This document shows, piece after piece, positions 1-64,000 of a stretch of 64,000 bases of DNA. The stretch is taken from NCBI GenBank assembly GCA_000799755.1, contig JUHI01000008.1:1-64000 (forward strand), written 5' to 3'. How positions within the stretch are numbered: the stretch's first letter is position 1; each line of letters opens with the position of its first letter. The translations under genes were made by a program, and so were the position numbers. Source of the DNA: Martinezella tropici. Its GTDB lineage: Bacteria; Pseudomonadota; Alphaproteobacteria; Rhizobiales; Rhizobiaceae. Below the pieces are notes generated by a model, which saw only the letters and a program-made list of their open reading frames with translations, searched no databases and was not told the DNA's origin.

Positions 1-202
1 CTTCATTGGCACGACGCTCAGCCCACTCCGGCGGCCGAACGTCGGCGGCACCGTCTTCGGCGTGCTGTTGCTCAGCATCGTGGCCAATGGGCTACCGCTG
101 ACCGATCTGAATTTCTATTGGCAACAGGTCGGGACGGGGACCCTGATCTTTGCCGTGCTGCTTCTCAGCTTCATCAATCGGAGAGCAACTGGCGGCGCGT
201 GA
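1..202 (+). CDS. Sugar ABC transporter permease, ribose/RbsC type, 3' end only
   Basis: This is the last 66 codons of a gene that enters from the left edge, read in frame from base 2 to a TGA at 200-202. The visible peptide has the family ending: a GGTVFGVLLLSIVANGL segment, an NFYWQQVGTGTLIFAVLLLSF membrane segment and a short basic tail. That pattern (conserved GT-x-xG, then NG and a final helix ending before a basic tail) is typical of the BPD_transp_2 permeases of ribose, xylose and rhamnose-type importers. It would sit in the inner membrane and form the channel with an RbsA-type ATPase. The substrate cannot be told from this fragment. The aldolase at 1026 could belong to the same catabolic unit, but more than 800 bases of non-coding sequence separate them. 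Confidence 0.85.
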   Translation, partial: FIGTTLSPLRRPNVGGTVFGVLLLSIVANGLPLTDLNFYWQQVGTGTLIFAVLLLSFINRRATGGA

Positions 203-606
203 AGGAAGCTGTCGCGGATGGCAGAACGTAGTTCGTCCCAACAGAGAGTAGAGGGAATCAAAGGCGATAACCGGTATATGGCTTACAAGGGACTTTGCCG
301 CCTGAATGCTTCACCTTCAATCCACTCCATAAAACGCCGGGACTAAGCATCTAGAACCTTTCGGGGCTAGGAGAATCAGCGGACGGTGGCGCTTTCTCAG
401 CGAATATTACCAATAATGCGAGATTACATTAGCGAAGTCGAATAAATTGCGCTACGCAGTCGACGGAATTTTGGTGGTATCCCAGTGGTATCTTAACCGG
501 AAACGAGCGATAGAGTAGCTCCGGGAAATGTAGTTATCTCTCTGATATTATTTGTCAAAGCTTGCGGTCAGAAGACTTTGCCTTTGTATTTCCTGTCTGC
601 AGGAGG
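203..606. other. Intergenic region with TGGTATC direct repeat
   Basis: I see no convincing gene in this stretch. Base composition is lower in GC than the flanking genes. The one structured item is a direct repeat, GTGGTATC at 474-481 and again at 485-492, 11 bases apart and so roughly on the same face of the helix. TGGTAT half-sites of this kind are used by some FCD-type GntR regulators, but no palindrome is formed here, so a regulatory role is only a guess. Confidence 0.4.
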
Positions 607-747
607 GACAGAGCAGAGATCGTGCACGAGCCGAAGCTGATGCCATGGGGCAATCGGGCGGCGCAGATCCGTGATCCCGAGGGAACGCTCGTCAGCCTCT
701 ACACGCCGGTTACAGACTTTGCCAAGCAGCGCTTCGCGGCGCGTTGA
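607..747 (+). pseudogene. VOC/glyoxalase family protein, C-terminal remnant
   Basis: The reading frame ending at 747 encodes a run beginning near RAEIVHEPKLMPWGNRAAQI and continuing through RDPEGTLVSLYTPV to a TDFAKQRFAAR end. This is the classic C-terminal third of a vicinal-oxygen-chelate (glyoxalase/bleomycin resistance) protein: PWG(N)R, a DP(E/D)G turn and a metal-ligand region. Such proteins are usually about 120-140 residues. The upstream part of the same frame (from 562) shows no resemblance to the family, and no other frame supplies the missing N-terminal half, so the gene has probably lost its 5' end. I infer a decayed remnant; a new short protein started from the TTG at 562 cannot be excluded, but no good ribosome-binding site is seen. 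Confidence 0.6.
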
Positions 748-1025
748 CTGTCCAAATCCCGTCGTCTTGTCGACGGAGTGAACTGGCCAACCGATCACGA
801 TATCTGCATATCTGTCATGTTCCTCTGGCAGATTCGAGATCATCTTTGAGTGCGGCAAGCAAGATCACGCGATGCTGCGTCGCGTCGATTTGTATCTGCC
901 GAATGTGCACTTTCGAGTGGTTCGGCAGTGAGAATTGAGTATTGTCGCTTGCAACGGCTCGCCGCGATTTGGCGGTGAGGCTGCCTTTGAAAGCAAGGCC
1001 TGTTGTTGATAGGTGAGGAAAGACG
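748..1025. other. Intergenic region upstream of the aldolase
   Basis: This is non-coding sequence between the glyoxalase remnant and the aldolase. The last bases hold a good ribosome-binding site (AGGTGAGGA) for the gene at 1026. I see no convincing promoter hexamers or palindromes. Confidence 0.4.
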
Positions 1026-1820
1026 ATGACGACTGATATTAACGGTTTTGCCGGACGCCTGAAGCGCCGCGAGAACGGCGGCATGATCTCCGGCTGGGTC
1101 GGCATACCCGACCCGATGCTCGTCAACCATCTGGCACAGGAAGACTTTGATACCGTTGTGCTCGATATGCAGCATGGCATGTGGGACCTGACGTCGGCCG
1201 CCAATGGTATCGCCTATGTGCGGCTGGCCGGCAAGCCGCCGATCGCCCGCATTCCGGTCGGCGATTTCGCTTCCGCCTCGCGGCTTCTGGACGCCGGTGC
1301 TTCCGCCATCATCGCTCCGATGATCAATTCCGCTGATGACGCCCGTGCGCTCGTGAAGGCAACAAAGTATCCGCCGCTCGGCGAGCGCAGCTGGGGGCCG
1401 TCGCTGGCGATCAATCATTTTGGCCTGCCAGCCGAAGATTATCTGCAAACCGCCAACAGCCTGACCGTCACCATTGCCATGGTGGAAACCCGAACCGCCC
1501 TCGACGCGATCGACGAGATCCTTGCTGTCGATGGTATCGACGGCATCTTTGTCGGTCCGTCCGATCTTTCCATCGCGCTTTCGAACGGCGCCCGCCTTGC
1601 GCCTGACAGCCCCGCGATCGATCAGGCGCTTGCAACCGCGCTTGCGCGCTGCCGCGCTCACGGCAAGGTGATATGCGCCTTTGGCGGCGATGGCGCCCGC
1701 GCCGGAGAATATCTGAAGCTCGGTCTTGATCTCGTCATCGCGGGTACGGAAACGGCGCAACTGCGTGCGGGAGCCCGGTCGGCTATTCAGGCCGCGCGAA
1801 AGATCGCCGATCAAAATTGA
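1026..1820 (+). CDS. HpcH/HpaI aldolase family protein (2-keto-3-deoxy acid aldolase)
   Basis: The 264-residue product has the length and motifs of class II pyruvate aldolases of the HpcH/HpaI family, which cleave 4-hydroxy-2-oxo acids to pyruvate and an aldehyde using a divalent metal. By comparison with HpcH, His50 (LDMQHG) is the general base, Arg75 (PIARIP) binds pyruvate, and Glu154 (VETRTA) and Asp180 (GPSDLS) hold the metal. A GIPDP segment and a GASAIIAPMI strand also fit. It is cytoplasmic. The AGGTGAGGA sequence before the ATG supports the start. The substrate is unknown: homoprotocatechuate-derived, rhamnonate-derived (RhmA-like) and other keto-deoxy acids are all possible. It appears to be a single-gene unit closed by the hairpin at 1831-1860. 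Confidence 0.9.
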   Translation: MTTDINGFAGRLKRRENGGMISGWVGIPDPMLVNHLAQEDFDTVVLDMQHGMWDLTSAANGIAYVRLAGKPPIARIPVGDFASASRLLDAGASAIIAPMINSADDARALVKATKYPPLGERSWGPSLAINHFGLPAEDYLQTANSLTVTIAMVETRTALDAIDEILAVDGIDGIFVGPSDLSIALSNGARLAPDSPAIDQALATALARCRAHGKVICAFGGDGARAGEYLKLGLDLVIAGTETAQLRAGARSAIQAARKIADQN

Positions 1821-1830
1821 TTGGTTCAGA

Positions 1831-1860
1831 GGCATGTCCGGAAGCATCTCCGGACATGCC
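1831..1860 (+). terminator. Hairpin after the aldolase gene
   Basis: A perfect 12-base inverted repeat (GGCATGTCCGGA and TCCGGACATGCC) with a 6-base loop lies 10 bases after the aldolase stop. There is no T-run behind it, so it may be a weak terminator or a transcript-stabilising hairpin. Confidence 0.55.
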
Positions 1861-1970
1861 AATGCGCTATCTGCGATGTCGTTTAACTGCGTCGGAACGA
1901 CTGATATCGATCAGAGCGATAGATCCCAAGGCTCCCGCGAGCCAGCTTGGGCGACAGGCGACGAACCGTG

Positions 1971-2120
1971 TCAGGGTACGAGCTTCACGTAGCAGGGATT
2001 GTACTGGTTCCAGCCGCAGTCCTCACCGCGGGCTTTAGCAGGCGTGATTACATTTTGCGTTGCGATCAGCACCAGTGCAAAGGCGATGACGGCCAATACG
2101 GTCTTGGTATATTTGTCCAT
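1971..2120 (-). CDS. Small exported-type protein, 49 aa
   Basis: The start at 2120 is set by a GGGGAA ribosome-binding site seven bases upstream. The 49-residue product begins MDKYTKTVLAVIAFALVLIATQNV: a short basic N-terminus followed by one hydrophobic helix of about 18 residues, then a small polar tail with two cysteines (EDCGWNQYNPCYVKLVP). That layout fits a signal peptide or anchor with a tiny periplasmic domain, perhaps with one disulfide. Small proteins starting with a KYTK-hydrophobic block are common in Rhizobiaceae and have no assigned function that I know of. It stands alone, opposite in strand to both neighbours. Confidence 0.6.
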   Translation of the reverse strand: MDKYTKTVLAVIAFALVLIATQNVITPAKARGEDCGWNQYNPCYVKLVP

Positions 2121-2342
2121 GAATTTCCCCCATTGATGGAATAATAGGCGAGACACACCTTAAAATTGCCTTCCTGAATGCCGTGTGAATATTTGTGCCT
2201 AAGGGCACAATTCTGATCCCGCGTAACCGGTATCGAAGCGGCGTCCAATGGGCATCTAGCCCTCCCATTTTGCCTGCAGCCCGTGCTTGCATCGTCGCGT
2301 GGCTGCGGGCATTCTCAGGCTGATACGTCGGAGCGGAATAAT

Positions 2343-3413
2343 TTGTCGAAGGTGCATGGATTGACTGTAGGGCGCGGCTTGCGGCGTGAGGTGGGCCAGC
2401 GCGTGACCCTGCGAACCGTTGCGACGGCGCTCGGCCTGTCCGTCACGACAGTCAGCCGCGCTCTGAAGGAAGGCCCCGAGGTCAATCGGGAGACGATCGA
2501 GCTGGTCAAGCGCGTTGCCCGGGAGCTCGGCTATCGGCCCAATCTCGGCGGCATCAACCTTCGCACTGGCAAGACCCACGCCATCGGCATCGTGCTGCCT
2601 TTCGGGCGCGAAGGTGAGATGAATATCGTCGTTGCCTCGCTGATCGAAGGTGCCTCTCGCTTTATGAAGGCGCGCGGGTATCGAACTACGATCGTGCCGC
2701 AATTGCAGGCAGACGATCCGCTCGCGACGGTACGCGACATTGTCGAGGAAGGCTCGGTCGATGGCGTCATCATCACGCATACGACCCCGCAGGATGATCG
2801 CGTCAAATATCTGCTCGAGGTCGGGATGCCCTTCGTCACCTTCGGCCGCACGGAGCTCTTGAGCGCTCATCCGAGCATCGATCTCGATCATGAGGTCATC
2901 GGCGCGGCAGCCGCGCGCCTGTTGCTGGATGCAGGCCACGCTATGCCGTTGCTGATCGCCCCTAGCAGCCAATTCACCTATAGCCTGCAGTTCGTTCGCG
3001 GTTGGCGCAGGACTTTTGTCGAGCGCGATTTCCGTGTCCCGGACAGCTTCATCCATTTTACGGCAGTGACGCCCGACAATGGGCGCGAGATGGCCAAACG
3101 CGTTGCGGCATCGCATCCGGAGGCGACTGCCGCCTTTGTGGCAAGCGAAGAGGCAGCGCTCGGATTTCTTGCGGGCCTCCGTGATGTCGGACGCCAGGTC
3201 GGCAAGGATTTCGCCCTGATCACCTATGGCGGTACGGCGCTCCCCGATTTCTTCAATCCGCCGCTCAGTACTTTTTACTACTCGAACCATGCCATAGGCG
3301 AGCGATTGGCTGCCTTTCTGCATCGGGCGATCGCCGGCGAAAACCCGGCCGATCTGCGAGACGTCGTTCGCGCCGAGTTCGTGGATCACCAGAGCCAGCT
3401 ACTTCCCGGTTGA
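2343..3413 (+). CDS. LacI family transcriptional regulator
   Basis: The protein has an N-terminal LacI helix-turn-helix (VTLRTVATALGLSVTTVSRALKEG, then the hinge-type GYRPNLGGINLRTGKT) followed by a periplasmic-binding-protein fold that would bind a sugar effector. The frame is open from 2283, but a TTG at 2343 with GGAG upstream gives a more normal N-terminus (356 residues); a GTG at 2352 is another option. The region just before the HTH is about 18 residues longer than in most LacI proteins. It lies directly upstream of, and on the same strand as, the sugar operon starting at 3650, and two near-identical palindromic operators lie between them. I infer that it represses that operon; the effector is unknown. 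Confidence 0.9.
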   Translation: MSKVHGLTVGRGLRREVGQRVTLRTVATALGLSVTTVSRALKEGPEVNRETIELVKRVARELGYRPNLGGINLRTGKTHAIGIVLPFGREGEMNIVVASLIEGASRFMKARGYRTTIVPQLQADDPLATVRDIVEEGSVDGVIITHTTPQDDRVKYLLEVGMPFVTFGRTELLSAHPSIDLDHEVIGAAAARLLLDAGHAMPLLIAPSSQFTYSLQFVRGWRRTFVERDFRVPDSFIHFTAVTPDNGREMAKRVAASHPEATAAFVASEEAALGFLAGLRDVGRQVGKDFALITYGGTALPDFFNPPLSTFYYSNHAIGERLAAFLHRAIAGENPADLRDVVRAEFVDHQSQLLPG

Positions 3414-3454
3414 AAGATGCTGAAATTTGCAGCATGAGCAGAGCCTCCGAACGT

Positions 3455-3472
3455 ATTCGTAACGTTACGAAT
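3455..3472. promoter_or_regulatory. Palindromic LacI-type operator, site 1
   Basis: ATTCGTAACGTTACGAAT is a perfect 18-base palindrome with the central CG typical of LacI-family operators. It sits about 40 bases after the lacI-like stop codon and 89 bases, centre to centre, from a second copy. Confidence 0.75.
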
Positions 3473-3520
3473 TTGCGTATGCGGCCATGGAATCCGTAGA
3501 AGCTCCCTTTAAATAGCCAG

Positions 3521-3550
3521 TTGACAGCATCGCGCTTTCTGGGAATCGTA
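3521..3550 (+). promoter_or_regulatory. Candidate sigma-70 promoter of the sugar operon
   Basis: TTGACA at 3521-3526 matches the -35 consensus exactly. The -10 region would fall around 3544-3550 (AATCGT/ATCGTA), a weak match, which is common in alphaproteobacteria. It overlaps operator site 2, so a bound LacI-type repressor would block polymerase directly. Confidence 0.5.
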
Positions 3551-3561
3551 ACGTTACAAAT
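3544..3561. promoter_or_regulatory. Palindromic LacI-type operator, site 2
   Basis: AATCGTAACGTTACAAAT shares the 10-base core GTAACGTTAC and most of both flanks with site 1. It overlaps the expected -10 region of the promoter with TTGACA at 3521. Two sites 89 bases apart suggest a DNA loop made by a tetramer or paired dimers, which is inference. Confidence 0.72.
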
Positions 3562-3649
3562 CGTCAATTTATGACGAAAGAGACCCTTAGGGGGTGATGT
3601 AAGCGCGAGGGCCATGCTGTGGGCAGGGCCGCATTCCAGTGAGGATGTC

Positions 3650-4579
3650 GTGAGCAACGGTTTACTTTTTTTCGGATCGCCAATTTGGACCTTCAACTGG
3701 AACCCGCCCTACCAGGCACCGCTCAGGCGGCTTGCGCGTACAGGCTGCCAGGGTTTCGAGCTGACCGCCTGGTCGGTGGATATGCTTGCTTATTATACGC
3801 CGGAGACCATTCGCGAACTGAAGACGATTGCCGACGGCGAGGGACTGGTTCTCACCAACTTCTTCTTCAACCTGCCGTTCAGCCGCGCGCTCGGTGCCAA
3901 AGTATCCACCGTCGATCTCGACGGGTACAGGCGTGGAATGGAGGTCGCCGCCGCGATCGAGACGCCGATCGTCACCAGCATGACGCCCTATCCGTTTCAG
4001 TCCGAGGTCAGGCCGATCCTGCAGCGGCCGATTTCGCAGGAATGGGGTGCCGCGGTCGAGCCGCAATGGGATTGGGAGGGCGAATATGATGCCGTGGTTG
4101 ATGGTTTCGCCAGGGCTTGCGAGATTGCGGCGTCGGCGGGTCTCAAGGTTGCGATCGAGCCGCATCCCTATCGTTGGGTCAGTTCCGGCCAGGGCATGCT
4201 GCGGCTGATCGAGCGCACGGGTGCATCCAATCTCGGTCTGAATTTCGATCCGAGCCACCTCTTTCCGGCCGGTGACATGCCGCATTATGTCGTCCTGGCG
4301 CTCGGCGACCGCATCTTCAACACGCACTTCTCCGACAATGAGGGCCATACCAACGCCCACTGGCGGCCGGGCCGCGGCAAGATCGACTGGAAGGCGATCT
4401 TCGCGGCACTCAAGGCGATCGGCTATTCCGGACCCATCACGCTGGAGCTGGAAGATGCGCCGGGCGCATCGCATTGGACGCATTTTCGCGAAGCGACACC
4501 GGAATTCGACGACGAGATGCGACGCGGCATGAGCTATCTGCGCGCCGCCGCCGCCGAGCTTGATATCAGCATTTCCTGA
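3650..4579 (+). CDS. Sugar phosphate isomerase/epimerase family (xylose isomerase-like TIM barrel)
   Basis: The 309-residue product fits the AP_endonuc_2 / xylose isomerase-like TIM-barrel family. Visible family marks are a GFELTAW strand early on, AIEPHPYRW, NLGLNFDPSHL, an NTHFSDNEG metal-ligand segment, and GPITLELED near the end; the E, D, H and E residues in these blocks normally hold a divalent metal. The start was placed at the GTG at 3650 because GAGG lies upstream and the product then begins right at the first barrel strand (LLFFGSPIWTFNW); an in-frame ATG at 3614 is less likely. First gene of the LacI-controlled operon and 11 bases from the next. Epimerisation or isomerisation of the imported sugar is the probable role, with the substrate unknown. 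Confidence 0.85.
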   Translation: MSNGLLFFGSPIWTFNWNPPYQAPLRRLARTGCQGFELTAWSVDMLAYYTPETIRELKTIADGEGLVLTNFFFNLPFSRALGAKVSTVDLDGYRRGMEVAAAIETPIVTSMTPYPFQSEVRPILQRPISQEWGAAVEPQWDWEGEYDAVVDGFARACEIAASAGLKVAIEPHPYRWVSSGQGMLRLIERTGASNLGLNFDPSHLFPAGDMPHYVVLALGDRIFNTHFSDNEGHTNAHWRPGRGKIDWKAIFAALKAIGYSGPITLELEDAPGASHWTHFREATPEFDDEMRRGMSYLRAAAAELDISIS

Positions 4580-4590
4580 GAGGTAACCCA

Positions 4591-5712
4591 ATGAGCAACG
4601 AGCCCATGAAAGTCGGCATCGTCGGCGCCGGCAATATCAGCGCCACCTATGTCGCAACCCTGCACATGTTCGATTTCATCCGTGTGAAGTCGATCCACGA
4701 TCTCCATGACGCCTCGGCACGGAAACTCGCGGAGCAGTTCGGTGTCGAAACCGTGGCGCTCGATGCCATGCTTGCCGATCCGCAGATCGGCCTCATCATC
4801 AACCTGACGACGCCGGTTTCGCATCATGCCATCAGCAAGAGGGCACTGCTTGCCGGCAAGCACGTCTATTCGGAAAAGCCGCTTGGCGTCTCGATGGTCG
4901 AGGCGGAGGAACTGATGTCGATCGCGCGGGCGGCCGGGCTGCGGCTCGGCTGCGCCCCCGATACGTTCCTCGGCGGCGGTCATCAGTTGACGCGACGTCT
5001 GCTTGACGAAGGTCGCATCGGCAAGACGATTTCGGCTACCGCCATGCTGCTCCTGCCCGGTCATGAGCACTGGCATCCGAATCCTGGCTTCTTCTATGGC
5101 CGTGGCGGCGGCCCGATGCTGGATGTCGGCCCCTATTACGTCACGAACCTCATTGCGCTGCTCGGTCCCGTGCGCGAAGTGTTCGGGACCGCGAAGGTCA
5201 CCCGCATCGAGCGTCAGGTGAAGACCGATCCGCATCGCGGCGAGACGATCAAGGTACTGGTGCCGACGCATCTGACCGGGGTTATGGAATTCCACAGCGG
5301 CGCGACCGTCACCATCGCCACCAGCTTCGACGTCATCAGGCACAAGCACAATCAGATCGAGCTTTACGGTTCCGAAGGCAGCATGGTGACGCCCGACCCC
5401 AACAATTTCAGCGGTAAGGTCGAGATATTCCGCGATGGCGACGATGCCTGGAGGGAGATTGCGGTCGATCATCCCTATACGGAGGGTGTGCCGGGTCATC
5501 TCGGCCTGCGCGGCCTGGGTGCGGCCGAAATGGTGGATTCCCTGCGTTCGGGGCGACCGCAGCGGGTCTCGTCGGAGCTGGCCTTCCATGCCCTCGAGGT
5601 CATGACGGCATTCGAACGCTCGGCCCAGTCGCGCGGCGTGGTTGCAATCCACAGCAGTTGCGGTCGTCCCGATCCGATACCACGCACGGCAAATGAGGGA
5701 CGTTTCTCATAA
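4591..5712 (+). CDS. Gfo/Idh/MocA family oxidoreductase
   Basis: A 373-residue NAD(P)-dependent sugar dehydrogenase. The N-terminus has the Rossmann motif KVGIVGAGNISATYV, followed by the family EKPLGVSMVEAEEL block (Lys of the EKP motif is catalytic) and, in the C-terminal beta-sheet domain, GGGPMLDVGPYYVTNLIALLG, where the D and the following helix line the active site. Family members act on inositols, glucosides, 1,5-anhydro sugars and amino sugars. The gene sits between the TIM-barrel epimerase and the binding protein; dehydrogenase plus epimerase pairs of this kind often carry out oxidation, epimerisation and reduction, or oxidation-driven glycoside opening. A GAGAGGTAA ribosome-binding site fixes the ATG at 4591. 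Confidence 0.9.
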   Translation: MSNEPMKVGIVGAGNISATYVATLHMFDFIRVKSIHDLHDASARKLAEQFGVETVALDAMLADPQIGLIINLTTPVSHHAISKRALLAGKHVYSEKPLGVSMVEAEELMSIARAAGLRLGCAPDTFLGGGHQLTRRLLDEGRIGKTISATAMLLLPGHEHWHPNPGFFYGRGGGPMLDVGPYYVTNLIALLGPVREVFGTAKVTRIERQVKTDPHRGETIKVLVPTHLTGVMEFHSGATVTIATSFDVIRHKHNQIELYGSEGSMVTPDPNNFSGKVEIFRDGDDAWREIAVDHPYTEGVPGHLGLRGLGAAEMVDSLRSGRPQRVSSELAFHALEVMTAFERSAQSRGVVAIHSSCGRPDPIPRTANEGRFS

Positions 5713-5737
5713 GCCGCGCTGGCGGTAACAGGAAAAT

Positions 5738-5755
5738 GCAGTCCTTTTGGACTGC
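5738..5755 (+). terminator. Hairpin between dehydrogenase and binding-protein genes
   Basis: GCAGTCC and GGACTGC form a perfect 7-base stem around a TTTT loop, 25 bases past the dehydrogenase stop. No T-run follows. The 206-base gap before the binding-protein gene leaves room for an additional promoter, though I cannot point to one. Confidence 0.4.
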
Positions 5756-5918
5756 GGGCTTGACGAAGGGGCAGTGCCTGAGGAAGCATTGCGTCTGCTG
5801 CAGGGAACGGAGGCTCTGTTGCACGGTTTTGGAGGACCATGGATTCGGCATCCGATGTCTGGAGACGGCGGCGGCTGAACACAGGCGTTGGAGAACGCCG
5901 TCAAAGGAGGAGGAACGC

Positions 5919-7166
5919 ATGCGCAAATTGATGATGGCATTCGTCGGCGCCACGGCGCTGGTCGCGGCGAGCGTGACAGGCGCTCTGGCCGAAGGCAAGA
6001 AAGCCGAAGTCCTGCATTGGTGGACGTCCGGCGGTGAATCCGCCGCCGTGAAGGAACTGGCCAAGGCCTTCAACGCCGCCGGCGGCGAGTGGGTGGATAC
6101 CGCGATTGCCGGTTCCGGTTCGACTGCGCGTCCGATCGGCATCAACCGCATCATCGGCGGCAACCCACCGACAGCCATGCAGTTCAATACAGGTACGCAG
6201 ATGAACGAGCTGGCCCAGCAGGGCCTGCTGCGACCGCTCGACGATCTCGCCAAGGAGCAGGATTGGAAATCGGTACTGACTCCGGCCTTCTACCAGGCCA
6301 TTCAGTTTCAGGGCCATATCTATGGCGCGCCGATCAACGACCACGGCCAGAACTGGCTGTTCTACTCCAAGCCCGTCTTCGCCAAGGCAGGCGTGACCGA
6401 GGAGCCGAAGACCTGGGATGAGATGTTTGCCGCGCTCGACAAGATCAAGGCCGCCGGCCTGATACCCGTTGCCGTCGGCGGCCAGCCCTGGCAGCTGCAG
6501 TTGATGTTCAATGCCATCCTTCTCGGTGAGGGCGGCAAGGATCTCTACGGCAAGGTCTGGAAGGATCTCGACACCGACGCCGTCAAGTCCGACAAGTTCA
6601 AACACGTCGCCGAGGTCTTCGCCAAGCTGCGCAACTATCAGGACCCGGGCAGTCCGAACCGCGACTGGAACGTTGCAACCGGCATGCTGATCGACGGCAA
6701 GGCCGGCATCCAGTTCATGGGTGATTGGGCCAAGGGCGAATTCATCCATGCCGGCCTCGTCGCCGATAAGGATTTCGGCTGCATCCTCGGGCCGGGCGAA
6801 TCCAACTTCATGATGGGCGGCGACATCTTCGTCTTCCCGGTCCTGAAGGACAAGACGGCCACCGACGCCCAGACCCTGTTGGCAACAGTCATCATGTCCA
6901 AGGAAGGGCAGATCGCCTTCAACTCCAAGAAGGGCTCGGTGCCCGTGCGTCTCGACGTCGATACGTCGAAACTCGATGCCTGCGCGCAGAAGGGCCTCAC
7001 CGCACTCAAGGACCCGAGCCGCCAGATTCTGACCTCCGACGTCTTGACGCCGCAGGACGTCGTCCAGACGGAAGGCGATCTTATCGCCCAGTATTGGACC
7101 ACCCCCAGCATGACCGCCGATCAGTTCGCCGATCAGTTCGCCAAGGTCATCGATCAGGCGAAATAA
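5919..7166 (+). CDS. Carbohydrate ABC transporter substrate-binding protein
   Basis: A 415-residue family 1 solute-binding protein. It starts at 5919 behind a very strong AAAGGAGGAGG site and carries a Sec signal peptide (MRKLMMAFVGATALVAASVTGALA, cleavage after ALA at about residue 24) with no lipobox cysteine, so it should be free in the periplasm. The mature part opens with AEVLHWWTSGGESAAVKELAKAFN, the usual SBP_bac_1 beginning, and contains the GIQFMGDWAKGEF block near the hinge. It delivers a sugar to the permeases encoded downstream. Substrate unknown; the family serves mono-, di- and oligosaccharides and glycosides. The gap and hairpin before the permease gene suggest that it is made in excess over the membrane parts. 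Confidence 0.92.
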   Translation: MRKLMMAFVGATALVAASVTGALAEGKKAEVLHWWTSGGESAAVKELAKAFNAAGGEWVDTAIAGSGSTARPIGINRIIGGNPPTAMQFNTGTQMNELAQQGLLRPLDDLAKEQDWKSVLTPAFYQAIQFQGHIYGAPINDHGQNWLFYSKPVFAKAGVTEEPKTWDEMFAALDKIKAAGLIPVAVGGQPWQLQLMFNAILLGEGGKDLYGKVWKDLDTDAVKSDKFKHVAEVFAKLRNYQDPGSPNRDWNVATGMLIDGKAGIQFMGDWAKGEFIHAGLVADKDFGCILGPGESNFMMGGDIFVFPVLKDKTATDAQTLLATVIMSKEGQIAFNSKKGSVPVRLDVDTSKLDACAQKGLTALKDPSRQILTSDVLTPQDVVQTEGDLIAQYWTTPSMTADQFADQFAKVIDQAK

Positions 7167-7185
7167 GCTTCAATCGACATCCATG

Positions 7186-7209
7186 CGGCGGCAGGTTCGC
7201 CTGCCGCCG
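7186..7209 (+). terminator. Stable hairpin between binding-protein and permease genes
   Basis: A perfect 10-base GC-rich stem (CGGCGGCAGG and CCTGCCGCCG) closed by a TTCG tetraloop lies 19 bases after the binding-protein stop, with no T-run. Hairpins in this place usually protect the upstream message from 3' decay and partly stop transcription, giving more binding protein than permease. Confidence 0.65.
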
Positions 7210-7240
7210 GTTCTCATGAATGCTGAGGAGGAGCGCGCCT

Positions 7241-8179
7241 ATGAGCACACCCGAAACGAGCGCCGCCGCTGTCGGCGCGACTGTTGCCCCCAGGGGTGCA
7301 ACCCGCAAGCGGATGCATTTCTCACCCTATCTGGCGTTGTTGCCGGCCTTTGTGATCGTGCTTTTGGCCTATGTCGTCACGGTCGTCTGGAATATCTGGA
7401 TATCGTTCACGGACAGCAAGGTTCTGCCGGTCAATATCTTTGTCGGCACCAAACAATATGAACGATTGTTCGACACCGCGCGCTGGCTGATTTCGTTGCA
7501 GAATGTCGTGGTCTTCGGCGTGCTCTTCATTGCAGGCTGCCTGATCCTCGGCTTTCTTCTCGCCGTCGCGCTCGATCAGAAAGTCCGCTTCGAAAACACC
7601 TTTCGCACGATCTTTCTCTATCCTTTCGCGATGTCCTTCATCGTGACCGGGCTTGTCTGGCAGTGGATCATGAATCCGACGCTCGGTCTGCAGAAGGTCG
7701 CTGACAGCATCGGCTTTACCTGGTTCCGCTTCGACTGGATCGTCCAGAGCGATCTGGCGCTTTATGTCATCGTTCTTGCCGGCATCTGGCAGTCTACCGG
7801 CCTTGTCATGGCGATCATGCTGGCGGGACTGCGCGGCATCGACCGCGAGCTTTGGAAGGCGACGCGCATCGACGGTATCCCCAGCTGGCGGGTCTATCTT
7901 CACATCGTCATTCCGATCCTGAGGCCAACCATCATCACCGCCAGCGTTCTTCTGGCGATCGCCGTCGTCAGGGTCTATGAACTGGTGCTCGCGACAACGG
8001 GCGGCGGCCCCGGCATATCGACCGAAGTGCCCGGGAAATTCATCATGGATTACCTCTTTGGGCGCGGCAATATCGGCCTTGCGACCGGGGCATCCACGGT
8101 CATGTTCGTCACCGTGGTCATCGTTGTGACGCCCTGGCTCTATTTTGAATATTTTCGCGAAAAGCCGAGGGGGAACTGA
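7241..8179 (+). CDS. Sugar ABC transporter permease, MalF type
   Basis: A 312-residue inner-membrane permease with six predicted helices, the first at LALLPAFVIVLLAYVVTVVW. The cytoplasmic EAA loop is recognisable at ELWKATRIDGIPSWRVYLHIVIPILRP, where the ATPase docks. The ATG at 7241 follows GAGGAGGAG; an upstream in-frame ATG at 7220 lies before that site and is not used in my call. The stop codon overlaps the next gene's start by one base, so the two permeases are probably coupled in translation. It should pair with the product of the gene at 8179. Confidence 0.92.
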   Translation: MSTPETSAAAVGATVAPRGATRKRMHFSPYLALLPAFVIVLLAYVVTVVWNIWISFTDSKVLPVNIFVGTKQYERLFDTARWLISLQNVVVFGVLFIAGCLILGFLLAVALDQKVRFENTFRTIFLYPFAMSFIVTGLVWQWIMNPTLGLQKVADSIGFTWFRFDWIVQSDLALYVIVLAGIWQSTGLVMAIMLAGLRGIDRELWKATRIDGIPSWRVYLHIVIPILRPTIITASVLLAIAVVRVYELVLATTGGGPGISTEVPGKFIMDYLFGRGNIGLATGASTVMFVTVVIVVTPWLYFEYFREKPRGN

Positions 8180-9087
8180 TGACGACGCCATCTTCCGTCA
8201 CTAGTGCCATGCAGGGGCCAACCGGGCGCAAGCCGCAGCATCTGACCCCTGGCCGCATCGGGCTTTATCTCTTTCTTATCATAGCGGCACTGTTCTTCCT
8301 GCTGCCGCTCTACGTGATGCTCGTCACCTCGTTCAAATCCATGCCGGAGATACGGCAGGGCAATATCTTCGCCTTCCCGCAGATGTGGTCGGCCGATGCC
8401 TGGGTGCAGGCCTGGAGCTCGGCCTGCACCGGGCTCGAATGCGGCGGCATCAGCGTCGGATTCTGGAATTCGGTGAAGATCCTGATCCCGAGCATGATCC
8501 TGTCGATCCTGATCTCGTCGCTGACTGGCTATGCGCTGTCCTTCTGGCGGGTCAAAGGGGCAAATGTGCTGTTCGCCGTCCTTCTGCTCGGCGCCTTCAT
8601 CCCCTATCAGGTGTTCATCTATCCGCTGGTGCTGATCTATCGCGATATCGGCATCTATTCGACGCTGCCCTGCATCATCATCACCCACACGGTCTTCGGC
8701 CTGCCTGTCCTGACGCTGCTGTTCCGGAACTATTATTCGAGCCTGCCGATGGAACTGTTCAAGGCGGCCCGCATCGACGGGGCGGGGCTTTGGCAGATCT
8801 TCTTCCTGCTGATGATCCCGATGTCGATCCCGATCCTTGTGGTGGCGTCGATCCTGCAGGTGACCGGCATCTGGAACGACTTCCTGTTTGGCGTCGTTTT
8901 CGCCGGCCGGGAAAATTTTCCCATGACGGTGCAGCTCAACAATATCGTCAACTCCACCCAAGGGGAGAAGCTTTACAACGTCAACATGGCGGCAACCATT
9001 CTCACCGCCCTGGTTCCGCTGATCGTCTATTTCGGTTCGGGTCGCTGGTTCGTGCGCGGCATCACCGCCGGCGCAGTCAAGGGATAG
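8179..9087 (+). CDS. Sugar ABC transporter permease, MalG type
   Basis: A 302-residue permease of the BPD_transp_1 family with the shorter MalG-like layout: an early helix LYLFLIIAALFFLLPLYVMLVTSFK, and the EAA loop MELFKAARIDGAGLWQIFFLLMIPMS. The C-terminus YFGSGRWFVRGITAGAVKG is the standard ending for UgpE/MalG-type carbohydrate permeases. It forms the translocation pore with the preceding product. The ATG overlaps the TGA of the upstream gene by one base (TGATG). Confidence 0.92.
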   Translation: MTTPSSVTSAMQGPTGRKPQHLTPGRIGLYLFLIIAALFFLLPLYVMLVTSFKSMPEIRQGNIFAFPQMWSADAWVQAWSSACTGLECGGISVGFWNSVKILIPSMILSILISSLTGYALSFWRVKGANVLFAVLLLGAFIPYQVFIYPLVLIYRDIGIYSTLPCIIITHTVFGLPVLTLLFRNYYSSLPMELFKAARIDGAGLWQIFFLLMIPMSIPILVVASILQVTGIWNDFLFGVVFAGRENFPMTVQLNNIVNSTQGEKLYNVNMAATILTALVPLIVYFGSGRWFVRGITAGAVKG

Positions 9088-9090
9088 CTC

Positions 9091-10176
9091 ATGGCCAATG
9101 TTTCCATTCGCGAACTTGCGATCGATTTCGGCAGCGTCAGTGTCCTGAAATCGCTCAATCTCGAGGTGAAGTCCGGCGAGTTCATCGTCCTGCTCGGCCC
9201 GTCCGGCTGCGGCAAGTCGACCCTCCTCAACGCGATCGCCGGGTTGACCGATATCACCGATGGCCAGATCTGGATCGGCGACAAGAACGTCACCTGGGAG
9301 GAGCCGAAGGACCGCGGCATCGGCATGGTCTTCCAATCCTATGCGCTCTATCCGACGATGACGGTAGAAGGAAATCTCTCCTTCGGTCTGCGCATCGCCG
9401 GCATGGCGAAGGAGGAGATTGCCGAACGCGTCAACCGCGCCGTGCAGATCCTGCAGATCGACCCCTTGCGCAAGCGCCGACCGGGAGAGCTCTCCGGTGG
9501 CCAGCGCCAGCGCGTCGCGATCGGCCGTGCCCTGGTGCGCGATGTCGATGTCTTCCTGTTCGACGAGCCGCTCTCCAATCTCGACGCCAAGCTCAGGACC
9601 GAGCTGCGCGTCGAGCTGAAGCGCCTGCATAGCGGCCTCGGCTCGACGATGATCTATGTGACGCACGATCAGATCGAAGCGCTGACGCTGGCCGATCGCA
9701 TTGCCGTCATGAGCGGCGGCGTCATCCAGCAATTCGCCTCGCCGAAGGAGATTTATCGCCGCCCGGTCAATCGTTTCGTGGCGGGTTTCGTCGGCTCGCC
9801 TTCAATGAACTTCCTGTCTGGGCAGGTAACGAGCAACGGCGGCGTACCGGCTTTCACACTGCCCGATGGCCGCAAGATCGATCTCAACGGCTACGAATTC
9901 TCAGGCACGCCCGGAGACGGCCGCAAGGCAACGCTCGGGGTGCGGCCGGAACAGATGCAGTTCCAGCCCGCCAGCGATCGCGCTTCCAGCCTGCCGGCCA
10001 CTTTTACCATTGTCGAGCCCATGGGCTCGGACAATTTGATCTGGGGCCAGGTCGGCAAGGAGACGATGTCTGTGCGTATCGATGCCGACGAGGATGTCGC
10101 GCTCAACAGCGAGCAGCCGGTCTATTTTCAGCCGGCGCTCGCATCGTTGTTCGGCGAGGACGGGCAGCGTCTGTGA
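9091..10176 (+). CDS. Sugar ABC transporter ATP-binding protein, UgpC/MalK type
   Basis: A 361-residue ATPase: Walker A at residues 36-44 (GPSGCGKST), Q-loop FQSYALYPTMTVEGN, signature LSGGQRQRVAIGRAL, Walker B VFLFDEPLSNLD and H-loop THDQ. After about residue 235 comes the OB-type regulatory domain of MalK/UgpC proteins, including the GVRPEQ motif. It powers the importer formed by the two preceding permeases and starts four bases after the second one. It closes the operon; a GC-rich hairpin follows. The paired permeases and this ATPase make a complete CUT1 importer with the binding protein at 5919. Confidence 0.94.
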   Translation: MANVSIRELAIDFGSVSVLKSLNLEVKSGEFIVLLGPSGCGKSTLLNAIAGLTDITDGQIWIGDKNVTWEEPKDRGIGMVFQSYALYPTMTVEGNLSFGLRIAGMAKEEIAERVNRAVQILQIDPLRKRRPGELSGGQRQRVAIGRALVRDVDVFLFDEPLSNLDAKLRTELRVELKRLHSGLGSTMIYVTHDQIEALTLADRIAVMSGGVIQQFASPKEIYRRPVNRFVAGFVGSPSMNFLSGQVTSNGGVPAFTLPDGRKIDLNGYEFSGTPGDGRKATLGVRPEQMQFQPASDRASSLPATFTIVEPMGSDNLIWGQVGKETMSVRIDADEDVALNSEQPVYFQPALASLFGEDGQRL

Positions 10177-10183
10177 GATAGGT

Positions 10184-10217
10184 TGTCGCGCGCCGGACCA
10201 AGCGCGCGGCGCAATTT
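10184..10217 (+). terminator. Terminator between convergent genes
   Basis: An imperfect GC-rich stem (TTG-T-CGCGCGC against GCGCGCG-GCG-CAA) is followed by ATTTT. It lies between the ATPase stop and the stop of the convergent methyltransferase gene and may serve both strands. Confidence 0.5.
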
Positions 10218-11279
10218 TCATGCCCTGACTTCGAAAACCATGTTGAATGGCGTTTCGGTCGCCTTGCGGAAGTGCGAATAGCCCGCATCCATGGCGACCT
10301 TGCGCAGTTTCAACTCGCCGGCTTGCGCACCCAGGCCGAGCCCGACTTCCTGGGACAGCGAGGCCGGCGTGCAGATCATCGTCGATGCGCCGTAGAAGAC
10401 GCGGCCGACCGGGTTGAGATTGTCCTTCAGGCAATCATGCGCAAAGGGCTCGACAATCATCCAGGTGCCGTCATCGGCGAGGGTTTCCTTGACATGTTTG
10501 CCGGCGCCGACCGGATCGCCCATGTCGTGCAGGCAATCGAACATTGCCACGAGATCGTAGTCGGCAGGCGGGAAATCCTTGGCACTTGCCTGCTCGAACG
10601 TGATGCGGCCCGCAACGCCTGCTTCCGCGGCCGCAGCCTTCGCCCGTTCAATGGACGGGAGATGATAATCAAAGCCGAAGAAGGTCGAGTTCGGATAGGC
10701 TTCCGCCAACAGAATGGTCGAAGCGCCATGGCCACAGCCGACATCGGCGACGATCGCGCCAGCCTCAAGCTTCTCCTTCAAGCCGTCGATCGCCGGTATC
10801 CATTCCGAAATGAGGTGGCTGTTGTAGCCCGGTCGGAAGAACCGCTCCGTGCCGCGGAACAGGCAGGCGCTGTGTTCATGCCAGCCGACGCCGCTGCCGG
10901 TCCTAAAGGCATTGGCGATCTTTGGCTCGTCAAGCCACATGGATTGAACGACATCGAAGGCGCCAGTGAAGAAGGCCGGGCTGTTTTCCTCCGCAAACAC
11001 CATTGCCTGTTCCGGTGTCAGGTAGAAGCGCTCGGTGTCGTCGTCATAGCTGACATAGTCGGCCGCCGCCTGGGCGGACAGCCATTCGCGCACATAGCGC
11101 TCCTTGACGCCGACCTTATCGGCAAGTTCCGCCGAGGTCATCGGCGTTCCATCGGCCATGGCCTTGAACAGGCCCAAATGGTCCCCGAGCGTCACCAGTA
11201 CACCTGAGACCGCCGCGCCGAGATCGCCGACCAGGCGCCCGACAAGGTTATCGAGTTTCTGCATATCAGGTTCGCGCAT
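10218..11279 (-). CDS. Class I SAM-dependent methyltransferase
   Basis: A 353-residue protein with an N-terminal winged-helix-like region (about residues 1-95, including MTSAELADKVGVKERYVREWL) and a Rossmann methyltransferase domain with motif I at about 178-186 (VADVGCGHGAS), FFGFDYH at the end of strand 2 and a DLVAMFDCLHDMGDP strand-4 block. The arrangement of dimerisation winged helix plus methyltransferase resembles O-methyltransferases, and also a group of bacterial proteins of unknown substrate that is widespread in rhizobia. The ATG at 11279 is preceded by GGGAGGATG. It is an isolated gene, converging with the sugar operon. I cannot name the substrate. Confidence 0.85.
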   Translation of the reverse strand: MREPDMQKLDNLVGRLVGDLGAAVSGVLVTLGDHLGLFKAMADGTPMTSAELADKVGVKERYVREWLSAQAAADYVSYDDDTERFYLTPEQAMVFAEENSPAFFTGAFDVVQSMWLDEPKIANAFRTGSGVGWHEHSACLFRGTERFFRPGYNSHLISEWIPAIDGLKEKLEAGAIVADVGCGHGASTILLAEAYPNSTFFGFDYHLPSIERAKAAAAEAGVAGRITFEQASAKDFPPADYDLVAMFDCLHDMGDPVGAGKHVKETLADDGTWMIVEPFAHDCLKDNLNPVGRVFYGASTMICTPASLSQEVGLGLGAQAGELKLRKVAMDAGYSHFRKATETPFNMVFEVRA

Positions 11280-11464
11280 GACATCCTCCCATCAGAATTG
11301 ATGCAGCGTTCCGTCACGATGTATTCGGATGGGAGAAAGATACTCCCGGGCCGGGGGGCAGGCAATTACGCCATCCGGCTGAACAGGTTCATCGCGACCC
11401 TGAAGGCAGGCGCAACCTATTGATGTAATACGCTATTTTAGAAGTTCACAAGCTGCTGGACGCC

Positions 11465-12016
11465 TCAGGCAAGGCGCGCCAGCTCCTTTTCCAGAACCGA
11501 AAGCAGGCGCGGATCGTCGGCCGTTACGTCGGGAGCGAAGCGGGCTGCAACCTTGCCGTCACGACCGATCAGGAATTTTTCGAAATTCCAGACAATGCCG
11601 CCATTGTCGCCGGTATGCAGGCCACGTTCGGCCAGGCGAACCCGCATCGGGCCGTCTCCGGTCGTCTCGACGCCCGAGGCGATGAGATTGTCATAGAGCG
11701 GATGGCGCTCTTCGCCTGTCACAGCGATCTTTGAGAACATGGGAAACTGCACATCGTAGGTCAGCGTGCAGAAATCCAGGATCTCCTTGTCGCTGCCCGG
11801 TTCCTGCCCCTTGAAGTCATTGGCAGGGAACCCGGCGATGACAAGACCTTCGTCGCGCTTCGCCTCATAGAGCTTTTCCAATCCCGCATACTGCACCGTC
11901 AGGCCGCATTTGGATGCGACGTTGACGACCATGATGACCTTGCCGCGATAGTCGGCAAGCGTCGTATCGCTGCCGTCGATCCTCTTTACCGGAATGTCGA
12001 GCACGCTATCGGTCAT
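11465..12016 (-). CDS. Glutathione peroxidase (cysteine type)
   Basis: A 183-residue GPx-family thiol peroxidase that reduces hydroperoxides with glutathione or thioredoxin. The nucleophile is Cys37 in NVASKCGLT, a plain TGC-type cysteine rather than selenocysteine. Gln71 (FPANDFKGQEPG) and the Trp of GGIVWNFEKFLI complete the catalytic set. The start at 12016 is supported by GGAG upstream; longer in-frame extension has no family support. It is cytoplasmic, with no signal peptide. It is the last gene of a minus-strand run, 80 bases behind the fused peptide-ABC ATPase gene, so it may be co-transcribed with the gamma-glutamyltranspeptidase and transport genes. Confidence 0.92.
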   Translation of the reverse strand: MTDSVLDIPVKRIDGSDTTLADYRGKVIMVVNVASKCGLTVQYAGLEKLYEAKRDEGLVIAGFPANDFKGQEPGSDKEILDFCTLTYDVQFPMFSKIAVTGEERHPLYDNLIASGVETTGDGPMRVRLAERGLHTGDNGGIVWNFEKFLIGRDGKVAARFAPDVTADDPRLLSVLEKELARLA

Positions 12017-12096
12017 TTCATTCAACTCCAGATCACATGGAAAACAGAATGCCGATATTTGCCTTGATTTCGGTGACGTCAAGGCCAGAATCCGGC

Positions 12097-13947
12097 TCAA
12101 GCGGCCTCTTCCATCCGCACCAGATGGCCGCTGGACACTTCGCGGTAGTGTTGGGCCGGTGGTTGATATCCGACCGGCCGCACCGGGCTCTTCAACTCAT
12201 CGACGGCGAGGTTGCGCCGGATGCCGCGCCGCGATGGGTCAGGCACCGGAACGGCCGCCATCAGCTTCTTCGTATAGGCGTGCTGCGGATTTTCGAACAC
12301 GGAGGCGCGCGGGCCGATTTCGACGATTTCGCCGAGATACATGACGGCGACGCGATGGCTGACGCGCTCGACCACGGCCATGTCGTGCGAGATGAAGAGA
12401 TAGGAGAGATTGAGGCTCTGCTGCAGATCCATCAACAGATTGCAGACCTGCGCCTTGATGGACACATCGAGCGCCGAGACGCTTTCATCGGCAACAATCA
12501 CCTTCGGATCGAGCGCGAGCGCGCGGGCGATACAGATGCGCTGGCGCTGGCCGCCCGAGAATTCATGCGGATAGCGGCTCATCATATCCGCTTTCAGGCC
12601 GACGCGCTCCAGCAGATCGGCCGCCTTTTCGCGGGCCTCGGAGCGGGTGCCCAGGCGATGCTCGATGAAAGGTTCTGCAACGGCAGCGCCGATCGTCATG
12701 CGCGGGTTGAGGCTCGCAAACGGGTCCTGGAAGATCATCTGGATACTGCGCCGCATCCGGCGCAGATCGACCGCCCCAAGCTTCATCACGTCATAGCCGT
12801 CGAGGCGAACCTCGCCGGATTTGGGGTTGATGAGGCGCATGATGGAGCGCCCGGTCGTCGATTTGCCGCAGCCGGATTCTCCAACCAGCGACAAGGTCTC
12901 GCCTTGGGCAAGATCGAATGAGACGTTTTCGACCGCATGAATGGCGCCGGTCGGGCGAGCGAACAGGCCGCCGTGGAGCTCGAAACGGGTGACGAGGTTC
13001 TTTACCTCAAGCACCGGGGTCCTGCCGTGATCGACGGTGTCCGCGAGTGCCTTGGGTTCGCTGAGCTCGCCGGTGCTTGCATCGACGATCGGGAAGCGCA
13101 GCGGTTGCCGTTGATCCTTCATCGAGCCGAGGCGCGGGACCGCCGACAGCAATGCCCGGGTATAGGGGTGCTGGCCGCGATGGAAGATATCGTCGGTCTT
13201 GCCTGTTTCCACCGCCTCGCCGCGATACATGACGATGGTGCGATCGGAGATTTCGGCGACGACGCCCATGTCGTGGGTGATGAAGAGGACGGACATGCCT
13301 TCTTCTTCCTGCAGCACCTTGATGAGGTCGAGGATCTGCCCCTGGATCGTTACGTCGAGCGCGGTCGTCGGCTCGTCGGCGATCAGCAGCTTCGGGCGGC
13401 TGGCAAGCGCCATGGCGATCATGACGCGCTGGCGCATGCCGCCGGAAAACTGGTGCGGATATTCGTCAAAGCGCGAGGATGCGTTGGGGATGCGCACTTT
13501 TTCCAGAAGGCGGATCGTTTCAGCCTTCGCTTGCGCATTGGAGATATTGCCATGGCAGGTCAGCGCCTCGGAAATCTGCCGGCCGATGGTGAAGATCGGA
13601 TTGAGGGATGTCATCGGCTCCTGGAAGATCATCGCGACGTCCTTGCCGCGTACCTTGCGCATCTCGGCCTCCGGCAATGAGAGGAGATCGCGGCCGTTGA
13701 GCCTTATAGAGCCTTCGATGCGGCTGCTGGCCCTGGCGAGCAGCCGCATGATCGAGAGCGAGGTCACGCTCTTGCCCGAACCGCTTTCGCCGACGATGGC
13801 GACCGTTTCTCCCGGCATGACGTCGAAGGAGATGTCCTTAACGACCGTGCGCCACTCGCCATCGACGAGAAACGAGGTGGTCAGATCGGAGACGGACAGG
13901 ACAGGCTGCTTGCTCGGATCGATCGTCTGTGCGGCGTTGGTCGTCAT
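12097..13947 (-). CDS. Dipeptide/glutathione-type ABC transporter, fused double ATP-binding protein
   Basis: A 616-residue protein made of two complete oligopeptide-type ATPase domains in tandem (DppD-like then DppF-like), as in E. coli GsiA. The first half shows GESGSGKSVTSLSIMRLL, FQEPMTSLNPIFTIG, FSGGMRQRVMIAMALA and LLIADEPTTALDVT; the second shows GESGCGKSTTGRSIMRL, FQDPFASLNPRMTIG, FSGGQRQRICIARALA and VIVADESVSALDVS. A Cys-poor oligo_HPY tail follows each half. The start at 13947 was chosen because GGGGAACCG lies upstream; an ATG at 13962 is possible. It energises the DppBC-type permeases encoded upstream and follows the gamma-glutamyltranspeptidase gene by about 70 bases. Confidence 0.93.
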   Translation of the reverse strand: MTTNAAQTIDPSKQPVLSVSDLTTSFLVDGEWRTVVKDISFDVMPGETVAIVGESGSGKSVTSLSIMRLLARASSRIEGSIRLNGRDLLSLPEAEMRKVRGKDVAMIFQEPMTSLNPIFTIGRQISEALTCHGNISNAQAKAETIRLLEKVRIPNASSRFDEYPHQFSGGMRQRVMIAMALASRPKLLIADEPTTALDVTIQGQILDLIKVLQEEEGMSVLFITHDMGVVAEISDRTIVMYRGEAVETGKTDDIFHRGQHPYTRALLSAVPRLGSMKDQRQPLRFPIVDASTGELSEPKALADTVDHGRTPVLEVKNLVTRFELHGGLFARPTGAIHAVENVSFDLAQGETLSLVGESGCGKSTTGRSIMRLINPKSGEVRLDGYDVMKLGAVDLRRMRRSIQMIFQDPFASLNPRMTIGAAVAEPFIEHRLGTRSEAREKAADLLERVGLKADMMSRYPHEFSGGQRQRICIARALALDPKVIVADESVSALDVSIKAQVCNLLMDLQQSLNLSYLFISHDMAVVERVSHRVAVMYLGEIVEIGPRASVFENPQHAYTKKLMAAVPVPDPSRRGIRRNLAVDELKSPVRPVGYQPPAQHYREVSSGHLVRMEEAA

Positions 13948-14018
13948 CGGTTCCCCATTCATGATCTTGCGCTTTGCCCGGGCTTTGGCGGAAGCCCGTC
14001 GTAATGATTGCGGAGCTT

Positions 14019-15809
14019 CTATCGGCCGACGGCGTAGGCTTGCATCAGGCGCGGTGTCGCGGCAGCATGCAGGAGGCCGTCGGCATCGCGCCTTGCTGCG
14101 GTCAGCCGTCCTACCGTCCATTCCGGCGCGACGGTCAATCGGTGGCCCTTCTTGCGAAGTGCTTCAAGCACGTCAGCACCGAAATTCGCCTCTGCCGTCA
14201 GACCGCCCGGCTCGCGCGTGCGGGGGTAGAAGGAGCTTGGGAAATGCGTGCTGTGGAACAGAGGCTTGTCGATCGCTTCCTGCAGGTTGAGCCGGTGATG
14301 GACATAGCGCAGGAAGAAGGAGAGCTGCCATTGCTCCTGCTGATCGCCGCCGGGCGTGCCGAAGGCAAGCGTCGGGCGTCCCTCATGCAGCGCCATCGTC
14401 GGGGTCAGCGTCGTGCGTGGCCGCTTGCCTGGGGCAAGTGAACAGGGCAAGCCCGGCTGTAGCCAGAACATCTGAGCGCGGGAATTCAGGCAGAAACCGA
14501 GGCCGGGAATAATCGGTGAAGATTGCAGCCAGCCGCCTGATGGTGTCACCGACACCATGTTGCCCTCGCGATCGATGACGTCGACATGCACGGTATCGCC
14601 GCGCTTCTCGGTCAGATGCGACATTGTCGGCTCGTAGACTGCGCCGCCCTTGGCTCCCGGCGCATCGAGCATCTGCATGGTGAGATCGTACTGGTCTTCG
14701 AAGCCGCTGAGTCTGCCCGGGCGCAAGACGAGTGACGCTTCGGGCGAGATCAGCTTGCGACGCTCGTCGGCGTAGGCATCCGACAGCAGGGTTTCGATCG
14801 GAACCCGCGTGAAATTCGGATCGCTGTAATAGAGCTCGCGATCGGCAAAGGCGAGTTTCATGGCTTCGGTCACGGTATGGACGAAGTCTACCCCTGCCGG
14901 GTCCATGCCGGCAATGTCGAATCCCTTGAGCAGCGATAGCGCCTGCAGGAAGACCGGACCCTGACCCCAGGGGCCGATCTTGGCGACCGTCCAGCCGTTG
15001 TGATAGTCATAGGTCAGCGGCGCCTCGATCGTCGCCTGCCAGTTGGCCATGTCGTCGGCCGTCAGCACGCCCTTGTGGCGCGCGCCGCTCGCATCCATCA
15101 CCTCGGTCTTGCGGACAAAGGCGTCGATCGCTTCGGCGACGAAGCCGCGATAAAAAGCATCACGCGCCGCTTCGATCTGCGCTTCCCGATCGCTCTTGCT
15201 TTCGGCTTCGGCAACGACCCGCTTCCAGGTTTCGGCAAGAACCGGGTTCTTGAAGTTGGACCAGGGTTCGGGAGCCGCGCCGCCCGGAAGCCAGGTCTCG
15301 TAGGAGGTCGGCCATTCCTTGCGGTAGAAATCGGCAAGTCCCGCAATGGTCGCGGAAACGCGGGGCAGGACGGGATGTCCCTTTTCGGCATAGTGGATCG
15401 CCGGTTCGAGCACGTCGCGGACCGTCAGCCGACCATAGTCACGCAGCATCAGCATCCAGCCGTCGAAGGCGCCGGGAATGACGGTTGCAAGCAGGCCATC
15501 GCCGGGAATCAGCTTCAATCCCTCGCGCGTATAATGCTCGATCGTCGCGCCGGCCGGTGCCGGTGCCTGGGCACAGATGACCTCGACCTTGTCTTTCTTC
15601 TTCGAATAGAGGATGGCGGGCATATCGCCGCCCGGCCCGCAAAGATGCGGCTCGACGATCTGCAGTACGAAACCGGTCGCAACGGCGGCGTCGAAGGCAT
15701 TGCCGCCCTTTTCGAGAATGCTCATGCCGACGGCGGACGCGATCCAGTGCGTCGATGTGACAACGCCGAAGGTGCCGAGGATTTCCGGGCGGGTGGTGAA
15801 TGCGGTCAT
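14019..15809 (-). CDS. Gamma-glutamyltransferase family protein
   Basis: A 596-residue Ntn-hydrolase of the GGT family, which cleaves gamma-glutamyl bonds as in glutathione. It keeps the early GMSILEKGGNAFDAAVATGFVLQIVEPHLCGPGGD block and, in the small-subunit region, the likely autocatalytic cleavage site and nucleophile Thr406 (RGDTVHVDVIDREGNMVSVTPSGG), followed by the PRTTLTPTMAL and GTPGGDQQEQW regions. Unlike E. coli GGT it has no signal peptide and should act in the cytoplasm, after uptake. The ATG at 15809 has AAAGGA upstream; an ATG at 15836 overlaps the previous stop (ATGA) and is the alternative start. It lies between permease and ATPase genes of a peptide importer. Confidence 0.92.
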   Translation of the reverse strand: MTAFTTRPEILGTFGVVTSTHWIASAVGMSILEKGGNAFDAAVATGFVLQIVEPHLCGPGGDMPAILYSKKKDKVEVICAQAPAPAGATIEHYTREGLKLIPGDGLLATVIPGAFDGWMLMLRDYGRLTVRDVLEPAIHYAEKGHPVLPRVSATIAGLADFYRKEWPTSYETWLPGGAAPEPWSNFKNPVLAETWKRVVAEAESKSDREAQIEAARDAFYRGFVAEAIDAFVRKTEVMDASGARHKGVLTADDMANWQATIEAPLTYDYHNGWTVAKIGPWGQGPVFLQALSLLKGFDIAGMDPAGVDFVHTVTEAMKLAFADRELYYSDPNFTRVPIETLLSDAYADERRKLISPEASLVLRPGRLSGFEDQYDLTMQMLDAPGAKGGAVYEPTMSHLTEKRGDTVHVDVIDREGNMVSVTPSGGWLQSSPIIPGLGFCLNSRAQMFWLQPGLPCSLAPGKRPRTTLTPTMALHEGRPTLAFGTPGGDQQEQWQLSFFLRYVHHRLNLQEAIDKPLFHSTHFPSSFYPRTREPGGLTAEANFGADVLEALRKKGHRLTVAPEWTVGRLTAARRDADGLLHAAATPRLMQAYAVGR

Positions 15810-15832
15810 TGGGGGGCATCCTTTCAGTTTGT

Positions 15833-16711
15833 TCATGCTTCGCGCGGGTCGAGCGCATCGCGCAGGCCGTCGCCGAGGAGATTGAAGCCGATCACGACGA
15901 GAAAAATGGCGGCGCCCGGCCACATGGCCATCCAGGGCGCCTGTTCGAGATAATTCTTGGCGACATTGAGCATCGAGCCCCAGCTGGGGGCGGGCGGCTG
16001 CTGGCCGAGGCCGAGGAAGGAGAGGCTCGCTTCCGCGATGATCGCGGTCGCGATGGTGAGAGTTGCCTGTACGAGGATAGGGGCAAGCACATTCGGCAGG
16101 ATGTAGCGGGTGATGATGCTTGAATGACGCAGGCCGATCGACCGGGCACCCTCGACATAATCCTCCGTCTTGACCGCTAGCACCTGGCCGCGCGTCAACC
16201 GCACGAAGACCGGCGTTGCCGACAAGCCGATGGCGATCATCGCATTGGTGAGGCTCGGGCCGAGGAAGGCGGCAAGCGCAATGGCGGTGATGAGGAAAGG
16301 CATCGCCAGAAAGGCTTCGGTGATGCGGGAGATGATCTGGTCGATCCAGCCGCCATAGTAGCCGGAGATCAGGCCGAAGGGTACGCCGATCGCGACGGCA
16401 ATGGCGACTGAGAAGATGCCGGCCATCAAAGATGCCTGCGCCCCCCAGATCATGCGGGAGAGGATGTCCCGGCCGAGATCGTCGGTGCCGAGCCAATGGG
16501 CGGCCGACGGCGCCTTGCGGATTGCCGACCAACTGGTGGCGACCGGATCGGGGATCGGCAGCAGCGGGGCGAGCAGCGCGAGCGCTGCGAAGAACAGGAT
16601 GATGGCAAGCCCGACCAGCGCCCCCTTGTTGGCCTTAAGCTTGCGCCAAGCGCGATTGGGCGCGCGTTTTGCTGAAGCGTTTGCGGCAGTCGCCTGAACG
16701 ATCGTGCTCAT
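15833..16711 (-). CDS. Peptide ABC transporter permease, DppC type
   Basis: A 292-residue inner-membrane permease. It has the N-terminal OppC-type helix (ALVGLAIILFFAALALLAPLLP), the LGTDDLGRDILSRMIWGAQASL motif typical of DppC/OppC/GsiD proteins, and an EAA loop near GARSIGLRHSSIITRYILPNVLAPI. The C-terminus LVVIGFNLLGDGLRDALDPR is diagnostic for this family. Its ATG overlaps the stop of the dppB-type gene by four bases, and its own stop overlaps a possible start of the transpeptidase gene. Substrate by context: gamma-glutamyl peptides such as glutathione. Confidence 0.93.
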   Translation of the reverse strand: MSTIVQATAANASAKRAPNRAWRKLKANKGALVGLAIILFFAALALLAPLLPIPDPVATSWSAIRKAPSAAHWLGTDDLGRDILSRMIWGAQASLMAGIFSVAIAVAIGVPFGLISGYYGGWIDQIISRITEAFLAMPFLITAIALAAFLGPSLTNAMIAIGLSATPVFVRLTRGQVLAVKTEDYVEGARSIGLRHSSIITRYILPNVLAPILVQATLTIATAIIAEASLSFLGLGQQPPAPSWGSMLNVAKNYLEQAPWMAMWPGAAIFLVVIGFNLLGDGLRDALDPREA

Positions 16712-17655
16712 AGGGCTGCCCTCATGCGGGGATTGAGGAGAACGTACAGAATATCGGCAATGAGGTTCATGGCGATGAAGCCGACGGCGGTGCAGAGCAC
16801 CACGCCCTGGACGACCGCGTAATCCCGGTTGAAGACCGCATCGACGATCAGTTTGCCGAAGCCGGGGATGGTGAAAATCTGCTCGGTCAGCACGGCCCCG
16901 GCCAGCAGTTCGCCGAAAAGCAGGGCGCTGACGGTGACGACGGGCAGGATGGCGTTGCGGAAGCTATGCTGCAGGACGACCGCGGTCTCCGGCAGGCCCT
17001 TGGCGCGGGCGGTGCGGATATAATCGCTGCTGAGCACGCTAAGCATTGAAGAACGCGTGTGGCGCATGAGCGTTGCCGCCAGCGCGTTCCCAAGCACGAA
17101 GGAGGGCATCAGCATCGTCTGGATCGACCGCCACGGATCTTCGAAGAATGGCTGATAGCCGGAAGCGGGAAGCCAGTGCAGTTTTACCGAGACCAGCAGG
17201 ATCAGCATGATTCCGAGCCAGAAGTTCGGCACCGACAGCCCGCATAGGGCGACGATATTGGCGAAAAAGTCGATGAAGGTGTTCTTCTTCACCGCTGCGA
17301 GTATGCCCATGGGAATGCCGATGGCGAAGGCGAAGATCATCGACATGACCGCAAGCTGGATGGTCACAGGCAGCTTTTCGGCAACGAGCGTCAGGACCGG
17401 CTGATTGGTGCGCAGCGAGACGCCGAGATCGCCCCTGGCGACGCCCTGCAGCCAATAGCCGTATTGGTAGACGACCGGATCGTTCAGACGGTATTTCTCG
17501 CGAAGCAGTTCAAGGACCTGCGGGGCGCGTTCCTCGCCGGCCATGGCAAGCACCGGATCGCCCGGCAGGAGCTTCTGCAGCGAGAAGACGAAGATCGAAA
17601 TGATCAGCAGCGTCGGTATCGCGACGAGCAGCCTCTTTCCGATATAGCTATACAT
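16708..17655 (-). CDS. Peptide ABC transporter permease, DppB type
   Basis: A 315-residue permease beginning MYSYIGKRLLVAIPTLLIISIFVFSLQKLLPGDP, the standard DppB/OppB opening, with the LRTNQPVLTLVAEKLPVTIQLA block and the EAA loop DYIRTARAKGLPETAVVLQHSFRNAILPV. It heterodimerises with the DppC-type product. The downstream gene overlaps its stop by four bases. A hairpin at 17691-17716 separates it from the binding-protein gene upstream. Confidence 0.93.
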   Translation of the reverse strand: MYSYIGKRLLVAIPTLLIISIFVFSLQKLLPGDPVLAMAGEERAPQVLELLREKYRLNDPVVYQYGYWLQGVARGDLGVSLRTNQPVLTLVAEKLPVTIQLAVMSMIFAFAIGIPMGILAAVKKNTFIDFFANIVALCGLSVPNFWLGIMLILLVSVKLHWLPASGYQPFFEDPWRSIQTMLMPSFVLGNALAATLMRHTRSSMLSVLSSDYIRTARAKGLPETAVVLQHSFRNAILPVVTVSALLFGELLAGAVLTEQIFTIPGFGKLIVDAVFNRDYAVVQGVVLCTAVGFIAMNLIADILYVLLNPRMRAAL

Positions 17656-17690
17656 GGGCAGATCCTTGCCGCGATGTCGGAGGAAAAAGG

Positions 17691-17716
17691 GCCATGCGGG
17701 AGGGAACCCGCATGGC
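17691..17716 (-). terminator. Hairpin between peptide-binding-protein and permease genes
   Basis: A perfect 10-base stem (GCCATGCGGG and CCCGCATGGC) with a 6-base loop lies 9 bases past the binding-protein stop on the minus strand, without a T-run. Its position is the same as that of the hairpin at 7186 in the sugar operon, suggesting a role in setting the binding protein to permease ratio. Confidence 0.65.
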
Positions 17717-17725
17717 GTTGGTCGC

Positions 17726-19234
17726 TCAACCGCTCTTCTTCACGCCGACGAGACGGATCATGCCGTCAGGGGAGGGCATGAAGCCGGATACCTTCTTGTT
17801 ATAGGCCCAGATCCATGCCTGATGTCCGAGGAAGATGATCGGCAGATCGTCATTGAGGATGGCTTCGGCCGCATCGTACTTCTGCTTGCGCACGATATTG
17901 TCCTGCGACTGGCGTGCATCGAGCAGCAGCTTGTCGACCTCGGGATTGCTGTATTTGGAGTCGTTGAGGCCGGCGCCCGTCGTCACGAACTGCTGGATGT
18001 TGCCGTCGGGATCGGAGCGGCCGGACCAGTCGGAGCGGCTGAGCTGATAGTTGCCGCTCGACTGCGCGTCGAGCAAGGTCGCGAATTCGGTCGTCTTCAG
18101 CGTCACGTCGAAGCCGGCTTCGGCGACCATCGACTGGATGATCTGCATCATCTGCATGGCAACGGGGTTGTTGGCGACGGCAAGCTCGACCGGGATGCGG
18201 TCGAAACCGGCTTCCTTCACCAGCGCCTTGGCCTTGTCGACGTCGCGGGCAGGCACGGGCACATCCTTGTCGAACCAGGGGCTGTTGGGCGCGAAGGGCT
18301 GATTGCCGGCAAGCCCCGTACCGTCATAGACGATCTGCATGGCGGCTTCGCGATCGATCGCCAGCGAGAAGGCCTGGCGCAGGCGCTTGTCCTTGCCCAT
18401 CGGATTGTCGGCGCGCGGGCCGTTGCCGACATTAGTATAGACGCCAAGCCAGCCCGTGCCGATCGCATCGGCATAGACGAGATTGGGGTCGCCCTTGACT
18501 GTCGCGACATCGGAGGCGGCTACGCGCTCGATCATGTCGAGATCGCCGGAGCGCAGGTTTGCCAGGCGAACCGTCGTATCGGGGATCGGCAGGTAGGTCA
18601 CCTTGTCGATGAAGATATTGTCCTTGTTCCAGTAATCCTGGAATTTTTCGAGCACGATACGGTCCTGCTGCACGCGCTCGACGAATTTGAACGGGCCGGA
18701 GCAGACGGGATGATCACCGAATTTGGCGCCGGTGGCCTTGGCGGCCGTCGGCGACACCATCATGCCGGAACGATCAGAGAGTTGGGCAAGCAGCGTGACA
18801 TCAGGTGCCTTGAGAGTGAATGTGACTTCGTACTCGCCTGTCGCGTCAACCTTGGCGACGGAGGAAAGCTCACTCTTGCGGCGCGACTCCGGTAGGGTCT
18901 GATAGCGCTGGATATTGTCGACGACGGCTTGTGCGTTGAACGGTGTCTCGTCCTGGAATTTTACGCCCTGGCGCAACTCCATGATCAGCTGCTTGCCATC
19001 ATCAGACCATTTCCAGGATGTGGCAAGCTGCGGCACGAACTTCAGGTCAGGCGTCACGTCGACGAGTTTGTCGCAGAGCGCGGTATAGACGATGCGGCCG
19101 ACGAAGGTGCGGGATTGGGCGGGGTCGAGCGCGTCGGCGTCGTCCTGCAGGCCGATCTTCAGTTCGACGGCGAAGGCAGGCAGCGCGATCAAGGCGCCGG
19201 CGGCAAGCGATGCCATGAATTTGGCGATCTTCAT
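17726..19234 (-). CDS. Peptide ABC transporter substrate-binding protein (SBP family 5)
   Basis: A 502-residue periplasmic binding protein with a Sec signal peptide (MKIAKFMASLAAGALIALPAFA, cleavage after AFA near residue 22) and no lipobox. The mature start VELKIGLQDDADALDPAQSRTFVGRIVYTALCDKLVDV and the WKWSDDGKQLIMELRQGVKFQDETPFNAQAVV block are standard for SBP_bac_5 proteins (DppA, OppA, GsiB). Its length is close to GsiB (about 510). With the GGT gene in the same operon, I infer glutathione or another gamma-glutamyl peptide as cargo, but dipeptides cannot be ruled out. First structural gene after the GntR regulator, 86 bases downstream of it. Confidence 0.93.
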   Translation of the reverse strand: MKIAKFMASLAAGALIALPAFAVELKIGLQDDADALDPAQSRTFVGRIVYTALCDKLVDVTPDLKFVPQLATSWKWSDDGKQLIMELRQGVKFQDETPFNAQAVVDNIQRYQTLPESRRKSELSSVAKVDATGEYEVTFTLKAPDVTLLAQLSDRSGMMVSPTAAKATGAKFGDHPVCSGPFKFVERVQQDRIVLEKFQDYWNKDNIFIDKVTYLPIPDTTVRLANLRSGDLDMIERVAASDVATVKGDPNLVYADAIGTGWLGVYTNVGNGPRADNPMGKDKRLRQAFSLAIDREAAMQIVYDGTGLAGNQPFAPNSPWFDKDVPVPARDVDKAKALVKEAGFDRIPVELAVANNPVAMQMMQIIQSMVAEAGFDVTLKTTEFATLLDAQSSGNYQLSRSDWSGRSDPDGNIQQFVTTGAGLNDSKYSNPEVDKLLLDARQSQDNIVRKQKYDAAEAILNDDLPIIFLGHQAWIWAYNKKVSGFMPSPDGMIRLVGVKKSG

Positions 19235-19272
19235 TTCGTTCTCCTGTTTATAGTTTTCGTTCTTGGCAGTCT

Positions 19273-19294
19273 CGACCGGTTTCCTCTCCGGTCG
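19273..19294 (-). terminator. Hairpin between the GntR and binding-protein genes
   Basis: CGACCGG and CCGGTCG form a perfect 7-base stem with an 8-base loop in the 86-base gap. It has no T-run on the minus strand and may attenuate or stabilise read-through from the regulator into the transport genes. Confidence 0.4.
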
Positions 19295-19320
19295 TGGTCT
19301 GGTGAGGGCGGGATTTTTGG

Positions 19321-20058
19321 TCAGCCTGCCTCTTCAGTCAGTGGTTCCTCAGCCTGTCGCGCATCCAGCGAAGTGATGCGGACCAGGCTTTCCTGAAGCA
19401 TCAAAAGATGTTCGCGCATGGCTTCTGCTGCCTTCAGCGGATTGCGCGCCGCAATCGCGTCGATGATCGCCATATGCTGCGCATAGGAGACCGGGCGCGT
19501 CTTGTTGATGCTGCGGGCCAATTCGCGAATGGTTTGCCAGGCTTCGTCCTGGCGGACATGGTTGATCACATCGAAAATGGTCAGGAAGAACTGATTGCCG
19601 GCGCTTTGCGCGATCAGCCGGTGCAATGCGCCATCCCAAAGCTCGCGGCTGTCGGCATCGTCGCTGGCGGTAATCTTCTTTGCCAGCTCATACATGCGGT
19701 CGATGTCGTCGGGCTTGGCGCGCATGGCGGCGAGCTGGGCCAATTGCGGCTCGATGCGCAGCCGGACTTCCATGACCTCCATGAGGTCCGTGCCGGCAAC
19801 AAGCGTGCTGACATGCTGGCTCCAGTCGTCCGGGCGCTGCCCGACATAAGTTCCAGAACCTTGTCGCCGCCAGACGCGGCCTTCTGCTTCCAGCACCTCC
19901 AAGGCACGCCGGATCGCACGCCGGCTCACGCCGAGCGTCTCCGACAGAGCCCGTTCGGTGGGAAGCTTTCCATCGGCTGGAAGATCTGCCGAGTTCAAAA
20001 GTCCCCTTAGCCTTTCCAGGGCACGGACCGAATTTTCCGGAAGGCTGCTGGTTGCCAT
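19321..20058 (-). CDS. GntR/FadR family transcriptional regulator
   Basis: A 245-residue regulator with an N-terminal GntR winged helix (DGKLPTERALSETLGVSRRAIRRALEVLEAEGRVWRRQGSGTYVG) and an all-helical FCD effector domain, in which the spaced Asp/His residues (for example WDGALHRLIAQSAGN) would bind a metal and a carboxylate ligand. I start it at the ATG at 20058 although a TTG at 20091 is in frame, because a perfect inverted repeat fills 20068-20090 and looks like an operator rather than coding sequence; neither start has a strong ribosome-binding site. It heads the transport operon on the same strand and probably controls itself and the downstream genes. Confidence 0.85.
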   Translation of the reverse strand: MATSSLPENSVRALERLRGLLNSADLPADGKLPTERALSETLGVSRRAIRRALEVLEAEGRVWRRQGSGTYVGQRPDDWSQHVSTLVAGTDLMEVMEVRLRIEPQLAQLAAMRAKPDDIDRMYELAKKITASDDADSRELWDGALHRLIAQSAGNQFFLTIFDVINHVRQDEAWQTIRELARSINKTRPVSYAQHMAIIDAIAARNPLKAAEAMREHLLMLQESLVRITSLDARQAEEPLTEEAG

Positions 20059-20067
20059 AATGGAGGG

Positions 20068-20090
20068 TGAACCAATTTGAGATTGGTTCA
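20068..20090. promoter_or_regulatory. Inverted repeat, probable GntR-type operator
   Basis: TGAACCAAT and ATTGGTTCA are perfect 9-base arms around a 5-base centre (TTGAG). It ends 9 bases from the ATG of the GntR gene. FadR-subfamily regulators bind short palindromes with TGGT or TTGGT arms, so autoregulation is a reasonable inference. Confidence 0.65.
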
Positions 20091-20161
20091 ATAGAAATTC
20101 AACTCGATCCCGCCGTCAAGCTCTTTTTTGTGCAATTTCGGCGCTGCACAATGTTTGTGCG

Positions 20162-20197
20162 CAATGCAAAAGGCGGCCCGTGAAAACGGGCCGCCTT
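20162..20197 (-). terminator. Rho-independent terminator of the M81 peptidase gene
   Basis: A 12-base perfect stem (AAGGCGGCCCGT and ACGGGCCGCCTT, loop GAAA on the plus strand) is followed on the minus strand by TTTTGC. It lies 41 bases after the stop of the minus-strand gene ending at 20238 and separates it from the peptide-transport operon. Confidence 0.75.
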
Positions 20198-20237
20198 GAG
20201 AAATCCCAAATCGACTTTCCGCCGCTTGACCGGACGT

Positions 20238-21680
20238 TCAGCGACCGACGGTTCGAGCCGAAAGAGCTGTTGTTGGCGTGAAGTCGAAATCCTTGTCGAA
20301 GGGATAGGTCGGCTTCGTCTTGCGCAACCGCGGCAGCCGCTCGACGAACTGGTCGACGACGCCAGGCGACAACGCCATCAGGTTCGGATTGGCGATGGGC
20401 GCCAGTTCCGGCGAGAGATAGCCCGATTTGACGACGATGATTTTCGCCTTGTGCGGATCGAGGCCGAGACGGGTAAAGTCGGCTATGTTGTGATAGGGAC
20501 GGCGCTTCGCCGACAGGACGAGATCGATGCCGCCGATGGAGACGACGGCCTGCATGTCGCTGGGGTCTGTCGTCTCGAGCAGATATTTGACGGTGAAGCT
20601 GCCCTTCACCGGCTTGCTTCCCTTGGTGTCGAGCGATGCGCCAACGGAGAGATCAAGGATGGCGCCGAGGCCGGCGGCATAGCAGGCTTCCGTCGCGGTC
20701 TTGTCCGCAATGCCGGCAAAGATGACGCCGTCTGCGCCCTTGGCAATCAGTTCCGCCAGCACATCGGCGCGGTCGCCAACGCCACCCCCCGTCGGATTGT
20801 CGCCGGACTCAGCCAGAACCACGGGCGCGGTCGTGCTGGCGATTGCCTTGGTGACGCATTCCTCGATCGAGCCGATCTCGCAGCCGAAGACGAAATCCTT
20901 GCGCGCATCCCAATAGGCCTGTGCCAGACGTTTGGCTTCCCCCTCCAGTACGGCGCGATCCGTGCCGGTCATGATGGCGGCGGCCGTGGCACGCGGTTCG
21001 TCAGCCCAGACATAGCCGACCATGAGCGACGCATCCCAGACGCCGTCGATGGCATCGATGCCGGGCAGCATATCGTAGAGGCTCTTGGCCGGTTCGTCGA
21101 CGGTGCTGGTGCGCTCGCCCGGCAGAACCACCGGGATCGGCGCCCAGAGCAGGATCGGCTTCACGCCGGTCTTCAGGCTTTCCGTCAGCATCTTGACGGC
21201 GCGGCGCATGGTCTCCTCGACATCGATATGCGGCGCGGTGCGATAGGTGGAGTACATGTCGAGCGCGTCGATGATGCGCTGGGTGACATTGCCATGCAGA
21301 TCGTAGCTCGCCGAGAGCATGCAGTCCTCGCCAACGACGGCGCGGGCGGCGCTGATCCAGTCGCCTTCGGCATCTTCCATGCCTTCGACATACATGGCGC
21401 CATGCATGGCGAGATAAAGCCCGTCGAGCGGCAGCAACGCTTTCAGACCCTCCAGGAACTCCGCCTTGAAGGCCTCGTAGGTATGGCGGGCGACAGGGCC
21501 GCCGGCAATCGCTCTTGCATGGATGGTCGGCAGGAACTCGCCCTCGTAATCCTTCAGGAAGGCGAAGTAAGGGGCGGCGGTCAGCTCCGCTCCGCGCAGA
21601 ACGCGAAAGTCCTTCTCTTCGTTCAGGACGGGATTATAGGTGCTGCATTCGATGTGAATGCCTCCGACGGCGATGCGCAT
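20238..21680 (-). CDS. M81 family metallopeptidase (MlrC-like)
   Basis: A 480-residue protein of the DUF1485/MlrC family, named after the microcystin-degradation protein MlrC. It begins MRIAVGGIHIECSTYNP, where the family opening with its early His and Glu is a likely metal site, and contains PLDGLYLAMHGAMYVEG, YDLHGNVTQRIIDALD, YRTAPHIDVEETMRRAV and the VVLAESGDNPTGGGVGDRADVL block with a further metal ligand region. The start at 21680 is set by GAGG at the proper distance; nine extra in-frame residues upstream are not needed. The gene is seven bases downstream of a ROK regulator. Family members in rhizobia usually act on small amide or peptide substrates; the actual substrate is unknown. 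Confidence 0.88.
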   Translation of the reverse strand: MRIAVGGIHIECSTYNPVLNEEKDFRVLRGAELTAAPYFAFLKDYEGEFLPTIHARAIAGGPVARHTYEAFKAEFLEGLKALLPLDGLYLAMHGAMYVEGMEDAEGDWISAARAVVGEDCMLSASYDLHGNVTQRIIDALDMYSTYRTAPHIDVEETMRRAVKMLTESLKTGVKPILLWAPIPVVLPGERTSTVDEPAKSLYDMLPGIDAIDGVWDASLMVGYVWADEPRATAAAIMTGTDRAVLEGEAKRLAQAYWDARKDFVFGCEIGSIEECVTKAIASTTAPVVLAESGDNPTGGGVGDRADVLAELIAKGADGVIFAGIADKTATEACYAAGLGAILDLSVGASLDTKGSKPVKGSFTVKYLLETTDPSDMQAVVSIGGIDLVLSAKRRPYHNIADFTRLGLDPHKAKIIVVKSGYLSPELAPIANPNLMALSPGVVDQFVERLPRLRKTKPTYPFDKDFDFTPTTALSARTVGR

Positions 21681-21687
21681 GGGAACC

Positions 21688-22860
21688 TCAATAGGGGTTA
21701 GGGCCAATCAGGAAATTATGAGCGGCTATGCTGGCGGCGCCGCGCGCCCAGACATCGCCATCGACGCGTTGCGTGCGGATCGGCGTCTGGCCAGCATAGC
21801 GCGGCAATACGTTTGCTTCCACCGCCTGCCGCATGACGGTGCCGAACAGGCCATCGAACCGTCCTTCGACATGGGTAATCAGGATCATGCCAGGGTCGTT
21901 GAACTGGATGAGATGCGCGATTGCCAGCCCGAGCGCGCTGCCGGCACGGTGCAGGATGCGGATCGCGCTGGCATTGCCGAGCGACGCCTCCGTCTCCAGC
22001 TCGTCGAGAGATTGACAGGTCAGCCCTTCCGCTTTCGCGGCCTCCTTGATTGCTTTCAGGGAGGCCACGGTGTCGAGGCAGCCGCGCTTGCCACAGCGAC
22101 AGGGCGAGCCATTGGGCTCGATAGTGCAATGGGCGATCTCGCCGGCGCCGCCATGGTTGCCGCGATAGAGCTTACCGCCGATGAAATGGGCGCAGCCGAT
22201 ACCGTCGTCGAAGGAGACGACGCTGAAATTCTGTATGTCGCGAGCGTCGCCGAAGAGTTTTTCGCTGACGGCGACCGCCTTGGCGTCGTTTTCGATGAAG
22301 GTGGTCATGCCGGTCTTCTGTCTGACGATGCCGGCAAGCGGCACGTCCTGCCATCCAAGCAAAGTCGATTTAACGCAGCTCGCCTGCTTCTCGTCGACGA
22401 AACCGGAGAGCGCGATGCCGAGGCCGGAGAGCTTCTGGCTGGCACCTTTGCGCGCGGCAAGCAATTTGGGCAGCGTATGGGCGATCATTTCGGCGATGGC
22501 ATCCGGATCGCGCGACAACGGCATGGTCTGGCGTGCGACGATATTGCCGTTGAGGTCGCTGAGCACCAGAGGCGCCGGGTCCTCCAGCAGCGAGATGCCG
22601 GCGAAGAAGGCGCCTTCCGGATGCAGATCCAGCAAGATCGACGGACGGCCCTGGCCGTAGATCGTCTCCGTCTCCCGCAGGACCCCGAGGGAAATCAGAT
22701 CGCGCGCAATCCCGCTCATCGCCGCCTTGCTCAGCCCCATGGATGCCGCCAGAACCGTGCGGCTGGAGGGGCCCGATTGGCTGATGACCCGCAGAAGCTG
22801 ATGCTGGGAGGATGTAAGCAATTCGACGTTCCGCCTAGATTTTGCTTGTTTCGTCGACAA
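21688..22860 (-). CDS. ROK family transcriptional regulator
   Basis: A 390-residue NagC/Mlc-type protein: an N-terminal winged helix (QHQLLRVISQSGPSSRTVLAASMGLSKAAMSGIARDLISLGVL), then the sugar-kinase-like ROK fold with the zinc-binding region GEIAHCTIEPNGSPCRCGKRGCLDTVAS, which has the H and C ligands expected. It therefore senses a sugar or derivative. The start is a TTG at 22860; there is no in-frame ATG before the HTH. It precedes the M81 peptidase gene by seven bases, an unusual partner for a sugar-sensing family, and probably regulates it. Confidence 0.88.
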   Translation of the reverse strand: MSTKQAKSRRNVELLTSSQHQLLRVISQSGPSSRTVLAASMGLSKAAMSGIARDLISLGVLRETETIYGQGRPSILLDLHPEGAFFAGISLLEDPAPLVLSDLNGNIVARQTMPLSRDPDAIAEMIAHTLPKLLAARKGASQKLSGLGIALSGFVDEKQASCVKSTLLGWQDVPLAGIVRQKTGMTTFIENDAKAVAVSEKLFGDARDIQNFSVVSFDDGIGCAHFIGGKLYRGNHGGAGEIAHCTIEPNGSPCRCGKRGCLDTVASLKAIKEAAKAEGLTCQSLDELETEASLGNASAIRILHRAGSALGLAIAHLIQFNDPGMILITHVEGRFDGLFGTVMRQAVEANVLPRYAGQTPIRTQRVDGDVWARGAASIAAHNFLIGPNPY

Positions 22861-23133
22861 TAAGTTCAGAAATTTAACAAAGCAACCGTAATTAGTTCCA
22901 GGGAACCGAAAAGGTGTCGCCTTGCGGGCCGTCCTGCCCGCCGGCGCTCGCGTTTAAATGGTTGACATCGACTGGCATCAATATGCAAAGCTTATCATAA
23001 CGATTCAGCCGGCAATCGCCCTCCAATCGTCTCGTCCCTAGACTTTGATCCCACCAGCTAAGCGCTCGACCATGGCCGTTACCGCGGCATGTGCATTTTT
23101 CGATCTCGGGTGCCGCAGTCAGAAAGGAATGCC

Positions 23134-24633
23134 ATGTCCAGCACGGTCGATCGCTCGAGACGCCCGTTGGTCATCGTCTCGATCATGCTTGCGACCTTCA
23201 TGGTCGCCATCGAAGCAACCATCGTTGCAATCGCCATGCCGCGCATCGTCGGTCAGCTCGGCGGCTTCACCTATTATAGCTGGGTCTTTTCCGCCTTTCT
23301 GCTGGCGCAGTCCACCACAACGGTCATCTATGGCAAGCTCTCCGATATTTTCGGCCGCAAGCCCATGCTGATCGGTGGCATCATCATCTTTCTCGTGGGC
23401 TCGACACTGGCCGGCTTTGCCTGGTCGATGGCCTCGCTCATCGTTTTCAGGCTGCTGCAGGGCCTGGGCGCGGGCGCCATCCAGCCAGTGACGATGACCG
23501 TCGTCGGCGATCTCTACAAACTGGAGGAACGGGCGAAGGTGCAGGGCGCGCTTGCCAGCGTCTGGGCGATCTCCGCCGTCATCGGCCCGCTTGCCGGCGG
23601 CATCATCGTCGACAATCTCTCCTGGGCCTGGATTTTCTGGATCAATCTGCCGCTTGGCGTGCTCGCCATTGCTGGCTTCATGATCTTTTTGCACGAATCC
23701 ATCACGCCGCGCGAGGCAAAGATCGACTATTTCGGCACGATCCTGTTTTCGATATCGATCGTGTCGCTGCTGGTCATCCTAACGGAGACCGATGCAGGCT
23801 TCGCTGTCCTCTGTCCCCTGGCGATCGTCTTTATCGTCACCGGTATTCTGTTCCTGCGGCAGGAGCGGCGGGCGCCGGAGCCGATCATTTCGATCGCGCT
23901 CTGGAGCCGTCGGCTGATCGCGACCAGCAACGCCGCAACCCTGCTGGCCGGCATGGCTCTGATCGGCCTGACAACGGTCCTGCCGATCTATGTGCAGGGC
24001 GTGCTTGGCCGCTCGCCGCTTGAGGCCGGTTTCACGCTGACGATGCTGATCGTCGGCTGGCCGCTCGCCGTCATGCTTGCGAGCCGCTTCTTCCGCACCT
24101 TCGGCATCCGCAGAACCTTGCGCGCCGGCAGCCTGATGTTTCCCTTCGGCTCGCTCTTCCTGCTGTTCCTAACACCAGAAAGCAGCCCGGTGATCGCCGG
24201 CATCGGTTCGTTCCTGATGGGTTTCGGTATGGGCCTCATCAGCTTGACCAGCGTTGTCCTGGTACAGGAAAGCGTCGAATGGTCGATGCGCGGCAGCGCC
24301 ACTGCGTCGATCATCTTCTCGCGCAGCCTGGGCAATACTCTTGGCGCAACCGCTCTCGGCGCGATCATGAACGTCGGCATCGCCCATTACGGTAGCGGCG
24401 AGCTCGCAGCCAGGCTTCACGATATCCTCAACCAGCCAACCGGCCTTTCCGACCTGGGTGGCGATCCGGCGATCCGGAACGTCTTCGATGCGGCATTGCA
24501 CTGGAGCTTCTGGGGTGTGGTCGTCGTCGCCCTGACGACCTGCGCGACCATCTGGCTCATCCCGGTGACGCGGGACGCCGGCCGCGGATCGTCGGTGGTC
24601 AAGGCGGATGCCCAGGATGCAATGACCCACTAG
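23134..24633 (+). CDS. MFS transporter, DHA2 (EmrB/QacA) family
   Basis: A 499-residue, 14-helix drug:proton antiporter. Recognisable are the motif in helix 1 (ATFMVAIEATIVAIAMPRIVGQLGG), motif A after helix 2 (GKLSDIFGRKPMLIGG) and the antiporter motif C region in helix 5 (WAISAVIGPLAGGIIVDNLSWAWIFWINLPLG). The start is the ATG at 23134 behind AAAGGA. The inner-membrane exporter normally extrudes drugs or metabolites, sometimes with an EmrA partner; no partner gene is adjacent. It converges with the FadR-type regulator at 24660. Confidence 0.9.
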   Translation: MSSTVDRSRRPLVIVSIMLATFMVAIEATIVAIAMPRIVGQLGGFTYYSWVFSAFLLAQSTTTVIYGKLSDIFGRKPMLIGGIIIFLVGSTLAGFAWSMASLIVFRLLQGLGAGAIQPVTMTVVGDLYKLEERAKVQGALASVWAISAVIGPLAGGIIVDNLSWAWIFWINLPLGVLAIAGFMIFLHESITPREAKIDYFGTILFSISIVSLLVILTETDAGFAVLCPLAIVFIVTGILFLRQERRAPEPIISIALWSRRLIATSNAATLLAGMALIGLTTVLPIYVQGVLGRSPLEAGFTLTMLIVGWPLAVMLASRFFRTFGIRRTLRAGSLMFPFGSLFLLFLTPESSPVIAGIGSFLMGFGMGLISLTSVVLVQESVEWSMRGSATASIIFSRSLGNTLGATALGAIMNVGIAHYGSGELAARLHDILNQPTGLSDLGGDPAIRNVFDAALHWSFWGVVVVALTTCATIWLIPVTRDAGRGSSVVKADAQDAMTH

Positions 24634-24659
24634 CCACGGAAGGGCGGAGGCGCGATGCG

Positions 24660-25454
24660 TCAGAAGCCGTAGTCGCGGCCGAGCCAGGCGTCCAGCAGAT
24701 TTCTTGACGCCTTGAGTGCCGCATCCGCGTCCTGGGCGACGATAGCGTCGAGAATCGCCTTGTGAAAGGGCAGGGAGCGTTTCTGTCCCTCGGCTATGTC
24801 TTCATGGCCGGATAGCGTGCGATTGGCGTAGATGCCCACCGCGATCAGGTCGATCAGCTGCGAATAGATCATGTTGTGCGTGGCGGCGAAGATTGCCGTA
24901 TGGAAGTGCAGATCGGCATCGGCGTTGCTGTTGATGTCGCCGATGGTGGACGCCATCTGCTCATAGGCGGCGCTGATTGCCGCAATGTCGCTCTCCGTGC
25001 GGCGCAGCGCTGCGCGCGCCGTTGCCTCCGGTTCGAGCGCCAGCCGCAAATCCTTGATCGAACGCATGATTTCGACTGACGGGCCGGTCTCGTAATACCA
25101 GACCATGACGTCCGTATCGAGGTGATGCCAGTTGGAGCGTTCCTTGACGCGCGTGCCGACGCGGGTCTTGATCTCGACCAGGCCCTTGCCGGCAAGGCAT
25201 TTCATCGCCTCGCGGATTACGGTGCGGCTGATGCCGAACTGCTCGACGAGATCAGGTTCGTTCGGCAGTGTCGTTCCCACCGGATGGTCTCCGCGGACGA
25301 TGCGGCGGCCGAGTTCGTGGACGAAATGACCGAAGACGCCGCGTCGCGGGATCGTGCCATATTTGCGGACGAAGGCATCGAATGGCGACTGGATTACGAT
25401 CAGTTTCGACTCCGGGGTAGCCCGGGAGGTCATTGCGTCCTGGCCATGTGTCAT
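24660..25454 (-). CDS. FadR/GntR family transcriptional regulator
   Basis: A 264-residue regulator with a GntR winged helix (GTTLPNEPDLVEQFGISRTVIREAMKCLAGKGLVEIKTRVGTRV) and an FCD domain (DLRLALEPEATARAALR, then the D-x3-H ligand set ADADLHFHTAIFAATHN and a late FHKAILDAI His). It resembles the DgoR/GalR-like group of hexuronate and galactonate regulators, which is family knowledge rather than proof. There is an N-terminal extension of about 40 residues before the HTH. It is divergent from the DHA2 exporter at 25870 across 415 bases and convergent with the exporter at 23134, so either could be its target. Confidence 0.87.
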   Translation of the reverse strand: MTHGQDAMTSRATPESKLIVIQSPFDAFVRKYGTIPRRGVFGHFVHELGRRIVRGDHPVGTTLPNEPDLVEQFGISRTVIREAMKCLAGKGLVEIKTRVGTRVKERSNWHHLDTDVMVWYYETGPSVEIMRSIKDLRLALEPEATARAALRRTESDIAAISAAYEQMASTIGDINSNADADLHFHTAIFAATHNMIYSQLIDLIAVGIYANRTLSGHEDIAEGQKRSLPFHKAILDAIVAQDADAALKASRNLLDAWLGRDYGF

Positions 25455-25869
25455 TATGCGGGACTCTCGTTCCTATTGATGCGCCGTTGCGAGAACAATC
25501 GTCGGCTTAGGTGGGGTTGGGGGAGGTTTCACGCTGGCGTCTCGGCTTGTCTGAGGCCGTTCCATATGTTGCGATGTCGTTGGTGCCTTCCCTTTTTTCT
25601 GCATGTCCCGGAAAAGCCTAGCATATCTTGCCCATGCATGCCTACTGGCGCCGGATCGGGCCTATTCGCGCACCCATATGAACGCGCGGCGACGTCGTCA
25701 CTATCCGGATATTGTTGCCGGACCGTACGCGGCGATCAAATTGCACACCGTCGGCAACGCGAAACGTGATCGCTCAAATCGACCAGTGAGGCGATTTCGA
25801 GCTATCGTAAACGTTACCGAACCGGTTAAATGCAGCCGGGATGCGAGGTGGATTCGGAGTAGCTGATCT
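25455..25869. promoter_or_regulatory. Divergent intergenic region with operator-like palindromes
   Basis: No gene is supported here. Near the exporter gene, TCGTAAACGTTACCGA at 25805-25820 is an imperfect palindrome close to LacI-type operators, and AACCGGTT at 25820-25827 is a second, perfect 8-base palindrome touching it. They lie about 45-65 bases upstream of the ATG at 25870, a typical operator distance. The rest shows nothing that I can name. Confidence 0.4.
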
Positions 25870-27333
25870 ATGAACGACATGTCCGCGCGTGGACAGAGGA
25901 GGGAAGTGCAGGATGCGGGCTCTCGCTCGCTGTTGATTGCATTGCTCGTTGCCGGCGCCTTCTTCATGGAAAATCTGGACGGCACGGTCATTGCGACCGC
26001 ACTGCCGCAAATGGCCGTCTCTTTCGGTGCCCGCCCGGTCGATCTCAATATCGGCATGAGTGCCTATCTCCTCACGCTCGGCGTCTTCATTCCGATCAGT
26101 GGCTGGATCAGCGATCGCTTCGGCGCGCGCCTGGTATTCACGACGGCAGTCGTCATCTTCACGATAGCCTCCGTTCTCTGCGGCTTTGCCAACGGCGTCG
26201 GCTCCTTCGTCGCGATGCGTATCCTTCAGGGCATCGGTGGGGCGATGATGGTGCCGGTGGGCCGGCTCGTCGTCTTGAATAATACGCCGAAGGACAAGCT
26301 GATCTCGGCCATTGCGACGATCACCTGGCCGGCGCTGGTGGCGCCGATCCTTGGGCCGCCACTTGGAGGCTTCATCACCGACCATGCGAGCTGGCGCTGG
26401 ATCTTCTTCCTCAATCTGCCGCTCGGTATCTTGGCTTTCGTTTTCGCGCTGATGCTCATTCCCGAAACGAAGAGTGCGGCGCGCCCGCCTTTCGATTGGA
26501 TAGGCTTCGTCCTCAGCGGCATCGGCCTTGCCAGCCTGATGTATGGGCTGGAACTCATCGGGCGTCCCGACCCGGTCTGGCTGGAAGCCTTGACCTATGT
26601 GATCGTCGGCTTCGTCCTACTTGCGATCGCCGTCTTCCATTTTCTCCGTACGGAACATCCGCTCATAGATCTCTCCGGGCTGAAACTGCCGACATTCGCC
26701 GTCACCATCTCGGGCGGATCGCTGTTTCGCACGGCCATCGGTGCCGTGCCCTTCCTGCTGCCGCTGATGTTCCAGGTCGGTTTCGGGCTCAGCGCCTTTC
26801 ATGCCGGCATGCTGACGCTCGCCGTCTTCGCCGGCAATCTGGCGATGAAGCCGGCAACGACGCCTATTCTGCGTCGCTTCGGTTTCAAGCCGGTGCTGAT
26901 CGTCAACGGCTTGTTGAACGCCATCTTCATCGCGGCCTGTGCGCTGTTTTCCCCTACCACGCCCCTTTGGTTCATCGTGCCGGTGCTGTTTATCGGCGGC
27001 ATGTGCCGCTCGATGCATTTTACGGCGCTGAACACGATTGCTTTTGCCGATATCCCGCCTCAGCAGATGACGGGTGCCAACACGCTGTTTAGCACGATCT
27101 TTCAGTTGACGATGGGCATGGGCATCGCCGTCGGCGCCATCGGCATCCGCATCGGCCAGGCGATCAGTGCGCCGTTGGGCGTCGGCGGTATCGTCGCCAT
27201 CGAGTTCCGCCTCGCCTTTGTGCTCCTTGGCATCATCGCGCTCCTCGCTGTGCTGGATTGCTTGCCGCTTGACCGGAAGGCTGGCGACAATGTTTCGCGC
27301 AAGCCGAAGCAGGGCGCGAGGAAGGCGGCATAG
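25870..27333 (+). CDS. MFS transporter, DHA2 family
   Basis: A 487-residue, 14-helix exporter: helix 1 motif FFMENLDGTVIATALPQMAVSFG, motif A SGWISDRFGARLVFTTAV, an RILQGIGGAMMVPVGRL helix and motif C WPALVAPILGPPLGGFITDHASWRWIFFLNLPLG. The C-terminus is basic (RKPKQGARKAA). Two ATGs (25870 and 25879) are possible; GGAG lies upstream of the first at a rather long distance. It is a second DHA2 exporter within 3 kb but not a close copy of the one at 23134. Substrate unknown; control by the divergent FadR-type gene is plausible. Confidence 0.9.
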   Translation: MNDMSARGQRREVQDAGSRSLLIALLVAGAFFMENLDGTVIATALPQMAVSFGARPVDLNIGMSAYLLTLGVFIPISGWISDRFGARLVFTTAVVIFTIASVLCGFANGVGSFVAMRILQGIGGAMMVPVGRLVVLNNTPKDKLISAIATITWPALVAPILGPPLGGFITDHASWRWIFFLNLPLGILAFVFALMLIPETKSAARPPFDWIGFVLSGIGLASLMYGLELIGRPDPVWLEALTYVIVGFVLLAIAVFHFLRTEHPLIDLSGLKLPTFAVTISGGSLFRTAIGAVPFLLPLMFQVGFGLSAFHAGMLTLAVFAGNLAMKPATTPILRRFGFKPVLIVNGLLNAIFIAACALFSPTTPLWFIVPVLFIGGMCRSMHFTALNTIAFADIPPQQMTGANTLFSTIFQLTMGMGIAVGAIGIRIGQAISAPLGVGGIVAIEFRLAFVLLGIIALLAVLDCLPLDRKAGDNVSRKPKQGARKAA

Positions 27334-27354
27334 CGATGTTTCTTTCCGGAGCGT

Positions 27355-27495
27355 TCAGTGCGGGTATTGGATAAGATTGTAGTGCAGCAAGATTGCAGGT
27401 ATCGCCATCAGTATGATCAGGAGCATTGCGACGCTTGCGGTGCGCACTCTCTTCATCCGGCGGACACGCTGACCGGTCCAATCATATACAGCCAT
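27355..27495 (-). CDS. Small single-helix membrane protein, 46 aa
   Basis: A strong AAGGAGGGG site seven bases before the ATG at 27495 argues that this short frame is translated. The product is MAVYDWTGQRVRRMKRVRTA followed by a hydrophobic helix SVAMLLIILMAIPAILL and a short HYNLIQYPH end. A very basic N-terminal half (RVRRMKRVR) next to one transmembrane helix predicts an N-in inner-membrane microprotein. I do not recognise a family function. It converges with the DHA2 exporter, whose stop is only 21 bases away. Confidence 0.6.
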   Translation of the reverse strand: MAVYDWTGQRVRRMKRVRTASVAMLLIILMAIPAILLHYNLIQYPH

Positions 27496-27575
27496 AATGG
27501 TCCCCTCCTTCTCCTCTATTATTAGAAAGGCAAGAAATGGATCGTCAGTCAATATCGGCAATAGCCCACTAAATA

Positions 27576-27591
27576 ATTAGATTTATCTAAT
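27576..27591. repeat. AT-rich inverted repeat upstream of the small membrane protein
   Basis: ATTAGAT and ATCTAAT are 7-base arms around TT, about 80 bases upstream of the microprotein gene on the minus strand and 160 bases upstream of the dehydrogenase on the plus strand. It may be an operator for either. Confidence 0.35.
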
Positions 27592-27748
27592 ATTCCCAGG
27601 TTCTGGATTGTTTTGGGACGTCTGCCGAGCGATCTGGCCGCTTCTGTGCAAGGATCGTTTTGTAGCGCCCGTCACGGCGATATAACGAATAGGAAGCCCG
27701 TTCCTGCGGCAGCGGGACCCTTGGGTGCTTTGAAAAGAGGAAAAGGCA

Positions 27749-28795
27749 ATGAGCAAGATGCGTGCCCTGGTTTTGGAGCGTCAGCATGAACTGGCGATCC
27801 GTGATATCGATCTGCCGCAGGAGGTCGGACCGGGCGAGGTGAAGATCAAGATCCACACGGTCGGCGTTTGCGGGTCGGACGTGCATTATTATACCCACGG
27901 CAAGATCGGTCCCTTCATCGTCAACGAGCCGATGGTGCTCGGACATGAGGCAGCGGGAACCGTCGTCGAGGTCGGCAGCGGAGTGACGCATCTCAAGGTG
28001 GGCGATCGCGTCTGCATGGAGCCTGGCATCCCCGATGCCAATTCCAAGGCCAGCCGTCTCGGAATGTACAATGTCGATCCAGCCGTGACTTTCTGGGCAA
28101 CGCCGCCGATCCATGGCGTGCTGACGCCCTTCGTCGTGCATCCGGCCAACTATACTTTCAAGCTGCCTGACAATGTCAGCTTTGCTGAAGGCGCTATGGT
28201 CGAGCCGTTTGCCGTCGGCATGCAGGCCGCGACCAAGGCGCGCATCACGCCCGGCGACACCGCCGTTGTGCTCGGTGCCGGCCCTATCGGCATCATGGTG
28301 GCGGTTGCCGCGCTTGCCGGCGGCTGCGCGCGCGCCATCGTTGCCGATCTCGCCCAGCCGAAGCTCGATATTGCCGCGCAGTATCAGGGCGTCATCCCGG
28401 TCAATATCCGCGAGAAGAACTTCGTCGAGGAAGTCGATCGGCTGACCGACGGTTGGGGTGCCGATGTCGTGTTCGAATGCTCGGGCTCGCCCAAGGCTTG
28501 GGAAACCGTCATGGCGCTGCCGCGTCCCGGCGGCGTCATCGTCGCCGTTGGCCTGCCGGTCAATCCGGTCGGTTTCGACGTTTCGACGGCATCGACGAAG
28601 GAAATCCGCATCGAGACGGTCTTCCGCTATGCGCATCAGTACGAGCGTTCCATCGCGCTGATCGCATCCGGCCGTGTCGACCTGAAGCCGCTGATCTCTG
28701 AAACTTTCGCCTTCGAGGACTCCATCAAGGCTTTCGATCGTGCTGTCGAGGCCCGGCCGACCGACGTGAAATTGCAGATCGTTCTCGATCAATAA
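27749..28795 (+). CDS. Zinc-dependent polyol dehydrogenase (xylitol/sorbitol dehydrogenase type)
   Basis: A 348-residue medium-chain dehydrogenase that would oxidise a polyol with NAD. Catalytic zinc ligands are Cys41 ([10 protein letters not shown]), His66 and Glu67 (GHEAAG) with the later MVEPFAVG Glu. The NAD-binding motif is [13 protein letters not shown]. The lobe that carries the structural zinc in alcohol dehydrogenases here reads [21 protein letters not shown] and has lost the four cysteines, as in the xylitol dehydrogenase-like subgroup of alphaproteobacteria. It stands alone, and AAGAGG lies upstream of the ATG. Xylitol is the likeliest substrate; sorbitol or L-idonate are alternatives. 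Confidence 0.85.
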
Positions 28796-28963
28796 GCTCC
28801 GGTCTCCGCATCGCCTTGGCTGAGGTCCGGTATCGGGCCTTGCAACGGCAGGGCGATGTTTTCCTGCTGTTGCACATCACGTGTAGACGGCCCGGTAAAA
28901 GCGATGCTAGTAGCCTTGAACAAAGGGAAAAGGCTCTGACGCCGTGAAACGGGAAGGACTGCC

Positions 28964-30706
28964 GTGCCGCACGACGTTGCATTGATCGCATTGATTGCCG
29001 CGGGCTTCGTGTTCGCGGCCATTTTCGGTTATCTCGCCGACAGGCTGCACCTGCCGCCATTGGTCGGTTATCTGGTGGCCGGCGTCATCATCGGGTCGTC
29101 CACGCCGGGCTTCGTCGCCGATGTCTCGCTGGCGTCGCAATTGGCCGAGATCGGCGTGATATTGCTCATGTTCGGCGTCGGTTTGCACTTCTCGGCCGCT
29201 GACCTGCTGGCCGTGCGCGGCGTTGCCATTCCCGGCGCGATTGGCCAGATCGCGATCGCAACCCTGTTGGGTGTCGGCCTGACGTCGCTATGGGGCTGGA
29301 GCGTCGGCGCCGGGGTGGTCTTTGGCCTCAGCCTTGCCGTTGCCAGTACCGTCGTGCTTCTCAAGGCGCTGGAAGAGCGCAATCTCGTGAGCTCGATCAA
29401 TGGGCGCGTCGCCGTCGGCTGGTTGATCGTCGAGGATCTGGCCATGGTGCTCGCGCTGGTGCTTCTGCCGGCCTTCGCCGGCGTTTTGGGCGGCCATGCG
29501 GATGCGGGCGGGCATGCTGCTTCCGGTTCGATCTGGCTGACGATCGGCATGACGCTCGTCAAGGTCGCAGCCTTCGCGGCGGTCGCTATTTTCGTCGGTC
29601 CGCGCGTGGTGCCCTGGCTTCTCACTTCGGTTGCGCGTACAGGCTCGCGCGAGCTGTTCACGCTGTCGGTGCTGGCGATCGCGCTCGGCATCGCCTTTGG
29701 CGCTGCGGAAATATTCGGCGTCTCCTTCGCGCTTGGAGCGTTCTTTGCCGGCCTCGTGATGAGTGAGTCCCATCTCAGCCACAGGGCAGCAGCCGATTCC
29801 CTGCCGTTGCAGAATGCCTTTTCGGTTCTGTTCTTCGTGTCTGTCGGCATGCTCTTCGATCCGACAGTTCTCATTCGCGAACCGCTGATGATCATCGGCG
29901 TCCTGGCGCTCATCATGCTCGGCAAGTCCTTGATCGCCTTTGGCGTCGTGCTGCTGCTGCGCTATCCCGCCAGCATGGGCTTTGCCGTTTCAGCCGGTCT
30001 TGCGCAGATCGGCGAATTCTCTTTCATTCTCGCCGGGCTCGGCGTTTCGCTCGGGCTCCTGACGCGCGAAGGGCAGGATCTTATCCTTGCCGGCGCGATC
30101 CTCTCTATTACGCTCAATCCACTCGCTTTTTACGCCACGGAGAAGCTGGAAAAGTGGACGTTTGCCCGCTGGCCGTCGCTCGCAACCAAATATGGCATGG
30201 CCAAGCAGGAGATTTTGCGTCGCGAGTTGACCGTCATCAACAAGCAGCGCGAGGAGCGCGATCGCCAGCATCATCTCGAAATCGAGCAACTTATCGAAAC
30301 CTTCCCGATGTTTGCCGAGCTTGATGACAGCGCGCATGAGGAACTGCTGCTGCTCTTCCGTCCGAGATCCGCGTCGCCGGGCGACCGGGTGATCCGAACC
30401 GGCGATCGCGGCGACAGCATGTTCTTCATCGCATCCGGCGCCGTGGAAGTGCAGCTGGAGGACGACGAGATCCCGCTTGGTGCCGGTGCCTTCTTCGGCG
30501 AAATGGCGCTGTTGACGGGCGCGCGGCGCACGGCAGACGTCGTCGCCGTCGATTTCTGTCAGCTCTTCGTGCTGGATCGTCGCGATTTCAATCTCTTCAT
30601 GTCGCGGCATCCGCAATTGCGTGCCGCCGTCAGCCGCATGGCGCGCGAGCGGCAGGAAAGCAACGTGTCGCGCCAGCGGCGCGACCTCTCGCAGGATGCG
30701 GGCTGA
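28964..30706 (+). CDS. CPA2-type cation:proton antiporter with C-terminal cyclic-nucleotide-binding domain
   Basis: A 580-residue protein. The first 390 residues form a 12-13 helix Na+/H+ exchanger domain of the Kef/YbaL type (LPPLVGYLVAGVIIGSSTPGFV, LAEIGVILLMFGVGLHFS, and the WLIVEDLAMVLALVLLPA helix with the ion-binding acidic residue). Where YbaL and KefC carry a TrkA-N NAD-binding domain, this one instead has a polar linker (about 410-445) and a cNMP-binding fold (RPRSASPGDRVIRTGDRGDSMFFIASGAVEV, then GAGAFFGEMALLTGARRTADVVA, with the phosphate-binding cassette GEMALL...RR). The start is GTG with GGAAGG six bases upstream. Cyclic nucleotide control of K+/Na+ efflux is inferred. Confidence 0.87.
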   Translation: MPHDVALIALIAAGFVFAAIFGYLADRLHLPPLVGYLVAGVIIGSSTPGFVADVSLASQLAEIGVILLMFGVGLHFSAADLLAVRGVAIPGAIGQIAIATLLGVGLTSLWGWSVGAGVVFGLSLAVASTVVLLKALEERNLVSSINGRVAVGWLIVEDLAMVLALVLLPAFAGVLGGHADAGGHAASGSIWLTIGMTLVKVAAFAAVAIFVGPRVVPWLLTSVARTGSRELFTLSVLAIALGIAFGAAEIFGVSFALGAFFAGLVMSESHLSHRAAADSLPLQNAFSVLFFVSVGMLFDPTVLIREPLMIIGVLALIMLGKSLIAFGVVLLLRYPASMGFAVSAGLAQIGEFSFILAGLGVSLGLLTREGQDLILAGAILSITLNPLAFYATEKLEKWTFARWPSLATKYGMAKQEILRRELTVINKQREERDRQHHLEIEQLIETFPMFAELDDSAHEELLLLFRPRSASPGDRVIRTGDRGDSMFFIASGAVEVQLEDDEIPLGAGAFFGEMALLTGARRTADVVAVDFCQLFVLDRRDFNLFMSRHPQLRAAVSRMARERQESNVSRQRRDLSQDAG

Positions 30707-30721
30707 TCGTGATCTGACGCC

Positions 30722-31633
30722 TTATCGGCGCGTCAGCCAGGACTTCGAGACCCGGCAGGCCATCGTATAGGCGGGATCGAAGACATTGCCGACATCGTAG
30801 CGGACGACCTGACCGAGAAGATGGCTGGCGGCGGTCTTGTCCAGACCGTAATCGGAGCCGAGCCAGCGCAGCATTTCGCTGGTGGCGTGCTGCAGGGCCT
30901 GGTCGAGCGGCCGGGCATTGCCGATGGTGAAGATATCCTCAGCCGTCTCGCCGCGCGGCCAGACGATGGTCTTCTTCTTTTCGACGCTCAGCCGCACCGT
31001 GACCTCGAAAGTGGTCTCGATCCCGGTGCCGACGATCTCGCCATCGCCCTGCACCGCATGGCAATCGCCGAGGAAGAAGAGGGCGCCGGGCGCCGATACC
31101 GGAAACCAGATGGTCGTGCCGGGGCCGAGCAGGCGATAGTCCATGTTGCCGCCGAATTCGCCGCTGGTGGCGGTCGATATCGCCTGACCGAGCGATGGCG
31201 CAACCCCGAAGCAACCGATCATCGGTGCGAGCGGCAGGGTAAGGGATTCGAGACCGGCCACCGGTTCGGCGAGCCGTGTGGTCAGAGCATTGCGGTCGAT
31301 CTGCCAGATCACCTTCTCGCTCGCGGGGAGCGTGCGGACATCATGCGGGTCGACGACGTTGCTCGCCACGACGCTGCGGGTGAAGCCCGTATCACGCGTC
31401 GGCACCATTGCAAGGATCTCGACCTTGAGGGAATCGCCTGGTTCCGCGCCTTCGACGAAGATCGGGCCGTTCATCGGATTGGGGCCGGAGATACGGCGGA
31501 TATCGTGCTTGTCGTGCCCGGCCGCATCGAGTGTTTCGGTGACAATCGTATCGCCGTCGGCGACATGCAAGGCCGGCGGCATCGAGCCGATGACATTGTA
31601 ATAGGTGTCCGGAACGAAACGATGGGTCGTCAT
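30722..31633 (-). CDS. Acetamidase/formamidase family protein
   Basis: A 303-residue member of the FmdA_AmdA family, which hydrolyses short-chain amides to ammonia and carboxylate, often with zinc. Family blocks are MNGPIFVEGAEPGDSLKVEIL, APMIGCFGVAP, GEFGGNMDYRLLGPGTTIWFPV and the GALFFLGDCHAVQGDGEIVGTGIE segment, where Asp and His are expected metal ligands. The ATG at 31633 was chosen because the product then begins at the conserved start (TTHRF); 20 further in-frame residues upstream lack family support. It converges with the antiporter gene, 15 bases away. Context does not tell the substrate. Confidence 0.87.
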   Translation of the reverse strand: MTTHRFVPDTYYNVIGSMPPALHVADGDTIVTETLDAAGHDKHDIRRISGPNPMNGPIFVEGAEPGDSLKVEILAMVPTRDTGFTRSVVASNVVDPHDVRTLPASEKVIWQIDRNALTTRLAEPVAGLESLTLPLAPMIGCFGVAPSLGQAISTATSGEFGGNMDYRLLGPGTTIWFPVSAPGALFFLGDCHAVQGDGEIVGTGIETTFEVTVRLSVEKKKTIVWPRGETAEDIFTIGNARPLDQALQHATSEMLRWLGSDYGLDKTAASHLLGQVVRYDVGNVFDPAYTMACRVSKSWLTRR

Positions 31634-31729
31634 TGTCTTCTCAAGCCTCCCGCGCATGTTGAGTCGCCTGACCTTAAGCTGCTCTGATGCCAACGGAAAG
31701 ACGCGAACCGGTGACCGGGAAGCCTTCGT

Positions 31730-32791
31730 TCAGTTTGGCGGCAGGCCGCCGAGATAGACAACGCTGCGCGATGTCAGCTTGCCAAGCAGGGCGGCGAGTG
31801 CCGGGTCGGGAAAACGTCGTTCGAACGGAGCTGCCCATGCGATGTCGTCGGCGTGGAGGTTCATCGCTTCCTGCTTCTTGCCTGCCTTTTCCGCGAAGAA
31901 AGACGGGTCGTCGATGCCGGCCACCACCCGATGAACGAGACGAGACAGGGCTTTGCCGTCGTCGGCATAGAGATCTACGCCGTTGACCGAGGCCATTTCC
32001 GCCAGCGTGACCAAGGGAGCCGCGGCAAAGATGTGGTAGTGAAGCGCCCGGGAGCGTCGGGCCATTTCGAGCGGGAGGGTTCCGTCCGGCTCGATCTGGC
32101 GCGCACCGATCTTGAAGCTTTCCACGCCCCAGTCGAACAGATCTTTCCGGTTCGCGGCGATTCCGGCGGCCATGGCTGTAAACCCGGCCCAATAACGATG
32201 ATTGTTGCGGCCGTCGGTCTTGTCGCTTCGCGGTTCGTAATAAGCGATGTTGCGCGAGGCTATGTCGGCCAGCCAGCCGGTAATGCTCGTTCGTTGCTCG
32301 GACGATATGGCCGTGTCTGAGCGGATCTTGAGCCAGGCGACGGCGAAGGAGCCGAGCATCCAGCCTTGCACATAGACCGCCTGGTTCGTCGCCGCGCCGT
32401 CAGAAAGGGCCTTGCCGGCGGCGAAACTGTCGAGAAAGCTTGCCGCGCAAGCCGCTGCCGCCTCGTCGCCGTTCTCTCGATAGCGGTCGGCCATATCGAC
32501 GACGGCTCGCTGGACCGACCGCAGATTGCGGGTCGCGTCGTCGTAGGCTTTCTTGCGCGCGGGATCGATGATCGAGTGGGCGGCATCGGTATAATAATCC
32601 GCCATCTTGAGGGTTACGGGCAATTGCGGTGCTGTGGGGCAGGTGAATGCCGTCTGCGTCTTGCGGGCTGTAATCGGCGCATCCCATGGGCTGCGCAAGG
32701 GGGCGGCCGCATGTCCCTGCGTTGCCGTTACAAGGGCAAGAAGCGTTGCGGCAATCAGGGGCTTTTTGAAGAGGCTTCGGGAGCGAGACAT
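31730..32791 (-). CDS. algL: Alginate lyase, PL5 family, periplasmic
   Basis: A 353-residue protein with a Sec signal peptide (MSRSRSLFKKPLIAATLLALVTATQGHAAA, cleavage near residue 28) and the alpha-barrel fold of PL5 mannuronate lyases. The catalytic motifs are recognisable: NNHRYW (Asn-His of the active site; usually NNHSYW) and RRSRALHYH (Arg and Tyr). RKDLFDWGVESFKIGARQI and ASVNGVDLY also match AlgL closely. Beta-elimination of poly-mannuronate or a related uronan is expected in the periplasm. In pseudomonads algL sits within the alginate biosynthesis operon; here no alginate genes are nearby, so it may act on an imported or other uronic-acid polymer. Confidence 0.85.
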   Translation of the reverse strand: MSRSRSLFKKPLIAATLLALVTATQGHAAAPLRSPWDAPITARKTQTAFTCPTAPQLPVTLKMADYYTDAAHSIIDPARKKAYDDATRNLRSVQRAVVDMADRYRENGDEAAAACAASFLDSFAAGKALSDGAATNQAVYVQGWMLGSFAVAWLKIRSDTAISSEQRTSITGWLADIASRNIAYYEPRSDKTDGRNNHRYWAGFTAMAAGIAANRKDLFDWGVESFKIGARQIEPDGTLPLEMARRSRALHYHIFAAAPLVTLAEMASVNGVDLYADDGKALSRLVHRVVAGIDDPSFFAEKAGKKQEAMNLHADDIAWAAPFERRFPDPALAALLGKLTSRSVVYLGGLPPN

Positions 32792-33020
32792 TCGACACCT
32801 GGTTGAAGGGTTGTTCGTTGCAATGCACAGAGCACTATTGTCCGATTAGTGGCGATTTTGCGTTGCACACGGCCTTGTTCATCGAACTGATCGCCAATGT
32901 CGCCCGCATTGGAAAACCGGAGCAAATCCCAGCAAAAGTGCGAAGCCGCTTTCACATCCGGATTTGCCTAGAGCCAGGACGACGGAATGGTTCCGCGCCT
33001 CCGTTCCAAAGGGAGTTGCG

Positions 33021-33971
33021 CTAGGCAAAATGGTCGCGGAATGCTTGCGGTGTCGTTCCGAATTTCCGCATGAAGTTCCGCCGCATGGTCTCTTCCGAGG
33101 CAAAGCCGCAGCGCGTGCGGGCCTGATGCACCGTCATGCCGTCTTCGAGAAGGCGGCGTGCCGCTTCTATCCGGATCTCTTCCACCGCGCGTGCCGGCGT
33201 GTGCCCGGTCGCCTGGCGATAATGGCGCGAGAAGCTGCGCGCGCTCATATTCGCCTGTTCGGCGAGTGCCGGCAGGGAAAGGTCGGCGCGCAAATTGTCC
33301 ATGATCCAGCCATGCAGACGGTCGAAGCGTTCGCCGCCTTCCTGCAGGCGGAGGGCGGAGCTGAATTGGGCCTGGCCGCCCGGTCGCTTCAGGAAGACAA
33401 CGAGCTCGCGCGCGACGGATAGCGCCAGCTTGCGTCCAAGGTCGGCCTCAACCAGGGCAAGCGAGAGATCGATGCCAGCGGTCACTCCAGCGGAACTCCA
33501 GATCTGTCCATCCTCAACGAAGATCGGGTCAGGCTCCAGCGCGACACGCGGAAAGCGACGGGAAAATTCCTCGCAACGATTCCAATGGGTTGTCGCCCGT
33601 CGCCCGTCCAGAAGTCCGGCTTGCGCGAGAAGGAAGGCGCCGCTGCAGACCGAGGCGGTGCGCCGGGCATGTGCCGATCGGTGGCGTATCCATTCGACCA
33701 GGGCAACGTCCTCACAAGCCTTGTTGACGCCCCAGCCGCCAGCGACGATCAGCGTGTCGAGAGGGCCGCCGATATCGCCGAGTGGCTCAGTCATTAGCGC
33801 AAGGCCGGAACTTGTTCTGGTCTGGGTGCCAGTCGCGATTGCCACGGCCTCGTAGGGCCTCGGCAATCCATTCTGGATTGCGGCCTCGTTGGCGCTCGTG
33901 AAAACCTGCAGCGGGCCGGTGACGTCGAGCAGCTGGGCATTGTCGAAAGCGAGTATTTCTATCCGGCGCAT
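33021..33971 (-). CDS. GlxA family transcriptional regulator (DJ-1/PfpI plus AraC domains)
   Basis: A 316-residue regulator: residues 1-180 form a DJ-1/PfpI class I amidotransferase-like domain (RIEILAFDNAQLLDVTGPLQVF, LIVAGGWGV, SVCSGAFLLAQAGLLDGRRATTHW with Cys and His in the elbow positions) and the C-terminus is an AraC helix-turn-helix pair (LSLPALAEQANMSARSFSRHYRQATGHTPARAVEEIRIEAARRLL ... TRCGFASEETMRRNFMRKFGTTP). The ATG at 33971 was chosen as the first residue of the DJ-1 domain. It is divergent from the isonitrile hydratase gene, 88 bases apart, and the DJ-1 domain is related to that enzyme, so it probably regulates it. Confidence 0.9.
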   Translation of the reverse strand: MRRIEILAFDNAQLLDVTGPLQVFTSANEAAIQNGLPRPYEAVAIATGTQTRTSSGLALMTEPLGDIGGPLDTLIVAGGWGVNKACEDVALVEWIRHRSAHARRTASVCSGAFLLAQAGLLDGRRATTHWNRCEEFSRRFPRVALEPDPIFVEDGQIWSSAGVTAGIDLSLALVEADLGRKLALSVARELVVFLKRPGGQAQFSSALRLQEGGERFDRLHGWIMDNLRADLSLPALAEQANMSARSFSRHYRQATGHTPARAVEEIRIEAARRLLEDGMTVHQARTRCGFASEETMRRNFMRKFGTTPQAFRDHFA

Positions 33972-34059
33972 GATTGGCAAGAAATAACGGTAGTTTGGCA
34001 AATACGCCAGACCGTTGTTGCATAAGCTGCCGGAAGTCAATCATCGGAGATAATTTGCC

Positions 34060-34749
34060 ATGACCATCCGCTTCGGCCTGCTTGCCTTTCCTGGCGTTCA
34101 GCAACTCGATTTGACCGCGCCCTACGAGGTATTCGCCTCCATGGAGGAGGCAGAAGTCCATCTCGTCTGGAAAGATACGGTTCCTGTCATCTCAGCGACG
34201 AAGCTGGTTCTGCAGCCGACGACAACCTTTGCCGGATGTCCGCAACTGGACGTAATTTGCGTGCCTGGCGGCGTTGGCGTCAACGCGCTGCTTGAGGACG
34301 AGGAGGTTCTGTCTTTCGTTCGCATGCAAGCCGGACAGGCTCGTTTCGTCACATCGGTTTGTACCGGTGCCCTCGTTTTGGGTGCTGCAGGTCTCCTCGA
34401 TGGCAAGAAGGCGACCACCCATTGGAATGCTCGCGATTTCCTGGCAGATTTCGGTGCGGTCCAGACTCCTGAACGGGTTGTTCGCGATGGCAATCTTTTC
34501 ACCGCAGGCGGAGTAACCGCCGGTATCGACTTCGGCTTGACGATCGTTGCGGCCCTGCGGGGTGAGAAGGAGGCGGAGGCTGTTCAACTCTCGCTGGAAT
34601 ACGCGCCGATGCCGCCGTTCAACTCTGGAACGCCCGAGGACGCAAGTGCCGATGTGCTTGCCGCAACGAGGCAGCGGCTTGCCGGCTCACGGGCTGCTCG
34701 ACAGGCCATCATCGCTCGCTTGCCGCTTGCGCGAAACAGCGCGGGCTGA
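34060..34749 (+). CDS. inhA: Isonitrile hydratase (cyclohexyl-isocyanide hydratase) of the DJ-1/PfpI family
   Basis: A 229-residue protein matching Pseudomonas putida InhA in length and in every block that I recall: FPGVQQLDLTAPYEV, LVLQPTTTFAGCPQLDVICVPGG, VTSVCTGALVLGAAGLL, GKKATTHW, ERVVRDGNLFTAGGVTAGIDF and LEYAPMPPFNSG. The nucleophile Cys101, with Thr102 and Asp17, falls at the same numbering as the residues shown to be needed in InhA. The enzyme hydrates isocyanides to N-substituted formamides (EC 4.2.1.103) in the cytoplasm. The ATG at 34060 has GGAGA upstream. Function is strong by family resemblance, not proven for this protein. Confidence 0.85.
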   Translation: MTIRFGLLAFPGVQQLDLTAPYEVFASMEEAEVHLVWKDTVPVISATKLVLQPTTTFAGCPQLDVICVPGGVGVNALLEDEEVLSFVRMQAGQARFVTSVCTGALVLGAAGLLDGKKATTHWNARDFLADFGAVQTPERVVRDGNLFTAGGVTAGIDFGLTIVAALRGEKEAEAVQLSLEYAPMPPFNSGTPEDASADVLAATRQRLAGSRAARQAIIARLPLARNSAG

Positions 34750-34933
34750 AGTCGCGTCTTGCAAGGTGGTTCCATTCACGCGCGTTCAGTGAAGGGGCGG
34801 CGGCACGATGGACTTCTCGTCCATGTTGCTTTTCGTCGATGGCTACCGTTTTCGTCCCGCTTGACTCGCACTTCGTTTCTGCGACCGTAACCTCACGACA
34901 TCGTGTTCGGCGTCAGGGGGTAAAGGTCATCTG

Positions 34934-35980
34934 ATGAGTACGTTCCCATCGTCTCGCTTCATGTCCCGCTTTGTCATGGCAGTGGTGGTCATGTTCGCCG
35001 CAGCCTTTTCGCCGATGAAGAACGTCATTGGCGCAGAGGCAACCGATCCGGCGTTACAGACAAAGGCTTCGAGCGATCAGATCGCGAAGTTGATCGAGAC
35101 ATTGCGCGCCAGTGGCGCTGTCACGGGGACGGACCTGTTGCAGCGGCGAGCGGGTTTTGACAAGCTGATGGCATCGGCGCCGGGGCCGACGCGCGTGCAG
35201 ATACGGCATGTCAGCGCCAATGGCGTTGATGGCGATCTGATCTGGCCGGCACGACTGCATCACTCGATCGGCCGGCGCGCCATTCTTTACTTGCATGGCG
35301 GTGGTTTCTATAGCGGTTCGCTTCGAACACACAGCAACATAGCCGGCGCGCTCGCCAAGGCGACATCGACCGACGTCTTGTTGATCGACTATCGCCTCGC
35401 GCCCGAAAATCGCTTTCCCGCGCAAAGGGATGATGCCATTGCCGCCTATCGCTGGCTTCTGACATCGGGATACAAGGCCGGTAACGTCGTCATCGTCGGC
35501 GAGTCGGTCGGGGCAACTCTGGCCATCGAGGTCGTCCTGAATCAGCTTCGCCTTGGCGGGGCGCTTCCGGCAGCAGTGGTCGCCATGAGCCCGATCACTG
35601 ATTTTTCCGGAACCGCCGCGTCGCTGACCACAAACGCCGTCAGTGATCTTTTCATGAACAACGAGGAATTGACCCTAATTCGCGATGCGTTCGCGCATGG
35701 ACGCGACCCGACCAATCGCGAAATCTCGCCACTTTACGGCAATTTCTCCGGCTTTCCTCCGTTGCTGATTCAGGTTGGTGCGCGCGAGGCGCTGCTGGAT
35801 GACAGCACCCGTCTGGCCGATAAAGTGCGCCAGGCGGGCGGCAATGTCAGCCTGGAAATCTGGCCGGGAATGATCCATCAATGGCAGATCTTTCCTTTCT
35901 GGCTCGACGATGCGCGGAAATCGATCGAGCAGGTCGCGCAATTTGCAGCAGCGCATTTCGCCGATAAGCCGGGACAATAG
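34934..35980 (+). CDS. Alpha/beta hydrolase, hormone-sensitive-lipase (HSL) family, exported type
   Basis: A 348-residue carboxylesterase-type hydrolase. The oxyanion motif HGGG is at 121-124 (LYLHGGGFYSGS), the nucleophile is Ser191 in GESVGA, and Asp (EALLDD) and His (GMIHQW) in the last 70 residues complete the triad. DYRLAPENRFPAQRDDAIAAYRWL is an HSL-family hallmark. The N-terminus has a hydrophobic stretch (FVMAVVVMFAAAFSP) after basic residues, suggesting a signal peptide ending near residue 34 (VIGAEA). GGGGGTAAAGG lies upstream of the ATG. Substrates are probably short acyl esters. No obvious operon partner. Confidence 0.85.
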   Translation: MSTFPSSRFMSRFVMAVVVMFAAAFSPMKNVIGAEATDPALQTKASSDQIAKLIETLRASGAVTGTDLLQRRAGFDKLMASAPGPTRVQIRHVSANGVDGDLIWPARLHHSIGRRAILYLHGGGFYSGSLRTHSNIAGALAKATSTDVLLIDYRLAPENRFPAQRDDAIAAYRWLLTSGYKAGNVVIVGESVGATLAIEVVLNQLRLGGALPAAVVAMSPITDFSGTAASLTTNAVSDLFMNNEELTLIRDAFAHGRDPTNREISPLYGNFSGFPPLLIQVGAREALLDDSTRLADKVRQAGGNVSLEIWPGMIHQWQIFPFWLDDARKSIEQVAQFAAAHFADKPGQ

Positions 35981-36082
35981 TCTTCCACGCGGTTGAGCGG
36001 CGGATTTCGAAAATCGAGATTGGTTACCGCGGGCGGTTTGAACGCGCTCGATGCGGTGCGGTTGTCGACTAATTAATTAGCG

Positions 36083-36095
36083 CGATAAATAATCG
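36083..36095. promoter_or_regulatory. CGAT-N5-ATCG palindrome, copy 1
   Basis: CGATAAATAATCG occurs 108 bases upstream of the hydrolase ATG at 36191. A second CGAT-N5-ATCG lies 69 bases further on, and an extra half-site GCGATAAAT follows at 36166. Repetition of the same short palindrome in an AT-rich leader points to a dedicated regulator binding here. Confidence 0.5.
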
Positions 36096-36146
36096 TTGGA
36101 TAATTTTTTAGTGGACATGCGGAAGCGAGTGTATTAGGTGTTTTCC

Positions 36147-36174
36147 TATCGCGATAATAAATCGTGCGATAAAT
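36147..36174. promoter_or_regulatory. CGAT-N5-ATCG palindrome, copy 2, with overlapping TATCGCGATA
   Basis: TATCGCGATA (36147-36156, perfect palindrome) overlaps CGATAATAAATCG (36152-36164), followed at 36166 by GCGATAAAT. The cluster ends 16 bases from the hydrolase start codon, where a repressor would cover the promoter or ribosome-binding region. Confidence 0.5.
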
Positions 36175-36190
36175 TTAAGTGGAGATTGAA

Positions 36191-37162
36191 ATGAGCCAGT
36201 CGATCCATCAAGCTACACGCCGGGGCGTCATGACCGCCGGACTCGGCCTTGCGGCCGCCGTCGTCACCCCCCTCGCTCAACCTGCACAAGCCTCTACAAA
36301 GCAATCATCTTCGAAAGGTAAGGACACAATGAGCAGCAGCACGATCACCACCAAGGACGGAACGCAGATCTACTACAAGGATTGGGGAACGGGTCAGCCG
36401 ATCGTTTTCCATCATGGCTGGCCGCTGAGCTCCGATGATTGGGATGCCCAGATGATATTCTTCCTCAATCAGGGCTATCGCGTCATCGCCCATGACCGCC
36501 GGGGCCATGGTCGCTCCAGCCAGACGGCGACCGGCAACGAGATGGATACCTATGCCGCCGATGTCTACGCACTGACCGAGCATCTCGGCCTGAAGGGTGC
36601 CATTCACGTCGGTCATTCCACAGGCGGCGGCGAAGTCGCCCGTTATGTTGCGCAATATGGCGGCCATGGCCGCGTTTCGAAGGCCGTGCTCATCGGGGCC
36701 GTGCCGCCGGTCATGGTCAAGTCGGAAAAGAATCCCGGCGGCCTGCCGCTCGAAGTGTTTGACGGTTTTCGCGCGGCACTGGCCGCCAATCGCGCTCAAT
36801 TCTACCGCGACATTCCGTCGGGCCCGTTCTACGGCTTCAATCGCCCTGGTGCCACCGTTTCGGAAGGCATCATCGGCAATTGGTGGCGTCAGGGCATGAT
36901 CGGCGGCGCCAAGCCTCAGTATGATTGCATCAAGGCCTTCTCCGAAACGGACTTCACCGAAGACTTGAAGAAGATCGAAGTGCCGACCCTCGTCATGCAT
37001 GGCGATGACGATCAGATTGTGCCGATCGCGGACTCTGCCGAGCTCTCCATCAAGCTCCTGAAGAACGGCACGCTGAAGGTCTACAAGGGCTACCCGCACG
37101 GCATGGCCACAACGCATGCGGACGTGATCAACGCCGACCTGCTGGCCTTCTTCAAGTCCTAG
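36191..37162 (+). CDS. Alpha/beta hydrolase, non-haem chloroperoxidase/esterase type, with twin-arginine-like leader
   Basis: A 323-residue protein. Residues 1-46 look like an added export leader: [27 protein letters not shown], with Arg10-Arg11 followed by a hydrophobic stretch and an AxA-type cleavage site. Residues 47 on ([24 protein letters not shown]) are a complete cofactor-free haloperoxidase-family hydrolase: [12 protein letters not shown] oxyanion region, Ser143 in [10 protein letters not shown], Asp in [10 protein letters not shown] and His in [11 protein letters not shown]. An internal start at Met47 would give the usual cytoplasmic form. GGAG precedes the ATG at 36191. It probably hydrolyses esters; peracid-dependent halogenation is a side activity of this family. 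Confidence 0.87.
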
Positions 37163-37179
37163 TTCCATCTGAAAACAGG

Positions 37180-37201
37180 GCGCCCGCCAAAAGGCGGGCG
37201 C
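37180..37201 (+). terminator. Hairpin terminator after the hydrolase gene
   Basis: GCGCCCGCC and GGCGGGCGC form a perfect 9-base stem with an AAAA loop, 17 bases past the stop. The plus-strand tail is only CTTCAC; on the minus strand the tail is CCTGTTTTC, so it may stop transcripts from both sides. Confidence 0.6.
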
Positions 37202-37239
37202 TTCACAGCCTGCCGGGTGCGGTCACCGCCTCTGTCGCT

Positions 37240-37413
37240 TCAGCTATCGAGTTTCAACGAGAGCTGAACGGCGCGCGGCAAGGGCGGTAGCGGCCGGCTG
37301 ATTTCGACACGGCGCGTCCAGCTGGCGCGCCGTTCCTGTTCGCGCTCCCGAAGGGCCTTCGAGACAGCGACAAACGTCATTGCACGTTCGATGACTTGTT
37401 CTGCCTTGGTCAT
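37240..37413 (-). CDS. Small cytoplasmic protein, 57 aa
   Basis: The ATG at 37413 has GGAG six bases upstream and gives MTKAEQVIERAMTFVAVSKALREREQERRASWTRRVEISRPLPPLPRAVQLSLKLDS. The first half is a predicted helix with many charged residues (a coiled-coil-like AVSKALREREQERR stretch), and the second half is proline- and arginine-rich. No membrane segment, cysteines or known motif. I do not recognise it. The clear ribosome-binding site and isolated position make it a plausible but unproven gene. Confidence 0.45.
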   Translation of the reverse strand: MTKAEQVIERAMTFVAVSKALREREQERRASWTRRVEISRPLPPLPRAVQLSLKLDS

Positions 37414-37568
37414 GGATATCTCCATTTGTTCACTTTATGTTCTCATATGAAATCCGAAAAGTCAAGCAAGCCAGGCGTTCGAGCGGATTGACGCCTTTGA
37501 TGTTCCATTTAGCGGCTGCCATTGGCATGAATCGCTGACTGATGATGGCTCCAGTCAGCCAAAGACGG

Positions 37569-38075
37569 CTATTGACGCCGAAGATTGATTTCGCTTGTTA
37601 CGACCGATTTGCCAGATGACAGATCTTTGTCGATGGTTCTGAGCGTCAACTGGCTATTGCCCTGCCGGCGAATGGTCATGTTCGCATTTCGGTCGCCGTT
37701 GACCAGCTTCGCCCAACGTACCGCTAGATTAATGGTGTCGCCCTGCCGGCTACCTGATAGCTGCGACGTCGCGCCGGATGGGCCGGTATAGGTGCCCGAA
37801 TATCGGCTTCCTCGCGCCGTCAGCTGGGCCGAGATCGCACGATTGATGATGAGAAGGCCGCGGCAGTTTCCCTTCATCGAGATCGAAGCGCCTGGCGCGC
37901 TGATATTGAACTTGCAGGAAACATTGATGGGCGCGCTCCCGATCTTTCGAACGACCTTGCCGGTGCCCGTCCAATGACCATCAAGCGGCTTGAGAAATCC
38001 GCTCTCATCGGCGTAAACGGGCGCCGCGGCACAGAGCACGGCGATGATTGCGAGGAGGCATGCTTGACGGCGCAT
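37569..38075 (-). CDS. Exported protein of unknown function, 168 aa
   Basis: The product starts MRRQACLLAIIAVLCAAAPVYA, a standard Sec signal peptide with cleavage after VYA (about residue 22). The mature part has alternating beta-strand character: LKPLDGHWTGTGKVVRK, an ISAPGASISMKGNCRGLLIINRAI stretch with one of two cysteines, GSRYSGTYTGPSGATSQLSGSRQGDTINLAVRWA and a final TLRTIDKDLSSGKSVVTSEINLRRQ. The pattern WxGxG near the start and repeated G-x-Y-x-G strands suggest a lipocalin-like beta barrel. Proteins of this type are widespread in rhizobia without a known role. AAGGGG precedes the ATG. Confidence 0.75.
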   Translation of the reverse strand: MRRQACLLAIIAVLCAAAPVYADESGFLKPLDGHWTGTGKVVRKIGSAPINVSCKFNISAPGASISMKGNCRGLLIINRAISAQLTARGSRYSGTYTGPSGATSQLSGSRQGDTINLAVRWAKLVNGDRNANMTIRRQGNSQLTLRTIDKDLSSGKSVVTSEINLRRQ

Positions 38076-38211
38076 GATATCAACCCCTTGGATATGATGA
38101 GCATAGAACGCTGCAGCGACATCGACGGTTCCGTCGAAGCCATGATCTCATCATGCTTCTGCCGGGAGCGAGATTGCGATGCGGTGGGCGTCATAGCAAG
38201 AGCGGAGCTGC

Positions 38212-40869
38212 TCACTCCGCCGCCGCAGTCAGGCAGCCCTCGATGATGGCGCGGATCTCGGCGCGGCAGGAGCCGCAATTGGTCCCGGCATTAAGCTCCT
38301 TGCCGACGGCTTCGACGCTGTGACAGCCGCCCCGAATGGCCGCGACGATCTGATTGACGCCGACGCTGAAGCAGGAGCAGACCGTCGCACCCGCGTCGAC
38401 GGTATCTGCTCCCGGTCTGCCTGCGATAAGCGCGAACCGCTTTCTGAGATCGCCATGTGACGCCGAGAGCTGGACGATTGCCCAATTTCGAGCGACTGCA
38501 ACGGGCTGCCGGGCGATGAAGAGGGCTGCAAGCAGTCGCTCGCCATCGAAGAAGGCAAGGCGAAGGTCTCCGGAGGCTTGATCGGCGTAGCCGAGCGGTT
38601 CGAGGTCGGCTGCTATGTCGAATGTCGAGCGGCACCAGCCGATCCAGTCGTCGGGTGTCCTGTCGAATGCAAGCTCGGTTCGCCAGCCGCCATCGGCCTT
38701 GGCGAGCGCCCAATAGTCGCAGTCGAGATCACGCGGCTTTGCCGCGGAGACGGCGAAGCAATAATGCGATGCCTGGAAACGACGTGCGCCAACCGCGACA
38801 TTCTTTGAAGCAGGCTGACCGGATATCGGGTCGATGACCGGGGCGACCACGGTGTCGATCCGGGCCTTGGCCGCAAAGCTGTCATTCCAATGCATCGGCA
38901 CGAACAGGCTGCCGCGCGCCTGTCGCTCCGTCACCAAAGCGCGGACGATCACCTTGCCGTACAGGCTCTCGATCTCGATCAGGCTGGCTTCCGCGACGCC
39001 TATCTCGATCGCGTCGCGTGGATGAATTTCGGCGAAGGGTTCGGCAATGTGAGCCGATAGCCGCGGGCTCTTGCCGGTGCGCGTCATCGTATGCCAGTGA
39101 TCGCGAACGCGACCGGTATTGAGGGTCAGAGGAAAGCGACTGTCGGTTCGATCGCTTGCCGGCGGCTCAATGGCGACGAAACGCGCCTTGCGATCGGGAT
39201 GATAGAATCCGCCGGCTGCAAAGAAGCGCGTGAGCTTCGGCGGCGCTCCGGCAGGCTGCGGCCATTGGAAGGGCTGTAATGCCTCATACTCCTCCGGAAC
39301 GATCGCGTCATAAGCACCAATGTCGAAATCGCGGCTGCCCTCGTTTTCGAAACCGGAGAGGCCTGCGTGCTCGGCGAAAATCTCAGCATTCGACTGAAAG
39401 TGGAAGGCCTCGGAAAATCCCATGCGACGGCCGACCTCGGCCATTTGCCACCAGTCGGGTCTAGCCTCGCCGGGTGATGCCAGAAATTGCCGCTGCCTGG
39501 AGATCCGCCGTTCGGAATTCGTGACAGTGCCGTCCTTTTCGCCCCAGCCGAGCGAGGGCAGCAGCACATGGGCGTGGCGTGTTGTGTCCGTTTCGCGCAG
39601 GACGTCGGAGACGACGACGAAGGGACAGGCCTTTATGGCCGCCTCGACGGCATCGGCATCCGGCATCGAGACGACCGGGTTGGTCGCCATGATCCACAGC
39701 GCCTTGATGCGGTCGTCCGCGACGGCGCGAAACATATCGACCGCCTTCAAGCCCGGCTTGGCGGCAATCCGCGGGGACCGCCAGAAGCGCTGCACACGAT
39801 CTCGGTCTTCAGCACTCTCGACCGCCATATGAGCGGCAAGCATGTTGGCGAGCCCGCCGACCTCGCGGCCGCCCATGGCATTCGGCTGGCCGGTCAGCGA
39901 GAACGGCCCCATTCCGGGCCTGCCTATGCGGCCGGTCGCCAGATGGCAGTTGATGATCGCATTGACCTTGTCGGTGCCGGACGAGGATTGGTTGACGCCC
40001 TGGCTGTAGCAGGTAACGACCTTCTCGGTTTGGGCAAATAGCCGATAGAATTCGCGAAGCTGCATGGCGGGCAAGCCAGTCAGCTCAAGCACACAGTTGA
40101 ACGACAGCGAACTGGCGGCAGCAAAAGCCTCGGCAAATCCGCCAGTATGTTCGGCAATGTAATTCTGGTCGATGGCATTGCTTGCGATCAGATGCTCGAA
40201 AAGACCTAGGAAAAGGGCGACATCTCCATCGGGGCGGATCGCCAGATGCAGGTCGGCGATATCGCAGGTCATGGTGCGGCGTGGATCGATGACAACGATC
40301 TTCATGGTCGGCCGCGCCGCCTTTGCTGCTGCCAGCCGCTGATAGATGACCGGATGGCACCAGGCGAGATTGGAGCCGGTGAGGATGACGAGGTCGGCAA
40401 GCTCGATATCCTCGTAGGTGCCTGGCACCGTGTCTGCGCCGAAGGCGCGACGATGGCCGGCGACGGAGGACGACATGCAGAGCCGCGAGTTCGTATCGAT
40501 ATTGCCGGAGCCGATAAAACCCTTCATCAGCTTGTTGGCGACGTAATAATCTTCCGTCAGCAGCTGGCCGGAGACATAGAAGGCAACGGAATCAGGTCCG
40601 TGCTCGGCAATCGTCTCGCTGAAGCGTTTCGCCACAAGATCGAGCGCCTCATCCCAGCTTACCCTCCGACCGGCGATTTCGGGGTGGAGCAGGCGGCCCT
40701 CGAGATCAAGGGTTTCGCCGAGCGCCGAGCCCTTCGAGCATAGGCGCCCGAAGTTGGAGGGATGATCGGGATCGCCCTTGACGGAGACCTTGCCGTCATC
40801 ATCGACACTGGCGATGACGCCGCAGCCCACGCCGCAATAGGGGCAGGTGGTTTTGGTTTCAGCGGACAT
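38212..40869 (-). CDS. nasA: Assimilatory nitrate reductase, catalytic subunit
   Basis: An 885-residue molybdopterin enzyme reducing nitrate to nitrite in the cytoplasm. The N-terminus binds a 4Fe-4S cluster through Cys9, Cys12, Cys16 and Cys44 (CPYCGVGC ... RLCSKG). The molybdenum-bis-MGD domains follow (SRLCMSSSVAGHRRAFGAD, where the Cys ligates Mo; QGVNQSSSGTDKVNAIIN; GPFSLTGQPNAMGGREVGG). The last 60 residues add a BFD-type 2Fe-2S domain (CSC...CGSC), as in NasA-type enzymes of proteobacteria, so the protein can probably take electrons directly from a ferredoxin- or flavin-type donor; no separate NasB-type reductase gene is nearby. Last gene of the nitrate operon. Confidence 0.93.
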   Translation of the reverse strand: MSAETKTTCPYCGVGCGVIASVDDDGKVSVKGDPDHPSNFGRLCSKGSALGETLDLEGRLLHPEIAGRRVSWDEALDLVAKRFSETIAEHGPDSVAFYVSGQLLTEDYYVANKLMKGFIGSGNIDTNSRLCMSSSVAGHRRAFGADTVPGTYEDIELADLVILTGSNLAWCHPVIYQRLAAAKAARPTMKIVVIDPRRTMTCDIADLHLAIRPDGDVALFLGLFEHLIASNAIDQNYIAEHTGGFAEAFAAASSLSFNCVLELTGLPAMQLREFYRLFAQTEKVVTCYSQGVNQSSSGTDKVNAIINCHLATGRIGRPGMGPFSLTGQPNAMGGREVGGLANMLAAHMAVESAEDRDRVQRFWRSPRIAAKPGLKAVDMFRAVADDRIKALWIMATNPVVSMPDADAVEAAIKACPFVVVSDVLRETDTTRHAHVLLPSLGWGEKDGTVTNSERRISRQRQFLASPGEARPDWWQMAEVGRRMGFSEAFHFQSNAEIFAEHAGLSGFENEGSRDFDIGAYDAIVPEEYEALQPFQWPQPAGAPPKLTRFFAAGGFYHPDRKARFVAIEPPASDRTDSRFPLTLNTGRVRDHWHTMTRTGKSPRLSAHIAEPFAEIHPRDAIEIGVAEASLIEIESLYGKVIVRALVTERQARGSLFVPMHWNDSFAAKARIDTVVAPVIDPISGQPASKNVAVGARRFQASHYCFAVSAAKPRDLDCDYWALAKADGGWRTELAFDRTPDDWIGWCRSTFDIAADLEPLGYADQASGDLRLAFFDGERLLAALFIARQPVAVARNWAIVQLSASHGDLRKRFALIAGRPGADTVDAGATVCSCFSVGVNQIVAAIRGGCHSVEAVGKELNAGTNCGSCRAEIRAIIEGCLTAAAE

Positions 40870-40907
40870 GGGTTGTGTCCATTGAATTCAAAATATGTGG
40901 TGAAACA

Positions 40908-41066
40908 CCCCCCTCTGTCAGCTTCGCTGACATCTCCCCCATAAGGGGGGAAATTGGTGGGAGCAAGAGGCAGCCTCTGGTGAGCCAAGGCAAGGATTTT
41001 AGCGGTTGTGGCACAATGTGATCTCCCCCCTTATGGGGGAGATGTCCCGAAGGGACAGAGGGGGGT
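40908..41066. repeat. Pair of inverted palindromic intergenic repeats between nirD and nasA
   Basis: Two copies of one element face each other: 40908-40951, beginning CCCCCCTCTGTC and holding CATCTCCCCCATAAGGGGGG, and its inverse at 41021-41066. Each copy contains two small hairpins: a TGTCAG-CTTCG-CTGACA type stem (TGTCCC-GAA-GGGACA in the second copy) and a CCCCC-ATAA/TTAT-GGGGG stem. The whole 159 bases could also fold as one long hairpin around a 69-base centre. Elements with these ends are common in Rhizobiaceae intergenic regions. It lies inside the operon and should affect how much nasA is made relative to nirBD. Confidence 0.75.
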
Positions 41067-41088
41067 ATTGTCCCACGCACCGTCATCT

Positions 41089-41418
41089 CTACTCCGCCGC
41101 CATCATCAGGCTTTCGAGCGCGATAAAGAGAGCGCCATCCTCGTTGCGGATGGGAATGGTGCGCACCTCGCCCTGGTCGGCGCCAAGCGCCTTGCCGGTT
41201 TCGAGCGAGATCACCCAGTTGTGCAGCGGGCAGGTGACGGCCGCGCCGTGAACGATGCCTTGGCTGAGCGGTCCACCCTTATGCGGGCAATGATCCTCGA
41301 TGGCGAACACCTCGTTTTCAGCGGTGCGGAAGACAGCGATCTTGCCCTGCGGGGTCTTCACGCAGCGTGCCCCGCGCAGAGGGATGTCCGAGATATCGCC
41401 GATTTCAACCCAATTCAT
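41089..41418 (-). CDS. nirD: Nitrite reductase (NADH) small subunit
   Basis: A 109-residue Rieske-type protein. The 2Fe-2S ligands are Cys44, His46 (CPHKGGPLSQG), Cys63 and His66 (CPLHNW). This short form is the usual NirD partner of NirB in assimilatory NADH-nitrite reductase and helps pass electrons or stabilise the large subunit. The ATG at 41418 has GGAGAG upstream; longer reading frame beyond it runs into nirB. It starts 10 bases after the nirB stop. Confidence 0.94.
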   Translation of the reverse strand: MNWVEIGDISDIPLRGARCVKTPQGKIAVFRTAENEVFAIEDHCPHKGGPLSQGIVHGAAVTCPLHNWVISLETGKALGADQGEVRTIPIRNEDGALFIALESLMMAAE

Positions 41419-41428
41419 GTCGCTCTCC

Positions 41429-43879
41429 TCACTCGGCGGCCTGCGGGAAGCCAACCGTCGCCATCGGCCGGAATTCATGCTTGTCCTTGCCGGAGACACG
41501 CTCCGACCAGGGATCGACCTGCGCGAACTTCTGGCTGAAAACGAAGCGCTCGTAATAAGCCCTACGCTTTTCCTGATCCTGCATGATCTGGCGGCGGATC
41601 TCGTCGAGACCGATGCGCTTGGCCCATTTGTAGATGCGCTCGAGATAGCGACCCTGCTCGCGATACATCTGTGTCAGCGCCACGATGTGCTCGAGCGCCT
41701 CGTCTTCCGTCTTGACCAGGCCAAGCACCTCGGTGCCCTTGATGTCGAGGCCGGCGGCACCGGCGAAATGGATTTCGAAGCCGCTGTCGACGCAGATGAC
41801 GCCAATGTCCTTGCAGGTCGCCTCGGCGCAGTTTCGCGGACAGCCGGAAACGGCCATCTTCAGCTTGGCCGGTGTCCAAGAGCCCCACATGAATTTCTCG
41901 ATGCGGATGCCGAGGCCGGTGGAATCCTGCGTGCCGAAGCGGCACCAGTCGGAGCCGACGCAGGTCTTCACCGTGCGCAGGCCCTTGGCATAGGCTTGGC
42001 CTGAAATGAAGCCGGCCTTGCCGAGGTCGGCCCAGACGGCGGGCAGGTCCTCCTTCTGCACGCCGAGCAGGTCGATACGCTGACCGCCCGTCACCTTCAC
42101 CATGGGTATCTCGAATTTGTCGACGACGTCGGCGATGGCGCGCAGTTCGTTCGAGCTGGTGACGCCGCCCCACATGCGCGGCACGACCGAATAAGTGCCG
42201 TCCTTCTGGATGTTGGCGTGCACGCGTTCATTGATGAAGCGCGACTGGTAGTCGTCGGCATATTCGTCCGGCCAGTCGCAGACGAGGTAGTAGTTCAGGG
42301 CCGGGCGGCACTTCGCGCAGCCGCAGGAGGTCTTCCATTCAAGTTCCTGCATAACAGCAGGAATTGTCTTCAACCCTTTGGCTTTTATCAATCTTCTGAC
42401 ATCGTCTTGGCCAAGTTCGGTGCAGGCGCACATCGGCTGCACGGCTTTGGGATTGTAGGCATCGCCAAGCGTGATCGACATCAGCTGTTCGACAAGGCCC
42501 GTGCAGGAACCGCAGGAGGCCGAGGCCTTCGTGTGAGCTCTGACATCGTCGAGCGATGTCAGGCTCTTGGCCGATATGGTTGACGTAATCTTGCCCTTGC
42601 AGACGCCGTTGCAGCCGCAGATTTCCGCATCATCCGGCAAGGCTGCAACGGCCGCCATAGGGTCCAGCGGCGACCCTCCCTGATAGGCCTGACCGAAGAT
42701 CAGGGTCTCGCGCATCTCGGAAATGTCGGTCGCCTTCTTCTTCAGGTCGTTGAACCAGGCGCCGTCGGCTGTCTCGCCGTAGAGCACCGTGCCGATGATT
42801 CTGTTGTCCTTCAGGACCAGGCGCTTGTAGACCCCGGCTGCCGCGTCGCGCAGGACGATCTCCTCGCGGTCGTCGCCATCGGCGAAGTCGCCGAGCGAAA
42901 ACAGGTCGATGCCGGTCACTTTCAGCTTCGTCGGCGTGTCCGCATGCACGAAGGCGGCGCCGGTTTCACCTGCCAGATGCGAGGCGGCGACACGTGCCAT
43001 TTCGTAAAGCGGGGCGACGAGGCCGTAGACCATCCCGCCGACTTCGGCGCATTCGCCAAGCGCCATGATGCTGCCGTCCGAGGTCTGCATGCCGTCATCG
43101 ACGACGATGCCCCGGTTGACGGCGATGCCTGCCTCCTTGGCAAGGCCAATATTGGGACGAATGCCGACGGCCATGACAACGAGCGTAGCGGGGACCACGC
43201 GCCCATCGTCGAGTTCGATCCCTTCGACCTTGCCGTCACCGACGATCGCCTTGGTGTTGGCCTTGGTGACGACCTTGATGCCGCGCTCCTCGACGGCCCT
43301 TTGCAGGAGATAGCCGGCGGCCGGGTCGAGCTGACGCTCCATGAGCGTCGGGTGCACATGGAGAACAGTGACATCCATGCCTCGCAGGCTGAGGCCGGCC
43401 GCTGCTTCGAGACCGAGCAGACCGCCACCAATGACAACAGCTTTCTCGCGCGATTGGGCGGCGAGCAGCATCGCCTGCACATCGTCGAGGTCGCGATAGG
43501 TGATGACCCCGCGCAATTCCTTGCCCGGAACCGGAATGATGAAGGGGACGGAGCCGGTCGCGATGACGAGCTTGTCGTAGCTCTCGGTCACACCGTGATC
43601 GGACGTAACGGTCTTGGCGACACGGTCGATGGCGACGATCTTGTGCCCCTTGTAGAGGGTGATGCCGTGCTTGATGTACCAGCCGTCGCCGTGGATGATG
43701 ATCTGCTCAAAATCCTTTTCGCCTGATAGCACCGGCGACAGCATGATGCGGTCGTAATTGACGCGCGGTTCGGCATTGAAGATCGTGACCTCGTAGAGGC
43801 CGGGCGCCTTTTCCAGCAGATGCTCCAGCATGCGCCCTGGCGCCATGCCGTTGCCGATGATGACGAGTTTCTGGGTCAT
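41429..43879 (-). CDS. nirB: Nitrite reductase (NADH) large subunit
   Basis: An 816-residue flavo-sirohaem enzyme that reduces nitrite to ammonium. Order of domains: FAD- and NADH-binding regions (KLVIIGNGMAPGRMLEHL and KAVVIGGGLLGLEAAAGLSLRG), two BFD-like 2Fe-2S cysteine regions (CGCNGVCKGK ... ASCGSCTGLVEQL; CACTELGQDD ... TSCGCAKCRPALNYYL) and the sirohaem/4Fe-4S domain with TCVGSDWCRFG and SGCPRNCAEA (CX5C ... CX3C). GGAG precedes the ATG. It begins four bases after the transport ATPase stop, so translation is probably coupled. Sirohaem synthesis genes are not in this window. Confidence 0.95.
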   Translation of the reverse strand: MTQKLVIIGNGMAPGRMLEHLLEKAPGLYEVTIFNAEPRVNYDRIMLSPVLSGEKDFEQIIIHGDGWYIKHGITLYKGHKIVAIDRVAKTVTSDHGVTESYDKLVIATGSVPFIIPVPGKELRGVITYRDLDDVQAMLLAAQSREKAVVIGGGLLGLEAAAGLSLRGMDVTVLHVHPTLMERQLDPAAGYLLQRAVEERGIKVVTKANTKAIVGDGKVEGIELDDGRVVPATLVVMAVGIRPNIGLAKEAGIAVNRGIVVDDGMQTSDGSIMALGECAEVGGMVYGLVAPLYEMARVAASHLAGETGAAFVHADTPTKLKVTGIDLFSLGDFADGDDREEIVLRDAAAGVYKRLVLKDNRIIGTVLYGETADGAWFNDLKKKATDISEMRETLIFGQAYQGGSPLDPMAAVAALPDDAEICGCNGVCKGKITSTISAKSLTSLDDVRAHTKASASCGSCTGLVEQLMSITLGDAYNPKAVQPMCACTELGQDDVRRLIKAKGLKTIPAVMQELEWKTSCGCAKCRPALNYYLVCDWPDEYADDYQSRFINERVHANIQKDGTYSVVPRMWGGVTSSNELRAIADVVDKFEIPMVKVTGGQRIDLLGVQKEDLPAVWADLGKAGFISGQAYAKGLRTVKTCVGSDWCRFGTQDSTGLGIRIEKFMWGSWTPAKLKMAVSGCPRNCAEATCKDIGVICVDSGFEIHFAGAAGLDIKGTEVLGLVKTEDEALEHIVALTQMYREQGRYLERIYKWAKRIGLDEIRRQIMQDQEKRRAYYERFVFSQKFAQVDPWSERVSGKDKHEFRPMATVGFPQAAE

Positions 43880-43883
43880 GATA

Positions 43884-44681
43884 TCACTCCGCGGCTTCGA
43901 CGAAGCGGTGGCGTTCGTAGAGGAACTTCAGCACGGCTTCGCGGCATTTGAGGTAGGTTCGGTCGGAGGCAAGCTCGATGCGGTTGCGCGGCCGTGCGAT
44001 TGGCACTTCAAGGATATCGCCGATATGGGCGGCCGGGCCGTTGGTCATCATGACGATGCGGTCGGAGAGCAGCACCGCCTCGTCGACATCATGGGTGATC
44101 ATGACAATGGTGCTGCCGAGGCGGTCGTGAATTTCCATCACGGCATCCTGAAGATGGGCACGGGTGAGCGCGTCCAGCGCCCCAAAGGGCTCGTCGAGCA
44201 GCAGAATCTTAGGCTGCATCGCAAGCGCCCGGGCAATCCCGACGCGCTGTTTCATGCCGCCTGATATTTCCGAGGGACGCTTGTCCTTGGCATGCGCCAT
44301 CTGCACGAGATCGAGATTGCGCATCACCCAGTCATGGCGCTCGGCCTTGGTCTTGGTGCCGCGAAACACTTTCGAGACGGCAAGATTGACGTTCTCGTAG
44401 ACGCTGAGCCAGGGCAGCAGGCTATGGTTCTGGAAGACCACGGCCCGATCCGGGCCGGGCGCGTTGACCTCGCGGTTCTCAAGCAGCACTGCGCCGGCGG
44501 AGACCGGCGTCAGGCCGGCGATGAGGTTGAGCAGGGTCGACTTGCCGCAGCCGGAGTGGCCGATGATCGAGACGAATTCGCCCTTGTCGATGACGAGTTC
44601 GATGCCCTTCAGGACTTCGGCCCGCTGGCCGCCGCGATCGAAGTATTTGTCGATATGATCGAGCTTCAGATAGGCGCTCAT
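43884..44681 (-). CDS. nrtC: Nitrate ABC transporter ATP-binding protein
   Basis: A 265-residue ATPase of the nitrate/sulfonate/taurine family: Walker A GHSGCGKST, Q-loop FQNHSLLPWLSVYENV, signature EISGGMKQRVGIARAL, Walker B ILLLDEPFGALDALTR and H-loop THDVDEAVLLSDR. It lacks the C-terminal nitrate-sensing binding-protein domain of cyanobacterial NrtC and so equals NrtD in size; rhizobial operons usually call it nrtC. It drives uptake through NrtB. GGAG lies upstream of the ATG, 10 bases after the permease stop. Confidence 0.93.
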   Translation of the reverse strand: MSAYLKLDHIDKYFDRGGQRAEVLKGIELVIDKGEFVSIIGHSGCGKSTLLNLIAGLTPVSAGAVLLENREVNAPGPDRAVVFQNHSLLPWLSVYENVNLAVSKVFRGTKTKAERHDWVMRNLDLVQMAHAKDKRPSEISGGMKQRVGIARALAMQPKILLLDEPFGALDALTRAHLQDAVMEIHDRLGSTIVMITHDVDEAVLLSDRIVMMTNGPAAHIGDILEVPIARPRNRIELASDRTYLKCREAVLKFLYERHRFVEAAE

Positions 44682-44691
44682 AGGGTTCTCC

Positions 44692-45588
44692 TCAATTGCT
44701 CGTCATGCCGCGGGTCACGACGGCACCAAGGCCTGCGACCAGACGATCGAGGACAAAGCCGGTGATGCCGATATAGGCGAGCGCCACGATGATGTCGGGC
44801 AGGCGCGAGGAGTTCCACGCGTCCCAGATGAAGAAGCCGATGCCGACGCCGCCCGTCAGCATTTCGGCGGCAACGATCGCAAGCCAGGAAAGCCCGGCGC
44901 CGATGCGCAGTCCGGTGAAGATGTAAGGGGCTGCCGCCGGCACCATGATGCGGAAGAAGAACTCGATCTGGTTCAGCCGCAGCACCTTGGCGACGTTGCG
45001 ATAATCCTGCGGAATATTGCGCACGCCGACCGCCGTGTTGATGATGACGGGCCAGATCGAGGTGATGAAGATCACGAAGATCGCCGAGGGGTTGGAGTTC
45101 TGGAAGGCTGCGAGCGACAGCGGCAGCCAGGCTAGCGGCGGCACGGTGCGCAGCACCTGGAAGATCGGGTCGAGACCACGCATCGCCCAGACCGATTGCC
45201 CGATCACCGCGCCGATCAGCACGCCGGCGACAGCGGCAAGGCCGAAGCCATAGGCGACGCGTTGCAGGGAGACGAGCACGCGCCAGCCAAGCCCGATATC
45301 CTGCGGCCCATTGTAGAAGAAGGGATAGACGATGAGGTCATAGCTGTCCTGCCAGACCTGCGATGGCGGCGGCAGGCTGGCACCCGGCTGCTCGCAGAGC
45401 AGCTGCCAGATCGCGAGCAGAAGTACCAGGACTACCAGGGGCGGGAGGATGCTACGCAAGATCGAGGCAGCAATGCGGGCCGGTTCGATGCGGCGAGCCG
45501 GGCGGGCCGCCAATGTCACGACATGGCTCTTTGCGGGAGCAGGCGCTTGCGCAACGGCGGCTTGCTGTTTGCGGGCGGTTACGGACAT
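44692..45588 (-). CDS. nrtB: Nitrate ABC transporter permease
   Basis: A 298-residue inner-membrane permease. After a cytoplasmic alanine/proline-rich leader of about 40 residues it has six helices, starting ILPPLVVLVLLLAIWQLL, with the family segments VWQDSYDLIVYPFFYNG, GQSVWAMRGLDPIFQVLRTVPPLAWLPLSLAAFQ and the ATPase-docking loop NIPQDYRNVAKVLRLNQIEFFFRIMVPAAAPYIFTG. The start was set at 45588 behind AGGA; the frame is open further upstream but that part antisenses and overlaps nrtA. It works with the NrtA binding protein and the NrtC ATPase. Confidence 0.92.
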   Translation of the reverse strand: MSVTARKQQAAVAQAPAPAKSHVVTLAARPARRIEPARIAASILRSILPPLVVLVLLLAIWQLLCEQPGASLPPPSQVWQDSYDLIVYPFFYNGPQDIGLGWRVLVSLQRVAYGFGLAAVAGVLIGAVIGQSVWAMRGLDPIFQVLRTVPPLAWLPLSLAAFQNSNPSAIFVIFITSIWPVIINTAVGVRNIPQDYRNVAKVLRLNQIEFFFRIMVPAAAPYIFTGLRIGAGLSWLAIVAAEMLTGGVGIGFFIWDAWNSSRLPDIIVALAYIGITGFVLDRLVAGLGAVVTRGMTSN

Positions 45589-45622
45589 TGAACGAATCCT
45601 TTTTGGAAGAGAGTGCCGAGCA

Positions 45623-46921
45623 TTACGACGCCACCTTGATCGAGAGGCTTTCGAGGTATGCAGTGGGGTTTTCGGGGTCGAAGACCTTGCCGTCGAAGAA
45701 GGTTTCCTTGCCGCGCGAGGCCGATGTGGGAATGTCCGATGCGGCAACGCCGAGATCCTTGGCGGCGTCGCGCCAGATATCCTGGCGGTTGACCTGACCG
45801 ACCAGCGTCTTGATGTCGGTGTCGGGTGCGAACTTGCCCCAGCGGATGTTCTCGGTGATGAACCAGGCGTCATGGCTCTGATAGGGATAGGAAACGCCGC
45901 CCTTCCAGAACTTCATGTAGAGATCGGTGCCCTTGGCGATGCGGCCGTTGCCGTAGTTGATGTCGCCCTTCAAGCGGCCGAGCACGTCCTTGGGCGGCAC
46001 GTTGAACCACTGCCGCTTGCCGAGGATGGTGGCCATCTCCTCCTTATTGGCCATGCTGTCGCACCATTGCTGGGCTTCCATGACGGCCATCAGCAATGCC
46101 TTGGCGGCCTTCGGGTTCTTCTCGATCCAGTCGGCGCGCATCCCGAGAGCCTTTTCCGGATGGCCCTTCCAGATCTCGCCGGTCGTGCAGGCGGTAAAGC
46201 CGATGCCCTGGTTGACGAGCTGTTCGTTCCAGGGCTCGCCGACACAAAAGACGTCCATGTTGCCGACCTTCATGTTCGCCACCATCTGCGGCGGCGGCAC
46301 GACGATGGTCGAGACGTCCTTGTCGGGATGGATACTGCCGGCCGCCAGCCAATAGCGAATCCATAGATCATGCGTGCCGCCCGGGAAGGTCATGGCTGCC
46401 TTGATCTCCCGGCCTGCGGCTCTCTTCGCGTCGAAGACGGCTTTCAGCTTGGATGAGTCCAGTTGGACGCCGGTTTCCGCATATTCCTTGGCGACCGAAA
46501 TGCCCTGGCTGTCGTAGTTGAGGCGGGCAAGGATCGCCATCGGCACGGGTTGGTTGTTCTGCGTCACCTTGCCGGTGTGCATGAGGTAGGGGAGCGGCGA
46601 GAGGATGTGCGCGCCGTCGATGCCGTTTGCCGCGCCGCCAAGCACAAGATTATCGCGCGTCGCGCCCCACGAGGCCTGCTTGCCCACATCGACGTCGGGG
46701 AGGCCGTGTTTCTCGAACAGACCTTTTTCCTTGGCGATGATGAGCGGTGCGGAGTCGGTCAGCGCGATATAGCCGAGCTTTGCTCCGGACACTTCCGGTC
46801 CGGCCGCCGCTGCAAAGGCGCCGGAGGGGAAAGCCGTCTTGACGGCGCCGATCAGGGCTGCCGTGGCGGACGTCTTCAACAGGTTTCGGCGGGTAACGCC
46901 ACCGGATAGAATTGTTTTCAC
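45623..46921 (-). CDS. nrtA: Nitrate ABC transporter substrate-binding protein, Tat-exported
   Basis: A 432-residue nitrate-binding protein. It begins at a GTG (46921) with GGGGAAA upstream; the first 40 residues form a twin-arginine signal (GVTRRNLLKTSATAALIGAVKTAFPSGAFA). The mature part has the NrtA/NasS pattern: KLGYIALTDSAPLIIAKEKGLF, NLVLGGAANGIDGAHILSPLPYLM, TFPGGTHDLWIRYWLAAGSI, VVPPPQMVANMKVGNMDVFCVGEPWNEQLV and GKRQWFNVPPKDVLGRLKGD. It should capture nitrate in the periplasm. First gene of the operon, behind the sigma-54 promoter and a 175-base leader. Confidence 0.94.
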   Translation of the reverse strand: MKTILSGGVTRRNLLKTSATAALIGAVKTAFPSGAFAAAAGPEVSGAKLGYIALTDSAPLIIAKEKGLFEKHGLPDVDVGKQASWGATRDNLVLGGAANGIDGAHILSPLPYLMHTGKVTQNNQPVPMAILARLNYDSQGISVAKEYAETGVQLDSSKLKAVFDAKRAAGREIKAAMTFPGGTHDLWIRYWLAAGSIHPDKDVSTIVVPPPQMVANMKVGNMDVFCVGEPWNEQLVNQGIGFTACTTGEIWKGHPEKALGMRADWIEKNPKAAKALLMAVMEAQQWCDSMANKEEMATILGKRQWFNVPPKDVLGRLKGDINYGNGRIAKGTDLYMKFWKGGVSYPYQSHDAWFITENIRWGKFAPDTDIKTLVGQVNRQDIWRDAAKDLGVAASDIPTSASRGKETFFDGKVFDPENPTAYLESLSIKVAS

Positions 46922-47099
46922 TTGCAGTTTCCCCTTGTTTTGCTCGTGACGCTTGGATTTCGGGCATAAAAAAACGCCGCTCGGTTGTTGCTGCCCGGGA
47001 CAGGAACGGAGTCCCCGGGGCAAGAACCTTGCGACGTCGATGTCTTTGCGAGCGCGTTTCCCGCGCATTGCCTGCCTTGATCGCCATTGATCGCGGCGA
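46922..47099 (-). ncRNA. Nitrate operon leader RNA, candidate NasT antiterminator
   Basis: The expected transcript from the sigma-54 promoter has about 175 untranslated bases. Near its 5' end a hairpin with stem GCC-GC-GATC / GATC-AA-GGC carries the six-base loop AATGGC, which has A at position 1 and G at position 4, as in RNA sites of ANTAR proteins. A second possible hexaloop, ATCGAC between GAC and GTC, lies about 45 bases on. Then comes a long GC-rich stem (TTGCCC and GGGAC arms) and, 47 bases before the nrtA start, a run of seven T (complement of 46968-46974) preceded by GCGGCG, which could pair with CGCCGC at the leader's start. This fits NasT-controlled antitermination but the fold is my inference. 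Confidence 0.55.
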
Positions 47100-47107
47100 G
47101 ATTAGAT

Positions 47108-47126
47108 AAGCAAACTGTATGCCAGT
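47108..47126 (-). promoter_or_regulatory. Sigma-54 (RpoN) promoter of the nrt-nir-nas operon
   Basis: Read on the minus strand, TGGC-ATACAGT-TTGC gives the -24 GG and -12 GC elements at exactly the spacing of the RpoN consensus (TGGCAC-N5-TTGC). The segment also forms CAAACTG-GCATA-CAGTTTG, a perfect inverted repeat. Transcription would begin around 47099. RpoN control implies an activator such as NtrC, linking the operon to nitrogen limitation; I found no clear NtrC site in 47125-47290. Confidence 0.7.
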
Positions 47127-47290
47127 TTGTGGAGGCGATATCATCCCATTGTAATTTCTGGATTATTCAGCGAGGCAGCACGCGGGATTACCTCGCAGGC
47201 AATTGCGATTTCTGCAAATATTTTGAGCGGATGCCGCACCCTCAATTTTCGATTTTGCGCTTATTCTGTGCAGCGCAGAATAGCCGGACG

Positions 47291-48589
47291 CTAAATGTCG
47301 TCGCCCGAAGCCAATGTCACATGTGTCGTCTTCACGGCGAATCCGGCGACATAGGCAGCCATACCCGCGGGATCGAAAACATGTCCGTCCATGAAGCGGT
47401 CGCCGTCTTCGTCGCCCTCAATGCGAATATCGGCATTGTCGGGCAGCGCCTCGTTCCCGAGCGCCAGCCGATAAAGGTCGGGACGGTAGGCCGAGGCTGC
47501 CATCTTCATGTTCTGCTCGGACAGCGTGCTCTGCCCCCAGCGTATCATCTGGCTGAAGATCCAAAGCGCCTGGCTCGGCCGCGGATAATTGGCGAAGCCG
47601 GCATGGAAGCTGAAATATCGATCGATTACTCGCCGATTGCCCCTGGCATCGAGGTTGAACTCTCCTGCAAGGACGTGGCGGATGATGTCAATCGGGGCGG
47701 CGATATAGCGCTGATCGGCAAGCGCCTCGGCAAGGGCGTCGTGATTTTCCGCCCGGTCGCACCAGCGCGCCGCCGCGTCTAGCGCCACGATGAGGCGCGA
47801 AACGGTTTCGGGATGGCTTTCGGCCCATTCCGGCCGCATGCCGATGACCTTTTCCGGCGCCGAAGGCCAGATATCCTGCTTGGCCGCAACGATGCGGCCA
47901 ACGCCACGCTCGGAAGCGACCATGTTCCAGGGGGCGCCGACGCAAAAGCCGTCAATGGCGCCGGCCGCAAGTGCATCCGATGTGAGGGGCGGGGGCACGA
48001 CGACAAGCTTTACGTCCCGGTCGGGATCAATGCCGCCGGCCGCCAGCCAATAGCGGAATTCGTAATTATGCGAGGAGAACGGGTAGGTCATGCCGAGCGT
48101 CGGCGGCTGCTCCCCGCGCTCCTTCATGTTCCTTACGACTTTCGCGAGCGCCTGCGCATTTTCCAAGGCGCTCGCGTGATCGGAAAGGCCTGTCTCGTTG
48201 CACATGCGGTCGAACAGCCGCGTCGAGAGAGTGATGGCATTGCCGCCGCAGCCGAGCGAGAAAGGGGTGATCGTCGGCGAGGGATTCGAGCCGAGCCCGA
48301 GCATGGCTGCGACCGGCATCGGGGAGAGCATGTGGGCGATGTCGAATTGGCGAAAGGCAAGCCGGTCTCGGACATTGGCCCAGGAGACGTCCTTGACGAG
48401 ATCGAGTGCGATACCCTCCTTGCGGGCAAAGCCGAATTCTGCAGCCGCGATCAGGACCGAAGCGTCAACGAGTGGAATGAAGCCTGCGCGCAATATGCGT
48501 GGACCTTCGCTCGCAATCCGTGCGGGCGCGGGAGGATTGCTGTTGCCCGCCTTTTGCCTTCCGGTGGGAGGCGCTGCTTGCACTCTCAT
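47291..48589 (-). CDS. nasS: Nitrate/nitrite sensor NasS
   Basis: A 432-residue protein clearly related to NrtA (ILRAGFIPLVDASVLIAAAEFGFARKEGI, DIAHMLSPMPVAAMLGL, LGMTYPFSSHNYEFRYWLAAGGIDPDRDVKLVVVPPP, GAIDGFCVGAPWNMVASERGVG) but without any signal peptide, so it stays in the cytoplasm. That is the NasS layout: it holds NasT inactive until nitrate or nitrite binds. A GGAG site favours the ATG at 48589 over a GTG at 48595. It follows nasT by 55 bases and precedes the nitrate operon on the same strand. A weak hairpin (ATTCTG/CAGAAT, 47263-47281) lies just after its stop. Confidence 0.9.
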   Translation of the reverse strand: MRVQAAPPTGRQKAGNSNPPAPARIASEGPRILRAGFIPLVDASVLIAAAEFGFARKEGIALDLVKDVSWANVRDRLAFRQFDIAHMLSPMPVAAMLGLGSNPSPTITPFSLGCGGNAITLSTRLFDRMCNETGLSDHASALENAQALAKVVRNMKERGEQPPTLGMTYPFSSHNYEFRYWLAAGGIDPDRDVKLVVVPPPLTSDALAAGAIDGFCVGAPWNMVASERGVGRIVAAKQDIWPSAPEKVIGMRPEWAESHPETVSRLIVALDAAARWCDRAENHDALAEALADQRYIAAPIDIIRHVLAGEFNLDARGNRRVIDRYFSFHAGFANYPRPSQALWIFSQMIRWGQSTLSEQNMKMAASAYRPDLYRLALGNEALPDNADIRIEGDEDGDRFMDGHVFDPAGMAAYVAGFAVKTTHVTLASGDDI

Positions 48590-48644
48590 ATTCACTCCGA
48601 TGTCTCCCGTTTCAGGGTGACGGCCGAGATGGAGCTTGCGACAC

Positions 48645-49232
48645 TCACATCAGCAACCCCGCTGCGGTTACGACACTTTGCGCGATTTCGGACATCTTCT
48701 TCTTTTCGTTCATGGCCGTCTGCCGCAGCAGCGCGAAGGCCTCGTCCTCCGAAAGACCGCGCATCTTCATCAGGATGCCCTTCGCACGCTCGACGACCTT
48801 GCGTTCTTCCAGCGCCGATTTGGCTTCCGCCAGCTCTCGCTGCAGCCGGTTGAAGGCGTTGAAACGGCTGACGGCCATGTCGAGGATCGGTTTCACCCGC
48901 TCCTTCTTCAGCCCGTCGACGATGTAGGCGGAAACGCCGGCCTCGACCGCCGCCTCGATGGAGGCCGTATCGGAGCGGTCGACGAACATGGCGATCGGTC
49001 GCCCCACGGTTCGCGTCAGCTGGAACAGATGCTCCATCATGTCCCGGTTCGGATTTTCGAGATCGATAATAATGACGTCGGGGCGAAGCGTCTCGATCGT
49101 GCGTGCGACACCCTGCACCTCGTGGATAACAGTCACGCGCGCATGGCCCGCCTCCCGCAAACCCTCTTCGATGATCGAGGCACGGATCGTGTTTTCGTCG
49201 ATCACAAGAATGGTCAGATCGAGACGGCTCAT
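48645..49232 (-). CDS. nasT: Antitermination response regulator NasT (ANTAR domain)
   Basis: A 195-residue regulator with an N-terminal receiver-like domain (LTILVIDENTIRASIIEEGL, RPDVIIIDLENPNRDMME with Asp57 in the phosphoacceptor position) and a C-terminal ANTAR RNA-binding domain (LEERKVVERAKGILMKMRGLSEDEAFALLRQTAMNEKKKMSEIAQSVVTAA). NasT binds two-hairpin leader RNAs of nitrate genes and prevents termination once released from NasS. The leader at 46922-47099 is the obvious target. Confidence 0.93.
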   Translation of the reverse strand: MSRLDLTILVIDENTIRASIIEEGLREAGHARVTVIHEVQGVARTIETLRPDVIIIDLENPNRDMMEHLFQLTRTVGRPIAMFVDRSDTASIEAAVEAGVSAYIVDGLKKERVKPILDMAVSRFNAFNRLQRELAEAKSALEERKVVERAKGILMKMRGLSEDEAFALLRQTAMNEKKKMSEIAQSVVTAAGLLM

Positions 49233-49278
49233 ACCGTCTTTATGACGCAGCGCAGCAAAATCGGCAAGTCATTCGCCG

Positions 49279-49313
49279 AAATATTAGGCGGAAATATTGG
49301 TTGCCTAATATTT
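49279..49313. repeat. AT-rich inverted repeat between the siderophore and nasT genes
   Basis: AAATATTAGGC and GCCTAATATTT are perfect 11-base arms around a 13-base centre that itself contains AAATATT. It lies 46-81 bases upstream of the nasT start and 30-65 bases after the stop of the siderophore-interacting protein gene, so it may end the fhu transcript or be an operator for nasTS. Confidence 0.55.
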
Positions 49314-49343
49314 ATTCATATTTGTGTTGGTTTGGCTAATTCC

Positions 49344-50399
49344 TCAGCACCGCTGCCAATAGGCGGCGATGCTGAAGCTGCCCGGCTCGCGCGCGATCTC
49401 CGTTTTGACGAAGGTACGGATGGCGCGGGCCTGCTTCTGTTCGCAAGCCGCCCAGATGTAGGTTTCGGGGTCGGCCGCCGGCACGAGATCGCGCATGATG
49501 CGCTCGAGCGTGTCGGTCGTCCCTGCCGGCGCATCATTGCGATGCAGCCAGGTGAGGTTCATCGATGTGCTGGAGATGAGGGGCTGCTCCTCTTCCTTGT
49601 TCGCCACTTCCAGAAATACGCGCAAGTCTGCATCGGCCGGCATGGCGGCCGCGATGCGGGCAATGGCGGGCAAAGCCGTCTCGTCGCCGGCGAGAATGAG
49701 CTTGCGAGCCGCCGGAACGCCACCGCCGCCTGGCCCGATGAGGCCGGCGCGATCACCCGGGCGGGCCGTCATCGCCCAGGTTGCTCCCGGTACGTTGTCG
49801 CCTTCATGCACGACGAAGTCGATGTCCATTTGACTGCGGGCAAGGTCGATGTTGCGGATCGTATAGGCACGCAGGGTCAGTTCATCCTCGCCCTTCGGCC
49901 AATGGATGCGGCCGTCCGGCTCCGTATGCGGCCAGACCGGCTCGCGTCCCTTTGGCGGAATGAGGAGGCGAACATGCAGTCCACCCTCGACGAAATGCCT
50001 GGCGTCATCGGTCGCGACTACGACCCGGCGCATATGCGGGGTGATGTCGTAGGCATCGACGACGCTGATCTCACGGAAGTTCGGTATGGTGGACGGCTGC
50101 GGTCCATCGGCCCAGTTCAGGTCGAGTGCATTGCCTGTGGAGAGTTCGAAGAGGTTCTCGACGACCATGCTGCGTATGGTGAAGAGCATCGCCGCCGTCG
50201 GGCAACGCAGCTTGATATCGAGGCGATCGTCGCTGACGGCGATGTCGGCGCTGCCGATGACGGTTTCAAGGCGTGCACCTGCGTCACTCCGCGTAATCGT
50301 GACATGTTCGGCAAAGCGCGCGCAGAACTGATCCAGCAACTGGCCGGCATCTTTGTGCGTGGCGACGCCGGAAGCGGTGAAATCCCTTGCGTGCATCAT
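49344..50399 (-). CDS. Siderophore-interacting protein with N-terminal DUF2218 domain
   Basis: A 351-residue cytoplasmic ferric-siderophore reductase. Residues 1-100 form a DUF2218 domain (ATHKDAGQLLDQFCARFAEHVTI ... LRCPTAAMLFTIRSMVVENLFEL). The rest is a SIP-type flavin reductase: RAYTIRNID (FAD-binding RxYT/S), MDIDFVVHEGDNVPGATWAMTARPGDRAGLIGPGG and LILAGDETALPAIARI, with a C-terminal YIWAACEQKQARAIRTF...SFSIAAYWQRC block. It would release iron from the imported ferric siderophore by NAD(P)H-dependent reduction. Its ATG overlaps the fhuB stop by four bases (ATGA) and has AAGGAG upstream; the open frame beyond that is a shadow of fhuB. Last gene of the fhu run. Confidence 0.9.
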   Translation of the reverse strand: MMHARDFTASGVATHKDAGQLLDQFCARFAEHVTITRSDAGARLETVIGSADIAVSDDRLDIKLRCPTAAMLFTIRSMVVENLFELSTGNALDLNWADGPQPSTIPNFREISVVDAYDITPHMRRVVVATDDARHFVEGGLHVRLLIPPKGREPVWPHTEPDGRIHWPKGEDELTLRAYTIRNIDLARSQMDIDFVVHEGDNVPGATWAMTARPGDRAGLIGPGGGGVPAARKLILAGDETALPAIARIAAAMPADADLRVFLEVANKEEEQPLISSTSMNLTWLHRNDAPAGTTDTLERIMRDLVPAADPETYIWAACEQKQARAIRTFVKTEIAREPGSFSIAAYWQRC

Positions 50400-52396
50400 T
50401 GCTTTGTCTCCTTGCGGGTCAGGAACCAGATGAGATAGGGGCCGCCGATCAGAGCCGCGAACAGGCCGACGGGCACCTCGTAGGGAAAGATGACGATCCG
50501 CGACAGCCAATCGGCGAGCGTCAGCAGCATGGCGCCGAGCAGCAGTGTTGCCGCCAACTGCCTGCCGGTTTCGCGGAAACCGATCAGGCGGGCGAGATGC
50601 GGCGCGACCAATCCTGTCAGGCTGAGGGGGCCGACGAGGAAGGACGGAATGGCGGTCAGGAGAGCGGCCAGGACAGCCAGAGCGAGCCGGCTCATCGCAA
50701 CCGACAGGCCGACTGAGCGGGAGACGCTGCCTCCAAGCGGCAGGACATCGAACCACCGCTTGAGAAGCGGCAACAGCGGAAGAAGAAGCACGGCCGAGAG
50801 AAGTCCCGTCCAAGCCTCCAAGGAACCGGCGCGGTTGGTCGATCCCGACAGCCAGGTCAGCAGGAGATAGCTGCGCAGATCGCCGCGGGAGAGGACGACG
50901 GTGACGATCGCCATCGATAGCGCGCCAATGGCGACGCCCGAAAGCAGCAGGCGTTCCGGGCCGAAGCCGCCGCGAGCGCTGATCGCCATCATGGCCAGGA
51001 ATGCAACGAGGGCGCCGATCGTCATCGCGGCGATCGTGATGGCGGGTGAGGGGAAAGCAAAGAGGAAGAGTGCCGCCGTCAGTCCGGCGCCACCGCCGGC
51101 GCTGATGCCCAGGACTTCGGGGCCTGCGAGGGGATTGCCGGTCAGTCGCTGCATGATGAATCCGGCCGCTGCGAGCATGGTGCCGGCAGTGGCGGCAACG
51201 ACGGTTCGCGGTAGCCGGAAAGGCAACAGCTCCCAGAATTGGTTGCCGATAGCCATCTGCCAGCCATCGATTCCGCGCCCGATCGAAAGCGCAAGAACTA
51301 TCAGGAAGAGGCAGCTGACGACGAGCAAGACAAGCGCTCGTCCGGGGGCGGCGAGATTTAGCCTGGTTCGAAGGGTAGCATCCGCACGCAGCGCATTGGC
51401 CGAATGCAGCCTCGGCAAGAGCAGAAGCAGGAGCGGTCCGCCAAGAAGTGCTGTGGCAGCACCGGTGGGGGCAAGGTCCGTGAAGCCGGGCGACAGCAGC
51501 TGCACGGCACAATCCGTAAGGAACAGCAGCCCAGCGCCGGCGATCGGGGCGGCGATCAGCAATTGTCCGGTGCGGCGCGCTCCGCAAAATCTTGCAAGAT
51601 GAGGTGCTGCAAGGCCGAGAAAGCCGATAACGCCGACCTGCGCCGTCACCGAGGCCGCAAGCCAGACGGCGATAAGAAGAATGGCGAAGCGCATGGCGTG
51701 CAAGGCAAGGCCAAGGCTCTTTGCTCTGCTGTCGTCCAGACTCATGACCGTAAGCGGTCGAATGAGTACAAGGGCTGCGGCAAAGCCGATGACGAGACGG
51801 GGTGCAAGGGTGATGACGCCATCCCAGCTTTGCTGATTGAGTGCGCCCGCGCCCCAGATGAAGACGGACATGGCATATTCGCCACGCGCAAGGATGATGG
51901 TGACGCTGAGCGCGGCGGCGACCAATGTCACCATCATGCCGCAGAGCGCCACCGTCACCGGATCGAGGCCACGGCGCCAGCTTAGAGCGAGAACGATGAG
52001 GACGGCCGCAAGCCCGCCGGCAAAGGCAGAAATCTCGCGCGGCAGGCCGATGAGCAGCGGAGAGAGACCAACGGCGATCGTCATCGCCAGTTGCGCGCCG
52101 GCGGTGATCCCGAGTGTCGAGGCGTCGGCGATCGGATTGCGCAGGACCCTTTGCAACAGAGCGCCGGAAAGGCCGAGCGCCGCCCCGGCGACGATCGCGA
52201 TCGCCGAACGCGGCAGCAGGCTATCGGTGAGCAGAATATGGTTGAGGGTGGCCGCCCCAGGCATGTCAGGGGCAAGGTGCGGGCGCAGGACGATCAGCGC
52301 CGCAAAGGCGAGAATGCAGATAGCGCCCAGCAGCGCGCCGTTGCGCGCCAGCGATCTGCCTTTCGCAATCAGCGGGCGATCAACCATTCCATGCAC
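50396..52396 (-). CDS. fhuB: Ferric siderophore ABC transporter permease, fused FhuB type
   Basis: A 666-residue permease made of two FecCD domains in one chain, the FhuB arrangement. First half: LPRSAIAIVAGAALGLSGALLQRVLRNPIADASTLGITAGAQLA and GVIGFLGLAAPHLAR; second half: LPRTVVAATAGTMLAAAGFIMQRLTGNPLAGPEVLGISAGGGAG and GLVAPHLARLIGF. About 20 membrane helices are predicted. It imports ferric hydroxamates through the inner membrane. A GTG start at 52396 with GGGAGG upstream is preferred, overlapping the fhuD stop by 17 bases; an ATG at 52387 is the alternative. No ATPase gene accompanies it. Confidence 0.93.
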   Translation of the reverse strand: MHGMVDRPLIAKGRSLARNGALLGAICILAFAALIVLRPHLAPDMPGAATLNHILLTDSLLPRSAIAIVAGAALGLSGALLQRVLRNPIADASTLGITAGAQLAMTIAVGLSPLLIGLPREISAFAGGLAAVLIVLALSWRRGLDPVTVALCGMMVTLVAAALSVTIILARGEYAMSVFIWGAGALNQQSWDGVITLAPRLVIGFAAALVLIRPLTVMSLDDSRAKSLGLALHAMRFAILLIAVWLAASVTAQVGVIGFLGLAAPHLARFCGARRTGQLLIAAPIAGAGLLFLTDCAVQLLSPGFTDLAPTGAATALLGGPLLLLLLPRLHSANALRADATLRTRLNLAAPGRALVLLVVSCLFLIVLALSIGRGIDGWQMAIGNQFWELLPFRLPRTVVAATAGTMLAAAGFIMQRLTGNPLAGPEVLGISAGGGAGLTAALFLFAFPSPAITIAAMTIGALVAFLAMMAISARGGFGPERLLLSGVAIGALSMAIVTVVLSRGDLRSYLLLTWLSGSTNRAGSLEAWTGLLSAVLLLPLLPLLKRWFDVLPLGGSVSRSVGLSVAMSRLALAVLAALLTAIPSFLVGPLSLTGLVAPHLARLIGFRETGRQLAATLLLGAMLLTLADWLSRIVIFPYEVPVGLFAALIGGPYLIWFLTRKETKQ

Positions 52397-53273
52397 GGGT
52401 CAGCCCTCCCGCAAGGAGATCGGCAAAACGCGCCGCTGCCGGCAACGCGCCATAGGGGTTGATGGAGCCGAGCGTGAGGACGCGGCCGTGCTGCACTGGT
52501 GGCAGCGCTTTCCAGAAGGCGCTTTGTTGCAATTCCACAAGCGCTTCTGCCGGATGTGGCGGAATGAGGACGATCCATGCTTCCGGCATGGCGGCGAGCC
52601 GCTCGATGCCGACGGGCGCGGTCGCCGAATAGCTCGTCAGCTCCGGCCAGGCATTGGCAAGGCCCGTGCGGCTCAGAACCTCGCCGAACATGCTGTCTGA
52701 GCCGAAGACGCGGAAGTGGTTGGCATCGCCGAGATTGATCGGCAGGATTGGGCGATGATCGCCCTTGCTGAACCTGCTGCGATAAGTGTCGAGCTTTTCT
52801 CGCGTTGCGTCGACGAGCGCGCGACCGGTGGCCAGCCCGAGCCGCTCACCGATCGCAAGCGTCATCTCTTCAGAACGCTGGTACGGGCTGGCTCCTGGTT
52901 GATAGACTGCATGGCTTTCGACCGGCGCGATCAGCCGCAGGCGCTCATCGGCCCAGGCATAGAAATTCGAATTGAAGATCAGGTCCGGCTTGGCGGCATA
53001 AAGCATTTCGAAATTCGGCGTGCCGCGCAGCCCGAGATCGGCGACTCCTGCGGGGATGGCAGGGGTAACGGCAACGTCCCGGAACTGCAGCAGCTCGGTG
53101 CCGGCGACCACATTGGCGCCGATCGAAAGCAGGGTTTCCAGAATGGCCCAATCGAGCGTTGCCACGCGCGGACCCGTCGCGGCGCGCGCCGGCCTCAAAC
53201 CGGCAAGTGCACCGGCGCCTGCAATGGCAAGGAATTGCCGGCGCGACAGCCTGTGAGCGCTTCTTGCCGTCAT
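52380..53273 (-). CDS. fhuD: Ferric hydroxamate-binding protein, FhuD type, Tat-exported
   Basis: A 297-residue class III siderophore-binding protein. The first 32 residues are a twin-arginine signal (RLSRRQFLAIAGAGALAGLRPARAA). The mature domain has RVATLDWAILETLLSIGANVVAG, the D-x-G strand GVADLGLRGTPNFEMLYAAKPDLIFNSNF, and PVGIERLAAMPEAWIVLIPPH, matching FhuD proteins of about 265-300 residues that bind ferrichrome-type hydroxamates in the periplasm. It is 100 bases downstream of the receptor gene and overlaps fhuB. Confidence 0.9.
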   Translation of the reverse strand: MTARSAHRLSRRQFLAIAGAGALAGLRPARAATGPRVATLDWAILETLLSIGANVVAGTELLQFRDVAVTPAIPAGVADLGLRGTPNFEMLYAAKPDLIFNSNFYAWADERLRLIAPVESHAVYQPGASPYQRSEEMTLAIGERLGLATGRALVDATREKLDTYRSRFSKGDHRPILPINLGDANHFRVFGSDSMFGEVLSRTGLANAWPELTSYSATAPVGIERLAAMPEAWIVLIPPHPAEALVELQQSAFWKALPPVQHGRVLTLGSINPYGALPAAARFADLLAGGLTRAWNG

Positions 53274-53344
53274 GCTGGCATCGCCTTTGGTTTCAACGAA
53301 TTCGAGGATTGCCTTGCGGCAATCCCCGGTCCTTTGCCATGATC

Positions 53345-53370
53345 GAGAAGAAAAGTATACTTTATTTCTC
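53345..53370. terminator. Inverted repeat after fhuA
   Basis: GAGAA and TTCTC arms flank a perfect AAGTATACTT palindrome just 3 bases after the fhuA stop on the minus strand. It could be a partial terminator that limits fhuD-fhuB expression relative to the receptor. Confidence 0.4.
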
Positions 53371-53373
53371 AAC

Positions 53374-55560
53374 TTACCACTTCTTGCTGAGCTTGAAAGT
53401 GATGGTTCTGGCATCGCCGTAGCCGCAGACATTTTCCCCGGCGCAACCCGAGACATAGTCCTTGTCGAAGATGTTGGCGACGTTGAGCGAGGCGCCCCAT
53501 CCCTTCTTTTCGTAGCGAATGCCGGCGTCGAAGAGCGTTGCGGAAGGCACCCGCAACGTATTGGCCTGATCCGCCCAGGACTTGCCCTGATAACGCACGC
53601 CGGCGCCGATGCTGAGACCATCGAGCGCGTCGCTGGTGAAAGCGTAATCTAGCCAAAGTGCGGCTGTAGAGTTCGGCACCAGATAAGGCGAATTGCCGAT
53701 GATAGCGGTATTCAGGTCCTTGATGACTTCCAGATCTGTGTACGAATAGGAGCCGAGCAGCTTCCAGTTGTCGTCGAGATTGACCTTGCCTTCGAATTCG
53801 ACGCCACGCGAACGCACTTCGCCGATCTGGCGCTGCAGGAAGGTGGTGGGATCGGTCAGAGCCATGTTCTTGCGGTCGATCTGGAAGATAGACGCCGTGA
53901 ACAGGCCGTCGATGAAGTCCGGCTCGTACTTGATGCCGGCCTCGTATTGCTCGCCCTTTTCAGGCGTCAGGCCGCCACCGGTGACGCTGGTGCCGATCAG
54001 CGGATTAAAGAAGGTGCCGGCGCTGATATAGGGCGTGATGCCGTTGGAGAACTCATAGGCAAGACCCGCCCGGCCGCTCGGCGCGTTTTCGTTCGACTTG
54101 TAGGTCGTGCCGATCTTCGAGTCGGAGTTGGTATCGACGAAGTCGTAGCGGCCGTTGAGCGTGACCAGCCAGCCGCCGCCGAAGCGCATCTGGTCCTGCG
54201 TATAGATGCCGAGCTGCTGCTGCGTCATGACCTGATTGAGGTAGACGAAATTGGTCCCCTGCGGCGTGCCATAGACCGGGTTGGTGGCGCTGATCGGGTT
54301 GGAGCCGCAGCAGGCCTGGATCTGGTCGAGGCGATAGATCGAATAGTCGGTGCCGATCAGGAAATCATGGCTGATCGGGCCGGTGTCGAACTTGTTCTCC
54401 GCGCGGGTATCGACCGAGAAGGTGTCGACCTTCGAACGCTCGAAGAAGCCGATGCGGTTCAGCATATAGTTCGGATCATTGTAGGAGGGGCTGAGCGGAT
54501 TGCCGTCGACGTAGCCGTTCAGATATGGGCCTTCCTCACGCTTATAGAGGTGACCGTAACGCGCATTCTGCGACACGGTCCAGCCGCCGTCGAAATCATG
54601 CGAGAATTCATAGCCAAGCATCTGCTGGGCGTATTTCAGATTGTCGATGCTGCGCTCGCCATAGAATGCATCGCGCTTGATCTTGCCGAAAGGCGCATCG
54701 ACGACGGTGCCGACATAGGGGAAGAAGCCGTTGCCGCTGTGGATCTCGTCGAGGCCGCTCAGCATGCCGAAGACGGTCAGCTTGGTGGACTCATCCGGCG
54801 AAATGGTGACCTGCGGCATGATGAAGCCGCGCAGATCGCGCGTGCCGTCGCTATACGTATCGCCACCGGCGATCTTGCCGGTCAGGCGGTAGCGATAGAC
54901 GCCATCGGCCGAGAGCTTGTCGGAGAAATCGAAGCCGATGAAGGCATTGCCGAGATTGTTGATGCCGATCTCGGTCGAATATTGCGGGGTGTCGGTCGGC
55001 TCCTTGCGGACCATGTTGACGAGGCCGCCCGGATTGGCGCCGCCGTAAAGCACGGAAGACGGCCCCTTCAGCACTTCGACACGCTCGAGCATGTAGGGAT
55101 CGATCTGGAAGCCGCCGAAGCCGTAGCTGTAGAGCGTCAGGCCATTCATGAAGACGCCGGTCTGCGTGGCGTCGAAGCCGCGAATGTAAAACCAGTCGGT
55201 GTCGCCGTCGTTGCCGAAGGGCTGGGTGGTGACGCCGGGCGTATAGCGCAGCGCTTCGTCCACCTTGTTGGTGATGCCGCGATCCTGCATTTCCTGCTGG
55301 CCGATGACGGAGACCGATTGCGGCACTTCGGTGAGCGGCGTGTCGGATTTCGAGCCCGACGTCGTCTTTTTGGCGACGTAGCCTTTGACCGGCGCCGTGC
55401 CGCTGTCTTCACCCTTCTGCTGCGCGCCCTGAATGACCAGCGGCTGCAGTTCGGTGGCGGCCTCTTGCGCCATGAGCTGCGAGCTCGACATCAGCGCGAT
55501 CATGGCTACGCCCGTCGCCATGAGCCGTGCCCGCGATACGTCCTGCTTCAATCCCTGCAT
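53374..55560 (-). CDS. fhuA: TonB-dependent ferric siderophore receptor, FhuA type
   Basis: A 728-residue outer-membrane receptor. A signal peptide ends near residue 31 (MIALMSSSQLMAQEA). The plug domain (about 75-190) contains TEVPQSVSVIGQQEMQDRGITNKVDEALRYTPGV and RGFDATQTGVFMNGL ... YMLERVEVLKGPSSVLYGGANPGGLVNMVRK, diagnostic for the siderophore subgroup (TIGR01783). The barrel ends in NVANIFDKDYVSGCAGENVCGYGDARTITFKLSKKW with the required terminal aromatic. The paired cysteines in extracellular loops (QACCGSNP; CAGENVC) are like those in hydroxamate receptors. Ferrichrome or a rhizobial hydroxamate such as vicibactin is the likely ligand. An IRO-box-like element lies 61 bases upstream. 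Confidence 0.9.
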   Translation of the reverse strand: MQGLKQDVSRARLMATGVAMIALMSSSQLMAQEAATELQPLVIQGAQQKGEDSGTAPVKGYVAKKTTSGSKSDTPLTEVPQSVSVIGQQEMQDRGITNKVDEALRYTPGVTTQPFGNDGDTDWFYIRGFDATQTGVFMNGLTLYSYGFGGFQIDPYMLERVEVLKGPSSVLYGGANPGGLVNMVRKEPTDTPQYSTEIGINNLGNAFIGFDFSDKLSADGVYRYRLTGKIAGGDTYSDGTRDLRGFIMPQVTISPDESTKLTVFGMLSGLDEIHSGNGFFPYVGTVVDAPFGKIKRDAFYGERSIDNLKYAQQMLGYEFSHDFDGGWTVSQNARYGHLYKREEGPYLNGYVDGNPLSPSYNDPNYMLNRIGFFERSKVDTFSVDTRAENKFDTGPISHDFLIGTDYSIYRLDQIQACCGSNPISATNPVYGTPQGTNFVYLNQVMTQQQLGIYTQDQMRFGGGWLVTLNGRYDFVDTNSDSKIGTTYKSNENAPSGRAGLAYEFSNGITPYISAGTFFNPLIGTSVTGGGLTPEKGEQYEAGIKYEPDFIDGLFTASIFQIDRKNMALTDPTTFLQRQIGEVRSRGVEFEGKVNLDDNWKLLGSYSYTDLEVIKDLNTAIIGNSPYLVPNSTAALWLDYAFTSDALDGLSIGAGVRYQGKSWADQANTLRVPSATLFDAGIRYEKKGWGASLNVANIFDKDYVSGCAGENVCGYGDARTITFKLSKKW

Positions 55561-55620
55561 TTCCCTATTTGTCCCGAATTCTTGCGCCCGTTCGGCCCTG
55601 CGGCCGATCCCTCGATAAGA

Positions 55621-55635
55621 TGAGCAATTAACTCA
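55621..55635. promoter_or_regulatory. IRO-box-like element (RirA site) upstream of fhuA
   Basis: TGAGCAATTAACTCA matches the TGA-N9-TCA iron-responsive operator used by RirA in Rhizobiales, and is nearly palindromic throughout. Its place, 61 bases before the fhuA start, fits repression of the receptor operon when iron is plentiful. Confidence 0.7.
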
Positions 55636-55727
55636 TATTTACAAACGCGGCTTGTCTGTCACGGGGGAAATTGAATGTTTTTGGGCAATTCTCCGCGAAG
55701 CGCGCAATTGCTCGTGGAGTGTGGTTT

Positions 55728-56612
55728 TCAGGCAAGCCTGCTGCGTTTCCAGCTTGCCGGCGCTGCGCCGACATTCTTGCGGAAGACGCGGGTGAAATGC
55801 GCCTGATCGGCAAAGCCGGTTTCGACGGCGACCGTCGTCAGCGGCATCTCGCTGTTCAGCAGCAGGTGCTTGGCGCGCTCGAGCCTGGCCTGCGTCTGCC
55901 ACTGATGCGGCGGCAGGCCGGTAGAGGCCTTGAAGGCATGGCTGAAATGCGATTGCGAAAGGCCGGTCAGCACCGCAAGTTCTTCCAGCCGGATGGCGCG
56001 CGTGCAATGTTCTTCGATATAGTCGACCGCGCGGCGCAACTGCCACGTGGCAAGGCCGCTGCGCTTGCGTGGCTGCGTTCCCCGTAACTGCAACACGTCG
56101 ATCAGCAGCGAAAGCGTCAGGCCGTCGCCATAGAGATCGTGCAGCGGCTCGGGGTTTTCGCACTCGGCGGCGATCAGCTCCGCAAGTGCCATCACGCGTT
56201 GGTCGTTGAAATGCAGCTGCGGGCGGTCAAGCTGTGCCGGATCAATGTTTTCCATCAGCCGCTGGCTGACAATCTCGGCGTTGAAATGAATATCGAGGTG
56301 TCGGACGAACTCGACACCTGAGATGTCGACCCAAAGCTCCATGCCGGCAGGGATATAGGAGATGCGCCCGCTGTCGTAATCCTGCAACTGGCTCTTTGCG
56401 CGCGGTGTCGGCCGAACATGGGTTGTGCCGGCGCCGCGCTGTTCGAGAAGAATGAACAGGCGCGGATCGCGCGCAACATAGTATCCGCCTGCCTGTGCCG
56501 CGCAGTTGACGTTCCAGATATCGGCAACAATTCCGTTCCAGTGGCGGCGATGCATGCCGCCGACGACGGAAAAGCCTCCGATCTTGTTCTGCATTCTTGG
56601 CTGAAACGTCAT
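55728..56612 (-). CDS. AraC family transcriptional regulator
   Basis: A 294-residue regulator. The N-terminal two-thirds is an effector domain (WNVNCAAQAGGYYVARDPRLFILLEQRGAG; ISYIPAGMELWVDISGVEFVRHLDIHFN), and the C-terminus holds two helix-turn-helix units (AIRLEELAVLTGLSQSHFSHAFKASTGLPPHQW; PLTTVAVETGFADQAHFTRVFRKNVGAAPASWK). GGAAG precedes the ATG. It lies just upstream of fhuA on the same strand. AraC regulators beside receptor genes usually sense the cognate ferric siderophore and activate uptake, so that is the likely role here. Confidence 0.88.
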   Translation of the reverse strand: MTFQPRMQNKIGGFSVVGGMHRRHWNGIVADIWNVNCAAQAGGYYVARDPRLFILLEQRGAGTTHVRPTPRAKSQLQDYDSGRISYIPAGMELWVDISGVEFVRHLDIHFNAEIVSQRLMENIDPAQLDRPQLHFNDQRVMALAELIAAECENPEPLHDLYGDGLTLSLLIDVLQLRGTQPRKRSGLATWQLRRAVDYIEEHCTRAIRLEELAVLTGLSQSHFSHAFKASTGLPPHQWQTQARLERAKHLLLNSEMPLTTVAVETGFADQAHFTRVFRKNVGAAPASWKRSRLA

Positions 56613-56897
56613 TTGCAGCTTCCGGTATCGCTCCCTCGCAATAATCCTTCAGGTTAAACTCAAGTTATTATAGGAACGCGACGAAGATGGCAATCATGAG
56701 CTTGTGATGTGAGGTGTTGTCTGCGGGGCCTTTCGACTGAAGCCCGGAACAACGCGCCCAATTGACGATTGTACATGCTGGACGGCAAGCCTATCCGCCC
56801 GTTTTGCGCCTGCTGCAACAACGCCCGCTTGAAATTTCGCTCGTCTTCCGCCACCTGTGCGGCGCGACTTTTGTTATTCCCAGGAGACTAGACGCCT
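56613..56897 (+). promoter_or_regulatory. Upstream region of htpG with RpoH-like promoter
   Basis: CTTGAAA at 56828-56834 matches the heat-shock sigma-32 -35 element; CCACCTGT beginning about 15 bases later is a fair -10. The spacing to the htpG start (about 35 bases from the -10) is reasonable. CCCAGGAG lies before the ATG. The first half of the region also carries the start signals of the divergent AraC gene. Confidence 0.5.
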
Positions 56898-58787
56898 ATG
56901 ACGACCACTACCGCAGAAAATACCGCCGAAAGCCACGTCTTCGAGGCCGACGTTGCCCGCCTTCTGCACATGATGGTTCACTCGGTTTATTCAGACAAGG
57001 ATGTCTTCCTGCGCGAGCTGATCTCGAATGCGGCAGATGCCTGCGAGAAGCTGCGCTACGAGGCGATTGCCCACCCCGGCCTGCTGGCAAACGATCCCGA
57101 TAGCCGTATCCTGCTCACGCTCGATGCCGATGGCAACAAGCTCATCGTGGAAGACAACGGTATCGGGATGAGCCGTGACGAGATGATCGAGGCGCTCGGC
57201 ACGATCGCCCGCTCCGGCACGCGCGCCTTTATGGAACGCATCGAGGCCAACAAGCAGGGCGAGGGCGCGCAGCTCATCGGTCAGTTCGGCGTCGGCTTCT
57301 ATTCCTGTTTCATGGTCGCCGACCGGGTTGACGTCGTCTCGCGCCGCGCCGGCGCTGAAGACGCGTGGCTCTGGTCTTCCGACGGCAAGGGCGGTTACAG
57401 CGTTGCCCCCATCGACGTAAACGAAGCTCCGGCCCGTGGCACCCGCATCACGCTGCATCTGATGGAAGATGCCAAAAGCTACGCTTCGCGCTGGAGCGTC
57501 GAGCGCATCGTCAAGGAACAGTCGGGTCACGTGCCGGTGCCGATCAAGATCGCCGAAAAGCCGGGCGAGGAACCAACACAGCTGACGGACGGCACCGCGC
57601 TCTGGACCAAATCGAAGAACGACATCACGACGGAAGAATATACCGATTTCTATCGCGGCGTTTCCGGCCAGTATGACGAGCCGGCGCTGACCGTGCATTT
57701 CCGCGCCGAGGGCCGTCACGAATATTCGGCGCTCGCCTTCGTGCCAGGCTCGCAGCCTTTCGATCTCTTCGATCCCGACCGCAAGGGCCGCATGAAGCTC
57801 TATGTGAAGCGCGTCTTCATCACCGACGAGGCGGAATTGCTGCCGCGCTATCTCCGCTTCGTGCGCGGTCTCGTCGACACGTCGGACCTGCCGCTCAACG
57901 TCTCGCGCGAGATGATCCAGGAAAGCCCGATCCTGACGGCGATCCGCAAGGGCGTCACCAATCGCATCATCACTGCGATCGAAAAGCAGGCGGAAAGCGA
58001 TCACGACGCCTTCCTGAAGATCTGGGAGAATTTCGGCAGCCTTATCAAGGAAGGCATCTATGAAGATTTCGAGCGTCGCTCGCAGCTTCTGGCGCTCTCG
58101 CGCTTCCGCACGACCACTTCAGGAGATGGCTATCGCTCGCTCGCCGACTATGTCAGGGATGCCAAGGAAGGCCAGCAGGCGATCTATTATCTCGTCGGCG
58201 GCAGCCTGGAGCAGTTGAAGGCGTCGCCGCAGCTTGAAGGTTTCCGCGCTCGTGGCATCGAAGTTCTGTTGCTGACCGATTCTGTCGACAGCTTCTGGGT
58301 GACGAATGCCCCGGAATTCGAAGGCAAGAGCTTCAAGTCCATCACTCAAGGCTCCGCGGATCTTGCCCAGTTCAAGAAGCAGGATGAGGACAAGCCGGAA
58401 AGCGACGGCGCGCCCGCGGAAGTGCAGGCATTCCTCGACTATGCCAAGCAGAGGCTTGCCGACGAGGTTTCGGACGTGCGAGCTTCGGATCGCCTCGTCG
58501 AAAGCGCCGTCTGCCTCGTTGCTGCCGAGCAAGGCTATGACCGCCAGCTTGAGAAGATCCTGCAAGGTGCGGGCCGTCTGCAGTCCGGCGCCAAGCCGAT
58601 CCTCGAAATCAACATGGATCACCCTGTCGTGAAGGCGATTGCCGCCAAGGCGGATGCGCCGTCCTTGCGTGACGATGCCGCCTTCCTTCTGCTCGATCAG
58701 GCCCGCGTGCTCGATGGCGACAAGCCCGCCGATCCGCGCGCCTTTGCCGAGCGCCTGGCGCGCTTGATGGAGAAGGCGCTGCAGTAA
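56898..58787 (+). CDS. htpG: Molecular chaperone HtpG (Hsp90)
   Basis: A 629-residue bacterial Hsp90. The GHKL ATPase domain shows HVFEADVARLLHMMVHSVYSDKDVFLRELISNAADACEKLRYEA, LIVEDNGIGMSRDEMIEALGTIARSGT and IGQFGVGFYSCFMVADRV. The middle domain contains LYVKRVFITDE, LPRYLRFVRGLVDTSDLPLNVSREMIQE, the Arg-rich loop that senses ATP, and the C-terminal dimerisation domain ends in ERLARLMEKALQ. The length is normal for HtpG. It helps fold client proteins in the cytoplasm and is typically induced by heat; a candidate RpoH promoter is upstream. A 9-base GC hairpin follows. Confidence 0.96.
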   Translation: MTTTTAENTAESHVFEADVARLLHMMVHSVYSDKDVFLRELISNAADACEKLRYEAIAHPGLLANDPDSRILLTLDADGNKLIVEDNGIGMSRDEMIEALGTIARSGTRAFMERIEANKQGEGAQLIGQFGVGFYSCFMVADRVDVVSRRAGAEDAWLWSSDGKGGYSVAPIDVNEAPARGTRITLHLMEDAKSYASRWSVERIVKEQSGHVPVPIKIAEKPGEEPTQLTDGTALWTKSKNDITTEEYTDFYRGVSGQYDEPALTVHFRAEGRHEYSALAFVPGSQPFDLFDPDRKGRMKLYVKRVFITDEAELLPRYLRFVRGLVDTSDLPLNVSREMIQESPILTAIRKGVTNRIITAIEKQAESDHDAFLKIWENFGSLIKEGIYEDFERRSQLLALSRFRTTTSGDGYRSLADYVRDAKEGQQAIYYLVGGSLEQLKASPQLEGFRARGIEVLLLTDSVDSFWVTNAPEFEGKSFKSITQGSADLAQFKKQDEDKPESDGAPAEVQAFLDYAKQRLADEVSDVRASDRLVESAVCLVAAEQGYDRQLEKILQGAGRLQSGAKPILEINMDHPVVKAIAAKADAPSLRDDAAFLLLDQARVLDGDKPADPRAFAERLARLMEKALQ

Positions 58788-58800
58788 CTCAACGGAAATC

Positions 58801-58823
58801 GGCGCGGCCTGCTGGGCCGCGCC
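58801..58823 (+). terminator. Hairpin after htpG
   Basis: GGCGCGGCC and GGCCGCGCC form a perfect 9-base stem with a 5-base loop, 14 bases past the htpG stop. The following sequence is not T-rich, so termination may be incomplete. Confidence 0.6.
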
Positions 58824-58890
58824 GCTCTGCCGCAACGAAGATTGCCGATAGCTCAAAAACTTGTCTCCAATTATCATCTTTTCGTTGCGC

Positions 58891-58944
58891 GAAGAGAATT
58901 CCTCTTCTATAGAGGACACAGATTGGCCGGATATCGTTCGGCCA
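58891..58944. promoter_or_regulatory. Cluster of inverted repeats upstream of the second siderophore-interacting protein
   Basis: Three inverted repeats follow one another: GAAGAG-AATTC-CTCTTC (58891-58907), CCTCT-TCTAT-AGAGG (58901-58915, sharing the CCTCT arm) and TGGCCG-N9-CGGCCA (58924-58944). The first two compete for the same bases. They lie 107-160 bases before the gene at 59051 and may be operator sites; I see no TGA-N9-TCA iron box here. Confidence 0.4.
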
Positions 58945-59050
58945 CGTAAGCGTTAACGTCACTCAACGCGTATGATCGAACGGCTCTGCGGCTTCGGTCT
59001 GCGCGACTGTGTCCTGCGGATCGAGATCGAAGCGCCTCGAAAGGACACCA

Positions 59051-59824
59051 ATGGATACCCCCCAGATTTCCACCCCTGCCGTCTCCGCACCGAAGATCGA
59101 GCGCGTGCGCCACGAACTGAAGCGGCGCTCCCTGACGGTGACGGCCATCGACAGGATCACGCCCGGCATGCTGCGCATCCAGCTGGCTGGCGAAGATCTC
59201 GCCGATTTCGTCAGCCTGGCGCCCGACGACCACATCAAGGTTCTGGTGCCGGGTGCGGGCGAGGAGATGGAGCGGCGCGACTATACGCCTCGCTACTATG
59301 ATACCGATGCCCGGACTCTGGTCATCGATTTCGCCGTTCATGAGGCCGGACCCGCCACCCAATGGGCACTCGACGCTTCGGTCGGCGACAGGCTGGAGAT
59401 CGGCGGTCCCCGCGGCTCGGCCGTCGTCTCCGCCGATATCGAGAACTGGTTGCTGATCGGCGATGAAACGGCACTGCCCGCGATCGGCCGCCGGATCGAA
59501 GAGGCGCGTGCCGGAGCGCGCATAACGGCCATCGCCGCCGTTGCCGACGCTTATGAGCGACAGGCATTTCTAAGCAATGCGCGGCTGGATATGCGTTGGG
59601 CGTATCGGCCTCTCTCGAAGGCGACAGATCCGTCTTCGCTCATCGAGATACTGCAGTCGATTGATGTGGCGCCCGGCACCTTCGTCTGGATCGCCGCCGA
59701 GGCCTCTGTCACCCGCGCTTTGCGCTCCTACCTCGTTGAAGAACGCGGCTATCCGCTGAGCTGGATCAAGGCATCCGGCTATTGGGTGAAGGGCAAGGCG
59801 GATACCACCGAGAAATTCGACTGA
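59051..59824 (+). CDS. Siderophore-interacting protein (SIP family ferric reductase)
   Basis: A 257-residue flavin-dependent reductase without the DUF2218 extension seen in the gene at 49344. It has the FAD_binding_9 and SIP domains: VTAIDRITPGMLRIQLAGEDLADF, RRDYTPRYYD (FAD-binding RxYTxR), VIDFAVHEAGPATQWALDASVGDRLEIGGPRGS, WLLIGDETALPAIGRRIEEA and the end FVWIAAEASVTRALRSYLVEERGYPLSWIKASGYWVKG. It would reduce ferric siderophores or ferric chelates in the cytoplasm. AAAGGA precedes the ATG. It appears monocistronic, with a hairpin directly after it. Confidence 0.9.
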   Translation: MDTPQISTPAVSAPKIERVRHELKRRSLTVTAIDRITPGMLRIQLAGEDLADFVSLAPDDHIKVLVPGAGEEMERRDYTPRYYDTDARTLVIDFAVHEAGPATQWALDASVGDRLEIGGPRGSAVVSADIENWLLIGDETALPAIGRRIEEARAGARITAIAAVADAYERQAFLSNARLDMRWAYRPLSKATDPSSLIEILQSIDVAPGTFVWIAAEASVTRALRSYLVEERGYPLSWIKASGYWVKGKADTTEKFD

Positions 59825-59833
59825 ACAAGGCCC

Positions 59834-59860
59834 ATACAGGCGGCATAAAGCCGCCTGTAT
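59834..59860 (+). terminator. Hairpin after the siderophore-interacting protein gene
   Basis: ATACAGGCGGC and GCCGCCTGTAT are perfect 11-base arms with an ATAAA loop, 10 bases after the stop. No T-run follows. The remaining sequence to 60160 shows no further gene; it holds a GTCCCGT direct repeat (around 59926 and 59944). Confidence 0.6.
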
Positions 59861-60160
59861 CGCTTGATGTGATCGTCAGGCATCTTGCCGGAGCAAGCCG
59901 CTGCTCCATCTCATGGCACAACTGTCCCGTAAAAGGACAAGGCGTCCCGTGATAAGGTTGGGTTCACCGAAACTGCATTCGGGATAGATTTCGACTTCCT
60001 AAATAGCATGGGATCGCCGAAGGTTAGGCGCGAAGCGAGGGGATGGCCAAGGTCATCGGCGATCGCTTTGCGGGTTCATGGTGTCGAACGGGAGGCGGCG
60101 CCCTGGGCGTCATTTGAACCCCTGCCGTGCGCGACGGCCAATGTTGAGGATCGAAGCAAG

Positions 60161-61900
60161 GTGCTTGCCGTCCCGAAAGACCCGCCGCAGACATTTGCTG
60201 CACTGATGCTGTCAACGCTTCGCAAGGCTTTCGTTGGTATCGCCTTGTCGAGTGCCGCCATCAACGTGCTGGCGCTGACCGGCTCCTTCTTCATGCTGCA
60301 GGTCTATGATCGGGTCATTCCGAGCCACAGCCTGCCAACCTTGCTGGGGCTCGTCGTTATCGTCGTGACCCTTTATCTGTTCCAAGGCGTTTTGGAATTC
60401 CTGCGCTCGATGCTGCTTGTCCGCATCGGCATGTCGCTCGACGAACGTCTGAATAGGCGGGTCTTTGGCGCGCTTCTGTTTCTGCCGACCAAACGGCAGA
60501 CATCGGATGACGGCCTGCAATCCGTGCGTGATCTCGAGCAGATTCGCTCCTTTCTCTCCGGCAGCGGCTCGACGGCGCTGTTCGATCTGCCCTGGGTGCC
60601 GTTCTACCTGATCCTTTGTTTTCTGTTTCACTTCTGGATCGGCTTCACCGCATTATGCGGCGCTCTGCTGCTCGTCGGCCTCACCGTGGCTGCCGAAATG
60701 CTGTCGCGTCGGCCCGCTCTGGAGGCGGCCAAGTCTTCGGCGGCGCGTCTCGGCTTTGCCCAGGCGGCGCGGCGCAATTGGGAAGCTGCCGTTGCCATGG
60801 GCTTTTCCGGCCGTCTTACCGAGAAATGGGCTGTCATCAATGATGATTATCTCCGGCATCAGCTGACCGCGAGCACCGTCATCGGCGCACTGACCATTGC
60901 CGCCAAGGTTGCACGCATGATGCTCCAGTCCGGGGTTCTGGCCGTCGGCGCGATCCTCGTCATTCGCCAGGAAGCCACTGGCGGTATCATCATCGCCAGT
61001 TCGATCCTGGTGACGCGGGCGCTGGCGCCCGTCGAACTTGCGATCGGCCAGTGGAAGGGTTTTGTTGCCGCGCGCCAGGGCTGGACGCGGCTCGCCGCAC
61101 TCCTCGATGTCATGCCATCCGAACGGCCCGCCTTTGCCCTCCCGCCGCCGTCGCGGGAACTCAGCGTCGAAAATATCAGCGTTTCGTCTCCCGGCAGCCG
61201 CGATCTCATCCTGCGCAATATCACGTTCAAGGTAGCAGCCGGCACTGTGCTTGGCGTCATCGGCCCAAGCGCGTCGGGCAAGTCGTCGCTGGCCCGCACG
61301 ATTGCTGGCCTCTGGCCGGTTGCCGTCGGCGGGGTGAGGCTCGACCGAGCGGCTCTGTCGCAATGGGATACCGATGAGTTTGGACGGCATATTGGCTATC
61401 TGCCGCAGGATGTGGATCTTTTCGACGGTTCGATCGCCGAGAATATTTCGCGGTTTGCAGCCGATATGCGGACGGAGCCGGTCATCGCCGCAGCGAAGGC
61501 GGCGGGCATCTACGACATGATCGTCAAGCTCCCGGACGGTTTTGACACGAAGATCGGCGAAGGCGGATCGCGCCTTTCGGCTGGGCAGCGGCAACGCATC
61601 GCCTTGGCGCGGGCGCTTTACGGCGATCCGTTTCTGGTGGTTCTGGACGAGCCGAATTCGAATCTGGATGCGGAGGGAGAGGCGGCGCTGACATCTGCAC
61701 TTGCGGGCGTGCGCGAGCGTGGCGGCATTGCGATCGTCGTCGCCCACAGGCCGAGCGCGCTCGCCGCCGCCGACACGGTCATGATCGTTGCCGGCGGTCA
61801 GGTCCAGGCCTTCGGGCCGAAGAAGGATATCCTCGGCCCGTCGCCCAAGCAGTTCGCAACGGCCCATCTGGCCGTTGCCGGTGGGGAGCCGCACGGATGA
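60161..61900 (+). CDS. prsD: Type I secretion ABC transporter, PrtD/PrsD family
   Basis: A fused permease-ATPase of the PrtD family that exports proteins across the inner membrane. Membrane helices start at FVGIALSSAAINVLALTGSFFMLQVYDRVIPSHSLPTLLGL; the ATPase domain has GPSASGKSSLARTIAGLWPV, YLPQDVDLFDGSIAENI, RLSAGQRQRIALARALYG and LVVLDEPNSNLD. The frame is open from 60008, but family members begin about 20 residues before helix 1; the GTG at 60161 gives 579 residues, in line with the 570-590 norm. The start is uncertain. It overlaps prsE by four bases. In rhizobia PrsDE exports glycanases and adhesins; a GH16 gene is close by. Confidence 0.87.
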   Translation: MLAVPKDPPQTFAALMLSTLRKAFVGIALSSAAINVLALTGSFFMLQVYDRVIPSHSLPTLLGLVVIVVTLYLFQGVLEFLRSMLLVRIGMSLDERLNRRVFGALLFLPTKRQTSDDGLQSVRDLEQIRSFLSGSGSTALFDLPWVPFYLILCFLFHFWIGFTALCGALLLVGLTVAAEMLSRRPALEAAKSSAARLGFAQAARRNWEAAVAMGFSGRLTEKWAVINDDYLRHQLTASTVIGALTIAAKVARMMLQSGVLAVGAILVIRQEATGGIIIASSILVTRALAPVELAIGQWKGFVAARQGWTRLAALLDVMPSERPAFALPPPSRELSVENISVSSPGSRDLILRNITFKVAAGTVLGVIGPSASGKSSLARTIAGLWPVAVGGVRLDRAALSQWDTDEFGRHIGYLPQDVDLFDGSIAENISRFAADMRTEPVIAAAKAAGIYDMIVKLPDGFDTKIGEGGSRLSAGQRQRIALARALYGDPFLVVLDEPNSNLDAEGEAALTSALAGVRERGGIAIVVAHRPSALAAADTVMIVAGGQVQAFGPKKDILGPSPKQFATAHLAVAGGEPHG

Positions 61901-63207
61901 ACGACACGCCTTCGCCATCGACCGAGCGGACGATCTGCCGCCTGTCGCTGCTCGTGGTCGCGGCCATCCTTCTTCTGTTTGGTGTCATGGGCGGTCTGGC
62001 GGCTGCAACCAGGATCGCCGGCGCAGTGGTCGCCTCGGGCACGCTTGTCGTCGACAGCTATGTGAAGCCGGTAAAGCACCTGAAGGGCGGGATCGCGCGG
62101 ACAATCCTCGTGAAGAATGGCAATCATGTCGCTGCAGGCCAGGTGCTCGTCCGGCTTGACGACACCCAGACCAGAGCCAATCTCTCGATCATCCGCAAGC
62201 GGCTGAACGAACTCTCCGCCCGCACCGCGCGTCTGGCTGCGGAGCGTGACGGCCGGCGGGATATCGAGTTTCCGGCAGATCTGCTTTCCTCGGCCGGAAA
62301 TACCGATGTCGCTTCCATTCTCTCGGGGGAGCAGCGGCTCTTTCGTGATCGCCAGGCATCGCGCGACGGTCAGAAGTCACAGCTTCACGAGCGCATTCAG
62401 CAGCTCAGGCAAGAGATCGACGGTCTCGTGGCGCAGGAAGAGGGCAAGCGCCGGGAGATCGCGCTCATCGCCAAGGAGCTCGGAAGCCTCGAAGGCCTGC
62501 TCAATCAGGGCATCATTTCGGCGACAAAGGTCTATTCCCTGCAGCGGGAAAGCGCATCGCTGAACGGCGATCTCGGCAATCTCGTTTCATCGGTCGCCCA
62601 GACCCGGGGCAAGATCGCCGAAACCGAGCTGCAGATCCTGCAGATCGATGCCGATCACAGTTCTGAGGTTTCCGATCAACTGCGCCAGGCCGAAAGCGAC
62701 AGCGGCCAGTTTGCCGAGCGCCTGATCGCCGCCGAGGACGATCTGAAACGGATCGATATCAAGGCACCGCAGGCCGGGATCGTTGACCAGCTGAGCATCC
62801 ATGCCGAAGGAGCCGTCATCTCGCCGGCAGAAGCGATCCTGCAGATCGTTCCGGACAAGGACGCGCTCGTGGCGGAGCTGAAACTTCCACCGCAGGATAT
62901 CGATCAGGTTGCCGTGGGGCAGGCGGTATCCTTGCGCTTTCCGGCCCTCAATCAACGGATCACGCCCGAGCTGAACGCGCATGTCGATACGATATCGGCG
63001 GATCTCGCGACGGACCAGCGTTCCGGCCAGAGCTATTATGTCGTCCGGGCAAAGGTGGTGAAGGAGGAATGGGATCGGCTGGGAGGGCTCACGCCGCTGC
63101 CCGGCATGCCGGTGGAGGCCTTCCTGCAAACGGGGGAGAGAAGCGTCCTTGCCTATCTGACGAAGCCGATGAGCGATCAGATCAGGCGGGCGTTCAGGGA
63201 GGACTAG
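61897..63207 (+). CDS. prsE: Type I secretion membrane fusion protein, HlyD/PrsE family
   Basis: A 436-residue periplasmic adaptor. One N-terminal membrane helix (LSLLVVAAILLLFGVMGGLAAATRIAGAVVASG) is followed by a lipoyl-like half (VKPVKHLKGGIARTILVKNGNHVAAGQVLVRLDDTQTRA), a long coiled-coil hairpin (about residues 95-270, with LHERIQQLRQEIDGLVAQEEGKRREIALIAKEL) and the second lipoyl half with DIKAPQAGIVDQL, ending in the beta-barrel GMPVEAFLQTGERSVLAYLTKPMSDQIRRAFRED, the standard C-terminus of PrtE/PrsE adaptors. It links PrsD to a TolC-type outer-membrane channel encoded elsewhere. The start overlaps prsD (ATGA). Confidence 0.92.
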   Translation: MNDTPSPSTERTICRLSLLVVAAILLLFGVMGGLAAATRIAGAVVASGTLVVDSYVKPVKHLKGGIARTILVKNGNHVAAGQVLVRLDDTQTRANLSIIRKRLNELSARTARLAAERDGRRDIEFPADLLSSAGNTDVASILSGEQRLFRDRQASRDGQKSQLHERIQQLRQEIDGLVAQEEGKRREIALIAKELGSLEGLLNQGIISATKVYSLQRESASLNGDLGNLVSSVAQTRGKIAETELQILQIDADHSSEVSDQLRQAESDSGQFAERLIAAEDDLKRIDIKAPQAGIVDQLSIHAEGAVISPAEAILQIVPDKDALVAELKLPPQDIDQVAVGQAVSLRFPALNQRITPELNAHVDTISADLATDQRSGQSYYVVRAKVVKEEWDRLGGLTPLPGMPVEAFLQTGERSVLAYLTKPMSDQIRRAFRED

Positions 63208-63331
63208 TCGATCGGGCGCAGATCGGCTGGCGCTACGGAAGCACTGTTCGCCATTGCCTGCGGCGATCATTTGCACCGGCGATGCGGCCGATGTAAATGC
63301 TCCAGCTGGTTGATTTTCGGGGAGGGACAGC

Positions 63332-63724
63332 ATGGATTGGTTCATGGGCGGTTGCCTGTGCGGCGGCGTCCGGTTTGCGGCGTCGGGGAAGCCATATCGG
63401 GTCGGCCTCTGCCATTGTCTCGATTGCCGCAAGCATCATGGCGCGCTTTTTCACGCTTCCGCGATATTTCCGCAGGACGCGGTGCGGATAGACGGTGAAA
63501 CGCGCGACTATGCCGGGCGTTTCTTCTGTCCCCGATGCGGCTCGTCCGTTTTTTCCCGAACGGCGGACGAGATCGAGATCAATCTCGGATCTCTGGATGC
63601 CCCGGACCAACTGACGCCGACATACGAACTCTGGACCATCCGTCGCGAGTCATGGCTGCCGCCGTTTCCGCTGGCAAGACACCACGAGCGTGATCGGGAC
63701 GCGACGAGCCGCTCCGAAGAGTAG
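63332..63724 (+). CDS. GFA family zinc protein (glutathione-dependent formaldehyde-activating enzyme-like)
   Basis: A 130-residue GFA/CENP-V fold protein. The zinc cysteines are present: GGCLCGGVRF (two), LCHCLDCRKHHG (three) and RFFCPRCGSSVFSR (two), the full seven-cysteine GFA pattern. Gfa was described as an S-(hydroxymethyl)glutathione synthase, but most small family members have no proven activity. GGAGGG precedes the ATG. The C-terminal tail after LPPFPLARHHERDRDATS is charged and probably disordered. No link to the neighbouring secretion genes is obvious. Confidence 0.85.
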   Translation: MDWFMGGCLCGGVRFAASGKPYRVGLCHCLDCRKHHGALFHASAIFPQDAVRIDGETRDYAGRFFCPRCGSSVFSRTADEIEINLGSLDAPDQLTPTYELWTIRRESWLPPFPLARHHERDRDATSRSEE

Positions 63725-63797
63725 ATCGGCGCGTCACGTCTCCGTCTGGTCAAATTCGTCCGGAGCGCCTGTTTCGGCGCAATCATTCGGGAATCGG

Positions 63798-64000
63798 TCA
63801 GATGTGCCAATCGGTTGTATGCGCGGTCTGGGATGAAGCGGCGAGTTGGGCGGCATGATCATCAAGGGAGTAAGCCTTGATGTAATCGATCTTCATCTCG
63901 GAGCCGTTCGGCAGGCCGTCCGTGGGGGTGCCGGCGACGCCGCCGACAGCAAGGTCGACGAGCATGTACATCGGCCCGTGCATATCGGCTGGCGTATCGG
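63798..64000 (-). CDS. Glycoside hydrolase family 16 protein, 3' end only
   Basis: The frame runs off the right edge; its last 67 codons are visible. TPADMHGPMYMLVDLAVGG ... MKIDYIKAYSLDD is the typical end of the GH16 beta-jelly-roll of bacterial endo-glycanases such as the rhizobial PlyA/ExsH group, in which PMYMLVNLAVGG and MKVDYIRAY are conserved strands. A tail of about 20 residues (HAAQLAASSQTAHTTDWHI) follows. The catalytic ExDxE site would lie outside the window. Such glycanases trim acidic exopolysaccharide and are exported by PrsDE, whose genes lie 600 bases away on the other strand. Confidence 0.8.
   Translation of the reverse strand, partial: DTPADMHGPMYMLVDLAVGGVAGTPTDGLPNGSEMKIDYIKAYSLDDHAAQLAASSQTAHTTDWHI

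Follow-up and report, generated by a model that had tools for sequence, protein, structure and literature searches.

How transcription of the nitrate assimilation operon nrtABC-nirBD-nasA is switched on was the question raised by positions 46,922 to 47,126 of the window, that is, the whole stretch of 64,000 nucleotides of Martinezella tropici analysed here (contig JUHI01000008.1). An earlier note, made from the letters alone, had proposed a sigma-54 promoter followed by a NasT-type leader RNA. All the features that it named exist, on the minus strand, and the observation of the leader was confirmed. The conserved features were the same as those of the published ANTAR antiterminator design, which argues well for NasT antitermination at a sigma-54 promoter. 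Judged by comparison of related sequences, the leader is very probably a NasT-controlled transcription attenuator. Attenuators of this kind are known; what sets the present one apart as a variant is its long, folded linker together with a first hairpin whose place is locked to the promoter.

The gene order on the minus strand was nasT-nasS, promoter, leader and nrtABC-nirBD-nasA. As the earlier note had it, nasT, encoding an ANTAR protein, and nasS were immediately upstream of the leader, and the domain profiles bore this out. The product of nasT (48645..49232, minus strand as for all genes given here; 195 aa) was a REC-ANTAR antiterminator, with 75.7 bits for PF03861 (ANTAR) and 38.7 bits for PF00072 (REC), and that of nasS (47291..48595) was a candidate nitrate/nitrite sensor of the NMT1_2 family (PF13379, 252.7 bits), for which nitrate binding is a prediction. 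The locus therefore has the NasS-NasT arrangement, a REC-ANTAR protein beside a nitrate-binding-type protein. Downstream of the leader, nrtA (45623..46921, GTG start at 46921) encoded an NMT1_2-family nitrate-binding protein (PF13379, 348.5 bits). A putative ribosome-binding site, AAGGGGA, was located at 46930..46936, and AAGGGG or GAGG-type blocks preceded the start in the inspected relatives. The next genes were nrtB (permease, 44692..45591; TIGR01183, 305.1 bits), nrtC (ATPase, 43884..44681; TIGR01184, 342.5 bits), nirB (41429..43879; TIGR02374, 893.1 bits) and nirD (41089..41499; TIGR02378, 109.6 bits), all above the model cut-offs. The last gene (38212..40869) was a candidate nasA-type molybdopterin nitrate reductase with the domains PF00384, PF04879, PF01568 and PF04324; its exact name was taken from the context, because the score stayed below the respective cut-off for each of the 25 NCBIfam models listed.

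The -24/-12 element was found where the earlier note had placed it, as TGGCATACAGTTTGC at 47124-47110 (47110..47124, minus strand), and it was the sole TGGCAY-N5-TTGC match in the window. Shuffled windows contained 0.32 such matches on average, and 28 of 100 carried at least one, so the element alone is weak. Its strength comes from its presence ahead of the leader, with GG at -24, GC at -12 and fixed spacing, in 80 of 80 rhizobial loci (the best 80 of at least 538). Counted from the -12 position, transcription is predicted to start at about 47098, which gives a leader of about 177 nt up to the GTG at 46921, in agreement with the roughly 175 untranslated bases claimed before. Furthermore, the promoter TGG and A1 of the first hexaloop lay 36 nt apart in 76 of these best 80 of at least 538 loci, 35 nt in three and 37 nt in one. 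With the register so fixed, the 5' end of the RNA is expected at the 5' strand of the first hairpin or directly beside it. In a wider set, a hexaloop hairpin stood 33-55 nt on from 19 of 44 sense sigma-54-like sites, compared with one of six in the small antisense control. The main text of a start-site map of S. meliloti (PMC3616915) did not name nirB or nasT. Activation of the promoter by phospho-NtrC under nitrogen limitation is probable, and two possible sites were marked by position, TGCACAGAATAAGCGCA (47256..47272, minus strand, -148 from the promoter element) and CGCTCAAAATATTTGCA (47213..47229, minus strand, -105). Both were weak: the best scores against the NtrC consensus averaged 7.8 versus 7.2 in shuffles, and the second site was outside the two best matches of the window. 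Klebsiella nasF is a classical case of sigma-54/NtrC initiation combined with antitermination in response to nitrate, and the combination is therefore not new as such.

The leader began with a first hexaloop hairpin, HP1 (47074..47097, minus strand as for all leader parts), whose loop AATGGC at 47088-47083, with A1 and G4, was the one described in the earlier note. Its upper part read GATC-AATGGC-GATC (47092-47079), and the window copy had two mismatches. A spacer hairpin (47052..47066) separated HP1 from the second hexaloop hairpin, HP2 (GAC-AUCGAC-GUC, 47033..47044), and the hexaloop AUCGAC of the latter (47041-47036) turned the second possible hexaloop of the note into an actual one. The predicted intrinsic terminator (46968..47038) consisted of a 5' arm, GACGUCGC (47038-47031), inside HP2, a 3' arm, GCGGCGUU (46980-46973), and the seven-T run already noticed after the GC stem (46968..46974), 46 nt ahead of nrtA. 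The conserved partner of GCGGCG (46980-46975) was CGUCGC within HP2, with a predicted pairing probability of 0.999 (median) and 0.652 (lowest) in 57 leaders. Because CGUCGC overlaps the loop and the 3' stem of HP2, terminator and antiterminator are mutually exclusive. In predicted folds, HP2 cost 6.4 kcal/mol relative to the terminator in the window (median of 57 leaders 6.9, range 0.4-9.3). With this cost and a stem of 3 bp, HP2 must be held by protein or trapped kinetically.

The conservation of these parts was assessed from a NasT search of genome contigs, which gave at least 538 confirmed relatives. The best 80 loci were kept; their NasT proteins were 89-99% identical to that of the window, and they were labelled Rhizobium, Agrobacterium, Ensifer, Sinorhizobium, Xaviernesmea or Rhizobiales bacterium. 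The leader was followed by nrtA (at least 73% identical) in 51 of the best 80, and by an NrtA-like gene at 36% in L069 and L070. The alignment A1 held these 53 leaders and that of the window (54), together with L022, whose leader precedes a narK-type gene, and L067 and L075, whose leaders precede nirB, making 57 rows. The remaining 24 of the best 80 loci possessed a different, narK-type leader. A plasmid of the laboratory strain Rhizobium tropici CIAT 899 also carried a match to the leader, at 74% identity.

A1 and G4 were kept in both hexaloops, and the closing C-G pair in both hairpins, in 57 of 57 leaders. HP1 comprised nine pairs, six of them changed on both sides, with 93.3% of cells paired; its loop was AACGGC in 38 rows and AATGGC in 15, in addition to three rarer forms. 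In the spacer hairpin, four of the six pairs had changes on both sides and 92.3% of cells were paired; its loop varied and was mostly 7 nt long. The GAC/GUC stem of HP2 was invariant, and its loop followed A-N-N-GAC in seven forms, with positions 2 and 3 variable. Since HP2 and most terminator pairs never vary, they carry no covariation, and for HP2 the loop letters give the support instead. All ten counted pairs of the terminator base (GACGUCGC with GCGGCGUU, plus GG with CC) were possible in every row, and a run of six or seven T was present in all 57. Taken as a whole, the 25-pair structure was 95.8% paired with 11 pairs changed on both sides; none of 500 shuffles was as good on any measure. 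Related rows inflate pairing counts, and the slid controls, which keep this relatedness, reached at most 44.3% paired; the structure beat every one of them. Single-sequence folds predicted HP1 in 55, the spacer hairpin in 52 and the terminator base in all 57 leaders. Conservation in related genomes, on which the earlier note had staked its proposal, was thus found for the hexaloops (57/57) and for the terminator overlap (57/57). By this comparison, conservation extends to the promoter, the loops and their stems, the overlap with the terminator and the spacer hairpin, and these features support the two control layers envisaged for one operon, RpoN initiation (promoter in 80 of the best 80 of at least 538 loci) and NasT antitermination (57 leaders).

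The specificity of the arrangement was examined with a purpose-written detector that looked for two hexaloop hairpins in succession and, for the second of them, an overlap with the 5' arm of a terminator. The rule for the terminator was made less strict once, after the first version missed the leader of the window, and the totals given here are those of the less strict version. On both strands of the window it reported one place only, the NasT leader. In 1.28 Mb of order-1 Markov sequence, eight places had the second hairpin plus terminator and none had both hairpins. Both hairpins and the terminator were detected in 79 of 80 loci (best 80 of at least 538) and on none of the minus strands. The sole locus without a detected first hairpin was L020, in which the detector chose the wrong pairing; in L025 and L030 it used another terminator arm than expected. 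Among wider loci of the same class, 34 of 60 were positive and 26 gave no detection, compared with 0 of 56 antisense sequences; 34 of 60 is no class frequency, because the 60 were picked as nasT loci or hits of the covariance model R1 and include the genus and family of the window. Four wider loci with no nasT match were read on both strands. The overlap of HP2 and terminator also recurred in other families, and five loci of other families (L172, L175, L196, L176 and L194) possessed three A1/G4 hexaloop hairpins before one terminator. An Rfam search of 44000-60000 gave no family at its gathering score, and none was found in 20 wider loci. In the own genome, R1 matched only the place of the NasT leader at E<0.8, once per strand. 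In a class sample of 289 genomes, 11 other genomes were matched at E 0.1, among them L088, a genuine leader. L087, with a better E-value than L088, was rejected, as it lies by eye in an enoyl-CoA hydratase-like ORF, and L089, L090, L092 and L094 resembled L087 by eye. R1 is unspecific at low scores, and therefore no R1 counts were used outside Rhizobiales.

Dual-hexaloop ANTAR targets have been described for EutV/eut, NasR/nasF and AmiR/amiE (Ramesh et al. 2012, PMC3369931, available text), with the same A1/G4 hairpins and the second hairpin overlapping the 5' arm of the terminator. The closing C-G pair selected in the NasR SELEX (PMC7496416, available portion) was shared by both hairpins of the present leader. 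Mutual exclusion of terminator and antiterminator was likewise in agreement with the ANTAR systems treated in the available parts of PMC3369931, PMC7496416 and PMC8934654. All these features, namely two A1/G4 hexaloops, closing C-G pairs and a second hairpin that overlaps and excludes the terminator, were found in the 57 leaders. The leader of Klebsiella nasF and its binding by NasR are covered in the available part of PMC7496416; nasF uses the one-component NasR, whereas the rhizobial locus has NasS-NasT. Initiation by sigma-54 together with nitrate antitermination on one operon is common to nasF and the proposed rhizobial switch.

The linker between HP1 and HP2 was different. It measured 28-31 nt in the 57 leaders and contained its own covarying hairpin, whereas the linkers of Enterococcus faecalis eut are 5-12 nt, with 14 nt being harmful (PMC3369931, available text), and the curated actinobacterial target set permits 2-25 nt (PMC8164766, available text). 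Because its linker falls outside the published range, the leader is a variant and no standard member of the ANTAR targets. In a wider set of 55 rows, which includes the duplicate leaders L177/L224 and L166/L216, the linker to the nearest first hairpin measured 0-16 nt in 36 rows and 21-62 nt in the other 19. Of 18 distinct long linkers, 14 folded more stably than dinucleotide shuffles (p<0.05), with a Fisher p of about 1e-15 when related leaders are treated as independent; leaving aside L141, L170, L138, L190, L174 and L192, which were doubted by eye, 12 linkers gave p of about 2e-13. Folding of the long linkers is therefore supported. The bases outside the folded linker hairpin numbered 3-12 nt in L001 and L177-L181. 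An effective linker length was rejected as non-discriminating: shuffled linkers left as few bases outside hairpins (p_outside >0.15 in 17 of 18), and a folding that restores a particular spacing is accordingly unsupported. No ANTAR target with a folded linker was found in the open-licence literature searched, as far as its available text goes.

The following course would be in keeping with these features. Transcription by the RpoN polymerase would begin at HP1, with its 5' strand. When nitrate is lacking, NasS would hold NasT, as is known for the Paracoccus homologues; CGUCGC would then pair with GCGGCG in front of the U-run, and the polymerase would halt short of nrtA. Nitrate or nitrite would cause NasS to release NasT, which may grip the hexaloop of HP1 on its emergence and then hold HP2, the hairpin that contains the 5' arm of the terminator, so that the polymerase could read into nrtABC-nirBD-nasA. 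The folded spacer of 28-31 nt may keep both sites within reach of one NasT dimer.

Paracoccus denitrificans offers a close comparison, with nasTS likewise beside the genes, leader hairpins and the response to nitrate that is predicted here (PMC3795266, PMC5424462, available parts). There, NasT binds the nasA leader RNA, and nitrate-dependent release of NasT from NasS has been demonstrated (PMC3795266, available text). Mutation of the leader hairpin HI severely lowered expression and stopped growth on nitrate, while induction was mostly preserved when the second hairpin, HII, was mutated (PMC5424462, available text). No full pairing scheme was seen for Paracoccus in the available parts of these papers, whereas in the rhizobial leader the scheme was fixed by comparison. 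In Bradyrhizobium diazoefficiens, NasS-NasT controls nosR; narK and bjgb have a predicted NasT hairpin, yet their expression rises in the nasT mutant, and most NasT-affected genes have no predicted NasT hairpin (PMC6759348, available text); a predicted hairpin there does not assure activation. Either case, Paracoccus HII or Bradyrhizobium narK, could point to a smaller role for the second site than is assumed here. The available portion of PMC4724949 contained nothing on leader structure.

The narK-type leaders bear on the role of the two hairpins. In the 24 loci (L024, L041, L046-L049, L080 and others; feature at about 8060-8300), which group with R. leguminosarum and R. phaseoli, the promoter-proximal hexaloop hairpin was kept in 24 of 24, with a four-pair stem and A1/G4, and the old HP2 motif GAC-N6-GTC was absent from the searched stretch in 24 of 24. 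A second hairpin pair, typically GGCGUCC-AACGGC-GGGCGCC and CAGC-AAAGCC-GCUG, followed 46-140 nt further on with its own terminator. In L049, an MFS gene was followed directly by nirB, and 27 of the best 80 of at least 538 loci had no nrtABC between nasS and nirB at the thresholds used, indicating that the narK-type MFS gene occupies the place of nrtABC.

Such retention of the first hairpin fits the recruitment-hairpin model published for EutV (PMC8934654, available text), and so does another reading of the leader: HP1 might be a stand-alone recruitment hairpin at the 5' end of the RNA, from which NasT later moves to HP2, so that distance would matter little and the spacer hairpin would only prevent misfolding of the linker. 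The fixed promoter register also speaks for it, and we regard this hand-over as a serious possibility, if not the probable one. On the other side, EutV antitermination in vitro was abolished when 20 nt were added to the eutP linker (PMC8934654, available text), the spacer stem covaries, which fits a needed structure, and the 24 leaders come from a narrow group of related Rhizobium, so that retention could partly be recency.

The attenuator, with both sites proposed to lie within reach of one NasT dimer, is kept as the working reading, and a broader proposal can be attached to it tentatively. The alphaproteobacterial NasT leaders may form a distinct, split ANTAR target, with a recruitment hexaloop in the first 25 nt or so whose position is locked to the sigma-54 start, a folded spacer by which the NasT dimer gets over a linker that EutV could not bridge, and a first hairpin that works after loss of its partner. 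If so, NasT would load as the RNA leaves the polymerase and then be passed on to any terminator hairpin that comes next. The attenuator would give rhizobia a specific, testable nitrate switch. It also adds a natural exception to the EutV spacing rule, and the passage of an ANTAR dimer between hairpins could be tested with naturally tuned spacers.

That the structures act on RNA stability or on nrtA translation instead of termination is very unlikely. Protection of the RNA by a strong hairpin at its 5' end (+1) is conceivable, and ANTAR control is described as working at the level of translation or of transcription (PMC8164766, available text). Nevertheless, the T6-7 run came directly after the GC stem in 57 of 57 leaders, in the window 46 nt short of the start codon, and the recurrence of the HP2-terminator overlap in other families speaks against a stability or translation role. 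Moreover, a Sinorhizobium leader precedes nirB with the nrt genes gone, which is against a role in nrtA translation. As to operon REARRANGEMENT, leaders with nrtC/nrtA-like remnants behind them, recognised by eye, and then nirB were seen in S. fredii USDA 205 (L075) and E. aridi (L067). In S. meliloti BL225C (pSINMEB02, L227), the leader also stood before nirB; tblastn found no match to nrtC at 1e-5 between the two, where remnants were seen by eye only, and neither nasT nor nasS was matched within 5 kb on either side. The intact leaders before nirB were located at 5001-5181 in L227, 8286-8450 in L075 and 8297-8400 in L067. A leader that outlives nrtABC fits an operon-level switch acting in trans. 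In the available text of Ruiz et al. (2019, PMC6616083), regulation of the nitrate assimilation genes of S. meliloti is called 'not known yet'.

Closure of the terminator by the leader's own start, suggested in the earlier note, can be dismissed as extremely unlikely: the complementary letters CGCCGC (47098-47093) and GCGGCG (46980-46975) both exist in the window, and their helix appeared in the predicted window fold when HP2 was forced (a constraint inspected for the window only), but all six pairs were possible in only six of 57 leaders (the window, L016, L035, L040, L054 and L079), no pair was changed on both sides, 500 of 500 shuffles were as good, the mean predicted pairing probability was at most 0.001 in any leader, and five of the 5' bases sit in the covarying HP1 stem. 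Being complete in six rows, this helix is at best an extra and no conserved part; as modelled, it would belong to the read-through state in the window.

It is just as improbable that membership of the Rfam narK RNA family (RF03032) is all there is to the leader. RF03032 matched at the same place with 24.8 bits, which is below the gathering score of 43.2, and gave no match in the own genome at E 0.01. Its consensus opens with GGCaC-N5-UUGCU, after which come GGcagCC-AACGnn-GGcugCC and CGAC-AAAGAC-GUCG. When 398 genomes of the phylum were searched for the family, 29 of them gave 47 listed matches, of which 22 were above the cut-off; 30 matches were fetched (17 above, 13 below). Among the 17, a sigma-54-like start (lenient pattern) was present in 14, a terminator overlapping the second hexaloop hairpin in 13 and the first hairpin as well in 12; the corresponding counts for the 13, which include a leader of the window's genus (L224), were eight, eight and seven. 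From these starts and hairpins, much of the narK RNA resembles promoter DNA, and the remainder an ANTAR target; the family thus gains a likely identity. The order of sigma-54-like start, two A1/G4 hexaloop hairpins and terminator is the same as in the present leader, whereas the linker is 4-8 nt with no spacer hairpin (six above-threshold loci with linker reported), and the window leader lies below the cut-off. No paper identifying narK RNA as promoter plus ANTAR target was found among the open-licence papers searched. In the Rfam structure line, as seen with L197-L226, the second hairpin was unmarked as paired.

The genome possessed a second ANTAR gene, AmiR-like (PF21332), at G000:C25:47665-48246 (L228 3666-4247). 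It overlapped the end of a binding-protein-like ORF and preceded ABC-permease-like ORFs, the neighbours being named by eye, and no dual-hexaloop attenuator was found within the 14 kb inspected. In the window, nasT was adjoined at 49344-55560 (minus strand) by a siderophore-uptake-like cluster, in which a TonB receptor, a binding protein, a FhuB-like permease and a siderophore-interacting protein were recognised by eye from the translations.
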